Origin: Owenia fusiformis
Taxonomy: Eukaryota > Annelida > Polychaeta > Sabellida > Oweniidae
Direction of reading: 5' to 3'
DNA: 64,000 nt
NCBI GenBank assembly: GCA_903813345.2
Contig: CAIIXF020000001.1
Span: 22,959,915 to 23,023,914 of the forward strand
A program made the translations under genes and the position numbers. Positions 1-64,000 of this stretch are shown here, one piece after another. The notes under the pieces were generated by a model. It saw only the letters and a list, made by a program, of their open reading frames with translations. It did no database searches and was not told the DNA's origin. Positions within the stretch are counted from its first letter, which is position 1; each line of letters opens with the position of its first letter.

Positions 1-11
1 TGGTTCTACAG

Positions 12-1007
12 GGTTTCTAGACAACTCATCCCGAGACAACTCATCCCAAGACAAGTCATCCCTAAGACAACTCATCCCAAGACAACTCATCCCTAAGACA
101 ACTCATCCCAAGACATCTCATCCCAAGACAACTCATTCCAAGACATCTCATCCCAAGACATCTCATCCCAAGACAACTCATCCCACTTGTATCATTGATA
201 AATTATTTTGTCCTCTCAATTATATACATGTATATCCTTTTTTCATTTTTACGATTACAAAGTGATATTTGATTATACACTCAATCTCAATATTGATAAT
301 TTTTAGCATTTTGAAATGGCACTTGAAAGTTGCGTTTTACTTTTAGTACCGTCTTTTTTTATTAATTTTAGGTTATTCTTAATATATTTGAGAAAATAGA
401 ATTGAATATATAAATCTGAAACTTTGAAATTGGAAGTCTTATTTAGGATTAAGCCAAATATGACGTAATGGAATTAAACAAAATATTTTAAAACAAATAC
501 TAATTAATCTGGGAGAATTATTCTAATAATACCCGGATAATATATTCTTATTGCATTAATCCTAATCTGACACCCTTGATGATCTTTGATTTAATAATCA
601 AAGTATATATTGATTTGAACTTGTTTACATTTATCCCAATCAATCAACAAAAATTAACTAAAACTAGGCTAAACTAACTACAAAATATAAAAGATATTCC
701 ATGGCCAAACACGGTGCGCTAACTACAAAAATCTCTAAATATTTTTCAAATATTCTTTCAAAAGTTGAAATTAATTGTATAAAATTATGTTATATTTCAA
801 GTTGGGGAGATTTGTCTTGGGGATGAGATGTCTTGGGATGAGTTGTCTTGGGATGAGATGTCTTGGGATGAGTTGTCTTGGGATGAGATGTCTTGGGATG
901 AGATGTCTTGGGATGATATGTCTTGGGATGAGTTGTCTTGGGATGAGATGTCTTGGGGATGAGATGTCTTGGGATGAGTTGTCTTAGGGATGAGTTGTCC
1001 TGTTACC
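12..1007. mobile_element. Foldback-type non-autonomous DNA element with satellite-like inverted arms
   Basis: The left arm (12 to about 190) is a tandem array of a 15-16-bp unit, AAGACAACTCATCCC, with variants. The right arm (about 815-1007) is the same array in reverse complement. The extreme ends match as inverted repeats: GGTTTCTAGACAACTC on the left and GGTAACAGGACAACTC on the right when reverse-complemented. An exact 8-bp direct repeat TTCTACAG flanks both sides (4-11 and 1008-1015), which is the expected target-site duplication. The AT-rich centre shows no transposase. An 8-bp duplication is usual for hAT-like elements and close to that of foldback elements; the superfamily is not settled. 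A sister copy lies at 54217-54846. Confidence 0.85.
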
Positions 1008-1044
1008 TTCTACAGCTATGGTGGTTCTAGTACTTTCACTGTAC

Positions 1045-1250
1045 CAGACCCGTAGCCAGGGGGGGGGGAGTTCTATGGGTTTGAGCGAACTCGCACTCGG
1101 CCAAAAATTCTTTCAAAATCATGCAGTTTTTCATCATTCTGAGCACTTTGGAAGTGATTTTGGCCATTTTGGACCAAAATTGTCGTAAGTGAACCCCCCT
1201 GGAATTTTTCAAAAAGTGAACCCCCTTGGCAAATCCTGTCTACGGGCCTG
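1045..1250. mobile_element. Short MITE with GGCCCGTAG-type terminal inverted repeats
   Basis: The left end CAGACCCGTAGCC and right end CTACGGGCCTG form short inverted repeats. A direct repeat CTGTAC flanks the element (1039-1044 and 1251-1256). The interior contains a run of G and the phrases about AAGTGAACCCCC that recur at 6839-7015, 10508-10650 and 10748-10975, so this is a dispersed family in this genome. There is no coding capacity. Confidence 0.7.
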
Positions 1251-1256
1251 CTGTAC

Positions 1257-4054
1257 TATAGTACTTCTAAGGCTATGATAAATGTAGTTAAAAGCCATAT
1301 ACTCCGCAGGACGTTTTCTCAAGTGGGTGCAAAATTCTTCTTCACACTTCCCAAAGTAAGGCAATTATTTTTCTTATTTTCAAGAGTGAGTACTAAGCAT
1401 TTGCTTCAAAACTAGGAAAACCACTGGTATATATGTACCCTGCCTGCAGAGTCTAGTTAAACTACAGACGAAGCTCTCTTTTAAGAAGTGAAGTCAAACG
1501 AATGCAAAGGGTAGTATATACAGGTATGTATACAGACTGAGATATGTACAACAAAGATACATGTTCATTTTTCACTAAAAACTTTATCAGTTATATTTTG
1601 AAAAGATAGGTGAATGACTACATTAAAGTAATAATAGAAGTTTATGCTTTATTATACAGGAGTAAATCAACAATTCTCCTTTTAGTAAATGCTTTATAAA
1701 AAATAAAATGTTACAAGATTATTGAAAAGTTGGTACATGTACATCAAAGTGAATCAAGACAAAGCGACAAAATATACCAGAGTTTCTCACTATTAAGCCC
1801 ATGGGTGTTTATTTGAAAAGAAGGGTACATCGAAATTATCAATTAAATATCAATTTGGCAAATTGGTGAAGATTGATGATCAAATTGATGATATTTTTGC
1901 TTATCACGAGGTCCTGAAGACACTATTATCAAACAAAACTAGCTTGAATGGCAAAAAAGCCATTATATGCCAAAAACAAGTTTGTTTTCTTCGAACATAT
2001 GGGGTTTATAATGAAACAAATTAAGACTGCCACATTTTCAGAAAATAGTGCAAAATTTTCACTTTGGGAATATCCTGCCCACTGACATGTTCCTCCGGCC
2101 TGGGAAAAATATTTTGCCGTATTTCCCTCAATCAGTCACTATTTGTATAATATCTCCATAAAAATCACCTGCCAGCCTTATATCATAATCGGTTCTCTTG
2201 ATAATAATGCAAGGGTGATCCTTTTTATTTAGGAGAAAGTCTGGTATTTCCTGCCCTAATAGACCTTTCCAATAAACAGTGCCATCTTTCAATGCACAAA
2301 AGAAGCTTGAATATATTGGCTAAATTCATGTCATAGGCTGTTTGTAGCAATGTTAACAAAGAATTAATTAGGACTTTTTTCAAAATTAGCAATAGATTAA
2401 TCCTATTGTTAACTAAGAAACTATGCGTCATTCAAATGACAACATGAATGTAGCCCATATAACCCTGCTTTATTGGTGTAACAAAACATGGCAAATATTT
2501 CATAGTATTCATTCGATGAATGGCATTACAAGTTCATCTTTCAATTATTTACAAGATATATAACTGTATATATTATGTGTTCCCTTTTTTCCACATTAAA
2601 AATTGTAAGTAAAAACCTACTACCATACAACTGTAAAGTACCAACCAAATCTAATGAATTCATAAAATTATGCTACGCAGATAACAGGGGGGTCTCTCTC
2701 AGTTTCATTTTATACCTTATTTTAGATCCTCTTATAAATAATTATTGTATACCTTAAAATAAAAACTCTTATTCAATACCTTATATTTTGGAGGCTCTTA
2801 TACCTTATCCAAATAGACCCCCCTGCAAACAGTATGAAATATATTGTTAGTGTAGGTTGAACTGTTTTACCTCTAGGGAACCCTTAATTGGATTAGCCAG
2901 GTATTCAACCTCAAAAATATTATATAGGAAACATCTTGGGTCCCAATTTATTCATTTTCACTGTATCGAAGTCCAATTTAAATGTATAACCAACAGTGAT
3001 AAAGTCTACAAATTATTCACATACACTGTAGAGTACATGTATATTAAAATTATTTTCATTTTAGGCTAAGGTAATTAAATAAATTGTTAAGCATATTCAC
3101 TTTTTCTTTTTCAAATCAGGTGCATACAAATCGAAACTACAAAATATAAATCAGATACAACTTACACGATATTTAAAATAATCTGTGATCCAATCATAAT
3201 TCAATCTATTTTAGTAATATCATCTGCTATCCTATTTGTATTCATTCAGTCTTATCTCATATTAGATAATATTAATAACTACAGTAATTTGAAAAAATTA
3301 ATGCTGAACAAAGAATTTAACTAACCCCGCCTAAAATACATGTACATACAATACACACACTTTTCACATCATTTTACCTTTCCAAAAATACAGATATATC
3401 TCACTAAAACCTACATAACATAATACTGGATGTAGGTTCTAAAATATATTTTACAGTTTATGTTATATCCTGGGACGATACGATATTGCCCATGGAAAAT
3501 ATCATACTGACAAACCTAGAAGGTATAAGTCAGAGTGTCAGTTTGACAATTTTTGAGGCCTACATCATTATTAACCCACGTTCCATCCCAAATTAAATAA
3601 GTTACTTATTCCATGAAAGCAATGAAAATCAATCTGTCTGTAAGAATTAGGGATTCTGGCACTCAATGCAATTTTTGGCTGACAAAAGATTCAAACCTGG
3701 ATTACATAATATCAATTCTATTTTGATACATTTACAGACTTTATTTACCATTATTGGACATTAATTTCCATGGAATGAAGTAATTTATTTACTTGTTCTT
3801 TGAGGAAAGATCTATAATCAGAATTCCACATTTGATTACTTAGGATCCACGATATATATATACATTCCACCTTCCACTAAAACATCTATATCGTCTCATA
3901 ATTAAATTTCTTAAAATACTCAAACACTCTTTTCATTGCTGCTCTCAAGATCAAGTTGGCAGTGACAGTTAGACTGACATTCTTTGTATATGGGACTTTA
4001 ATTCCTCATTGCTAGAGACTGTTGAGCCTGGGACTGGTACACCTGGGACTGGTG
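1257..4054. other. Gene-free AT-rich region including the PAIP1 3' flank
   Basis: No exon with homology or paired splice sites was found on either strand. The part adjoining 4055 must hold the PAIP1 3' UTR. On the minus strand an AATAAA signal lies at about 3784-3789 and could end the transcript, but other AT-rich hexamers occur nearby. Short open frames here have no recognisable composition or domain. Confidence 0.5.
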
Positions 4055-7000
4055 TTACTGGTATGGGGGAGGTTGTGATTGGGATTCCACTATAAATGCC
4101 TCAAAAGCATCTTGGATCTCAGTATCAAAGTCTTGATCAAATTCACTTCTGCAAACATAAATAATATATCAGTTATGGAAAACAGTGATTGCCATTTCTT
4201 ACTAAACAGTACTACTACTGTACTTTTAAACTATAAACATATCTACAAATATAACATAATTCACCTTTTAGAATCGAATGTATTAGTTGATGACTTTGAG
4301 CGTAAAGAACTTTGTGATATTCAGAGTTATATCTTAAAGATTGTTTCTAAGTGTTAATCAAAATATCTCAACATTCCCCTTTTTGACAGGGTGTAAACAT
4401 ATTGTCAACAGGGTGCTGGGTATACAACTGGGTTTCAATGGTAATCATGTTCAACTTACGACTGGATATATTGGCCAGCAGTGGCAGCATACTGTTCATC
4501 ATCTGGATTCGACCAAGTACCTATCTGGAAAGATCCATCTGGATTTACAGCAAAGTCTGAAGAGGTGATGGATGCGCTATCATCTGGTACGGTGTAGTCA
4601 TTGGTTTCATCGTGATAGCCTGCCTCTTCTCTTGTGATCACCTGACCAGTTGCGTTATAGAAGATAGGCTCAAGCTGAAATTATTAAACAGGGATATCAT
4701 TAATATCATAATAGTCATTTATTTCAGTTTACTTTCTTGATCCACTGTCAAATTCAAATTTATCAAAGAGTGATGTAGAGAGGAAAACCACAAGGAAGAA
4801 GGAATACACAAAAATACCATGTTCTTTCGAAAACTGAGAACTACATTCAACATGATTCATATGTGCAATCCAGATTCCTTCTCTTCAATGTTTAAAAAAA
4901 TAAAAAATTCCATAAAATTTCCAGAGAAGAAATAAAAAATTGTACATCCCCTCACTTACTTGATTAAAAGTATTAAAATAATTGTTATAATTACAAGTCA
5001 TTCATTGACAAGTGAACATGTGTGAAATATGTCTTGAATATGGAATGCATTTCTATGTGAAAAATATGAGTGAAAAAATATGTTTAGAATATGTGTGAAA
5101 TATTAGTGGAATATGCATGAAATATGAGTGTACTAGTTGTGATATATGTGCTAAATATGAAATATATGTTGAGTATATGTGAATTATGTGGGATAATATG
5201 ACTATCGTATACAAAATGTTACTCGAAATATGGTGAAATATGAATACTGTATAAGAATATGAATGTAATATGACAATCGTAGAATATGAGTGAAATATGG
5301 CTTTGGGAAATATGAGTGCGATATGACTGAGCTAAATATGAGTGAAATATGTCTGTGGGAAATGTGAGTGAAACATGTGTGGAACCTGTTTCTTACGGTT
5401 AGATTTTCATTGAAGCTGAACTGTCCCATCTGAGATTCAAGTTTTGGTGATGGTGCTGACTCTATCCTCCCCCAGTTGCTAGCTCTTAACTCTATCAAGT
5501 CCAGCAACATTTGTTTTACAGTCCTGTAAAATGTATACATTTTATACAAGGTTATAACACAAGGTATACCAGTGAAGAAGCAGAGTATGATATCATATAT
5601 ATGCTATATAATATTGTATATAAGACTGGATTATCCAATATCAGATTGTTTCTCGTGGCATCATTTTATTGCCTCATCTTATATTACAAGAAGTGATCTG
5701 ATATTCTGAATTTATTATACATGTGTTATGTTGGGTAGAACGCATGAAATAAATAATGTTAACGAACTGACTTGCTTATATTCTGAACATCTAAAGTTTG
5801 TTGCTTTATCCTTTGTATGATATTGTCCATATGTGGGGCTGAACCATTGCTTTTCTCTTTTTCTGAATCTTCCAGGGCAGCTCCAGCAAACTGAAAAATC
5901 AAAAATCTTTCAATTCAATAACACAAAGAATAGATAACACAAAACGTCTGAAGCAATAATTCAATAGATATTATTCTTGAGTCATTAAAATAGCCAAATT
6001 AACCTGCTTCGAGTTATTGAATGGATCTAATGACATTAAAACTAATTCTTCGTTATAGCTTCAAAGAAAAATCATACATCAGCGAACAATTGAAATAGAA
6101 AAGTTGTGAAACTGAATAACATTCAATTCAAGATTCCAGATTTGGTGAATGTTCGACTTCTAAAAAGAAAGTCAAAAGGAAGGAAGTTCTCAATTTTGAT
6201 CTCCGAGAGAATCAACATCAAATCAATTTTTTTTAAATTAAATTACTCACCTTGAGTAACCTAATGGCAAATTTATAGTTGTTATCTGATGGATGGTCCA
6301 GTAATGTAAGTGTTAGATCTCTACAAGCTGTGCCTAACAGGTGAATTCTCTCATTATTTACCTGCAAAAACAAGGCATAGTGTATAACATAATACATAAC
6401 TTGATAACAGCAATGCCAAGGCATAGTAAATCCCAACAAACAGTCATGTAAAGGACTGTTATTTTTTCATATTACCCTGATTTTAAAGTTATACAAATGA
6501 AAAAAATCCCAATAAAAAGAAAATATTATCTGTCCAATGCAAGAAAAAGAGGAATCTTATCATATTTCTAATTCTAACAAGCGTCCAAGAAATTTGACAG
6601 AAAAATGATTCTGTAAATCAGAAAATTAACTGTACTGATTTGTTTTCATTTTACAGTTGACTTACTGTCATATTCATAAAAAGTTCTCCCATAAAAATCG
6701 TGAACCCATGTAGTCGATTACAATCACTGAGGCTAGATGCTAGCTCATTCCTTTTTGTATGCTCTCTTTGACACCTAAAACAGAATTTTACTATGTATTT
6801 GTCAAGTTTTCAATAACTCAGACTGCCTTTATGGATAACAGCCCTGTATCCAGGGGATCGGAGGTGAGGTTCTATGGGGTGCAAGCAAACCCTTCCCCCC
6901 AAAAATCATTCAGTTCTTCACCATTCTGAGCACGTTTCAAGTGATTGTGGGCCAAAGTGGTCAATTGTGAACCCCCTGGAATTTTTTGAAAACTGAACCC

Positions 7001-10000
7001 CTCTTGAAGGGTTGTGATAGAATGGAAGGAGTAATTGTTGATTTCTTTACTGAAAATGTTGATAATCAAGTGAAATCAAAAAGAAATCAAAAATTGTCCA
7101 CAACTGACAATAAACAAAACAATTATCTGAAACTAAATAGATGATGTGAAAATGTATAAATATTCAACCAATAAATAACATTGAATCGTCATAATATTAT
7201 ATATGATAGAGCTTTAGGCATTTGAAGTTGTAATAGACTGCTAGACTCAATAACACATAGTATAAGTTATTGAATGATTTGAAGTGCAATACAGAATATA
7301 TTCTGTTCGCGAAATTTATCAAGACAGAATATATCCTGTATTGCACTTCAAATCATTCAATAACGTTTTTATTGTGTGCTCCTCTGTATTGCGACTGAGA
7401 TTGTCCCCTTTGTACCAATATTTTCTGTATTGCAACGGAGATGATCAACAGGGACAATCTCAGTAGCAATACAGATTGGTACAGCACAAGAACTGACCAA
7501 TCAGAGAGCTTCATTTTACAGATCATACGATGAATTAAATTGCAATTATTGAAGTGTTCAGGAAAGCATAACTTATTGCTAAATTATTTGTGAGGATTTG
7601 GTGCGAAAAAAAATCCAGAAATGACAGCATTTTTGCACATTATTTGAATACATCTCTACACAAGCTTACCTTTTTAAAAGAAGCTGTCTAAATGTTGCTA
7701 ATTTTATATGCACAACTGGGAGAAGGTGTTGACTAAAATATGCACAGATCTTGGCGCCTGTATATGTGCTCTGTAGATCTGTTATGGACTGGAAATGTAA
7801 TAAATAGAGGTTATTCACTGAGAGGGATTGAATATGGGGTTTATATTGAGGAATAAATACAATCCTAAGGGCCAAGAAGTATTTTACCATATCATATATG
7901 GGATAAACACTAGAAAATGGCAACATCATCTCGTAGATATTCCCAACTAATTATACGAGTATAGCATTTCTAGAACAGGCTTTAATCTGCTGGTCATGCT
8001 TTTATTCTGTTGGTATTGTTCTCAACAAGGTATGAGATATTCATGTGAAATATTTAAATATTGATTCTATATAGTGATCTTCCAAACTCAATACATTTGA
8101 TTAAACAGTACATTAAAGCTATGCTTGGAAGAGATGTCAAAATTAATGGAAATTCCATTTTTGATCTTGAGAGGGATAAATAAAAAATAAAACAATATCT
8201 GCAAATGACTTTTAAATACTAGAATACAGTGTGTCTCAAAAAAAATGTTACACTTACAAAAAGTTCAATATCTTTCATGATTTTGACTTTTCCCCTAAAA
8301 TATACTTAGATACCATAAGACCAGTCTTTCTCGAATAAATTCACACCATCAGATTCAAAATCCGTCCAAGATTGGCTGCACAGGACAGATTTTATAGACG
8401 CATGTGAAATCTGATTTGCGCCAACTTCTCAGTGGCTGGACATGTGGTGATCAATTCTTTTTTGGTGTGAATGCTGTGGACAGTGATATCTTGATATGAT
8501 CAATGATCCAGTTGTTTCTTTCCTGGATAGAAATACAAGATTTCATTGTCAGAGTGTTCAATTTTGTTATGATCGCAACAGGATGGTGCAAAGGCCTGTG
8601 GCAGATCGTTTGGTAGAACTCTTTGGAAATTAGAAGATAGCATTGAATTACCCAATGGATTGGCCCCCAGGGTCATCCCACTTTACACCCTTGAGTTTTT
8701 TAAGGGCCTCTGAATGCAGTTTACATCATTACAAACTGACCTAAATGAACTTCTGCAAAAACAATTGATAGAATCAGAGTGATATTACAATTCATGCACG
8801 CATGGGCAAGGGTACCTCAAGTTTAATTAGGAGAACATGTTGAGGGGACCACATGTTTATGTCTTATACCCAATGATCATATGTAAGACAAATAGGAAAA
8901 TTACATAATGACTCAGTTTAAGGTCAAGCTTCTACTCAGAAGAAAGTTAAATATTAAAGAAACTGTTCCTCTTTTGTCATTTGGTCAATCTAATCACTTA
9001 GAAGTTGGCGCAAGTCAGATTTTACCATGGGACACTAAAAGCTGTCATGTGGAGCCAATCAATGACAGATTTTGAATTTGATGGTGTCAAATTATTCAAG
9101 AAAGATTTTTCTTTTGGTATCCAAAGTATATTTTAGGGAAAAGTCAAAATTATGAAAGATATTGAACTTTTTGTGAGTGTAACATTTTTTTTGAGACACT
9201 CTGTAGTACATTTCCTTTGAATATAATAATGCTATACTTCAGAGACACCTCAAAATTAACAGAAATACACTTTTCTTGATGTCTGACATACTTTCCCCCT
9301 TGGCCCTATCAAACTTTTTCATGTGGATCATTTGAGTAATTTCAAGATGCAAGTATCCCCATACATTGCATAGAATTTTCAAGAATTCAAAGAAGGCTCA
9401 CAGTCAGAGCATCATTATGTTCAGGGACACAGCACACATAGGTGAGGCACTAGGCGAGGCAAAACTGAGAGAAAGATAGATTTCTTACACATGTACTCGA
9501 CTCGTAAACAAGCTACACCCATCTTGGTAAATTCAGGGTATAAAGTAACATGGCAATATACCTAATAAAAGTTGACAGATTGGTACTTATAAATGTAGTA
9601 CATTTAATTAAGTTTCACATACCTTGTTAAAAATGATATCAACTATTTTTTCTAAAGTTTCTTCGCTATCGATTATTTGACAAATGTCTCTATTAAGGGA
9701 TTGTACTGTTATATCAAAGCTGCCTGGGTGTCGAGTAAGGTCGTTCAATGTTGTTGTTACTCTCTCAATGGGGTCTATTGGTGGGGCTGTGGACCATGTA
9801 TTGTATGTTTCCACAGGCTCTACAATATGAGGATCCCATCCGCTTGGCTGAAATAATCAGATATACTGTACAGTGCAAAAATAGAAGATGATACTTGTAT
9901 TTTTTAAATTCCTCCATTAACTATGATCAAACTATACCTAATAAATCCAAAAGGAATTTGATGGAAAATACATCACAATTCTAGAAAAGATACCATATTC

Positions 10001-11305
10001 ATAGAAAAGTTCTCATTTTCCAAAAATGTAAAATGCCAAACAAAAAGTTCGATTAGCAGTCCCAAAATGTATTGCCTCAGTGACTTTTCAAAACTCTAGA
10101 ACCATTTACATCTAGCTCCAGCTTTATACTTCCACTTGTTGGGTCCCAATCTAGTCAATGTGTCATACATGTACCTAACTGAAAACCTGGATCCGCCTCT
10201 GTGTTATACCTGATATTGGGGCTGTATCCAACTTCTAGGTACAAACTCTGCAGCTTCTGCATTCAGGGTGGTTTTGGGGAAATTATTCTGTGTTGTGATC
10301 GTTGTAACTGAGGGGCTAGCAGTGTCTGTTGGTCGTGTTACGTTTACACCTGACACATCAGCACCTGAAAAGAACAATCGTAATTACGAAGGCTGCTCTT
10401 TTACCAAACTCTTATCTATGACCTAGAGTTATGAGTAATAGTTCTAAAAAATGTACAATCTAATTCCCCAGTATGCTTTGAAGTACAAAAGAGTGTGATA
10501 TGCATAGACCAGGCCCGTAGCCAGGATTTGCCAAGGGGGGGTTCACATTAGACAATTTTGGCCCAAATATGGCTAAAATCACTTGAGAAATGCTCAAAAT
10601 GGTGAAAAACTGCATGATTTTGACAGTTCGTTTGTATGGACCCACAGTCGGTTACAGTTGATATGGGGCAAGCCCAAATCATGATCTCTAGGCTACTTTT
10701 TTTCAGAAGAAATGTATACTAATGATTTGAGCTTGCCACACTGCATACCAGGCCCATAGCCTGAGGATTTACCGGGCGGAGATGTTTTACCAAGGGTGGA
10801 GCTATTGCCAAAGGGGTTATATGCGAAAAGTGCTCAGAATGGTGAAAAACTGGATGATTTAGAAAGAATTTCTGGACAGGGAGGGGGGAGCGGCGGAGGG
10901 GGAGTGGCGGAGGGGGAGCGGCTGCCGCTCCCTCTTCTGCTTCTCCCCCACCTGGCTACAGGCCTCATACTGACGTATGGACGTGCAAACTAACAACTCT
11001 GACAAAGGCTAATAGACCCAGGAACATCTTTACAAATTAAAAGTCAAGGTTAGTCTGATCAGTGGCTCGGAGTCCCAATCAGAATCCACACTCCACAGTA
11101 GATTTTTTCTCGTGGGACACAAACTGCCTTTTTTATACATGTTGCTTGGCCATTCAAAACATTGTCAATTACACTTTTGAAAGATTGTACCTGGCTCCTG
11201 GATCAATCTTAAAAATGTTTCTTCAGTTGGCTTGCGAAGTCGTTTTGTTTTCGCGGGTTTCCCTCGCCCTCTACCTTTCCCAACTTCCGGTGAATCTCCC
11301 GACAT
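4055..11305 (-). CDS. PAIP1: Polyadenylate-binding protein-interacting protein 1 (PAIP1), 10 exons, complete
   Basis: PAIP1 binds poly(A)-binding protein and eIF4-type factors in the cytoplasm and stimulates translation of polyadenylated mRNA. Coding exons, in transcript order: 11305-11191, 10364-10210, 9847-9623, 7788-7670, 6774-6666, 6361-6251, 5890-5772, 5523-5397, 4674-4460, 4148-4055. Every junction is GT-AG, the phases chain without a break, and the sum is 1389 nt (462 aa plus TAA); human PAIP1 is about 479 aa. Residues 71-81 (TLNAEAAEFVP) are a PAM2 motif, the ligand of the PABP MLLE domain. Residues about 115-340 form the MIF4G domain, with hallmarks such as GAKICAYFS, FRQLLLKR, GELFMNM, KQMLLDLIELR and SNWGR. 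The acidic C terminus resembles the PABP-binding tail of the family. The ATG at 11305 follows a basic, short N terminus; human PAIP1 has a longer proline-rich one. Assignment is from recalled family sequence, not a search. Confidence 0.95.
4900..5380. repeat. Degenerate GTGAAATATGAGTG repeat in a PAIP1 intron
   Basis: Variants of GAATATGAGTGAAATATG recur irregularly about 20 times. The array reaches the donor side of the exon at 5397-5523. The minus-strand frame running through it continues the true exon into the intron and is not coding. Confidence 0.65.
6839..7015. repeat. Degenerate copy of the GGCCCGTAG MITE family in a PAIP1 intron
   Basis: It shares with 1045-1250 the order of short phrases: a pyrimidine/G-rich start, CATTCTGAGCAC, GTGAACCCCC, and GGAATTTTT. 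The terminal repeats have decayed. It lies in the intron between the exons at 6666-6774 and 7670-7788 and has no coding potential. Confidence 0.55.
7266..7364. repeat. Near-perfect palindrome, about 40-bp arms
   Basis: GTTATTGAATGATTTGAAG at 7266 is answered by its reverse complement ending at 7364, with about 17 bp of loop between the arms. Immediately downstream (about 7380-7490) a second set of inverted pieces shares GTATTGC and GGGACAATCTCAG. Together they look like a small hairpin MITE. It sits in a PAIP1 intron, so the nascent RNA could fold into a long hairpin. Confidence 0.75.
8227..9203. mobile_element. Decayed mariner/Tc1-type transposon with long terminal inverted repeats
   Basis: The ends read CAGTGTGTCTC on the left and GAGACACTCTG on the right, and each is bounded by TA (8225-8226 and 9204-9205), the target duplication of the Tc1/mariner superfamily. 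Inverted similarity continues inward for well over 100 bp (the AAAAAGTTCAATATCTTTC block and its complement). The interior plus strand at about 8650-8770 reads as a broken transposase C terminus with the familiar W-P-P-R and tP-L-eF-F pattern, interrupted by frameshifts. It is non-functional and lies in a PAIP1 intron. Confidence 0.8.
10508..10650. repeat. GGCCCGTAG MITE family copy in PAIP1 intron 1
   Basis: It begins CAGGCCCGTAGCCAGGATTT, runs into a G run and GTTCACA, and contains CTCAAAATGGTGAAAAACTG, which is the reverse orientation of phrases in the copy at 1045-1250. The far end is not clear. No coding capacity. Confidence 0.6.
10748..10975. repeat. GGCCCGTAG-related repeat, GC-rich interior
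   Basis: It starts CCAGGCCCATAGCCTGAGG and ends near GGCTACAGGCCT, so the ends are inverted relatives of each other. It again carries GCTCAGAATGGTGAAAAACTG. The centre (about 10880-10950) is an unusual GC-rich run of GGCGGAGGGGGAG units. It is adjacent to 10508-10650 in PAIP1 intron 1. Confidence 0.55.
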
Positions 11306-11647
11306 TGTGTAGGATGTTAGTGTGTTAGATTGTAGCGATTGATAGCACTAACTATCAATTATTCATTAAGTGTTTACATTAATTTACAACAATTGGTGTA
11401 AACACTTCTAAATATGCTTCAAAATATAACAAATTCTGGTTATTTTTGTTTTGTAGAAATCGAAATCGAGGCTAAATAATTTAGCCCTGATATTTAGTCC
11501 TATTTCATTAAATATTTAGGTGCAAAATAATTACTTTTGGTTTAATTTTGTGTTGAAAAATTAATGTGATGTAATTGAGTGAGTTCTATTGATCAGATCA
11601 ATAGCATTTCAACCGATTCTTCCATTCAAGTTTTATTCACTTCCAAG
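11306..11647. promoter_or_regulatory. Putative bidirectional promoter between PAIP1 and BRIX1
   Basis: The two start codons (11305 minus, 11648 plus) point away from each other with only 342 bp between them, so both promoters and 5' UTRs must fit here unless there are upstream non-coding exons. No TATA box is obvious. AAGTGTTTAC at 11368-11377 and GTAAACACTT at 11398-11407 are perfect inverted 10-mers 20 bp apart; each contains a forkhead-like TGTTTAC core. Both genes serve protein synthesis, which fits shared housekeeping control. The regulatory role is inferred. Confidence 0.6.
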
Positions 11648-14600
11648 ATGGCAAAACGGAAACATGCTGATGTTCAAAATAGCACTTCTAAAAAGAAAAC
11701 CAAGGAAGATATTATACTCCCTGCCTCAAGATCGTCCGACGAACCTGTAGAAAAGAAGGTACTCTAGCAATGTACTTGCAGTGATACTTTGGTTTTACAA
11801 AAGTTTGCATTCTTTTTTAATTTTAAAATTTTTCAACTTTGAAAGTGGGCGATAATGGAGTCATTATCAAAATTTTCTGTATGTAAAATCTTCTGAAAAT
11901 CTTTATGTATCATAATATATTCATCATCATCATCATCATCATCAGGTTTAGGAGAATTTGGAGGCTTCAGCCTGTAATGTTCTCCCATCTGTACTAATTT
12001 ATTTAACTGAATAGGGATAGGGAAAGTGCTATTGCTCACTAGAGTCCATTTCACTGCTTCAGTTCGTCAGTAGAACGGCAAAAGTAAGAAATTGGGAGAC
12101 CATTGTGCAATAATATATGGAAAATTATATTCATAATGTACATGAATGACATTTGTATATCTTGGATTGCTTCTAGTTTGGCTTATAAAGTGTGTGGCCT
12201 CTTATATTTGGATGTTTCTCTGCCATGTTATTTTCAATAAGATTAACATGGCTGAAATTCTTCAAATTACAAGACGGCACAGGCTTATTGCACAAAAAAC
12301 TAAGAAATCTGAAATATACAAATGTCATACATGTACATTATGAATATACTTTTCCATATATTATTGCACAATAGTCTCCCAATTTCTTATTTTTGCCGTT
12401 CTACTGACGAACTGAAGCAGTGAAATGGACTCTAGTGACTATTGTATATATCTGAGTGCCACGTCCTGTCTTAGAGGGTCTTGAAGCGGGAAACTGAGGG
12501 GGCATCAATAACATCCTGGGGTAGAGAGTTCCAGTTGTCTACAATCCTGGTACTGAAGGCATTCTTTCTTAGTTCCAGTCTAGTCTGTGGATTTCTTATT
12601 TTGTGGGTATGTCCTCTTGTTGGTAATGTTGACTTTTTGAAGAACTGGTCTATTTTCAAATTGTAGATTCCATTCATTATCTTGTACACTTCTATCATAT
12701 CTCCCCGGCGTTTCCTCCTATAACTCAGGGAATATAACTTGAGCCTCTGGAGCCTCTCATGATAGGGGAGATGTTTCAAAGTTGGAACCAATTTAGTTGC
12801 TCTCCTTTGGACGTCTTCCACTTTGTTAATGTCCATTTGGTATCTTGGGTGCCATACTGAATTTCCATATTCAAGATATATATTGAACAACATCTCAGAA
12901 CACCAGTGTGTTACACATCCATGTTCATGCAAGCATATTCCATTCAAAAAGCTAAGTAACTTACCATGAATTACTCACGTCGAGAGCTACCATGTTAGAT
13001 TTTGAAAGTATAGCTCTCCATCGTGAGGATCTCCAGCCTGAAGAATTGTGACATCTAAATTTGATCAGCGCCAGTCAGCGGCTTACTGTTTGTCTCAAAC
13101 TGTAGCCTACATATGGGCTCATATTATGTGTCTACTTTCCCCGTGCATATAGGATCGCGGATGTGCTTCTATGGCGATCAGGAGTTCTAATCGTTTTTTG
13201 TTCGATACACATTTCCAATATGGCGGTTAAACGGAAATATTATCGACGCATGCGCAACTTGGGAAACGTCAAGCCGCCATATTGAATATACCTGGCCAAA
13301 ACTTTTGACACGACCAATAAAATAAAGTCCTGATCGATACATAGGGCAGTGAGACGTTCTATAGTTGAGCTGAATGAAACATCTAAGTAGCTCTCGACGG
13401 GAGTAAACCATGAACTGTTCCATCAAAAAGATAATATGCAAGAAGCAATGGCTGTTCAGGAAATCCAAAAGCACCAACAAGAAAGAAGACTGAGCCCTCT
13501 ACAAACAACTGGGAAATGATATTTCCAAAGCCCATGCCAGCTCACACCACACCTACAGAGCTTGTCTGGAAAGTAGAAGTTGCGCCCCTTCTCCAGATAA
13601 CTTTTAGCAGATGGAGTTGTTCCCAAAGACTGGACTCTGGCTAATGTCACAGCCATCTTCAAGAAAGGTGATCCAACAAGTACCGCCAACTACAGACTGG
13701 TAACAGTTACTGGTCCATGTATCTCTAACATCTATACCCTTCCACCAAATTACATGTAATTAAGGTTCAGCTGGAAAGTAACATTTTGGTAAAAAATTGC
13801 TATACCTGCACATGTTATTTTCTGGTACAAAATTAAGTATGAAGGCATGTGTGTATTTCCTTGCTTTTTCAGGAAAGTATCATTACATTGTCTACTTTTA
13901 GTAAACCTGGAAAACCAGGTCAATGGTAGCTCCTGTGTTGTTTGGAAACTTTGAAAGAAAATTTAGAAAAATAGAAAGTGTGAAATATCAGAATTTCCTT
14001 GAGTTCCCATTGAAGTATTACCAGACCAAGACCTGAATCACAGAATGGCTGACTAACAGAATGCAGAAAGTAGTTGTAAATGGAGAAACATTAAAACCAG
14101 CCAAGGTAGCATCTAGCTGCAGGCACTGTGCTTGGTCCTTAGATGTTTCTGCTCTATATCAATGACACTGGGGATGGCATCACTGTTTACTCTACCAGAC
14201 CATCGGGTCACCAAACTAAGATAGTGGGCTGAGCGGTGGCAGATGGACTTCAATGGCAAAGACCTGGCGCATACATCATGAAAGGCCAAGTACTCCAGGA
14301 TGTACCCCATAACCCCTCCCTTGGTTTGAAACTTGAGACTGACATAAACTGTAGAACTAGAGGCAATACTGCCAATTTAGATTTTTCTGATTTGGTTTTT
14401 ATGCATGTTCAAAAATGAATCTGCTTTATTCCTTCTTCTTCTTCTTTTTCCTCTTACACAATGTTCTTGTGATGAGCACTATTGTGCTGCCATCGGTTAC
14501 TTGCTACAGTTTTGACAATTTTGACAACACATGTACCTTTCTAGGAAAGAGAGAGAGATGTATGTATATTAAATGTACATATATTTACAGTTTCATTAAA

Positions 14601-17600
14601 TAGTCACTATCCTTTATTTATGATTCCTTTGTCTTGAACCATTTGGTTTCATCAATAAATCTCTGGAAACTTTCAAGGATTTTTAGGTCCGTGTTCAATT
14701 GGACTGTTCATGGCTACGAGAAAGTATAACATTATCGACTGTCTATCCTTTGCTCCTAATGAAAGATAGACAGTTCATCCCTTGGTAGAGTGAATGGTAC
14801 ACATTCAAGCAGTGTATACAAGTGTATTTCAAATAAAGTGAACCAAATAAGTGAACTTGGCACAGATTGCCATTTATGGAGTTAAAAAAACAACAAAAAA
14901 AAAATATTAGTTGTTTCAGAAAGTTACGCGTTTTCTTTCAGTCAAGATGGATCAACAAAGAGCGGGTGTTAATCTTCAGCTCAAGGGGAGTGTCATACCA
15001 GGCAAGACACCTCATGAATGATCTGAAGAACCTCATGCCACATTCTAAAGGAGGTGAGTAACCAAAATGCCCAATTCCAAGGGAGGGGATTGATCATATT
15101 GCCCCATTCCAAAGGATGTCTATCACTTAACCAAATGAGGTGAGTAACCATTATCCCAAATTCCAAAGGAGGCAAGTAAACATTATGTGTCATTTCAAAG
15201 GATGTTGGTAAAGATAATGCCCTTATAGTAGGCAAGTAACCCTAATGCCCCATTCCAAATGAGGTGAGTAACCATAAAGTCACATCAAAGCATGCAAATG
15301 ATCCTATCATAATGCTCCATTCCAAAGTAGGCAAGTAACCCTAATGCCCCATTCCAAAGGAGGCTAGTAATCATGATGTCACTAATACCAAAGCAGGTCA
15401 AAATACTAGTACCTCATTCCATGAAGGCAAGTAACTCAAATGCACCATTTCATACTCCATATCAGATGAGTAACCATAATGCCCCATTTCAAAGGAGGTA
15501 TACAACCATTATGCCACATTCCAAAGGGGGTGAGTAGCCATACTGCCAAATTAAAGAGCATTATTCCACATTCTTAATGAGAAGTTTATTTTCTTTAAAT
15601 GATTTATAAAATGCTCTCGAAAAATAGAATGAAACTTATGTGAGAAATCTTTTTCAGATACCAAGATGGATAGAAAAGACAAGTTGTTTGTAATAAATGA
15701 GGCAAGTTATTATTTTTTTAATTTCGTGATATCACATTTACATAAAAGTTACATCTCATATTTTGTTATTAAAACTGTTTATCAGCTAAACCAAAAATAT
15801 TCAAATATCTTGTATTGAAATGAACAGATATTATATTTTTGTCATATATCACACATTTTAAATGTTATGATTATCAAACTCAAAAAGACAATTCAAGTTC
15901 CATTTTTTCCATATTGTGTATAATTGGATCTTCAATCTTCCCAAAAGTAGCGTTTCAGAAACTTGTATTGTTTCAAAATGGTGACATTTTCACCTTGTGA
16001 GTACCCATGTTACTATTTATAAATGTTGTTTTCTTTTGTTTTAGATGTGTGAGATGAAAAACTGTAATAAATGCTTATTTTTTGAAATGAAGAAAAAACA
16101 AGATTTATATATGTGGTAAGTTGAACATTTTTTTTGTTCAGTTGTTACAATTTTTTAAGAAGGTATGAAAATATGATTGCATGAGATATGAATTATAATC
16201 TTGAATACCCTCTTCTAAATTTCATGATAGTTTTTTAATTTCATGATGTTTTTCTATCTTGTAGCTTTGTATAATAATAATTTTATGTTATTTGAAAATC
16301 ATCTGAAAATGTTATCCTTATATACCTACTATACCTTTCACATTGAAATACTAAAAAATTTTAGGATAACTGGTGTTCCAAGTTGTTCTTTCAGTATTAC
16401 AAAAACAATTTACATTTTACGATATCTGGTGTTCCGAGTTGTTCTTTCAGTATTAAAAAACTATTTTACATTTTAGGATATCTGGTGTTCCTAGGGGTCC
16501 ATCTGGCAAGTTTTTGGTGGAGAATGTTCACACAATGGAAGAGCTGAAAATGACGGGAAACTGTTTAAAAAGTTCAAGACCTTTGCTGTCTTTTGATGAG
16601 GTAAATAGTCCATCACTTCAGAAAATATAGTCAAAATTAATACCGAAAAACATTTGCATGAGAACACATTTTGAACAATATTGAATAATGGTAAGGCGGG
16701 TTTGGAAATGCCCCATAGAAAGCTAATAATAAGGCTCATAATAAGGTAATGATGTGTGTCAAAATGGTAATGAAATTGACTTTGAAAATGTTGTCTCTGA
16801 TATTGTGACTTAAGTTGTTTTTTAATTGTTATTTATACATAATTTTACAGAAGTTTGAAACGGAACCACAGTATGCCTTAATGAAGGAACTATTAATACA
16901 AGTAAGTTCTTCATCACATTAATGCAATTTGCTTTCTTTCATGAGATATTTGTGTTTGTTAAATGATAGCAGGATGATCTCACATCCATAACAATTTAAT
17001 TTTTAGATGTTTTAAAACTTTCATTTGGTGTTGGTACATGTTCATGATATATGAACTGGTTTTCTTTTATCCAGATGGAAAGTTGATGGTGAATGAAATA
17101 TAGCTTCTGCGGTTCTTTATGGGTTATACATGTCGTGAGAAAAAAGCTATCACTTTTGGACACATAGTGTTAATACCTTGCTATACAGTCCATCTGTACA
17201 TTCGTCAATCTGTTTCTGTCTGGGTGACAGCAAAATATCAATTTCTTAAAATTTTGGTCTTTTGTAACTTAAAATACATTTTGTTTTGAGGTGTCGGAAT
17301 TTTTGTTCATAATCTCCTACTTTATTTCTCCATTAGTTCTGAATCTTATATAATAATGTAATTGTACATGTGTTCCAGACATTCAGCACACCTAATCATC
17401 ACCCCAAGAGTCAGCCATTCACAGATCATGTTTTCACATTCTCAATAATGGACAATAGAATTTGGTTCAGAAACTATCAGATTTTAGAGGAAGATGGATC
17501 ATTAGCAGAAATAGGTAAGAAACAACCTTTCCAATACATCCAAACCATTTTAAAGCAAAGAAACTACAGGGTATAATGGCTACATTCACGTTGTCACCAT

Positions 17601-19112
17601 TCACGATGTCACCCTTTGCAGGCTGCAACATTTGTAAAGAAAATTGAAAATTTCTGCTATGAAATTGTAAGGATTGACATCTTAACCAATAAATAAGATG
17701 ATTTACTGGAACCATGGATTGGTCTATTGTTTGATATTTTCTGAGCTTGATTCCTAATGTTCGTATTGCTATATGTGATGTATGGAGTGTCTAAGGACTG
17801 GTGGCCCATAACTGGTTTATGCTTTTAAGTCTCTATATCACATTAAAGAAAGAGCATGGAGGCTCTTCAAGATGTTGTCTCTGGTGCTGTCTTTTAGTAT
17901 TTTAACCTATAAAGTCAAAAATAGCGATGAGCTTTTACTCATTGAAAATGAGGGTAATCCAATTTGATATCTGTCGACTGTCGTGTACATATCTGATTCG
18001 ATACAGATGTTATGAGATTATCATTCAATAATGTATGGTGTTTATATTTTTTAATGATTTCAGGTCCAAGATTTGTTCTGAATCCAATCAGGATCTTTGA
18101 GGGCAGCTTTGGTGGGCCCACCTTGTATCAGAATCCTCACTATGTCTCCCCTAATGAAGTAAGTTAAACAAATATTATACATTTGTACGAGTATCTTTTG
18201 TAGCCTATAGCACCATGTCACAAGTGGTGACATAAAGTACTGTTATTGGCTCCGACTTTTTGTGGCCAGGTGTCACCATTTGGCATCTGTAACAAATAGC
18301 ACGTTGCGACATTTTGCATGTTTATGCCTTGTGTGGTTTTTATGCTTACACAATCTGAATGGTCTCAAATGGAACTTTTGTGAGAGTTTGGAATATCACT
18401 TGTGTAAGATGCACTGATACAAGTACTTACCCCATTAGAATCAAATGTCTTGTATGAATTTGTAATGCATTGAATTGCATTGATATCAATACATTTTTGC
18501 TGCTTGTTAACAATAGCATTATCATGGGGATAAATCTGTATACCATATGGGCCATTGGATAAATCTGTACACCATATGGGCCATTGGATAAATCTGTATA
18601 CCATATGGGCAATTGGATAAATATGTACACCATATGGGCCATTGGATAAATCTGTATACCATATGGGCCATTGGATAAATCTGTACACCATATGGGCTAT
18701 TGGATAAATCTGTACACCATATGGGCCATTGGATAAATCTGTACACCATATGGGCCATTGGATAAATCTGTACACCATATAGACCATTGGATAAATCTGT
18801 ATACCATATTGGCCATTGGATAAATCTGTATACCATATGGGCCATCGGATAAATCTGTATACCATATAGGCCATTGGATAAATCTGTATACCATCTGGGC
18901 CATTGGATAAATATGTATACCATATGGGCCATTAGATAGATCTGTATACCATATTTGTTGTTCATTTTCAGTATCGACGAAGCTTAAAATCAAAGTCAGC
19001 TTACAAATACTTAGATCACAGACAAGCCAAGGATTCCCGAAAACAGCGCACTAGTAAGACTACCTACAATGCTGATAAAACTGAGGATGTTTTCAAAACT
19101 TCAACAGATTAG
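11648..19112 (+). CDS. BRIX1: Ribosome biogenesis protein BRX1 (BRIX1), 9 exons, complete
   Basis: BRX1 is a nucleolar Brix-domain protein needed for pre-60S assembly. Coding exons: 11648-11758, 14942-15053, 15658-15701, 16045-16115, 16477-16600, 16851-16901, 17379-17514, 18064-18158, 18972-19112. Phases chain exactly to 885 nt (294 aa plus TAG). The first 37 residues are Lys-rich and divergent. The Brix domain runs from about residue 40 to 245, with conserved blocks ERVLIFSSRG, RHLMNDLKNLMPHSK, MDRKDKLFVINE, CEMKNCNKC, ELKMTGNCLK, HPKSQPFTDHVFTF, DNRIWFRNYQI and GSFGGPTLYQNPHY. The C-terminal tail is shorter than in human (353 aa). The intron after exon 3 has a GC donor (GAG|GCAAGT); all others are GT-AG. 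The ATG has a good context (CAAGATGG). An AATAAA at 19386-19391 is a likely polyadenylation signal. Confidence 0.96.
11921..11945. repeat. CAT trinucleotide microsatellite
   Basis: An uninterrupted run of about eight CAT/ATC units lies in BRIX1 intron 1. The minus-strand open frame through it (poly-Asp) has no other support as a gene. Confidence 0.8.
12035..12438. mobile_element. TIR element (MITE) in BRIX1 intron 1
   Basis: TCACTAGAGTCCATTTCACT at 12036 is answered by the reverse complement ending CTCTAGTGA at 12438. The inverted similarity extends about 110 bp inward, through TTCGTCAGTAGAACGGCAAA and AAATTGGGAGAC. A direct repeat CTATTG flanks it (12029-12034 and 12439-12444). No open frame of significance lies inside. 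Confidence 0.75.
12471..12947 (-). pseudogene. LINE-type reverse transcriptase C-terminal fragment
   Basis: A 158-codon open frame carries the tail pattern common after the RT domain of jockey/CR1-like retrotransposons: Y-G-(N)-S-V-W-H-P, then VQRRATKLV, LKHLPYHERL, LKLYSLSYRRKRRGDMIEVY and a final WNSLPQDVIDAPSV. The catalytic RT region is missing upstream (beyond 12947), where another inverted-repeat element begins. It lies antisense in BRIX1 intron 1 and is a dead 5'-truncated copy. Confidence 0.8.
12964..13421. mobile_element. TIR element in BRIX1 intron 1
   Basis: The left arm CATGAATTACTCACGTCGAG at about 12965 pairs with a right arm ending GAGTAAACCATG near 13421; both contain CGTCGAGAGCTAC, an exact inverted 13-mer. 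It separates two LINE relics of opposite orientation. Target duplication and exact edges are unclear. Confidence 0.6.
13440..14240 (+). pseudogene. LINE reverse transcriptase relic, interrupted by a MITE
   Basis: Broken reading frames give RT blocks in the right order. Around 13600-13720 the frame reads VPKDWTLANVTAIFKKGD followed by TANYR, the RT motif around the conserved I-F-K-K-G. Around 14040-14200 it reads ITEWLTNRMQKVVVNGE, then a frameshifted V-P-Q-G-T-V-L-G-P and LLYIND. The piece between 13764 and about 14027 is an inserted element. Stops and frameshifts make it non-functional. It lies in BRIX1 intron 1. Confidence 0.75.
13764..14027. mobile_element. Truncated copy of a TTAA-flanked MITE, nested in the LINE relic
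   Basis: TTAA at 13760-13763 is followed by GGTTCAGCTGGAAAGTAACA. About 260 bp then match 62150-62400 closely, for example TTGCTATACCTGCACATGTT and GGTCAATGGTAGCTCCTGTG. The right half, including the second terminal repeat, is missing. TTAA targeting points to piggyBac-type mobilisation. Confidence 0.75.
15030..15560 (+). repeat. Degenerate ~35-40-bp minisatellite starting inside BRIX1 exon 2
   Basis: The unit resembles ATGCCACATTCTAAAGGAGG followed by TGAGTAACC. The first unit is the last coding part of exon 2 (codons for MPHSKG) plus its real splice donor at 15054. About a dozen diverged units follow in the intron, several keeping GGTGAGTAACC or GGCAAGTAACC. The array thus contains serial decoy donor sites. 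Confidence 0.75.
16363..16500 (+). repeat. Triplicated 3' splice-site region before BRIX1 exon 5
   Basis: A segment of about 57 bp holding ACATTTTAGGATATCTGGTG-type sequence occurs three times in tandem (about 16363, 16420 and 16476). The last copy supplies the true acceptor at 16475-16476. Copy one keeps an AG (TTTTAG|GATAACTGG); copy two has TTTTAC instead. Use of the first acceptor would read through the array in frame to a TAG at 16474-16476. Confidence 0.8.
18527..18951. repeat. 29-bp minisatellite, about 14-15 copies, in BRIX1 intron 8
   Basis: The unit reads GGATAAATCTGTATACCATA plus TGGGCCATT. Copies are well conserved, differing mainly at TATAC/TACAC and in the last bases. The array ends about 20 bp before the acceptor of exon 9 (18971). 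Because 29 is not a multiple of three and the unit has no stop on the minus strand, long overlapping minus-strand frames appear in all three phases; they are artefacts of the repeat. Confidence 0.9.
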
Positions 19113-20805
19113 TTCTATGGACGGTCAAACCTGTATGTGAACAAACCTCAATGGGAATGTCTTCATATGGGTCCCATTTTAGATATCCCATTGACAGAAC
19201 TTCTCGTTAACTGTGTGTACACATGACAATGTGAATACTGTTATAATTCAATCCAGAAGCATTCACACAATATAAATGTATATGAATCATGGTAGCAAGA
19301 TGGAGAGGTTGTTTAAACTCAAAGATTTGGATTCATCTAAACTGTATTCATAGTATACTCAAATACTGAAACTTAAGTGAATATAAATAAAAAAGGATTT
19401 AAAAAAACGTTTATTATTATGTCTCCTGAAAATGACACACCGTATTAACTACCGTCTTCCCTTTCCAAATGTCATTTATAAAAATGATCTATTGAGTATT
19501 GTTGGGAATTTTTCATAATCTGTTTGATTTACTCAAAGCAATTAGATAGTTGAACAGTAAGAGTTGCCAGCAGCAAGGAGGATTGACTCCCAGAATTGAC
19601 TCTCAATATTTTCCAACAATGAATCCAATCCTGAAGGATGTGGTGATTATTTCCTGGGATTAGAAATATTTGAAACAATATCTTCATCACTTCTTGGGTG
19701 TTCTGAAAGGATGAGTCTGGGAATGAGTCTGGGTATCGACTTAGAAAATATTGAAAATTGTAATGTCTGAAAAACCAACTCAATCACACATATTATTAAA
19801 CTTCAATATCTTATCCTTCTTCTGAGATTACAAAAATACCAATTTGTATCACAATTGATGAAGAATATTGGCATCAAAGACAGTGCATATCACTTTGTCA
19901 GAATTGAAAGAAAATCAATGGCAAATATTAAATCAATTATTTATACAAAAAGTTTGAAATATATCCTCCAAAACATTGCTTACTTTCTTTGTATAGACAT
20001 TGAATGGTATTTCTGCATAAGTGAATTGGTGTTTATCTGGGTAATCAAGGGATTATAGTCACTCAAAGTTACTGAGCATCCAGTTTTGAGACTTCAATTG
20101 TGTTGGTGAAGTTACACATATTTCAGTCAAATTCATGCTGAGCACAACATTTTGGTTTCAATTTTATAATCTCTATACATGACCCTGGTGATGAAGAGTC
20201 AGAATCAGTCAAAAAACCTAAACCGGAAAACTGTGCTCATTGTGAAAACTAAAAGTGAAACAACTTTTTTTCTGATATTTCTTACATCAAATGGCAGCCA
20301 TCTTGTTTTTCCCCCTTGAAATTAAACTAGCGGGAAATTCAAAAGTTTGAAAAAAATTGTAATCCTTAAATATATTTCAAAAATATGATTTTATTTTTAA
20401 TTCTTCAATGGGTCTTAAGTTATTTCTTCTTTGTATGTCATACATGTTGCCATTGGTGTTTTTTTCTATGATGATGACTATTTTGTTTTTGTTAAGATAC
20501 TTATTCTGACTCTCAGCAGGGGGTTAATTATGCATCAAATCTTGTGAAAAAGTAAGTATACTTATCAAATATAACTAGGACAGTAATAAAAACCATATTT
20601 CACATACATTTGACTGAGGGACCAAAAGGGCATATACCCGGACACATCCTTTTTGCTCCGAAATAAGACCTAAACTCGCGATTCAAATTCTGAGGTGAGA
20701 AGGGAAAATGGTGGCTGTTTGATTTCAAATTTTGTAATCATGACAGTAGTAATGTACCTAGAATCCATTAGGTAATGAATACATCTAGTATGTGCGGTCG
20801 GTTTT
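19113..20805. other. Intergenic, BRIX1 3' flank
   Basis: It contains the BRIX1 3' UTR to about 19410 (AATAAA at 19386). Beyond this no exon, RNA gene or repeat with clear edges was recognised. Confidence 0.5.
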
Positions 20806-20892
20806 GGATACAGGGTTTATCCCTCGGTTAATATGTGTATCTCCCTTAGTCCCTGTTGTCCCCCAGGATATCTTAGGATAAACCCTGTATCC
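20806..20892. repeat. Small hairpin repeat, 17-bp perfect arms
   Basis: GGATACAGGGTTTATCC at 20806 and its exact reverse complement GGATAAACCCTGTATCC ending at 20892 enclose about 53 bp. It resembles a minimal MITE; no target duplication is evident. Confidence 0.65.
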
Positions 20893-21235
20893 ATAACCCC
20901 CAGTACACAACCCTTATGTGTGCTGAAACTCTGAATATAATCTGAACAACGTGAATGGATCATCATATATTTGCTGCACACATATATAAAGAACGCACAC
21001 TGGTCCCAAAACGTCTTTATAACTTAATGAATGAACTTCCTTCAGAGGAAAATTATTTTCATCATTTCTACCAAGAGGTAGGTCAACATCAGTATCCAAA
21101 CATTTTACTCGCTTGTTAATAATGACATTTGGTTTCTAAAATTCGAATCAGTCAGTACATACACGGGCTCAGTGGCTAGTGAACCCCTGTGTAAATAGTA
21201 CGAGTATACAATTTAATATTTTATCATTCATCTTA

Positions 21236-21375
21236 TGCCTGGGTCACATTTGCTCTGATCCATCGGCCGGCGCCCGGCCGATTGAGTGTTTTGTTCAATA
21301 TTGTATTCAATTTTGAAGAAAAAACTCAATCGGCCGGGCGCCGTAGTGAAAATCGGAGCAAATGTGACCAAGGCA
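21236..21375. mobile_element. 140-bp MITE with TTA target duplication
   Basis: The ends TGCCTGGGTCACATTTGCTC and GAGCAAATGTGACCAAGGCA are near-perfect inverted repeats. The trinucleotide TTA flanks both sides (21233-21235 and 21376-21378), as for PIF/Harbinger elements. Inside, CAATCGGCCGGGCGCC and its complement make a second stem, so most of the element folds back on itself. Confidence 0.85.
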
Positions 21376-21378
21376 TTA

Positions 21379-22535
21379 CTCGATCGTGCTTCAGAAAGTT
21401 CAAAATGGCTACTTAACGCAAAAATTCTCAATAATTATGGCTATGTAACACTGTACTATCATATAATAAAATTTTTAGATTCATGAATAATTTGGTCGTT
21501 GGGATTTGCTACTCTGTGTAGCTGCCATTTTCTAGTTTTGTTAAGTACGGCGCCTTTGTTAATAACAATAACAATTACTGGATGGCACTTGATAATTTTG
21601 GTCCTTGGTGTTATAATAGTGAAAGGTGTTCCAAAATCGATGCAGCTCTATGCATGGTACTGAATACTAAATATAATGTGACACGAACCCTTTCTTTCTC
21701 TAGATAAGAGATTAATATATATAATAGAACAGTAGTCCTAGATATAACAATAAGTCATATGTTAGCGCAAGTTGATAAATGTTTACAACAGTCAGATAAA
21801 TAAACAAAAGATGATAAGAGATTTATTCATAGTCTTTGGTATCATATTGACAAATACAGGAATAGAGCTGTATACACACGCAATATTCGTTGATACATTG
21901 TCACGAGCTATGCATAGAAATTAAATAGATATCATACAATCAGATAGTATATTTGTAATAAATATTAGGGGATACTGTCAAAGATGTAATCTCTCCCACT
22001 CCGTTTGGTTAACGAAAACTCACCTTTTACGGATATAGTTTTAAATATCACACGAAACTTATGTTTCTTCATTTATTTTATCAACACTATCGTGTTTTAC
22101 TTTATTCTATTATCAGATAATCGTAATACATTGTCTTATCGAAGTCATGACACATCCCCTATTAGACAATAGGTGACACCTTTGATTATATTTAATTTTC
22201 GAGAGGCCACTACGTGCAAATCCACCACTAAAGGGATGTTTATAATGCTCAGGATACCATAATAATTTAATTACGGAGCAGTTTCACTTCTTAGATGATT
22301 TTTAGGCTCTTGCGCTATTGATTCACTCGTCATCATATTTGCCTGTTAGTTTCCATGGCAATATAGAAATTTGAGATCAGCAGAGTTTTGATTGGATGTC
22401 AAATTTAGATGTTAATATAGTAAGCCTGCGCTAGTTGACCAACTCCTGACTTTCCATTAATTCTTACCACAATTAGCGCTAGGAGTTCTAAGAGAAGTTC
22501 GGGATCTTCCGAGGAGGAAATCAGGAACAACTACC
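21379..22535. other. GAD upstream region
   Basis: No gene is seen. The last ~100 bp before the GAD start codon must hold 5' UTR or promoter if the ATG at 22536 is used. No TATA box at a convincing spacing was found. Confidence 0.4.
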
Positions 22536-25500
22536 ATGTCGTTTGATCTCGGATTGATGCTGCATACTCGCGAACGCAAACGCGCTTTCCAAGCGGGGCA
22601 TGTTGGAAAACTTGGTCGAGTCGCATCCTTGGAGGAGGAAGACAAAAGTCTGAATCAGTATGTACACCGAAAGGAATTTTCAGATCCAAACGTGAGAGCG
22701 CAAAAGAATGATTCCGAACATGACAACAAAGACGACGATAATATGGTTGCCCAGGGATCTAGTAAAGTGTCGTCTCCAGACTGGACACGCTTTGAATCGG
22801 CATATGCACGAGGTATAGTACCCAAAACATATTTACTCAATAATGGTACCTAAACATGTCATTTAAAAACATTTGTTCTAGCCTCTTTGGCTAATGTGTA
22901 GATTACGATCCAGATACTTTGATAATTTCGTCAATCTGATCACCTGATGTACAAGAGAACAAGTGTTGCGTACCACGTTTCTTGTAGTTTCACAACTCAA
23001 CTCGTCAAGACGTGATACCTAAAACAGCTAAAAAGTAATGGAATATGCAAGTTCCGTTCAATCACTTTAGAACAATCATAGGATATCCTATGATTTTGAG
23101 GAATATCATTTTTATCTTTGACGAGGTGATATTGATATCTGCACGAGAAAGCAAAGCGAACGAGTGCATACATCAATATCACAGAGTAGATTAAAATAAT
23201 ATTCTGAAAAAAAAACACGGGATGTTCTTATTATCTTATACTTACAAGGAGTGCACTAAATGTATATTTATCATTGCAAAATGCCAATTTCATGCCAAAC
23301 AGAGTCAATTTGGCGGGAAATCAACAAGCGAAGTACATCGTCACAATATCCTCCGCATATTGAGGTTTCCGGAGAATATCGTCACGATATCCTCCGCATA
23401 TTGGTTTTCCGGAGTATATCGTTGCGATATCCCTCCTGTTATTCATTTTGCCAATAGATATCAAATTTATTTTTTAATGTTATTATACATTTAGCGCACT
23501 AAGTGTAGGATAATGGGCAATATTCTAGGACATAAATACCTGTTTAGAAACACCATGTTAACATTGAAATGTACTTGATTAAACAATCGGTTTTAGCTGA
23601 ATCTTCAAAGTTACAAAGATCGATCGCTAAAAGGCCTTAAAAATCGCATATAAATAGATAATAATATTAACAGATCCTTTTTAGTGATACGATTCTTATC
23701 TTATATTTGATATCTCAGGTCGATACGACTGAAATAGCAGGAGAATATTTCTAATACAAGTATTGGCCTTATCCAGTGTTTATAATTGTTTTTATAACTT
23801 TTGAAAATAAGTCAACTGACCTACTTTCCCGAAAATATTTTGCCGCAAAATACCTATAAACGATTTTGGATTTTCCCATATAACACTAGTACACTATTCC
23901 ATTGTAATTATTGGGTAAAGTCAATATTAGATAATCCTTCTTGATATCAATTTATGGACTCGTGGATATTTGATATTAAATGTTCGATAAAAAAATGATA
24001 TCACTCAAAGTGATACTATATTCTGTCATCTACGGAATGGCCCAAAACAGGCCAAACCAAAATAGAAATATTTTACTTTTGACATTTTAGCAATCATTTC
24101 CATAGTAAAGTACAGAAAGTACTTTCAATGGATGTACCTATTCAGCCTATGTTATCCAATTTGTTACACTACGTTCCTTATTCCCTGTGCCATGAGCTAA
24201 AATCAAAATTGTGCCCCTTTTCCCAAAGTTTGAGGATATATACAATTGTATTTGTATACAATATTGTAATTTGCATGTCAACCATCGACTAATCTGTCTG
24301 CCCTTTCGCATCCTATTAATTTATTCTTTGAATTCAGATAGGGTTATATTGTTGGATATCATTATTGGAATACCTCATCAACGTGTACCATCTAAGGTTT
24401 TTGACAATGCTTCCAAATAGGTAAACAAAATGTTGTTGGCTGCCAGAAAATATAATTTCAATACCATTTGTCATGGTTTATCATAATGGTTTTCTTCGAG
24501 AATACATAATGCGGGCCTGGGAATGCGGCGTGTCACATTCATTGCAACACACCTTGCAACAATGTCTTATGAGGGTAATTTCTTATATTGAGAAGTTTAT
24601 CATCTGTTGAAATTAAATACTTGTAGCTATAAAAAGCGAATTTGTTTGACCAGTCCTAATGTGTGAGGAGGCCTTTCAGGCAATTTTCGAAAGCGTAGTG
24701 AGAACAAGTTTGGTGTAGAGGGGAGGGGGATATCTCCCACCTCGGTCTCTCTCTAATGCCTAGGCCACATATGCACCGGGCGCGGGCCGATGAGTAGTCA
24801 TCGGCCGATTTCTAAATTAGTTTCGACAAAAATTATGTAATTCTGCAATTTTAGTTACAAAACATGAAGGTACATTATGTAAAATTTTTAAGACAATTGG
24901 TGTATATTTAACAAAATACCAGCACCAGTCCTGTTACTTTTGGAACACCCTGGACCCTCTGGAGGTGTTAAAAAACTAAAATGAATCTGATATACACATA
25001 ATCACAAGTGAATCATCTATTAATACATCACTCTCATTTTAATAATGACAATTCTAGATTTTGATTTATATCAAAAGTGTTCAATTCAACAGGCTAGGTG
25101 CATTTGGATTTGTGAAATGCAACCTGTGTAAGGGTAAGTTATCTTATAAAGGTAAATGACATTCTATATAAGCTGCCCTAGTCATTCCACAGTTCCAGGT
25201 GTTATTTTGTGGAGCCCATGTCTTGCCACATCACACGTGGAAATGAGTTTGACAAACCTTGGACATCTTTCTTTCAGTCCATGGACTCTAAAATAACAAG
25301 AATTTGCATTGTCGGGAGCGTAAAATTGGTTATTTTGAATGCCGCCTCTTGTATTTTTCATCTGCCTCTTGTACACAAAGTTACTGAAACCACTGTATTA
25401 GGCATTTGGTGATTTCTGGGCAGTTTAAATGAACAAATATATTTATTGTATTAATACAACCAAAATCTTTTTTTTGAGTACATGAGGTTAACCGCTCATT

Positions 25501-28500
25501 AGATAATTTTATCATTGCAATGTGCTATTTGATGATATCTGGGTACTCTAAAATTAAAGTGTCTAAAACAATAGATATAATAATTTCAATTGTTTTTAGG
25601 GGTGTGAGATGTGGCCCACCCCCTCTGAAAAAATTATCATTTTAAGAGGCTATTAATGTGATTTCTGGGTAATTTTAAAGAGTATGGGTTATTAAAAAAG
25701 AAATTGGGAAAATATTCAATTTTTGGAGGGGGGTGTGCTAGAGGGGAGTGCGGTACCGGTATTTTCACAATGAATAGTATTTTCTTTGTCTAATAATGTG
25801 TTCTTGAATTACTTGTTATTTAGTTTTCATTGGTAGTTTTTACAGTTTCTATAAAGTCATTTGGTTGGCCATCATTGACATATGACAAAATAAAAGTTTA
25901 TTATTTTGCTGTTTTTGACGACATTGCATTGACGGGTATCCCAGGGATTTTACGAGTTCGCAATGACTATGATGAGATCCCTCAAGGATATGCTTTATCT
26001 TATTGTCATGAATTAAGTTACTGGCGACAATGAGAAGTTTACCTAAAGGAGTGGTATCGATATGGAGAACTTTTTGAACACACGTTTCTCTTAAACCAGT
26101 CATAAAAAATCTAAAAATTGTACACATCGTCAATTTAATGGTCATCTTTTGATATAATTTGAAAAATATATATATAGTTTATCTATATTGTTTTAGAAAA
26201 CACATCAAACACTTGAAAGTGAAATGAAACATCTTTCCGAACCTCATTGGAACAAAACGACATAAACAGTACATGTTTAGGTTTCTCAATATTGTAATTG
26301 TACAAAGGAATTGGTTGATTTAAAAAAAGTATCTTGTTAATGAAATAAAAGGTTTATATTGATTTTTATCTATTTTGGGGGGATTTTGTTTTAATTTTTT
26401 GAATACTTTTTTAAAATCAACCAAAAATTCCTTTAAATAACTATAATATTGAGAGGTCTAAAAACATGTTGTATATGCTATTTTGTTCCATCAAGGTTCG
26501 GAAAGACATTTTATTTCATTCTCAAGAATTGGTAGAAAGGAGCAAAAACAATTGCACTAAAAAAACAAAAAATGTTAACAAAAACAGTTGTATAAAATAT
26601 TTCTAAATAATTTTCGCATTAAATTGTTGTCAATCAGTCAACATTACATAAAATACCGTGTTTTTTACAGAATGTTTTCAATAATTGGTTTAAGAGAAAA
26701 ACATTGTTGAATTCAGTTCTCCATATCGATACCAATCCTTTGCTAGAGTTAAAGTTTCGTCCCCATATATGAGAAAATGAAATCTGAGCATTAACAATCC
26801 ACGACCAGCATTAAAGGAACCCAGTTTCTGGTTTTATCGTTTCATTTAAAATTCAAATATGACTGAATTGTATTGTTCCGACATAGCATCAATTCATGTG
26901 TAAAGATTTGGTTTTATTTTCCTATAACGACCCAAGAGATTAATAAAAAATCGAAATTCTTCGTCAAAAGTATTGATGCCCCTTAAACGTGATTTTGATT
27001 GACACCTGAGGTTCAAAATTGCTTGATTTTTGACCTTAGTACACTCAATGTCTCAGTGGGAATGGAGTTGCATCTAGCAATTTTAAATTAGCCGCGAAAC
27101 TTTTGACCAAATATGTTTGCGCTCTCATTTTCAATAGGTTATCACCCCAATTCAAATGGTATAGCTGAGGGCAAGAATACTGCATATTAAACCTTAATTG
27201 TATGCCAATTTTGTTTTGTTTTTCAAATATTTCTAAAGGATAAAAGTAAACATCAAATGTGTTTCCTGAGCAAAAGATATTAAACGCATCTGTTCTAGTT
27301 GATACAAACCTGATGCGTCTCGTATATTTTCTTATCTGAATTAGAGCATTTAGCCTCATCATTCACTGTCAAAGTTCTATGTTTTCTCTCTTGCAGGCTC
27401 GATATCTCACAGTTCAAATGAGATGACTATTAAATCACAACTAATTTTCGATCTACTTTGACGTTTACATGCCGAGTTGATGTTCAGCATATGGCCATAT
27501 ATCTTTCTTGGATGTGGGCTTTATTTAGAGACATCTACTTAATCCCTAATAAAGCTCGAATATTATCTGCACAAGTTCCGTGAACTCGGCTGAATCATGA
27601 CTTAGAACGCTCCTCTCATAAATGAAATATTGAAAAAGCCACCTTCAGTCTACTTGGTAGTTTTAAATCCCAGATTCCCGCAAATTGTTCGGAAGCAATT
27701 GTACGTATTATCAAGTATCATTATTCTCGCGCACCCCCCCCCCCCTCCCCCCTCCACACACACACATACAACGATAACCTTTACATTCTATGGACTGTTC
27801 TTTCCAGAGTTGTTCCCAGCAGGAGGTGGAGGTCATAAAACTCAGGAATTTCTTTTAGAGGTGACCAACATACTCATAGATTATGTCCACAAGAATAATG
27901 ATCGTTCAAAAAAGATTCTTGATTTCCACCACCCCCACCAACTACGCGAGATGATGGATCATTGTCTCGATCTCCACGAGGATCCACGAGATCTCGAACA
28001 AATTCTGAGTGACTGTAAAGAGACATTAAAATATTGTGTCAAAACAGGTAAATACAACAATTTCTTTTCGAAAATCTTGAGAATTGATAAAACAATTTTA
28101 CTCCTCTGAAATTTTGAAAAAACTTAAAGATCAACGTTTTAAACGTTGATACTAACAGACTAAATCTGAGTTTCTTAATACTTAAAAAAACCACATTGTC
28201 ACGAAGCACCCCTGATCTGAAAATAAATACAGCTCGACAAACGGTAACGCCAAGACCTAGATACATGTAACTCCATCGAATATTTCGTTCTTGCATAACA
28301 AGAGGTCTTGGGATAGGAAGATGGGACATGGAATGGAACATGGAACATCTTCAAATGTGGCTGTTCAAAATAATATTTTCGATAATACTAATCTGTGTTT
28401 GTATCATATAGTATGATTTTATTGCCTTGTTTTATGATATTAGTTATATTATGATATTAGTGGTTGGTTGTTAGCAAGAACATTTAACTGTGAGACAAAA

Positions 28501-31500
28501 TTATAAAAAAAATCAAAGGAACATAATTTCCTCATAGTATTTAGATGGTTATTTGTAAACAAATTAGATTAAATTAATCAAAAATTTAATAAAGTCAATT
28601 TAATTCCCCAGGTTTGATGATAACTAAAGCCCGGTATACACCAATGGGGCAAAATCCCACTTGCCCCATCGAGTCCCATCTTGCCCCATCGAATCGCAAT
28701 TTGCCCCATCGAATCCCACGAAGTCCCATGGGACCTTGATGACTTTGCCCCATCAATCCCCATGGAGTCCCATCAAATCCCACCGTGCCCCATTGGTGTA
28801 CATGTATGTCGGGCTTCACACAACACGTCATATGAGCGAAAATCCCACGATGCCCCATGGAAAGAATGAACATGTTCATTCTCGATGGGACTCCATGGGA
28901 CTCCGTGGGATTTTGCCCCATCTTGCCCCATCGAGTCCCACCGAGTCCCACGTGGGACTTCATGGGACCTCATGGGACCTCGTGGGACTCGATGGGGCAA
29001 GATGGGGTTTAATCCCACGAGGTCCCATGGAGTCCCACGGACTTCATGGGGCAAAATCCCAAAAGGTCCCACGAGGTCCCACGCAATGTTAAGTCTTTGG
29101 AGGCCCCAACTTGCCCCATTGGTGTATACCGGGCTTAATATGATCACGTTTAATAAGTTTATACTCGGGAAAGGTTCTTTAAAAAACAGAATGTTTTCTG
29201 ATTGTAAAAGTATTGCTATGATGGTGATGTTAGGAAGAGAGAAGTCCGATATAGTTTTGAAATATCAGACCCTTCTCGATTTCCAATCAGAATATTTTCT
29301 GATTGTAAAAGAATTGCTATGATTGTGATGTTCAGAAGAGAGAAATCCGATATAGTTTTGAAATATCAGACCCTTCTCGATTTCCAAAAGAATTGCTATG
29401 ATGGTGATGTTCAGAAGAGAGAAATCCGATATAGTTTTGAAATATCAGACCCTTCTCGATTTCCAATCAGAATATTTTCTGATTGTAAAAGAATTGCTAT
29501 GATGGTGATGTTCAGAAGAGAGAAATCCGATATAGTTTTGAAATATCAGACCCTTCTCGATTTCCAATCAGAATATTTTCTGATTGTAAAAGTATTGCTA
29601 TGATGGTGATGTTCAGAAGAGAGAAATTCGATATAGTTTTGAAATATCAGACCCTTCTCGATTTCCAATCAGAATATTTTCTGATTGCAAAAGTATTGCT
29701 ATGATGGTGATGTTCAGAAGAGAGAAATCCGATATATTTTGAAATATCAGACCCTTCTCAAATTCCTCTCTATTTCTGTGTAACAAGAGAAGTCAGTATC
29801 ATCCTCTTGTATACATGTATAAATCATTATGATAAAGACTCAGTCTCCACCTTTCTTGGAAATACGGAAAAGAATTATATATAAAAATGCGGAAGTTTCT
29901 ATAATTCTAACCACAAATCACCGCAACATAAAATGACAAATTCAAGGTTTGGTAGCCCAGATGTTATTGACGCACGATAATCAATTACCCATTATACTAA
30001 ATGTTGCGAAATGTAACACTCGAATTAATTCAACTTAATTGTTTGCAAATTTAATCTGTAATATGTTGACCGTTTTGGCGATGGACAAGAAATAATTGAT
30101 TAGACCTCCAACTCTTTTCTTTGCCTCAGAAGTTTAAACTATTTACCAAGCTTCCATCAAGAACACATGACAGCTTCCCAGTAAAAATCGAAACTATCGG
30201 GCAGTACTTGAATGATGACAACTTTCCAGGAATAGTCGGTAGAAGAGCTTACATTACTTTTGGTTATGACTTAGATTTTAGAACATGGCGATCAGCAATG
30301 GCGTAAAAAGGGCACAGGTCAATAAAAATGACATTAATATGTAAGAAACTGTAATATTCTCGAGCTTCTCTTGCCAGCTGTTACCAATTGTGTAAATCAC
30401 AGGGAGCTCAGTGGAAAATTAGACAATAATGTCTCGTTAACACTGTGCCAGAATAACTGAGATGGATATTTAAATCAATTTAGATTTCCTTGTGGGCGGA
30501 AAATTTCCAGCGTTTTTTAATCCATATAACAAAATATCTGATTAATATATCAATGTGCCTACTGATTTGGTACAACTGATTTACATGTACAGGTGTATTG
30601 CGTTGTGATTTTCAATAACATCTATGGAGGTACTGTGAGGCACGGGCAGGCGAGGCTAGTGCCTCACCATAATTTCAACTAAAACTGGAAATGAATCCCA
30701 AAGGTAGTAATATACATTCGTTGACCTTTAGCCTTTTGCGCTTTTTGTTTAGTTATAATTATGATATCAGTCATATCAACAATGATTTCAAACCATGATT
30801 TCAAACAGTACGCCCTTTTTTATCTATCAGTATCTTAACCATGGACGACATTTATAAAAGAAAGCGCGTGCGAAAGATTTCAGTGAAACTGCATTCGATC
30901 CTTTCCATATAGTTTGAGAAGAAGCATAATTCATAAATTGTAAACGTAATACTTTTACTCCTTTTGTCATTTTCAAATATATTCAAACCAAGGGCAAGTA
31001 AAAGAATAGTCTGATTCCATTGAAATTTGCATTTCTTCGATAATGATGAATCATTACATCAGTAGGTATAAGCTCATGATTATTTAGAATGACGATATGA
31101 GCAGTGCTTAGAATCACATCCTCTCCAGACAAAATTTTTTTTTATCAAAATCGTTGGTATGTTTTGTTCAAAATAGTGAGTAGCCAAAATTCAATGATTT
31201 TTAATTAAAGGCAATGGTCTAACTTTGAATAATGTTTAGGTCATCCAAGATTTTTCAACCAGCTGTCTCAGGGCTTGGACATAGTGGCACTTGCTGGGGA
31301 ATGGCTCACTGCAACTGCGAATACCAACATGTGAGTGCTCATGAACGTATCTGTTACAACATTATGCGAACGTATATGTTACAACATGTTGCGAACGTAT
31401 ATGTTACAACATGTTGCGAACGTATATGTTACAACATAATGCGAACATGTTACAACACATTGCGAACGTATATATTACAACATAATGCGAACATGTTACA

Positions 31501-34500
31501 ACACATTGCGAACGTATATATGTTACAAGATACTGCGAACGTATATGTCAGAACATAATGCGAACGTATATGTTACAAAATGTTGCGAACGTATATGTTA
31601 CAACATAATGCGAACGTATATGTTACAACATAATGCGAACGTATATGCTACAACATAATGCTAACATATATGTGAGAACATGTTGCGAACATATATGTTA
31701 CAAAACAATGGGAACGTATATGTCACAACATGTCGCGAACGTATATGTTACAACATAATGGAAACGTATATGTTACAACATGTTGCAGACGTATGTTATA
31801 CCATATGAAAAAGTAAGCTAATCCGTATACAATGCAAATCATACTGACGCCCAAGCTTCATCATTTGAAAAAGAGTTTATGGCGCATGTGCAGTGACATG
31901 GAATAAAAAGAAAATAATCATCGAAATGTATTTCATTTGACTTGTCCAATGTATCTTGACTGGCAGCTGACTATCTCGGGCACAATATACGAAATGTACT
32001 TCACTCAGTTGCAAATCATTAAACGTCCTGCATATTTATAGCTCATTGTATTTAATTTTGGCATGTTCGCGTATGAGATTGCCCCTGTTTTTTGTTAGGT
32101 TTACATACGAAGTCGCCCCGGTATTCACTCTGATGGAAGACATAGTGCTGACCAAGATGAGAGATATTGTTGGCTGGTCTGATGGTGACGGAATTTTCGC
32201 ACCAGGTTTCAATCTTTTTTATCTCAAAATAAGACAGAGTTATATTTTCGAAATATGAATTATGAAATGAACAATTACAAATAATAGCCTCCTTCTAGGC
32301 TTTCTCTTAATTTCTTTTTCTTAGTTTTCGTATTCTAATTTTGTCTCTGGAACAAAACACAACGTTCAGTATATTGAGCAGACGTAGGGTTTAAATGACA
32401 TGTATCCCATGCTTAACTTCTTTCGATGAATTCTATATGAAGCAAGAGAATGTTACTAAACATATATCAATTGCCAACGTACATTCACGTAGGTAATGTA
32501 GCTTCTAATGTGTGATATAGGGGGCGCCATTGCTAACTTGTATGCTGTTTTGGCCGCTAGGCATCGCTGCTGTCCAGAGCAAAAAGCACAAGGAATGTGT
32601 GGACTCACCAGACTTGTAATGTTCACATCAGAGCACGTAAGTTTACCAATCTGAAAGAGACACGAGGGGAGGAATAAACTACATACACAAAATAAATACT
32701 TGAAATATGAACTATAAAACCGATCCTCAAATCCAGAGCGGTCGATTTACTACGATGAGAAAAAGAGGTAATTAAACCCTAAATTCGAACAGAATTCTTC
32801 CGCAGGGACAGATTTTTATTTAATAATCTGTCATCTAAGAGGGAATTATTTCTAACCTTATAACTCAACTCAGCTTTAACTTGCAATAGCCGTCTCTTGT
32901 GTCGATGGTTCTCGAGAGCTCATTTACATAATCAGAAATGTTCCCTGCGTGGGTGTAACATCAATATGCGTCCTAACTAAAGTCTGATCGTCAGTTGACG
33001 TGGGCTCTTCTGTTGACAAACTGTAAAATCAATCTTCGCAGTTTAAATAAAAAAACTAAATTTTATGAACATTCGATATGGTTAATCAAACTTAAAATAA
33101 TCTAACTCTATAATTAACGAGGAAATTAATACGACTCTAAATTGTTTATTCAACTAACAGTGCGGTAATCGTAATAGTGATATTGTTAAATTTACTGCAC
33201 TTTTTCTTCGATTACAGAGTCACTTCTCAACCAAGAGAGCTGCCGCTATTGCAGGGATAGGCACCGACAACTGTATTGCCGTAAAATGTGATGAGAGGTT
33301 AGTGTTTCGGTGATGTACTATAGTTACATGAGTTAGGAGTCACATTTTGTCTAGTAACAAAGAGCATGTCCAATGAGGCGTAAAGGTCAGATAACTAAGG
33401 ATGAATTTGACCTAGATTATAGATTCATCGTGCAACTGTACGTTACAGTCACTTGTGAACGTGGAATGAATATAGAACTCATAATCGGTCTTCCTTAGCG
33501 CAGTCGGTCCTTTGGGAATGGAGCATTTTGCGAACAGTTTACTTCTAATTTGTGTCATGTTGAATGCTTATTACAGATAAGAGACTCAGGTCACCATATT
33601 AATTGGTTGAAGATGGACAAACCATTCTTTATAAAGTCCCGTCAGAAAGTCTTCGTATTAGTCCACAAACTCATACCCAGTCTTAAGCATATTACGGAAA
33701 AGAATCACATACAGAAAAGAATCCTTGTATACAAGGTGGTCCGAAAATATAGACATAGTGATTACTTTTCTCTTATTTACTGTCTTTTTTCTTATCATAA
33801 CTCAGGTGCCATTGCTACAGTGTATATTTTGCTTTCTAGAGGAAAGATGATTCCAGGGGAACTTGAGAAGTGTATTCTCCAAGCAAAATCAGAGGGTGCC
33901 AAACCATTCTATGTGACATGTACCACCGGTTCAACTGTTCTTGGGGCGTTCGATCCCATCAATGAAATAGCAGATATATGTGAGACATATGGAATGTGGA
34001 TGCACGTGGACGTACGTATCAGTCCTTTAAGGCCACATATAAGTTTAAACCACTTTACTTATATTGTAGTCCTACCCAATGCTATCAAAATGTGATATGT
34101 TAAACTTTTTTCAAAATTTTAAAAGAGTTTTTTGAAGGACTTGTTTCGGAAAATCGTTAACTAATTTAAATTAAAATTAAATTAAACTTTAGAGGTCACA
34201 CTTATTTTTGGTTCGGTTCTTAAATAAGCAAAAAATTACTCATCTATGCATCAAAGTTGCTCACAGAAAATTGTATTTTAAAATTATAGTTCTTATAGAA
34301 ACCAATGGTGCGGTGACATTTAAAACATAATGCAAATCTTTTTTAATTAAACTACAGTTCATTCTATTTAGTTGCTTGTTCTGTTAATTAATATTAAACC
34401 TCATTTAGGAAGCAACATAATAGAATGAACTTCTTTTGTTACAGCTAAGCTAACTTAAAAATTCTCCTACATGTTATCCATGTTCAATATATATCTCTAA

Positions 34501-37500
34501 AGCCCCTGAAGGAATTACTTATTCCTTTAAAGGGTTTATTTGTGTGTCAAAACGCAACATATTGATGCAAATAGAAATTGAAAAAGCAGGGTAGGAAGAA
34601 GTTCGAAATCAGGACAGCATTTCAGAAAAAAACATGTGGGTGGGTTGTTTGCATCCATACCATACCATATACCGTTCATAGTAGATCTAGACAATGTGTG
34701 TTTTTAAGTCTACAATTTGCTGTAGAGGGGGGTGCTGTTGTTTTTTGACACCCTGTACAGTGTAGACTATAGCTATTCGTACTGGAAGAATTATTTCGCC
34801 AAATAGACATTTCCCATGGTTTATCTAAATTGATTATTCTTTCTTTAATAGTACCTAATCCATTATGTTCTTATTACAGGCAGCTTGGGGCGGAGGTGCT
34901 CTGTTGTCCGAACGTTATCGCCATCTTTTCAACGGAGTAGAGAGGTACACATATATGTAAAAATATCTAATAATTCTATAATTTTAAGCATTCGTATGGG
35001 ACAACTCCATCTTTAAGACATTCCTGAAAAAGCAATATGCTCTATCATCGAATATTGTTCAAAATGGAATAATGATAATCTGTTTTTATAACTGAACCGC
35101 CATCCTGTCCTTGAATGATTTCATAAACTATGCTATTATGATAGTTTTTCTTTGTACCTTTGCATATTCCTATATCCTAAATACCATTTCTTTAGATGTG
35201 ATTCCATAACATGGAATCCTCATAAAATGATGGGAGTTACTCTGCAGTGTTCAGCTATTCTACTAAAGGAGAAGGTATCTTTGATTGAAACCATATGTAT
35301 TTATGCTGTCACCATTGCACATAAATTATACAATTACACATACATATCACCATTGCGCATACGTGCCACAATTATCAATGCATGTCACCATTGTACGTTA
35401 ATGTCAATATTACACATGTTTCACCATGGCAACCATTACACATGCATTCATGTCAGTATTACTCTACATGTCACCATTACCCATAGATGTCACTATTACG
35501 CAAATATATTGCAATTACATGTATATGGCACTTTTATGCACACATCATGTCACCATTACACACACGTGTCACTATTATACATGTATGTCACCATTACACA
35601 CACACGTCACATTTACACGTACGTCTTTCATGTCACCACTTCAGATACTTGCCACTATCATGTGTACGAGTCGCAGTTACACGTGGATGCTCACCATAGC
35701 ACATTCATGTCACCAGTATATTCACATGTCACAAATACATTCACATGTCACCACTACATTCACACACACACCCGGGCTGTTTTACACAATCTTCTATCCT
35801 ATAGCTTTAGTGCAACTTCAATAATTCCGCTTCCCACATTTTTAATAATGACCTCTAATAAGGTGACATGAGGTAGTCAAAGAGCTTTAGAATGCAAACC
35901 TTGGCTTTCAGGATCTCAACTGAGTAATTCAGAACTGTTTTTAGTTCCGATGATGCCCTTTAAAGGCGACCTCAGTCTAAAATGTGGAATGACCTTACAT
36001 GACCCAAAAATGAGTCTCCAAATTCAAAAAGTAGTTCAAATTCATAGTAGTTATTGACCAGCCAAACGACCTTTATTGTCACATTAGACTTCGAATGTCG
36101 TTTTGGTCGACACATAGGGATCGAAACCAGCCATAGTTTTCTCTTCATGAAATATTGTGCTTTATGGATTATGATGTTGGCTTTGAGGATAGATGTTGAC
36201 CCTTTGTTGACCCGTCTGTGGATTTGGGATAGGATTTTATTTGTCCCACATCATTTGAGACAGGGTGCTCTATCTTGTATTTGAATACTACATGTAGATA
36301 TAGTATGTACAACTATTTTTGATGTCATGAATATTGGTTATCAATTTAAATTCATTCTTCAACATGTAATGACTTCAGTAAGAATGAAATGTCTCTTTTT
36401 ATGGCCCTTTATTGATTGTGATAATGGTGGGGGAGGGGTATTCCCGGGGGTATGAGACATTAACCCTAGTTACTCTAGCAGTAAGGAGCAGTGTGAAGCC
36501 TGAACATACAAAGTCCATTTAGGAAAAAATATTCCAAGCTTAAGCAAAATAATGTACATGCGCTCGAACTGTGAATGTATGTTATCATTAGGATTTAATG
36601 GATTCGAGTTGTAGAATCATAAAGTCTTATATGTTCAACTTCTTCAGGTTGTAAATTTTTGATACATTGAGTAGTTTTTCAAATATTAAATGGTAAAATT
36701 TTAAATAAAACTTGGCCATTAACAAGTTCACATACACATTTGTGTTCTAATCAAGTCATAGACAATTTCTGGTTTTAGATGTTGTACTTTTTGTATGTTT
36801 AAAACAGTATGCTAATTTCGAACTTGCTACAACAAACAGATTTCCAACTAGATAAATGGACTGCATGTGAATTAAATTGAATGAGTGATTAATCGATTGA
36901 TTTATTCTCAATAAATTGATTGATTGCTCGGTTCCATGTATCAGTCGATTCATGCATGAATGGTGCCACAATATTCACAAGTTCTTTTTTTGTACCGTGC
37001 ACACTCTAAGGGCAGACTCAGTTACATGGAACCCTCACAAGATGATGGGTGCCATGCTCCAGTGCTCCGCCATTTTGTTAAAACACAAGGTAAAATATCG
37101 TAAGTCTTGTGATCAGTTTTGATAAAACCAAGTCGCTTGTGTCATTCTGTGATGTATTCCCCATCATGTCGTTCGCATTATGATTTATATTCACAACTGA
37201 TTTCCCATCGCATCTTTTATCGCATAATTTTATTTATGAATTGAAAACACAGTACTTTTACGATATTTTTCCTTGTTTTGCGTTTGTTATATTCCTCTGC
37301 TATTTTATTCTTTAATGCGTTGCACGGTTTATATGTATATGTTTATATGTTTTAGTTGTTTTTAGCATTATGTAGTCAAACAAAGGGGCAGCAAAGACTA
37401 GAGACCTCCTAACTTTCTAGAAACTGTCACATTTTTACAATGCATTTTGCTCACAATATTCTCTTTCGTGCCTTTTTTCTCAGTTTTAACCCTTTCTCAT

Positions 37501-39948
37501 GGTAATCGTTTATTTAAAGATATTTGGCCTTCACTCTAAAGGTGAATTCTATGCCTTCTACTTGTGATCAGATAACTATTAAGGCTGTAAGAGAAACATC
37601 GCCATGTATTTTTAAAATATCCCATCCAACATTTTAGACTCTATTCTTTGATGCTGCTTTAACCCTAGTTTAAGTGCCCCATGTATAGCCACAAAACTTT
37701 GTGTAGGCAAGATCCACTACCTCAATCATCCCATTCTATAAATTCCATAATACTTCTATATATAAACATTCATATATCTGAAATGAGATGGAAATCAAAA
37801 GTATCAATACAAAAATACTCGTTTTTATAATTCTTTTAAAAGCTTTTTACAAAAAAACTAATTTTTATAATTCTTATAAAAGCTACAAAAATACTTTTTT
37901 ATAATTCTTATCTTAAAAAGCTACAAGAATACTTATTTTTATAATTCTCATAAAAGCTATAGAAAAAGTGATGAATAAAAGTTACTTATAATGTCTTAAT
38001 GTATTAAGTAGAGTCTGTTTCCCTTGTTGAATACATTAACGTCTACTATACTTAGCGACTCCGTTTTAACACTTTCAAAATGCTTTTAGGACATTCTGAA
38101 GAATTGTAATTCCATGTGCGCAGACTACCTATACCAACAAGACAAGCACTATGATGTTGTTTACGATACTGGAGATAAAGCGATACAATGTGGACGACAC
38201 AACGACATCTTCAAGCTGTGGCTAATGTGGAGAGCAAAGGTATTGAGACGGTTTGCCCACCTTAAACAATGCTTCTTTCGATATTACATCATTCTGATAC
38301 TCATCACATCTTTCTGTGTTCATCTAGAAAGAAGCTGATAGACACCTGTGATTTTACATGATGATATTACATAGTCTAGATACATCAGACTTGCACACAA
38401 GTGTGAGAAGGTGTTTAGGCAAGTAGTCGAGGGTTCACAGAGGCTTGTAGCTAGACTACTAGATGTGCAGTCATATTTTTGAACACCCTGAAGATGAAGG
38501 CTATGTATTATGGATATGTTTAAAGGCCCCATATAAAGTTTAAACCACATCGTAATAGTTAATAACTTTCACAGTCATGAAACATAATAGTAAATGTATG
38601 ATGAAAACCTTTTTTTTCAAACTTTGCATGGGGCCTTTAACAGAGGTATACAATTTTCAATCCAACCATGTTAAAGGATTTAAAGGATAATTTAAACGGG
38701 TTATCTGTCATTTTGATTAATTATGTGATGATTCTATTGTTTTAGGGCGATAAAGGACTTGAGTCTCAGATAAACAGAGTTTTTGAGCTTGCAAAGTAAG
38801 TAGACTTGAACAGGGTCTCCAGAAAAGATCGTCCCTTGATTAAACGCTATAATGACTTTCTAGACACTCTTAACTCACAGTATATAGGATTAGAATTATG
38901 ATCACATTATTGAAAAGTATAACTTGTAAGTATAAGATGCAATTTTGATAAATAACAGTGTTGTATATTCCATATTCTAATACAATTTCTTAAAATTATT
39001 AGGTATTTAACAGAAAAGATACGAGAAAGGCCTGGATTTATGATGGTGATGGATGAGGTACATTTTAAGATATATCATGGTTGTAGCCAGCCATGAGGCA
39101 GGCGAGACATTTGCCTCTCCAAAATTTGGTAGAAAACATTTATGTAACCTTTTTTCAATTGAAATCCTGTCAATGAAAAATGATAGTATCGTACAATGTA
39201 TATTACGTTTAACAATTTTACACCACTTTTTTCTCGCATTGCCCATTTCTTGATCCTTGTTACACCCCTGTATACTGGCGGACTTAAACGCAGTAATCAA
39301 TGAATTGTGGGTTGCATAATGCTCTAGTTTTCTTTATGCTTATAAAAACGAGGTCTTTAAACGAGCTCCTAGCCATTAAGTGTGATTAATAGTTATTTAT
39401 CAAATGGAAAGCTCTTTTGGTAGCATTTATTTCTGTAATAAGCACGAAATGAAGTGTGTTTTAATGTTTTCAGCCGGAATATACAAACGTATGCTTCTGG
39501 TATGTGCCATCAAAGATCCGGCATTTGGAACAAGGGAAAGAAAGGGATGACGAATTGTCCAAGGTAGGGCCGGATTGAAAATATTTTTCAGGATAATAAT
39601 TGTCTAAAGATTATTTTAGAAACGCAATTTTGGATAATCAAATGGGCTAGACGAGGCCAGACTCGACAGACGTGAACAAAGCATTGATCTTTTAGTAAAC
39701 GTAAGATTATTATCATGTCTACCTGAATTTCAATGCATTTACAATACCATTGCATTGATTGAACATACTTTCAGGTGGCTCCTCGTATAAAGTCGATGAT
39801 GATGGAAGGTGGATCTACGCTTGTGGGATACCAGCCACTAGGAAAGAAACCAAACTTTTTCAGAATGGTAATCAGCAATCCTGCAGCAACTAAGGAGGAC
39901 ATCGATTTTCTATTAGAGGAAGTTGAACGTTTGGGTGAAGAAATATAA
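22536..39948 (+). CDS. GAD: Glutamate decarboxylase (GAD), 14 exons per transcript, complete, with a duplicated exon 9
   Basis: GAD is a PLP enzyme that converts L-glutamate to GABA in GABAergic neurons. Exons: 22536-22812, 27808-28047, 31240-31330, 32099-32205, 32521-32636, 33218-33297, 33840-34011, 34880-34944, then either 35196-35274 (9a) or 37011-37089 (9b), then 38090-38239, 38746-38795, 39003-39057, 39474-39563, 39775-39948. All are GT-AG and phases chain to 1746 nt (581 aa plus TAA); human GAD67 is 594 aa. Family marks: [46 protein letters not shown] and NPHK (PLP lysine, residue 393). The catalytic loop reads [17 protein letters not shown], keeping the Tyr of the GAD loop where human cysteine sulfinate decarboxylase has Leu, so GAD is favoured over CSAD/GADL1. 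The ATG lies in TACCATGTCG. The N-terminal 92 residues are charged and unconserved. AATAAA occurs near 40809. Confidence 0.95.
22813..26044 (+). other. GAD intron 1, first part
   Basis: No exon was recognised. At about 23325-23440 a ~40-bp unit containing ATATCCTCCGCATATTG and TTCCGGAG is repeated about 2.5 times. At 24765-24825 a sequence beginning TGCCTAGGCCACATATGC and containing CATCGGCCGAT resembles half of the 140-bp MITE at 21236. At 24926-24965, GTCCTGTTACTTTTGGAACA recurs at 55268 and looks like a shared transposon end (GGAACACCCTG). Confidence 0.5.
26045..26741. mobile_element. Inverted-repeat MITE with a second palindromic element nested inside, GAD intron 1
   Basis: The outer ends AAAGGAGTGGTATCGATATG and CATATCGATACCAATCCTTT are inverted repeats, continuing with TTCTCTTAAACCAgT and its complement. 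A short copy of the same family (56472-56718) lacks the middle. That middle (about 26212-26526) is itself an imperfect palindrome with arms containing CTTTCCGAACCT, CTCAATATT and GGTTGATTT, centred near 26370. The simplest reading is one MITE inserted into another. Confidence 0.8.
27729..27775. repeat. Low-complexity C run and CA dinucleotides
   Basis: A C-rich stretch followed by CACACA lies just before the acceptor of GAD exon 2 (27808). It may serve as an extended pyrimidine-rich region. No other function is seen. Confidence 0.7.
28628..29135. mobile_element. MITE with AGCCCGGTATACACCAATGG ends and TAA target duplication
   Basis: The left terminus AGCCCGGTATACACCAATGG and the right terminus ending CCATTGGTGTATACCGGGCT are exact inverted repeats, flanked by TAA (28625-28627 and 29136-29138) as in PIF/Harbinger elements. 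The interior is made of many short units in both orientations, such as TGCCCCATCGAGTCCCA and TGGGACTCGATGGGGCA. A partial internal end at about 28786-28816 (CCCCATTGGTGTACATGTAT) suggests an earlier duplication. Long frames on both strands come from the repeat units. It lies in GAD intron 2. Confidence 0.85.
29186..29758. repeat. 101-bp tandem repeat, about 5.5 copies, GAD intron 2
   Basis: The unit includes AATATTTTCTGATTGTAAAA, GAATTGCTATGATGGTGATG, TTCAGAAGAGAGAAATCCGA and CAGACCCTTCTCGATTTCCA. One copy (about 29391-29470) lacks some 22 bp. Copies are almost identical, so the expansion is recent. The open frame through it has no domain. Confidence 0.85.
31345..31800. repeat. ~25-bp minisatellite at the start of GAD intron 3
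   Basis: Units of the form GCGAACGTATATGTTACAAC plus ATAAT or ATGTT occur about 18 times with variation. The array begins almost directly after the donor of exon 3 (31331). Length would be expected to vary between individuals. Confidence 0.85.
32060..32098 (+). repeat. Partial duplicate of the GAD exon 4 start
   Basis: Directly upstream of exon 4, the sequence ATGTTCGCGTATGAGATTGC can be read as [10 protein letters not shown], a close match to the first residues of exon 4 (F-T-Y-E-V-A-P-V-F). No AG precedes this copy, and it runs straight into the real acceptor TTGTTAG at 32098. It is a relic of a tandem exon duplication or of the old exon end. Confidence 0.65.
35196..35274 (+). CDS. GAD: GAD exon 9a, PLP-lysine exon, first alternative
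   Basis: This 79-nt exon encodes [10 protein letters not shown] followed by [16 protein letters not shown]; the Lys of NPHK forms the Schiff base with PLP. Acceptor CATTTCTTTAG|A and donor AAG|GTATCT are good. It joins exon 8 (ending AG) in frame. It differs from exon 9b at 5 of 26 residues. Its Lys-Glu-Lys end resembles vertebrate GAD. Confidence 0.92.
35330..35790. repeat. Degenerate CACCATTACAC-rich tandem repeat, between exons 9a and 9b
   Basis: Irregular units of about 14-24 bp built from TGTCACCATTACACA and ACATGTCACC repeat some 20 times. Overlapping frames rich in His, Thr and Tyr result; none is supported as a gene. Confidence 0.75.
37011..37089 (+). CDS. GAD: GAD exon 9b, PLP-lysine exon, second alternative
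   Basis: Also 79 nt, this exon encodes [10 protein letters not shown] followed by [16 protein letters not shown]. The acceptor CTCTAAG|G has a weaker pyrimidine tract than that of 9a; the donor is AAG|GTAAAA. It joins exon 8 and exon 10 in frame exactly as 9a does. The start A-D-S resembles the CSAD side of the family. No stop or frameshift is present, so it is not a dead copy. Confidence 0.92.
37800..37965. repeat. ~45-bp AT-rich tandem repeat, 3-4 copies, GAD intron 9
   Basis: Units contain TTTTTATAATTCTTATAAAA and GCTACAAAAATACT. They lie about 125 bp before exon 10. Confidence 0.7.
38524..38636. mobile_element. 113-bp MITE with TTAA target duplication, GAD intron 10
   Basis: AGGCCCCATATAAAGTTT on the left pairs with AAACTTTGCATGGGGCCT on the right. 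TTAA flanks both sides (38520-38523 and 38637-38640), as with piggyBac-type insertion. A decayed half copy is at about 34026-34066 (AAGGCCACATATAAGTTTAA). Confidence 0.8.
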
Positions 39949-42900
39949 GGCGATGATTCTGAATAAGCGGTGTCAGAGTAGATCAGACACGTGACATATT
40001 GTTTTTAAGCTTACATGATTGGATGAGGATATATTGCGTTTGAGTAGATCGGACAATGCAAGTGACATCTCCTATTACATGATTGGATGAGGAACTGCTG
40101 AATCAGATTAGATCTGATCATGTGACATTTAGTACGTTCGAAAGGTTCCGAATTTGCTGTGTCAGAATATATCGGATCACGTATAAATTGTATATCGTCA
40201 TTACCGTAGTTTTTGCAGAGATATATAGGGTTTGTTCCGAATCTTCTTTTTCAGAGTAGATCAGATCACGTTAAATATAATAGTTATAATTATGGTTGGG
40301 TGAATCGATGTTTCCTATTCAAGGGGTTGTCTAATACCCGGGACTTATTTTTGTGTACCAAACGAGACAAAACGACATCCGGGGCTTAGTATCTCCCTCA
40401 TTAGACTTGTTCCTATTGGTCGATAGATTGGTCGTATTACGTTCTCCCTTGGATTATCTAAGATGTAGATCAAACCTTGATCTTGATTCGAAAACTTCTA
40501 AGTTCAGATCATGTCAAGTGACGATACAACTATATTCAACTATATGCAGACACCAGTATAGTGCAGTAGACAATACTAAGTACATATTGTATATATATAG
40601 TGTTATTTAAACAAAATATATAAATGAATATGAATATAATATGTGTTGAGCACGAAATTCATGTTTGTGAAGGTTGCCTTTGGGATGAGCTCTATGCCAT
40701 TTAGACCAAAGACTATTTGTAAATGTGAGAAATATATATCTAAATTATTTTTTGTTTATTTTGCAACGGAAGTAATATTTGAAATTTGACATGCCAAACA
40801 TGCCAAAGAATAAAGTATGTAATGCAATGTAATATCTATAACACTGATCTACACTCTCCTCCATAAGTTTGGTAATCCCGATTCCTCTATTAATTCAAAC
40901 TTACACAGGGGAGTGTATTGTATATCTATTATGCATTCGAATCATTTGAACTGGTTAAACTACATACTTATCCATAGTGTAGGTGCAATAGAAATACTGT
41001 ACTATAACCTTTCTCATTTAAAGTCCGAACGTGTTTTTTCTTTTTTTGAAAGCGGCATAACAAATAAGCAGATGTTTAGAGGGAATGCCAGATTCATTAT
41101 ATATTGCAGTAATAATTAACGTTAATTAGAATACATGTTGGAATATGAGATAAAATAGAATAAAGAAATTAGATGAAACATACATTTATTTCTGTTTTAT
41201 CAGTATGTAGAATTTTTTTCTATATTCTCAGGCCCAATTGTTTACAAATCAATAACAATATACGTACATAATTCCAAAACACATTATATACTTGTTCTGG
41301 ATTCATTACAATTGCATAAAGATTGTAAATCAATTAATTTCAAAACTCAAATTAGCCACTTCAAAAACTGGTGTCCAGGTGAATGGCAAGTTCATACTTC
41401 AAAACAAAGGACAATATATTTAAAGCTGGGCTGTATAGGGTGACTCAAAAGTCGTTACCCTCTACTTTTGGAATACCTTTCTCAATTATGATGGACTTTT
41501 CGTGAATGATTTTGCGTAGGTAGAGTGTTCAATGCATGAAACGTTTGTGTATTTACATAGCATTCATGATTTGTAGATATGAATATATCATGTTTTCTGA
41601 GGAGGTATGCCCTGACGCCAAATCACTCAAAAATGTTTGTGTTTCTTATTTAACTAATAACCAAATCAGTACATCATATTTCGCAACATGAATTTAGAAA
41701 ACTGGGTAGATGTGACATATATTGATAATGTAACCAGCTGAATGTACCAAAAGCCATCCAGAAATTACTTAAATAATGGCGAAGATAGATATCCCAATTT
41801 TAAGCATACTTGAAGGGAACACCCAATCACTCTAAATTTAAAATCATAGATGCAATAGAAGTACATTCTGATACTCAAACCATCTTTCTGTTTCACTTGA
41901 AACATCTCAGGGCTGAGAAGAAATGAGATGTCATGGGTTGTTTTCTCCATCTCCACAAAAAATGTAACTAAGATTCCATCATAACCTAGAGTGTAATACC
42001 TCTCCCCCCGCCCCCCCAAAAAAAGAAGTTGAGCAACCTTTGGATAAATTGTTTTCTCCATCTCCACAAAAATGTAACTAAGATTCCATCATAACCTAGA
42101 GTGTAATACCCCCACCGCCCCCCCCAAAAAAAAAGAATTTGAGCAACCTAGATTTGAATTTCCTCCTCGACAACATTAATGTGATAACTTCTTTTTGAAA
42201 ATGTCAATATAAAGTTTTCAGAATGTGATCTAACAGAGTTACTTGAAGGCAGAATCAGTTCTATAGGGGGTAACATAATTGCATGCTTCGTGTGCAATTG
42301 ATCTACTAGCAGTATATTCCTAACGATATCAAATATAATATCTCCCAAAATCCGCGATATGTTATAAATTGATGGTAAGGTTATTTGAGATTCAAAGTGC
42401 AAAAATGGGAACATTTTTTAAATTCTCCCGAAAGATAAATTTGATAGCCACGTTTATAAAAAAGAATACAATTATTGTAAGGATCTGTAGTTTTCTTAAA
42501 GTAAAGTATGTATATTTTTAAAACAGACTTGACAATGTGATATGAGCTAAAAATATTCTAAAACTGAAACAATATTTTGTTACGGTTACTTGCTAGATTT
42601 GATACTCCCTTTAAGCTCCCATCTTGGAACCTTAAATTCAATATGGCAGCTCCCCGTATATTTATCCCATTTTCAAGATGCCAAAAACATGTTATATCAA
42701 TAGTCAATGCAAGCTTTTTGAAATTGGAATAACCCATAATTAGTGTACAAACTCACTAAATGGTCCGATTACATTTCCGCATTTAAGTTACTCTTGGTCG
42801 TTTGGTAAAGAAAAAAAGGAATTGACGTTTTGGTAACCAGTAATAAAAAATGAAAGGACTGTGGAATGTGTAATTAAATATATAATTTATATGAACGAAA

Positions 42901-43560
42901 TACACTCCTTGAAGATACCTACATTGAACATTGTACATTTACAGTTCGAACCCAGGACCTAACTATTCAGGTGTTTTCGTTGTTCGATGTAAACATGACG
43001 TCCCCATCGGCGTGTGAATCTCAACTTTTAAGCTTGCTGTTGATTTAGATCATTCCTTAACTCATAAACAAATTCATTAGCATTAAAACAAACATTAAAA
43101 GATGAAGGTTAAAAGTGACGGAAAGGCAAATGTATTAATCCTTAAATCTACCATCCCATTTGGCAAATATAATACGGGCTGTTCGGAAGCAAGAATCGGA
43201 AAGATCTTATAAGATATATTAACATGAACATGTTGGTTAGATAGTTTGCTTGACAAAAACATTTTACGAGGATTTAAGAATTAAACCTCAGTGTTAAATA
43301 TAAAGTTAAATTCAAATAACTACATTTTCCTTAGGTCATCCTCTGAAGTCAATCTGGATCATTGACTCCTGGGATATTTTGGTTATGACATGTACGTGTT
43401 ACAAAACCAACGATCGCGTCATCTATTTTATTAGGGATTAAAAGAGAATTAAATATAAATCAGTTATAAATCTATCTGAACAGAAAACCTACATTCCGTC
43501 CAACATCAACAAAACAGCCAATCAGCGCCGTATCATACGTATGGACAAGATTTTAGTGTC
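39949..43560. other. Intergenic, GAD 3' flank
   Basis: It contains the GAD 3' UTR, with an AATAAA near 40809 and another near 41159. At 41937-42150 a ~112-bp segment beginning TTTTCTCCATCTCCACAAAA and ending in a C/A run is tandemly duplicated. Nothing else with gene character was found on either strand. Confidence 0.55.
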
Positions 43561-43711
43561 TTAAAATTTATAATTAGGCAAGGAAGGTCTTGTTCTGGAC
43601 AGTTTCAATCATTACTTGGACAGTGACACACACACTTACAGAATTAGTTTTTAGAGTCCGATTCAAACTAGAACAGAAGGACGAACAGACGATCACATAA
43701 CTTTGGTGAAG
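43560..43711 (+). promoter_or_regulatory. Possible promoter and non-coding first exon of the MAM-TSP1-VWA gene
   Basis: TTATAATTAGG at about 43567 resembles a TATA box. A stretch that ends GGTGAAG|GTAAGTG at 43711-43712 has a strong donor, and an acceptor-like TTATTAAG lies at 44113-44120 just before the ATG at 44129. This would be a 5' UTR exon. It rests on sequence pattern only. Confidence 0.35.
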
Positions 43712-44128
43712 GTAAGTGTAGTATAACAATTAACTAATGACATAATAATGTGAATAGTTTTTCTCCTAAAATTGAGGAATGTCAAGTGTTCGACTACACT
43801 GAACAACACATTTACCCGAATATATTGGTGTTATTCAGCGTTTTCAAAATTTCAACCCTCACAACGAAGAGCTGTAGATAACTGTATCGGCTAGTGTAAC
43901 GACATTTTAAAATGGCACAAAAGCTGAGAAACCTTTCAAGTGCATGCATTGTTAGCTAGTTTTCATTTAACTAGAAGAAGTCATATTATTAAAAAATAGG
44001 TCCCTTGTCTAAATATAGAAATTATATCAAAAAACATATTTTCGAAACAGTGTATTCACTTTTTATTACACGAAAAATGAGTTCCTGCCTTCATTTACCA
44101 ATATTTCTATACGTTATTAAGGAGGGGA

Positions 44129-47100
44129 ATGGAGCTGTCTACACGGTGTAAATGGCCCGTGGCCCTGTGCTGGCTCTATCTTGTCATGGCAGCGCAAGTA
44201 CACGGTAAAAACTCTTTACTAAAAATTAAACAGAAATAAAACTTGTAAATCCAGAAGGTCACATTTTCTTGCATATATATCTAAAATTAATATGTAATCA
44301 GTACAACCAAATGATTCTCTTAATTCTGTGATGAAATTAATTCATTTAACAAAAATATGAAATATTGTTGTGAGCTGCAATTTAAACGCGATTGACGGTT
44401 TTTGATATCATATTCAAGTTATACATACGCACCACAATCGCATTTACTTTTGCCTAGGGACACAATACGATATCTGGAGCTGTGATATCAATCCTTTGGT
44501 GACGACTTGCTTCAATGACAGCTTTGCAATGAGTACGTCTTCTAGTGTGGAGTGGACACTGGGTAAAAGAGGAACACCATCTTCGGGCACTGGTCCGCAA
44601 TCAGCAGCGACATATGGTATGTTAAAATCAATCTTCCTCCTACCACACCTTCACCAAAATTCATACATTTCAATGTATAACTGCAGATCTACTGAAAATA
44701 ATGCTGACTTAATATAATTGATAACTTGGATATTTTTAATATCCATCATATTCACAAGACATCAATGTTTCAGTTTGCTTTTTATTGTATAAAACGTGGA
44801 ATGGAAATGGTATAACCTGAAAATCTCATTTAATCGTTACAGCTGACGGCATGGTATTCCTCGAGGCATCGGGAGGGCAAGAGCAGAGTGCTACTCTTAC
44901 CATGTCAGCACCAACAGCTACAACACCACAACCTATGTCCGCATACGACCAAGGATGCCATATTGGTTTCACGTACGCATATTACTGATGCTACTTCGGA
45001 GGAAGCGAAGGAAATGCCCCAGGGTCCATACTTAATTAGTACTGATGAAAATGCTGTAACTTTTTTGTTTTTCATATATCTTTCTAATTTTTTCAGTGTG
45101 CATTGTTGAGTATTATACTAATGTACTGTGAAAGTTACAGGAATGTGCTCCAACAAGAAGGTGGTGCTGGGTTTAGCCAAAGTTGGTTATTGGTGGATCG
45201 GGTTTGCACGAAAAAAGTCTCAAAATGACCAACTTAAAATGTGAATATTGCTCCTCAGTCGATTGCTTGTGCATCCCCTTATCACACTTCATTGTCATCT
45301 CTAAATCATAATGAATTATATGGTGTGTGCAACCAACACTTGAATCAGTCATTTTTCTGATAGGAATTTATCCAATATATTTTTATTGTATCAATCTGAC
45401 TATGGGAAGTTACAGCTTTTAGTCACCCCTGTCTGGGTTCATCTCCAACTGATTTTCTCCCTCTTTGAAATAGTTGTACCTACGATATATGCCAGGGGTA
45501 GATACATTGTCCTTCCATTAGCTTCATGAATGTCCTTTTTTGTATCCTGTTTTGATTTATCTAGGAGTATATAGAACTTGGTTCTGCTTCTAATTTGATG
45601 CTGAATATTATTGATACTCTCTTCAGAAGTCCATGTGGTGTAATTTCTCCATGAAGTCATCTGATCTTAAAATGCCCTGTGATATTGGTTCACCGTGAAA
45701 TGTAATTGTATTCTTATAAATTGCTCTGTGATGTCATTTCCACCTTGCAGTTTGCTCTTTGAAGTCATCAATATGTGCTGCCTTAGTATTAGTGTGTATT
45801 TATCAACTGTCGTAAAATTATGTTTGAAAATGTTCACATTTTAGGTCGGTTATTTTGAAAGAATTTCGTGCAGACCTGAACCACGACGAACCACCTTAGG
45901 CTCCACCCAGTACCACCTTTCTGTTAGAGTACATTCTTGTAACTATCACTGAACATCAGTACAATGCTCAACAAAGTTAATTAGAAATGTAAAAAACTAA
46001 AAAAAAGTTACAGCATTTTTATTACTACTTATTGAACACCCTGTAGATAAACTTATCTACATTTAGAGGTTTATCTTTATATGGAGTTTCACCTACGAAC
46101 CCTGGGATATTTCCTCCTCTTTTGGGAGGGATGCATTACTGTAAAGAACCTATGAAATGAAATATTGTCTAAATGAAGTCTTACCTCATGAATGTGTACC
46201 CCCCCCCCCCTGTGTACTTCACCTTGCTTGTTGTGTTGGGAAGGTGAAGTAGACAGGGTACATAGTCTTGAGGCATGACTACTCAGAATGTAGGTACTAA
46301 TTGATTAAATATCATATATATTTCAGATACCATTGCTATTCAGCTAAGGACGTTCACTATAACCGTGATAAGGATTTTGGTAGACTTGAGGTGACAGTCG
46401 GAGCAGGATCACCTGTCATATTTTGCAATGGTTAGTTAAGTTATTTATAAAAAAAGATATATATGCACTTATTACACGTACAGTTTCGCAAGTGTTTGGT
46501 TAGGTATCATGAATGAGTACTGACATTGAATGCAATTAATTGATATCAAAATCATATTGAGTTTTCCAAATCTAAGGATAACGTTTAAAGATGGCGTCCG
46601 ATAACGCATTCTTGGAGGATGTGATCAACAGATGCTGTCATCTTTATGACAGCTTGAGAAAAATCAAGTCTTCCCCCCCCCCGTGTCACATGTTACTCCT
46701 GTACTCCTAAATGAGTTCATATCATCATCGAAATCATTTTAAGACCACCATCTTTGCCATAATTCTTCATCAGATTTTCGAATTTCAAAAGTTACCCTTC
46801 ATATGAATTTCTTTTTAGACTACACAGACCTAGACCTAAACTGGCAGCAGGGCTCAGTCAGCTATACTCCAGGCAGTGGTAGCAATGTCGTATTCGAGGG
46901 TTTTACCGGACAAGGTTTCGAAGGAGATGTGTGCATAAACAACGTCCGACTGTACTGTGAAGGTCAGTAGTAATTTGCATGTCTTCTTTTACATCTAGAT
47001 TTTTGTGTTTCACCAATTCACCGGTCCAATATTGAGTTTATTTTGATTGCCATTGATGAGTTTAAAAACAATCAGCATTAAACTATGCTGCTTTAGTGCA

Positions 47101-47532
47101 TCATTATAATTCCATTAGATTCTGTGGTGACAACTACGCTAGGCCCTACAACAACAACAACTGCGCCCGTAACGACCACCATACCAGCGCCAACCGGATG
47201 GAGTGCATGGTCAGAGATATGTAAGGATGCCAGTGGAAATGTTCTCGATTGTGGAGTCCAAGGTTTTGGGTATGAATGACTTAGTGAATCGATTTGGTAC
47301 CTTCGTTAATTAAAATTAATTGACCTTTGATACATATGCTCGCAAATTATTGTTTTGCGAACTCTAATAATTGCTACTTGCTGCTGTTCAAATCTATAAG
47401 TTGTACATCTGCCCCAGTCCCAGTCACCCCAGGCTTTTCCTTATTAAACAACTGTGTGTGAGCTAGATGGCTCTTAGAGATTTTAATTAAAGGTAGATAT
47501 TCCTTGCAATTCCATAACCCCAACCCCCCCCC

Positions 47533-47585
<53 letters not shown>

Positions 47586-50500
47586 TTTTTAGCTTATTAT
47601 TGCTTGTGTTGTAGCACATACAATCAGGTGTGTGAGACATCAACATGCACAAAGGCAACGACACAATATGTCTTGAACGACATCTTTGAGGAATACAGAG
47701 GAACGACATGTTGGGGAAAATGCAGTAAGTTTCTTTGGCGCTTGGTTGTTCCTTCTTTACAACTCAACACTTCCTCCCAAGAAAAAGTGTATATCAATAC
47801 TTCTCATTTTGATTTTGCCTTTTACAAACAAACATTCAGAATTAAAAACATGAAAAAAAGTAAATTAAGAAAAAGACTAGAAGCTAGTCTTCATACCATT
47901 GTAGAAATATATACATATTGTGAAAATATCGGAACAAAACAATATGATACAATACGTTTAACTATTGTTTTGTAACGAAGAGCTCAAAATATATCTTCAT
48001 ATTTAATCTTCTAGCAAGCGCTGGACAATGGAACGCGTGGGGAAATTTTGGTGCATGCTCAACTACATGTGGTAGTGGTACCTACTGGAGATATCGTACG
48101 TGCGCACGAACATCGAGCCAGTCAGCCTGTGTTGGTAAGACAATATGGCCGGAGTCAATATTGGGGTGGAGGTTTGGGTCAAATGCTCATACAAAAGCAG
48201 CCATGTTAAATCCGGATAGAATTGTGAACTTTTATGCCTACATCAAAATATTGAGTCGTAACCGCTTGGTACACTTCATAGCCATTCAGGCCGGGTCACC
48301 TCTCTATATTTCCTATATTGAAAATCCAGGTGTTTAATAAATTGTGTTTATATCATAATGGGCTTGTTCTTGTAGGCTACGATACTGAGAGTCAGAACTG
48401 TAACACAGATGCTTGTCCTCCCGCTCCCGCTGGCTGTTCTTACAATGGCTGGTCCAGTTGGTCGACCTGTTCGGCAACCTGTGGACCTGGAACAAGAACA
48501 GCAACACGCACTGATCCCAAAGATCTTATCAACTGTGTAGAAACCCGTAATGAGGCCTGTACTGTCCAGGCGTGTTGGCGTGAGTTTCGTTCAAATCTTT
48601 TTGGCCAGTTTGCTGCACATTTGTATATTTCTGTTTGAAGTCCAACAACAGTAAAAGCTATTTAAGACTGCCAAAGGTTGCCCTAAAAAGTTTATTCGTT
48701 TTCTTCAAATCTAGTGGTATTGTTTATCTGTTAAATTAAACTTGTATCTAGCGTGTCAATATGCTTATTACCATTACTTATGGAGCACCAGGTAGTTCAT
48801 TAAATTCCGACCTTATGTCATTTAAGACTTCAACTGAGTGTCTAAAACCCTTAAGAGGGGTGTATTTGGTCTCAACTATAGCTCGTTTTATCATTTGTAG
48901 AACATGGAGGTTGGAACGATTGGGGTCTGTGGACTGGAACATGCGTTACCTGTGGAACACCCAATACTCTGACGCGACAAAGGGCATGTGATAACCCAGT
49001 ACCGATCGGGACAGGAAGATACTGTCTTGGGTCCAGTGAAGAAGTTCAGAATTGCCCCTACATGGGACAATGTCCTGGTATGTAAAAATCTATAACACAG
49101 TAGATTTTAACTAAATTTTCATATGAATGGGCTTGGGTGATGGCATTACCCCAGTCAATTACGGATTAGTCCATTAGTCCATTAACCCTATAACATTCTT
49201 CTAGAATTTGTCCTTAATATTGTCGCGCCTGGGCCGATTCGCCGAGCACCCTGTATACTGGGGAAAGGCCTGGGACGACGAAAAGGGATCTTTGGAGGTG
49301 TTTCAAGGGTGTCGACCTGGTTTGGTGGTACGACAGTTACCAATAGAAGATGGCTCCACAAAACAATTATGAACAGGGTTTTTATAATCTATTCTAACAT
49401 AAGTTTTTACAATATAATAACAAAATGTCCATATAATATACAAGTTTCTCTTCAAGAGTCGTCTCTGCTCTGGAGCTTGTTTAACACTAAGAGTCACTGC
49501 GTCTCTCTATATTCTCCTCCTGTAGTTTGTTCAGCTCTAGGAGTCACTACGTCTCTTAATCTTCTGTATGGAGTTTGTTCAGCTTAAGGAGCAACCTCAG
49601 CTCCGGGAGTCACTTCGTCTCTGGGGAAACCACGCAAACTCTCTCTCTTGGAAGAGTACCAGCCTCTAGAGCACTCTCTGCTTGGGAGTCGCCACTTCTC
49701 GATAAAAACCTCTGCTCTTGGACGATTCACACGCTCGGAGTATCTCAGCTCGGAGTCGTCTCGTCTCAAGAGAAATCAACGCAAACTCTGTGTCTCTTGG
49801 AGCACCTCAGTTCCGGTAGTGTAACTTTGGCTCAGACACAAACTCTGTCTCTGGAAGGGGTCCAGGCTCTGGAGCAACCTCTGCTCGGGAGTCGCCACTT
49901 CTCGGGAAAAACCCTCTGCTCTTGAACAAGATTCACACGCTCGGAGTATCTTAGCTCGGAGTCGTCTCGTCTTAAGAGAACAATGCAAACTCTGTGTCTC
50001 TTGGAGCACCTCAGTTCCGGTAGTGTAACTTTGGCTCAGACACAAACTCTGTCTCTGGAAGGGGTCCAGGCTCTGGAGCAACCTCTGCTCGGGAGTCGCC
50101 ACTTCTCGGGAAAAACCTCTGCTCTTGAACGAGATCCACACGCTCGGAGTATCTTCAATTGGAGTCCTCTCGTCTCTATAAAACTGTCTCGTGGAAGGGG
50201 TCCAGGCTCCGGGAGTATCTTCTGCTCGGGGAGTCGCCACTTCACAGGAGAAACCTCGTCACCCTCTACAGAGAAATAACACCTCTGGAATGTCAATCAG
50301 ATGGTGAGATTAGACCAGAGCTGCTACTTCTCGATCTCAGAGTACCTTAGTTCCGGTGGAGTAACCTTGGCTCCAATGGAATAAACCTTGCAACACAGAA
50401 ATACCTTGGTTCCAGTAGTGTAACCTCAGTATCTAACTTCTGGAGGAGTCAAATCACCTCGGAGGGTACATCAAGTTCAGCAACTTGTATCAATTTCGGA

Positions 50501-53500
50501 TCATCAATAACTCGGAGGAGGAGAAGAAGCAACTCACGAATATCGATCATTAAACTGAGATTAGACGGAGTTGTATTCTCAACCCTCGGAGCAGATTCCA
50601 CTCTAGAATAGATGGAGGAGTAAGCACTCGGAGCAGTGAGTCCTCAGAGTAGGTATGGCTCTCAACTAGATGGAGGAGTAATCACTCGGAGCTGGCAATC
50701 CTCGGAGTAGGTATGGCTCTCAACTAGATGGAGGAGTAATCGCTCGGAGCTGGCAATCCTCGGAGCAGATACAACTCTCGAATATCAATCACAACGGAGA
50801 TTAGACAGAGCTGTAACTACTCGGACCAAATATAACTCAGAGGAGATATAACACTTAAATAATTGGAGGAGTAATCACTCGGAGCTGGCAATTCTCGGAG
50901 CCAATGGAGGAGTAATGACTCAGAGCTGACAGTCCTCAGAGCAGACACGACTCTCGAATATCAATCAAACTGAGATTAGACAAGAGTCGTACCTACTCAA
51001 AGCCAATGTAACTCGGAGGAAAAATTGTTCTAAAAATGGTTGGAGGGGTAATAACTCGGAGCAGTGACCTCTTGGAGCAGACGCGACTCTCGAATATCAA
51101 TCAAACTGAGATTAGACAAGAGTTGTAACTACTCAGAGAAGGAATCACTCCTTAAAATGGCGTCACTTCCGTAAAAAATAAAGATGGCCGACCGCAGGGA
51201 ACTCTGGGAAGAAGAAATCAAAATGGCGGACGGCAATATGGCGTCAAACTCAATAATCAAATTGTCACTCACCAAAGAACTATCTATTGTCTTGTCTTTT
51301 CCCCAATTGTCGCAACGCACGCAATTTACATCAAGCAATAGCAGCAAATAGTCAAATAATATCCAAATATAATCCACAGTTGTAATCAGCCACGCTCGCA
51401 CATAAAATGCCCCAAACTGACGAGGTCCTGCTTGTACAAAATCTTGGTAAGCTCTGATTTACAGGTCACGATCTCACGCTAAAGTCCAGACATCTCAGGT
51501 TGCATTATGGGAAAACACAACTTAAGTTGGCGGTAAATTCAAATGAAGCAATCTGATTGGTTGAGCTCTGTTGCTGAGTGCCTAATTATTCTAATTTATT
51601 CCACTACAGTCTCCTGATCAAGTAAACATCCAAGTTACAGGGACGGAACATTGAATAAACATGACATAACATAAAATCTTGTAAAATAAACGTTTATATG
51701 CCCTAGTTACTACTCAGGGGGAATTTAAAATTCCCACAATATTGTTCATTTGAGACTAAATATTCCATTGTATGAGAATGATCGATGTCGAGTATTGGAA
51801 ACCTTTTTTTGTTTGTTCTTGTACTTGCATTTTACTAACTTCGAATCAGTATGATTGAAAAGTCCAGTCTTGTGGTTTTGAATTGTGATCTTGATTTCCG
51901 AATTGCGAGGGATGACATTTTGTCATGTTAATTCTATATGGCTTGTGGTTTCTTTTTGCAATCTCTTTGGTTTATTTGACAGAATATGTAATTTATACGG
52001 GTATTGTTGTTTGCAATATATGTTTCCATGACTTCATGCGGGTCTTAATGTGTTTGGTGTATCTGTTTTCAGTCGACGGGGCATTTGGAAATTGGATGGC
52101 CTGGTCAACATGTCGCTCCCCAACTAAAGATACATGTGGAAGTGGAACGCAGGTGCGCTACAGAGTGTGCAACAACCCACAGCCAAAATACGGGGGCAAT
52201 CCTTGTACTGGTGTCATAATGGAGACACAAGCCTGTGACCTCGGGGTCTGTAACACAAGTAGGTCTCACGACAATATAAATTATAAGCATGATGTAAATT
52301 ACAGTCATACTTTGTTTTGTCCGAACTTATATAGTATACCATTGCATGAACGTAAAGAAGCTGTCATATTAGCCGTGTAAGCTCAAGTTTCGCCACCGTG
52401 TGGCTAAATTTTGCATAATTTTTTTTTACTAACAAAACTTGTATTTGGTGTGACTATGGAAGTATAGCTGTAAAACGATTTGTTTTGCCCACCGTGTTTC
52501 TATGCCGTGCCCCGCCGTCTGCCCAAAAGTATTGACACAGCCTAAGTGTGAAGGAATTCTAACTTCTCTCTACTTACCAGGATATAGCTTATATAATTCA
52601 TGTTTCGTTTTCCAGAGTGTCAAAACGAGGCGGACATTCTCCTGATAGTGGACACTAGCGGCTCGATTAACGACCAAGAGTGGGCTGACCAGTGCAATAT
52701 GATTTACGACTTTATCGGGGCCCTTGATGTTGACAGCGGCAGGATCCGCGTTGCGGTTGAAGTTTTCAGCAGAACTGTGAAAACTTCTTGGGATTTTGAC
52801 GACCATGATGGGGATTCAGCAGCCATGTTGGATAAAATTGCGAACAGTTGTCAGGGATTAGAAAGAGAAAAATCAACAACGAACCATGCGGGTGCTCAAA
52901 GACACGCTATATCTGTAAGTTTACGCTATATATCTGGAAGTTGATGATACCCTTATTTTATTATTTTGATCAATTCGGTTCATCTATTGCTTAGAAAATA
53001 CTTGTAAAACGGTTATCTTTACTGGGACACCCGATCTATAAAATGAATGTATATATCAACCATATCTTAACTCCAGAATCTTTGGGGACAAACCTCAAAA
53101 GGAGATCGACTTAATGTTGTCAACGTTGAGTTCATGCTAACTGATGGATGCTCAACATTAAATGCAGATCAAACAGTGATAGCCTCAGATGAAACACATG
53201 CTAGTCCAGAAAACATAACAGTCATTGTTGCTGCTGTTGGCGAGGATCTTACTACTAATCAAACTTGTATGGATATGATGATAAATATGGCCACGGGTGC
53301 TGATCCTTATGCATTGGGAACTCTTGTTGAAACCACCGATTTTGTAGATTTGACAAATAAAGTTGATGAATTGGTTACAAAGACTTGCTTGTGTAAGTAC
53401 TTGTATTCAATGTTAAACATGTTTTTCCTGAATGGTATTTTAGTATAGTATTGCTATTGTGGTTATTGCGCTTATCGTTATCGAATTCAAGTCTTACATG

Positions 53501-56500
53501 TATAAAATTACTAATGCACATAGTACAAAGTATTGCAATAATTTTGAACAATCGTCCCACCATCTGAGATCTGGATGATGATTAATACATCTTTATGATG
53601 GTGTATTTTCATTTTGTAGTGGCTAGTGCTTGCAACTTACTTGACCCCCCTTGTGGTGACTTAACCCTCCATAGCTGTACACCAAAGGACCCCGCCTCGC
53701 TGATGGATTTCCAATGTACGTGTGGTGGTGGTGCTTGGGGAACAACGTGTTCAGGTAAATATACTGTTTTTGTTTTTTAACGGATTTTTGTTATAAGTTT
53801 AATAGAGATTTTAGAGATTTTAGGAAATAACATGACAGGGTATTACAACGTTCCCTTAAACTTGAATAATCATCAGTTTTAGTGATTCGTTTTTCATATT
53901 ACCCGGTACGTATCTGATAGTTATACAAATTGAAACATGACCAGTGAAGGAAAATATTATCTGCCCAACACAAAAAAAGATATTTCACTTTTTGTGATTT
54001 TACAACATGGGGTCTATGAGGAATCTCCCAAACCTAGAAGTCACATTTTCAAAAAGATAAAATTTTCAAAGTTGATGAACTCTTTTCAAAACCATATTCT
54101 AAACGTAATTTTACATGTATATTCCAAATATGACACCAGTTTGACTGAATATTGAATTTTTAGTGACGTAAATTAAGATTACTTCTCGCATCTAGTCTAT
54201 TTTAGGTAGTCTGGACGCTTCCTAGTCAACTCGTACCCAAGACAACTCGTACCCAAGACAACTCGTACCCAAGACAGCTTGTACCCAAGACAACTCGTAC
54301 CCAAGCTTATTTTCAGTATTATGGGTGCATATTAGGGAAATTGAGTTTGTAATGCTTTCATGTTATAATGTGAATCAAATAAGCCTCAATATTTTTTTGA
54401 ATTTAGATTTTTTTCTCAATGGATCAGAAAAGCATTTTTTTATTAAATAAAAGAAGTGCTTGAAGCGCTATTTTTTGTCAAACATATATATAAATAAATA
54501 TAATTACAACATTAGATCTGACACTTGTTCCAAACACTCATAAACATACAATATTTTGAAAAATGATTATAAACATATGTCTCTTCACTCGAACATCCTG
54601 AATCTGTGACCAATATAAAATAATAGTCAATATAAATTGACACTCAGCTCAAAATGTCACAAAATTAAATCAATTTCTTCCGAAAATTCGTCTTCAAACT
54701 TTAAACTATTCTGAACAGTATATTACAATTATAATATGTATATCTATTCACATTCCCAGTCCAATGTTTGATTCAAAACAAAATATATACTTGGGTACGA
54801 GTTGTCTTGGGTACGACTTGTCTTGGGTACGAGTTGACCAGTTACCGTCTGGACTATAGATTTGGTTTTTTTTCTCATACACCCTAACTTGCCTTGTCTG
54901 ACTCGTTTATTTGCAAATGCACCTATTGATATATCTATATCTATAATTCTGGAAAGAAGGATAGTCCTGTATAATCCAGATCTTTTTATGTATTATTTTC
55001 ATGTCATGTTAATGGGGGGGGGGCGTTGTTTAATTGCTCACTGGACATGGGTTAGTTGTGGTGAAGACATCTAATCTTCTTTGATAATTTCTTTGTTTTG
55101 AACAACTTTCTTTATCGGACATTTTCTGACAACACGTCCAAATATAATATACATGAAAAGTCAAAATATTTTGACTCAAATGCAACACTGATTTGGAGCA
55201 GCAGTTACAAAGTAGTTTCTTTGCCCATAATACACACTCGGTGCAGAATTGACAAAATGCCAGAACCAGTCCTGTTACTTTTGGAACACCCTGTATTGTC
55301 CAAATCGGAGAAGCCGGCGGAGAAGCAGCAACAATAACGATTTTAACAGCGTTTCTTAGCGTGAGCAGTTTGGGGTTACCTTGCATAAATCACCTTGATT
55401 TCTCAATTCACCAACAGCTCTGAAACATCTTCAAATAAAGTTTATCTTTTTGAATTTTCAAAAATTTTCTTTTATTTTGCACCAAAGCATACAAACGTCA
55501 TTGATACATACATTAGAGGGGTTTGGTTACAGAACTTTGCAAATAGTTTCTCCCCGGAATTCAAACGCCTAGTCGCCTTAAATCAAAACAGAGACGACAA
55601 GATAAATGGAATGAGCAAGATTACTAACTTAACATTCACAGGAACCTTGAACATTCTAAGGTAGAGCGTACACGTACACATCAATGCATATGATCGTAAT
55701 GATTTATGATATATCCTTTCGTTTTTATTCAGGATGTAGCGCACCGAAGGAAATCCAGTTCGTCATTGATAACTCCTACTATGTCAGCCCAACGGAGTTC
55801 ACCACGATAAAGGATACAGTAAAAGCAGTCATACAAGAATTCGATGTCGATACCAATCCAGTTAAAGTTGGAGTGATGTTTTACTCAGATAGTGTGAGTA
55901 ATTTATATAATATACGTCTCAGAATGGTAAATGCTAGAAAATTTTGAAAACATATTACAAATTAAAACCCCAATGTCCGAAAAAAAATTATTCTGTGATA
56001 TTCTAAGACCATTATATTTCTTTTCAATTAAAACAATTTCACCAAATGATTTGTAATAACCATTATTTTTCAAAATATTTTAGCTTGTGATAATACATTC
56101 GTCTTCTTGGGTGTCTTTATCACTGCTATGTAAATAGGTTAACATAATTTAAATAAAGAAATAAAATAAATGAATGAAAAATGTTGTGAGTCAGTTGATA
56201 TGTATTATTCCATTGACGATGTGTTACAGGTGTACCACGCCTTCAAACCTTCTGATGGACTGGATAGTACAAGTATGTTAGCGGCAATCGATGCTTCTGC
56301 GTATGCCTCTGGAGCGCCCAACGCATACAAGGCATTTCAGGAATTGCCTGCAGCATTTACAGACCCTTGTGAGTGTACCCTATATATCGTTTGTAACAAT
56401 TATTGTTTGTTTGAGATAAGGTTTAAAATGAAACTTGAAGTTCAACGTTCAGCAAGAAGCAGAAAGACTTGAAAGGAGTGGTATCGATATGGTGAACTTT

Positions 56501-59500
56501 TTTTGTACATACGTTTCTCTTAATCCAGTCATCAAATATATATATATATATATTATATTGTATTGTTTTATTTCCTTCATAAAATATTTTTCGCATTAAA
56601 TTGTTGGCAATATGTCAACATTACATAAAAGACCGTGTTTTTTACAGAATGTTTTCAATAATTGGTTTAAGAGAAAAACATTGTTGAATTCAGTTCACCA
56701 TATCGATACCTATCCTTTCGAATTATCATACTGTCTATAGGCTTTTTCAAAGATGCAATTTCAACCTTCCAAGTAAGTGGTACTTTGTAATGTCCTGTTA
56801 TTTTTGTATTTTAAAAAGCTGCTCCCGATGTTGTTCTCTATTTCTCCAAAACTGTGAACCACGAAAAACCAGCCTTAACGCAATCGCTTGCAAAAGACCT
56901 AAAGGACAGTGGTGTGCATATTTTCGGGGTAGGTTATCTTTGAGGCAAAACGTAATATATAGTAATATAGCAGATGCTCTACATTTATCTTTTGCTCGGC
57001 TATTTATTGACCTACTAGTAGTCGCTTATTGGATTTGACGTGAATTATGCCCAAAAATGACATCGACTGGGCATTATACACTTTACTTTGATATGATTAC
57101 AGATAAACATTGGGCTAACACCGCCAAAAGATGACGAGATGAAGTTCCTGGTGACCGAGTCATATCTAGACAACTTGTTTTACGTCAATGACTACCAAAG
57201 ACTTCTAGATCAAGTAAACATAGAACTATTTCGGGATATCGCATGTCAAGGTGTGTTTAAATTGTCCAACATTATTTTTACTCTTGAAAATGTCCACATA
57301 TCACGCTGTTCAGTGGAGAGTGTAACCGATTTCCATTTGATTTATGTCCAACCTTATTTTTACGCATAATACCTGGTAGAGTCCACGTTCTTGGTGTGAA
57401 CAGTATTTTCAGATCTTTTATCCAAATCATTATTTCTAGACATTTTTGAAATATAATCATAAACTAAACATCAACATGGACAATGTAACTCCGATTTTCT
57501 TTTGTCTTATTCCTTTTTTGGATTATTTTGAGGCCAAATGCCAGGTTACACAATGCACGTCAACATTTTTAATTGCCCATCTCCGTTTCTTCTCCGTTGT
57601 CTAATTATTCATCTCATTCTAGCAAATAACTTCTGCTATAAGGGCTGCAAAAACAGTGGAGTATGTCTAAACTCACCGACGGGGTACAAATGTGACTGCC
57701 CCGCTGGATTTTGGGGACCCGATTGTAATGGTATGTACACTACTTCCTATTCTAGCCGGATCTTAAAAACATCGCCCCCTGTTTTTACTATCATAAAGAT
57801 TATCTATAATCTTATTATCTATAATTGTGTTCTAAACTGTCGCTTGTTTATATGGTGACTATGCAGTTGGTTCATAATGATGACTGCCCAGTTGATTTTT
57901 ACAGGATGTGATGCTAAAGCTGATGTTGTAATGGTTGTTGATCATTCTTCAAGCATTGGAGATGCAAATTTTGCACTCATGAGGTTCGCATAACTTTTGA
58001 AACATACGATTGTGCATACCTATAATACGCTAAATATTTGATTTTTGATTTTTATTTATTAAATTCATATAAACATATCCACATATCAGTGATAATTTAA
58101 TAAACCTAAACATAAAAGCCTAGAAACTATTAATATCAAGGGGCAAAGATACGAGAGTATGGTGAAAATTCAATGTGACTGCCCTATATAAAGTCCGGGG
58201 CAAAAATCTCTGTGTTCTTTATCGGAAGTAGCTAGCAACCCCAAATGTGCCCTAAATAGCCATAAGTTACATGAGGTTCCATGTAACTCCTCTCATTGTC
58301 ATTAGCCTAGAATAGGACGTCGCGATATCCAAGTGTGATATTTATACCAAACTTATAAAATACAAATAGGAATACTGTCTAAATTCTAGGACATTCCTCA
58401 GTGATTTGGCGACGAGATTTGCTGCTAGTGGACCAGGACATGTTCAGCTTGCTGTTGTAGACTTTAGTGACACTGTGAGTGTATCATTCTAATATATCAG
58501 AGTCAGCTAGCATTTGCGAATTCAACTGTTGTTGGTTGTCGGCTGGCGACTTGACCGTCATTCCGTGGCCAACTCGTATAAATATTTATTTTCTATAGAT
58601 ACGAATAATAGCAAGTTCTATGCATAATTAAATGAATTGGCAACATAATATCAATCAAATCGTGGTTAAGTCGTCAGCCGCCAGTCGGCAGTTGAATTCG
58701 TGAATGCTAGCATAGCCTAGCTTTTTATCCTACATATACAGTATGAGTACTTACATAGAGTGCAACATGTAGAAAAAATAGTCCCATGTGGCCTATATGT
58801 TTTAGGCGGCGGTTCATGGAAACCTCGATTTAAATGCCGATCCTGCAACAGTCGCTGGTATAGTAGGAGATGCTGCACAATATCCATATTTAACTGGAAT
58901 GACAAATACTGCAGATGCATTGATGGTTGGGCGTGAGGTTATTCAAGACGGCAAAAGGTAAAGCCATAAATAAAATGCAGCCTCTAAGTCTGTCCTGATT
59001 CTTGTGTGATTTTATTTTTCTGTTTATAATATAGAAAATCTGATCCAACATTATAAGTACATTATGTAAAGATAACAAAAAATTCATACTCAAAACAAAT
59101 GTAATTTTTGAAAATTATATAAATAACTTATTTGTGATTAAAGAGTATTTTTTATAATTATACGAAAATATATATCCTGTGAGAATTATTGTTCCAGAGC
59201 GGGAGTACCCAGTGTTCTGCTATTGATAACAGATGGAGAAAGTAACATGAATGAAAAACGAACACTCATTGAGGCCCAAACTAACCAGTATGAAGGCATC
59301 ACAACCAAGGTTGTTCAGATTGGTGGCGGCGCATCTCTCGATGCTGAAAGTATTGCAATTGCATCTCCACCGAGTGCAGTAAATGTATTTAAAGTTGCTG
59401 ATTTTGCTGGACTTGCAACTCCAGACCTCTTTACAGACATATCCCAAGCAACATGTGACCGTAAGTTTAAACTAAGATAAATCAACTAAATGATCACCTG

Positions 59501-62500
59501 GTCGTTATACCGTAGGGAATCAATCGAGATAGAAAATCAATGAAATGCTATATATTTTAGACATTGATTTATCTTACATGTTACAATCATTACTATCTTT
59601 CAAAACCAGTTGTCAGAGCACCATCCACTCTGTTCCTTCCTTAGAACAGAGAGAGTGGATACTGTCTTGAATTCGGCGTTCGGAGGATGGTTAATTGTGA
59701 GATTTTGCATATGGTTAAAAGTGGTTATTATCAGGCATTATTACATAGGGTTAATTCCAAGTTTAATCATCAATTAATCATCATTAATTTTACCAAGGAG
59801 AGGCATCAAAAGTTCAATTTCTGATAGGAAGCTAAATAAATCTAGTTTTTAGTTGGACCCCCCCCCCCCCCTCCCCCTCAAAACTAAATACAATGAAAGT
59901 TGATCGCGGACTTTTCACATGTTTTAGCGACTCAATTTGGACTTTCATGGGGGCAGTACTATAACTTATTTATAATTTCTTAAAACATGTGCCAACAACA
60001 ACAGGCATAATATTCCATGTTACATGCATCTTGGTGAAGAAGGCATCTGGTAAAGTATCTATTTTTAAACCGTTCCAAGGCATTTCGAGTCGAAATTGCA
60101 AAAAAAATTAAATGTTGAAATTTGTCAGATAGCAAACTGAAATAGATTTGACCCCCTCCTCCAAACTAGATTTATTTAGTTTTCTATCAGACATTGATCT
60201 TTTGATGACTCCCCTAAGTGCTTATAAGCATGTCTTGAACATTCAAAAATAACAAAATTGACATTTCTTAAATCATTTCTTTCTATGGGTTTGAACATGA
60301 TATGAATTAGCGTTTAAAAAGTCTGCTATACGTAACCTATAATCTGTAGTCTGTTTGCTACTTAAATTTTATTTTTCCAGCAATTGATATGTGCTCCAGT
60401 TCACCATGCCCAAGTGGAACGTGTATAGATATGATTGGAAACTATGTATGCAAGCCAGATACTCAATGTTCGTATTATATTTTATATAATATGTACATAA
60501 CTTTTTTTTAAATTATGTTTAATTTATATCTATTTAATTAATATTTACATAAATATTAACTTATTTTTTATGTGTGTTTCACTTTACATTATCTAGAGGT
60601 CAGTCTGAAAGTATGTTGTTATTACTTATTTGTAGTTTGTGATGCGAAATTAGATATTGTGTTTGGAATTGACGTTTCCAATATGGACAGTGCCACAATG
60701 TCGGATGTTGCAACATTCGTTGATAACTTTTTCTCCAAATTTTACGTTACTGCTTCCAAAGTTAATGTTGGGCTTTTCAACTACCAAGCAAGTGGAAGTC
60801 AAACAGTGAGTGGCGTTTAACTTGAAACCAAAGAATGAAGAGAAACAATATCCAAGAATATACGCTCAATCTTTTCAGCATCTGAAAATATATTTTAGAC
60901 ATTTTATTTTATCCAATATCCGAGGTTTATATTGACGATTTGAGAAGTAGAAATGTTCAGACTGATAAGAATTAAAATGAAATGTCTATTCTTATTGCAA
61001 AATAATCTTACGATTCAAGGCATGATCATAAATACGACTTGTTGGACATTTTAGAAATGGCAATGTAAAATCGTGATATTTCTTCTTTATCATATCCTTT
61101 GTGTGTATTCAGATAATGTTGAAACTTAGCGATGGCACATCACTGAGTGCAGTATCGGCAGAACTTGGAAGTATGACTTTACCTGGTACAACAACAGACT
61201 CCGATTCGGGGGATGGTACGTATGCATGAAAATAATTGACTCAAATGAACAAAGATATATATGAACCGTATATGATAGGTATTCTTACACATGACAAGCG
61301 TAAAAAATGAGACATAAAGTGAGGTAATCAGTTAGATTTAATATAATACTTTACATCGTGGAATTTCTGCTGAAATGGGTATTTAATAGGGATCCAATTA
61401 TAAAAAAACAGAATACCTATAAACTTTGCAACAACGTTGGAGGTTTTTCAATCTCAAAATCAAATTAATTAAATTAATCTTAATATAAAAAGGATTGCAT
61501 CTAAATGATCATGAATGATGGGGATACCATCGCTAATCGAGTTTTATTTTGTAGCAATCAACTTTGCCCATAATACCATGTTCACATCTGGCAATGGAGA
61601 TAGGACTGATGCCACAAACCTGTTGATCCTTATCTCTGATACACCAACGGTTGATTTTAATCAAGCTGTCCTCAATGCAGAATCAGCCAAATATGGAGGT
61701 AAAGAGCTATATCGGTTCCTGTCTATTAAAACATCAAACAAAATATCATGTAATTATCATTTCCAAACTGCTTTCTCATAAATGCATTATGATCATTTAT
61801 CTCATTACATCTTTATTTTCATAAAGGGGTACACATCAAGGCTGTAGGCTTTGGATCGAAATATCTTGCTTTAAATAACCAGCTACAGAAGATTGTTAGC
61901 ACTCAGCCAACAATCGCAGATAACTTGTGGGCAGTTGACACAGTGAGCAACCTTGACGATGGCCTCGCAACATATATTGCAGAGAGCAGCTGTGACAGTA
62001 AGATATTATCCATGTATGGGTATTAGATCCATAGGAAGTAGTGTTCTTTCTCAAATCGATATCTACTAAAGAGAAAATATAAATATGACAGACTACTACT
62101 GCTATCTTTCTGTTGGCCTTATCCCTTTGTAATTCAGAAAACCATTTAAAGGTACAGCTGGAAAATAGCATTCTGGTAAAAAATTGCTATACCTGCACAT
62201 GTTATTTTCTGGTACAAAATTAAGTATGAAGGTATGTGTGTATTTCCTTCCTTTTTTCAGGAGTATCATTACATTGTCTACTTTTAGTAAACCTGGAAAC
62301 AGGTCAATGGTAGCTCCTGTGTTGTCTGGAAACTTCAAAAGAAAATTTGGAAAAATAGAAAGCATAAAATATCAGAATTTCCAGGAGTTCCCATTGAACT
62401 CTTACCAGATTTACTAAAAGAAGACAATGTAATGATACTTTTCTGAAAAAAGCAAGGAAATCAACACATACCTTCATACTTTATAGTGTACCAGAAAATA

Positions 62501-63505
62501 ACATGTGTGGGTATAGCAATTTTTCCCCAAAATGCTATTTTCCAGCTGAACCTTAAACCGTATAAGTTGATGGTTATTTATCGTTTCACATAGCCACAAA
62601 AAGTGATCTCATGTTATTTTTCTATCCATTCTTAAGTGCATAATGATACGACTAGCTATGATTCTGTTATAGAAGACTCCCAGTGTACCCAGGACAATGG
62701 TAACTCTGTCCAATGCCCTAATGGAGGGACCTGCATCGATGGAATCTTTGGCTTTCTCTGCCAATGTCCATCTGGAACATCTGGCCCTAATTGTTTAGGT
62801 ATACGTTGCGCATTAAATGCACTTTATTCACATATACAAGGGATGGTTCAAAAGTAATGGTATAGACATACGAATTATTGGCCCATTTGATCTATATTTA
62901 CTCTCAAGTTAGATCATCCAACTGTGTTTCGTGGATAATCATGCAGTTGGTGTGACTCATTTTATATTAAGACAATCAGATCTAGAATTATAATTATTTT
63001 CAACGTTTTGCATGGTCTATCATGCGTTATAGTATCTTATTCTTGTTTTCTAGACTTAAACATTGTCTTTTTAGGCTGCAAGGCAGAGTTGGATATTTAT
63101 GTTTTACTCGATGATGTAACTAGTGGATTTGAAGCAGAGAAAAATTTGCTTCTTGAATTGGTGGATAGGCTCGATGTAACAGGTGGCGCTGTTAAGGTAA
63201 GTAATAACAATTTTATGCCACATTAGTGAACACTTCCTAGAGGTGGTTGAAAACATTTTGTATAGCATGAGTGTTCACAACATATTCCTAAATTAATGTA
63301 CATTCCCTATTATGGTGTACTGAGGTCATGGTTTCAGTTTTATCAATTTATAGTTTTGTTGTAATACTTTTAATATATAATGTGTAATTACAGATGGGAC
63401 TGGCAGTGTTTGGTAATACCGTTGCAGAACAATGGAAACTCTCAGCATACTCAACGAACGCTGATCTTAAGACAGCTATAAGCGCCTTAGTATACGGCGG
63501 ACAGA
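44129..63505 (+). CDS. Secreted MAM-TSP1-VWA-EGF multidomain protein, 31 exons, 3' end beyond window
   Basis: Likely an extracellular matrix or adhesion protein. Exons: 44129-44204, 44458-44616, 44843-44972, 46327-46430, 46819-46962, 47119-47269, 47615-47724, 48015-48134, 48376-48579, 48901-49077, 52073-52258, 52616-52914, 53077-53392, 53620-53754, 55733-55893, 56230-56368, 56819-56928, 57103-57250, 57623-57730, 57905-57983, 58390-58474, 58806-58957, 59198-59460, 60381-60467, 60636-60805, 61113-61215, 61555-61698, 61827-61997, 62637-62798, 63075-63196, 63394-63505. Phases chain throughout (about 1542 codons so far). The first exon encodes a signal peptide (ALCWLYLVMAAQVHG). Domains in order: MAM, Thr-rich linker, about five TSP1, then VWA-EGF alternating to a fifth VWA. 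Module boundaries are mostly phase 1, typical of exon shuffling. The last exon ends in phase 1 with a GT donor, so more follows. It resembles coadhesin-like and matrilin-like architectures; no orthologue is claimed. Confidence 0.9.
44458..46962 (+). CDS. MAM domain segment (exons 2-5)
   Basis: Residues about 28-203. Hallmarks are the first Cys pair in WSCDINPLVTTCF, VEWTLGKRGTPSSGTGP (the W and the S-G-T-G-P core of MAM) and the closing GFEGDVCINNVRLYC. The usual MAM run of four Cys is expanded here, with extra Cys in GCHIGF and YHCYS, so disulphides may differ from the standard domain. It is an adhesive module in other proteins. Confidence 0.75.
45020..46043. mobile_element. Long inverted-repeat element in the intron between MAM exons 3 and 4
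   Basis: The left end CAGGGTCC...AAAATGCTGTAACTTTTTT pairs with the right end AAAAAAAGTTACAGCATTTT...GAACACCCTG. Inner segments GTGGTGCTGGGTTTAGCC and its relative near 45900 are also inverted. The CAGGGTG/CACCCTG terminus is of mariner type. TA is present on the right only, so the left edge has decayed. Confidence 0.65.
47119..52258 (+). CDS. Thr-rich linker and thrombospondin type 1 repeats (exons 6-11)
   Basis: Exon 6 starts with a Thr/Pro-rich linker likely to be O-glycosylated. About five TSP1 modules follow, each recognised by a W-x-x-W start: WSAW (exons 6-7, atypical, with extra Cys), WNAW with TCGSG (exon 8), WSSWSTCSATCGPGTRT (exon 9), WNDWGLW with TCGTP (exon 10) and WMAWSTC with TCGSGTQVRYRVC (exon 11). 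W-x-x-W motifs are known sites of C-mannosylation. Most modules occupy a single phase-1 exon. Confidence 0.88.
47527..47583. repeat. C run plus CA microsatellite
   Basis: About ten C are followed by about 23 CA units, in the intron before exon 7. It ends some 30 bp before the acceptor at 47614. Confidence 0.9.
49221..51738. mobile_element. LTR-like 2.5-kb insertion with internal ~200-bp repeats
   Basis: The block starts TGTCGCGCC and ends CCCACA, the TG...CA form of a long terminal repeat. ATAT flanks both sides, and counting the terminal bases the 8-mer AATATTGT occurs exactly at 49216-49223 and 51738-51745. Base composition is clearly richer in G and C than the surroundings. The interior carries three to four ~200-bp repeats (49620-50280, with AGCACCTCAGTTCCGGTAGT and GGGAGTCGCCACTTCTCGGG) and then a dispersed CTCGGAG-rich unit to about 51120. 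It splits the TSP1 exons 10 and 11. A solo LTR is the favoured reading, but no second LTR or coding region is present to prove it. Confidence 0.55.
52616..53392 (+). CDS. VWA domain 1 (exons 12-13), intact MIDAS
   Basis: Residues about 521-725. ADILLIVDTSGSIND carries the D-x-S-x-S motif. A Thr of the metal site lies in STTNHAG and an Asp in MLTDG, so the metal-ion-dependent adhesion site looks complete. It may bind ligand through a divalent cation. Confidence 0.9.
53620..53754 (+). CDS. EGF-like module 1 (exon 14)
   Basis: A single phase-1 exon with six Cys: C-N-L-L-D-P-P-C, HSC, FQCTCGGGAWGTTC. The C-x-C...G-x-x-C end is typical of EGF. It links VWA1 and VWA2. Confidence 0.75.
54217..54846. 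mobile_element. Second foldback element, same family as 12-1007
   Basis: The left arm repeats AAGACAACTCGTACCC five times; the right arm carries the complement three times. The ends GCTTCCTAGTCAACTCG and, reverse-complemented, GGTAACTGGTCAACTCG match those of the element at 12-1007. An exact 8-bp duplication GTCTGGAC flanks it (54209-54216 and 54847-54854). It lies in the intron between EGF1 and VWA2. Confidence 0.88.
55733..57250 (+). CDS. VWA domain 2 (exons 15-18), degenerate MIDAS
   Basis: Residues about 771-956. EIQFVIDNSYYV replaces D-x-S-x-S with D-N-S-Y-Y, and the later Asp position reads LYFSKTV. The metal site is therefore unlikely to work; the fold is still evident (KVGVMFYSDS, STSMLAAID, GVHIFGINIG). 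Exon 17 has a weak acceptor (TTTTAAAAAG). Confidence 0.8.
56472..56718. mobile_element. 247-bp MITE, short form of the element at 26045
   Basis: Ends AAAGGAGTGGTATCGATATG and CATATCGATACCTATCCTTT are inverted repeats shared with 26045-26741. It lacks the palindromic interior of that copy and has a TA-rich centre. It lies in the intron between exons 16 and 17. Confidence 0.8.
57623..57730 (+). CDS. EGF-like module 2 (exon 19)
   Basis: Six Cys in the order C-YKG-C-KNSGV-C-LNSPTGYK-C-D-C-PAGFWGPD-C, a canonical EGF, in a single exon with phase 1 on both sides. Confidence 0.9.
57905..59460 (+). CDS. VWA domain 3 (exons 20-23), intact MIDAS
   Basis: Residues about 993-1185. VVMVVDHSSSIGD gives D-x-S-x-S; GMTNTADAL supplies the Thr; LLLITDGESN supplies the Asp. 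Among the five VWA domains only the first and third keep the whole site. Confidence 0.9.
58506..58711. mobile_element. Inverted-repeat MITE in the intron between exons 21 and 22
   Basis: GCTAGCATTTGCGAATTCAA on the left pairs with TTGAATTCGTGAATGCTAGC on the right, continuing with GGCTGGCGACTT and its relative AAGTCGTCAGCCGCCAG. About 50-bp arms; target duplication not clear. Confidence 0.7.
59793..60218. mobile_element. Inverted-repeat MITE in the intron before EGF3
   Basis: Left arm GGCATCAAAAGTTCAATTTC then CTAAATAAATCTAGTTT; right arm AAACTAGATTTATTTAG and GATCTTTTGATGACTCCCCT in complement. A C run at about 59860-59873 adjoins the left arm. Confidence 0.65.
60381..60467 (+). CDS. EGF-like module 3 (exon 24), short
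   Basis: MCSSSPCPSGTCIDMIGNYV then C; only about five Cys are seen before the donor, which is the weak AAT|GTTCGT. The module is shorter than usual EGF and may be truncated or may borrow the Cys at the start of VWA4. Confidence 0.65.
60636..61997 (+). CDS. VWA domain 4 (exons 25-28), degenerate MIDAS
   Basis: Residues about 1215-1410. LDIVFGIDVSNMDS keeps D-x-S but loses the second Ser; the Asp site reads LISDTPTVD. Fold signatures KVNVGLFNYQ, NLLILISDT and GVHIKAVGFG are clear. Confidence 0.85.
62150..62552. mobile_element. Complete 403-bp MITE with TTAA target duplication
   Basis: The terminal repeats AGGTACAGCTGGAAAATAGC and, at the right, GCTATTTTCCAGCTGAACC extend about 75 bp inward (TTGCTATACCTGCACATG and complement). 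TTAA flanks both ends (62146-62149 and 62553-62556), as for piggyBac-type MITEs. A half copy is at 13764-14027. It lies in the intron before EGF4. Confidence 0.85.
62637..62798 (+). CDS. EGF-like module 4 (exon 29)
   Basis: An acidic lead (SYDSVIEDSQ) is followed by C-TQDNGNSVQ-C-PNGGT-C-IDGIFGFL-C-Q-C-PSGTSGPN-C, a canonical EGF in one phase-1 exon. Confidence 0.9.
63075..63505 (+). CDS. VWA domain 5, partial (exons 30-31), degenerate MIDAS
   Basis: ELDIYVLLDDVTSGF opens a fifth VWA whose D-x-S-x-S is lost (D-D-V-T-S). GLAVFGNTVAEQWKL follows in exon 31. The rest of the domain and the gene lie beyond the window. 63506-64000 is intron without recognisable coding sequence. Confidence 0.85.
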
Positions 63506-64000
63506 GTAATAATCTTAAGATCTTCTAAGTCCGTTCCTTATGAAAAATAAATAATGCAAGTCCTAAGGTTCCAATATACCATTTGAAAGGTGAGAGTGTC
63601 AGGTTGTATGGTCTGGAATAGCTGAGTGACTTCATATTTGATATGCTGGTGCTTTTGGTACATAGAACCTCTGTTCAAGAAGACATTTTCGATGATGGTA
63701 GCTGAATTCAAAATGGCTGTCATTTTTCATGGCAACAATGTACTTTTTGAAAACATCAACATCAGTTATCGAAATTGATCCTACGTCGTTTCATAGGCTG
63801 AATTCAAAATGCCACTTTTTGGTAAAGCATAAATTTTTCTTCTAAGTCATATTTTGAGATTTTGAGCAGGTGCTTTACGGGCATGTGTCAGCTGTAGAGG
63901 GAATTTCCAAGATGGCTACTGAATTCAAAATCACCGCCATTTTCAGTCAAGAGAAAAAAGATTTTCTTGAGGCAAATGGGTCTAAATTGTGTAGGCTAAT

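Follow-up and report, generated by a model that had tools for sequence, protein, structure and literature searches.

Tandem exons for the PLP-lysine segment in a glutamate decarboxylase gene of the annelid Owenia fusiformis are most likely mutually exclusive

Can a single annelid gene supply two glutamate decarboxylases by choosing between two exons that each carry the catalytic lysine? Vertebrates make GABA with the products of two genes, and these two enzymes bind PLP with different strength. Owenia fusiformis is an early-branching annelid, and production of two enzymes from one of its genes by swapping the catalytic-lysine exon would, if true, be an independent solution to the problem that vertebrates meet with two genes. 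Here we examine the locus that raises this question, from the anatomy of the exon pair to its age, its possible regulation, and its meaning for the enzyme.

The window (the whole 64-kb stretch of DNA that was analysed) lies on contig CAIIXF020000001.1, contig 1 of the 498-Mb O. fusiformis assembly, and contains an intact glutamate decarboxylase (GAD) gene (Table 1). Exons 2–14 (27808–39948), joined with either of two versions of exon 9, here called 9a and 9b, read as a single open frame (488 residues and a stop codon), and the 488 residues obtained with 9a are 100% identical to part of the annotated O. fusiformis protein P0001 (581 residues, unnamed product). The gene product scores 438.9 bits against the Pyridoxal_deC domain (Pfam PF00282), and among the matches listed it reaches 65% identity with vertebrate GAD1 and 69% with a nemertean GAD. 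Within a set of proteins with solved structures the ranking is GAD1 (756 bits), GAD2 (702), CSAD (572), and GADL1 (566). The assignment to an invertebrate GAD gene made in the preliminary description is thus borne out: judged by its sequence, the gene is a GAD whose nearest named relatives are GAD1 enzymes. Both exon versions contain the NPHK motif with the PLP lysine, and glutamate is the predicted substrate of both. A general listing of 66 PF00282 matches in the assembly included no contiguous GAD retrocopy, and the gene itself matches exon by exon.

Table 1. Features of the GAD gene in the window (positions counted from the first base of the 64-kb stretch)
Feature	Position	Strand	Evidence
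GAD coding exon 1, from ATG, GT next	22536..22812	+	tblastn of P0001 vs window; donor read
GAD exon 2	27808..28047	+	AG/GT, frame, tblastn
GAD exon 3	31240..31330	+	frame join, tblastn
GAD exon 4	32099..32205	+	frame join, tblastn
GAD exon 5	32521..32636	+	frame join, tblastn
GAD exon 6	33218..33297	+	frame join, tblastn
GAD exon 7	33840..34011	+	frame join, tblastn
GAD exon 8, partner 5′ of 9a and 9b	34880..34944	+	frame join, tblastn
Exon 9a, 79 nt, PLP-lysine segment, version in P0001	35196..35274	+	frame join, P0001 match, tblastn
9a–9b intron, 1736 nt	35275..37010	+	frame join
Minisatellite rows, period 19 or 38, in 9a–9b intron	between 35309 and 35764		
Exon 9b, 79 nt, alternative PLP-lysine segment, absent from P0001	37011..37089	+	frame join, tblastn
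Inverted repeat (20/22) 5′ arm, across 9b 5′ splice site	37082..37103	+	
Inverted repeat (20/22) 3′ arm, in intron 3′ of 9b	37258..37279	+	
GAD exon 10, downstream partner, site of frameshift stops	38090..38239	+	frame join, tblastn
GAD exon 11	38746..38795	+	frame join, tblastn
GAD exon 12	39003..39057	+	frame join, tblastn
GAD exon 13	39474..39563	+	frame join, tblastn
GAD exon 14 incl. stop codon	39775..39948	+	frame join, tblastn

The structure of the pair is that of interchangeable exons. As first proposed, 9a and 9b are equal in length and phase, each coding for the corresponding 26 residues that surround the PLP lysine, and their positions and GT-AG borders were verified. The first base of each completes a split Arg codon common to both, the end of each coincides with a codon boundary, and AG precedes and GT follows both exons. 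At the protein level 21/26 residues are identical (tblastn E about 3e-13), a likeness that is not due to chance, and the five differences (9a/9b: C/A, I/V, V/A, T/M, and E/H) are those originally listed. Either exon alone leaves the frame open. Inclusion of both, or of neither, shifts it, again as claimed: with both exons the shifted frame passes through 9b and stops in exon 10, and with neither the third full codon of exon 10 is a stop. Searching the 64-kb window by tblastn with the protein, we found exon 9 only in these two copies and every other GAD exon only once in complete form. The most likely interpretation of 9a and 9b is a pair of tandem-duplicated exons that are mutually exclusive.

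An artefact of assembly, in which two alleles (haplotypes) of one exon had been set in tandem, would mimic such a pair. We found no point in its support. The 9a region (34860–35300) and the 9b region (36800–37400) each match at 100% only to themselves in the 498-Mb assembly (over 60 bases, the 9a-region query is also 82% identical to an exon of one paralog), and the number of base differences between the exons (26/79), together with introns that cannot be aligned, far exceeds allelic variation. This explanation is refuted in substance and its probability is negligible.

The pattern of divergence between 9a and 9b speaks to how old the pair is and to what has kept it. Twenty-five of the 26 differences fall within the 78 bases of the coding part, distributed over codon positions 1, 2, and 3 as 5, 3, and 17 (third-position excess, P = 4e-4 binomial test). 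Synonymous sites are saturated (pS 1.1) and dN is 0.13. We simulated a pair in which one copy was free to decay and the other took only synonymous change, run to the observed divergence (n = 10,000). Such pairs accumulated 13.8 residue changes on average (minimum 8) and contained stops in 56% of cases, and 0/10,000 had five or fewer residue changes and no stop; under a simpler neutral model, 0/20,000 simulations reproduced the pair. Codon positions, pS and dN, and simulations all indicate protein-level selection on both 9a and 9b. Beyond the exons, similarity was at the level of shuffled sequence when the 200-nt flanks and the two introns were aligned (the real scores were equalled or exceeded by 22, 73, and 52 of 200 shuffles). 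Because synonymous sites are saturated, residue changes few, and introns unalignable, we infer from the sequences that the duplication is old and that strong selection has kept both copies for their amino acids.

This conservation bears on the idea that 9b is a poison exon, which would be added next to 9a to cause a frameshift and nonsense-mediated decay and so lower the amount of GAD protein. The stop in exon 10 when 9a and 9b are joined is just what such an exon would produce. However, a poison exon has no need of a conserved amino acid sequence, yet one has been kept here in the face of saturated synonymous sites, and 9b alone gives an intact protein. We regard a poison role as the sole function of 9b as very unlikely, and it could be additional to a coding one.

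Duplication at the scale of exons may not have been confined to exon 9. Within intron 3, six bases 5′ of exon 4, a stretch at 32063–32092 (+) contains ten codons that resemble the exon 3–4 junction: 20/30 bases are the same, 8/10 differences lie at third codon positions, and 0/1000 shuffles of intron 3 reach its 8/10 residues. Since TGT TAG comes next in frame, the stretch looks like a truncated relic. It points to a second (decayed or truncated) duplication in the GAD gene, so that exon-scale duplication probably happened here more than once.

We also surveyed the GAD family in 15 stretches of the same genome by scanning for NPHK-like motifs, a procedure that a copy without the motif would escape. 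Three further GAD-family genes (C1 ~39.97, 40.00, and 7.37 Mb) each have one 79-nt exon 9 in the motif scan from exon 8 to exon 10. Other PF00282 matches (on C2, C6, C7, C8, and elsewhere on C1) were covered by the motif scan only, save for looks at L014, L015, and the C6 repeat. Several observations accompany this survey. The GAD-family paralogs L016 and L017 (C1 about 39.968 and 39.997 Mb) lie ~30 kb apart, and exon 9 of L017 starts with Cys-Asp-Ser, as does 9a, and ends with Lys-His-Lys, as does 9b. At C2 21.99–22.05 Mb (L019–L023), PF00282 matches form a minus-strand cluster in which the scan showed no NPHK-like motif. At L009 3265–3633 (C6:6480764–6481132, minus strand), three near-identical 135-nt exon copies with splice-like ends stand head to tail with short gaps; the host gene resembles aromatic amino acid decarboxylases, and the triplication looks recent and could be polymorphism or an assembly matter. 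Derivation of 9b from a paralog was considered and set aside: 9b shares 57/78 bases with L016, 9a shares 53/78 with L016 and 55 with L017, and the segments are too short for a decision.

How might the choice between 9a and 9b be made? The intron that separates them measures 1736 nt, which rules out steric exclusion as a simple mechanism, in keeping with what had been argued from the spacing. A second candidate mechanism arises from the 9a donor, GTATCTTTG (35275–35283, +), which resembles a U12-type 5′ splice site with T at +6 as the main exception and scores +8.6 against −20.8 to −2.5 for the other 12 donors on an approximate U12 matrix. If 9a were followed by a minor-spliceosome U12 donor, it would be unable to join the U2-type acceptor of 9b, and joint inclusion would be prevented. 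However, the 9a donor lacks C at +6, which is near-invariant in U12 5′ splice sites, and inspection by eye found no good U12 branch site 5′ of exon 10. Furthermore, the 9b donor, which has to be joined to the same acceptor as 9a, that of exon 10, does not look like a U12 site, nor, by eye, do the corresponding intron donors in three paralogs. Given these last two points, little weight falls on U2/U12 incompatibility, and we hold it to be highly improbable.

RNA pairing offers a third class of mechanism. To look for docking and selector sites, we took the best pairing of intron 8 with each of the later two introns; both were at shuffle level (55 and 56 of 60 shuffles reach them). A pairing across 9b (35974–35991 with 37623–37640, 16/18) is borderline, with 3/60 shuffles reaching it. 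The clearest signal is local to 9b: the last 8 bases of the exon and the first 14 bases of its intron pair at 20/22 with a segment farther into the intron. At the 14 other splice sites tested (n = 15 in all), the best inverted-repeat pairing was 14–17 of 22; 0/134 sampled positions in the region reach 19 of 22, and 0/500 dinucleotide shuffles of the local 241 nt reach 20/22. The duplex has an energy of −20.4 kcal/mol, and the local fold z is −2.87 at the 9b donor (1/200 shuffles as good) vs. +1.90 at the 9a donor, where no counterpart of the hairpin arm was found (15/22 only). The inverted repeat had no further copies as a dispersed repeat at the sensitivity of the assembly search. Computed accessibility at the 9b donor, though low, is not out of the ordinary, with a mean unpaired probability of 0.16 vs. 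0.10 for the exon 8 donor and 0.16 for that of exon 10, and 18/120 random positions are as low. We consider the predicted hairpin over the 9b 5′ splice site a possible control element. Its double strand would be partly exonic, which makes RNA editing conceivable.

The protein record contains one of the two versions. P0001, the sole Owenia protein listed from a collection of 5.8 billion sequences (cluster size one), carries 9a, and a 172-residue query containing 9b returned no Owenia fragment with 9b among the best 120 of 605 matches, the top match being from Lingula (72%). The collection is clustered at 90% identity, so the missing fragment is weak evidence against use of 9b. These facts would fit a 9b that is itself a relic, an old duplicate dropped from splicing and retained by chance, as would the hairpin that covers its 5′ splice site and the clear exon relic 5′ of exon 4 in the same gene. 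But the splice sites and phase of 9b are intact, and none of the one-sided neutral simulations described above retained 21/26 residues without a stop, a result with which a very recent loss of use would be compatible. We judge a relic to be unlikely. Instead, the evidence makes it quite probable that 9a and 9b are a functional, alternatively used exon pair, a judgement that concerns neither the hairpin nor any enzymatic difference. One isoform would then be missing from the public protein set.

If the pair is used in this way, exon 8 would be joined to one of the two, 9a or 9b, which in turn would be joined to exon 10. Transcripts with both exons or neither would presumably be removed by nonsense-mediated decay, given that their reading frames end in exon 10, 5′ of four further exons. 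The version in the annotated protein, 9a, may be the default and 9b the regulated alternative, possibly through the hairpin at its 5′ splice site. The products would be two full-length PLP-dependent glutamate decarboxylases with five second-shell differences near the catalytic lysine.

What the swap would mean for the enzyme depends on where these differences fall. In P0001 numbering, with the PLP lysine at 393, 9a and 9b differ at 384, 387, 397, 398, and 408. In a 13-sequence GAD alignment none of these positions is invariant or even 90% conserved. Twelve positions of the segment are invariant in that alignment (386, 388, 389, 391–393, 396, 399–402, and 405), lysine 393 among them, and at each of these 9a and 9b agree. 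The preliminary description had placed the differences exactly at the cofactor pocket. The exon does hold the PLP lysine, but all five differences lie outside the invariant and 90% conserved positions. For a broader view we took 264 other proteins among the matches listed, of which 251 contain the NPHK segment (13 dropped) and 198 pass a three-motif GAD-like filter (53 dropped). In these 198 proteins, which are rich in vertebrates and do not give independent counts, position 384 is Ala in 191 and Cys in 1, position 387 Val in 157 and Ile in 7, position 397 Val in 151 and Ala in 23, position 398 Thr in 11 and Met in 0, and position 408 Glu in 148 and His in 14. Each version therefore combines common and rare residues, 9a standing out at 384 and 9b at 398.

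A switch of substrate between glutamate and cysteine sulfinate, which had also been suggested, finds no support in these residues: at segment positions 12 and 15, 9a and 9b are both unlike the named CSAD and GADL1 segments compared. The sequences do not indicate a change of substrate and remain compatible with a kinetic difference. A structure model of P0001 built from the 13-row alignment has a mean pLDDT of 63.3, with residues 1–209 and 418–444 below 50; its exon-9 part is better (10-residue mean pLDDT 94, 67, and 88 over 381–410), and strands 386–389 and 401–406 flank lysine 393. Our reading is that the five differences may act as second-shell tuning around the catalytic lysine. The two enzymes might differ modestly in cofactor retention, stability, or rate, and not in substrate, and they would form a clean natural comparison for learning which residues around the lysine govern how well PLP is retained.

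We also asked whether other animals have a lineage resembling 9b. At position 25 of the segment, His occurs in gastropod, Lingula, and two hemichordate segments. Most gastropod segments share “TKH” near the end with the Owenia paralog L017, so 26 residues are too few to tell descent of the exon from descent of a paralog, and this candidate was rejected.

The most far-reaching reading joins these elements: by exchanging the exon that holds the PLP lysine, one gene would yield two enzymes for GABA synthesis that differ in cofactor cycling or stability. This would be the analogue, at the level of splicing, of the vertebrate division between the GAD65 and GAD67 genes, and an RNA hairpin across the 9b 5′ splice site would control the choice of 9b. 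As a whole this reading is tentative, and we consider it doubtful that all of its parts would hold.

We know of no GAD exon pair of this kind in vertebrates, and mutually exclusive exons in a GAD gene were not described in any of the matches listed from the open-licence literature. The comparisons that follow draw on excerpts of the cited papers. In the excerpt on human DDC, “mutually exclusive” is used of first exons (PMC7697000), and the only paper found that joins Owenia and glutamate decarboxylase names the enzyme, in its excerpt, in an acoel (PMC9949801). The vertebrate GAD1 forms GAD25 and GAD44 arise from inserted exons of 80 and 86 bp that bring stop and start codons 5′ of the PLP site and lead to shortened proteins, as that source's excerpt describes (PMC4295415). 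The Owenia gene is likewise a GAD gene in which alternative splicing, here proposed from sequence, would affect the decarboxylase made; unlike those truncating insertions, it would swap homologous exons (PMC4295415).

The closest parallel is in coq-2, whose equal-length internal exons 6a and 6e (134 nt in Caenorhabditis elegans) are mutually exclusive in helminths, annelids, and molluscs; as excerpted, their use was seen by RNA-seq and by exon deletion in C. elegans, and the choice of exon alters the quinone made (PMC7434440). Like coq-2, the GAD pair concerns a metabolic enzyme, consists of exons of equal length not divisible by three, would exchange a portion of the enzyme core, and occurs in an annelid. 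In contrast to coq-2, with its RNA-seq and changed quinone, use of the GAD pair is predicted from sequence, and the pair has five differences with no sign of a substrate change (PMC7434440). The kind of exon pair is therefore already known, and among the open-licence papers listed the GAD case appears to be new. If the pair is used, a PLP decarboxylase would join coq-2 among the metabolic enzymes whose core is remodelled by exon swapping.

Other systems resemble the Owenia pair in part. Tandem exon substitutions in human genes are described, in the excerpt, as ancient homologous exons, enriched in nervous tissue, that mostly keep key residues and change mostly conservatively (PMC9741552); the GAD pair is similar in its homologous exons, mostly kept important residues, mostly conservative changes, and ancient origin. 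GAD1 is named 0 times in the main text of that paper. Competing RNA structures act at mutually exclusive exons, with steric, U2/U12, and decay mechanisms also given in the excerpt consulted (PMC6071210). The Owenia locus shares with competing-structure systems a tandem exon pair and intronic complementarity; unlike docking systems, it has one hairpin, over the 9b donor only, and no shared docking site stood out in the pairwise test (PMC6071210).

The remainder of the window contains other features. Introns 2 and 3 of the GAD gene contain a 101-bp tandem repeat and an 18-copy 25-bp minisatellite (29187–29766 and 31343–31781). Exons for thrombospondin type 1 and von Willebrand A domains (Pfam) lie 3′ of GAD at 48282–48635, 52597–52941, and 59142–59477 (+), and probably belong to one or more extracellular matrix or adhesion genes. 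On the minus strand, a 167-codon open frame at 12471–12974 has no Pfam match and resembles what we take to be the end of a LINE reverse transcriptase. Also on the minus strand, 18365–19050 contains three overlapping open frames composed of a repeated YPMAHMVYRFIQWPIWYTDLSNG-like unit, a coding-looking satellite.
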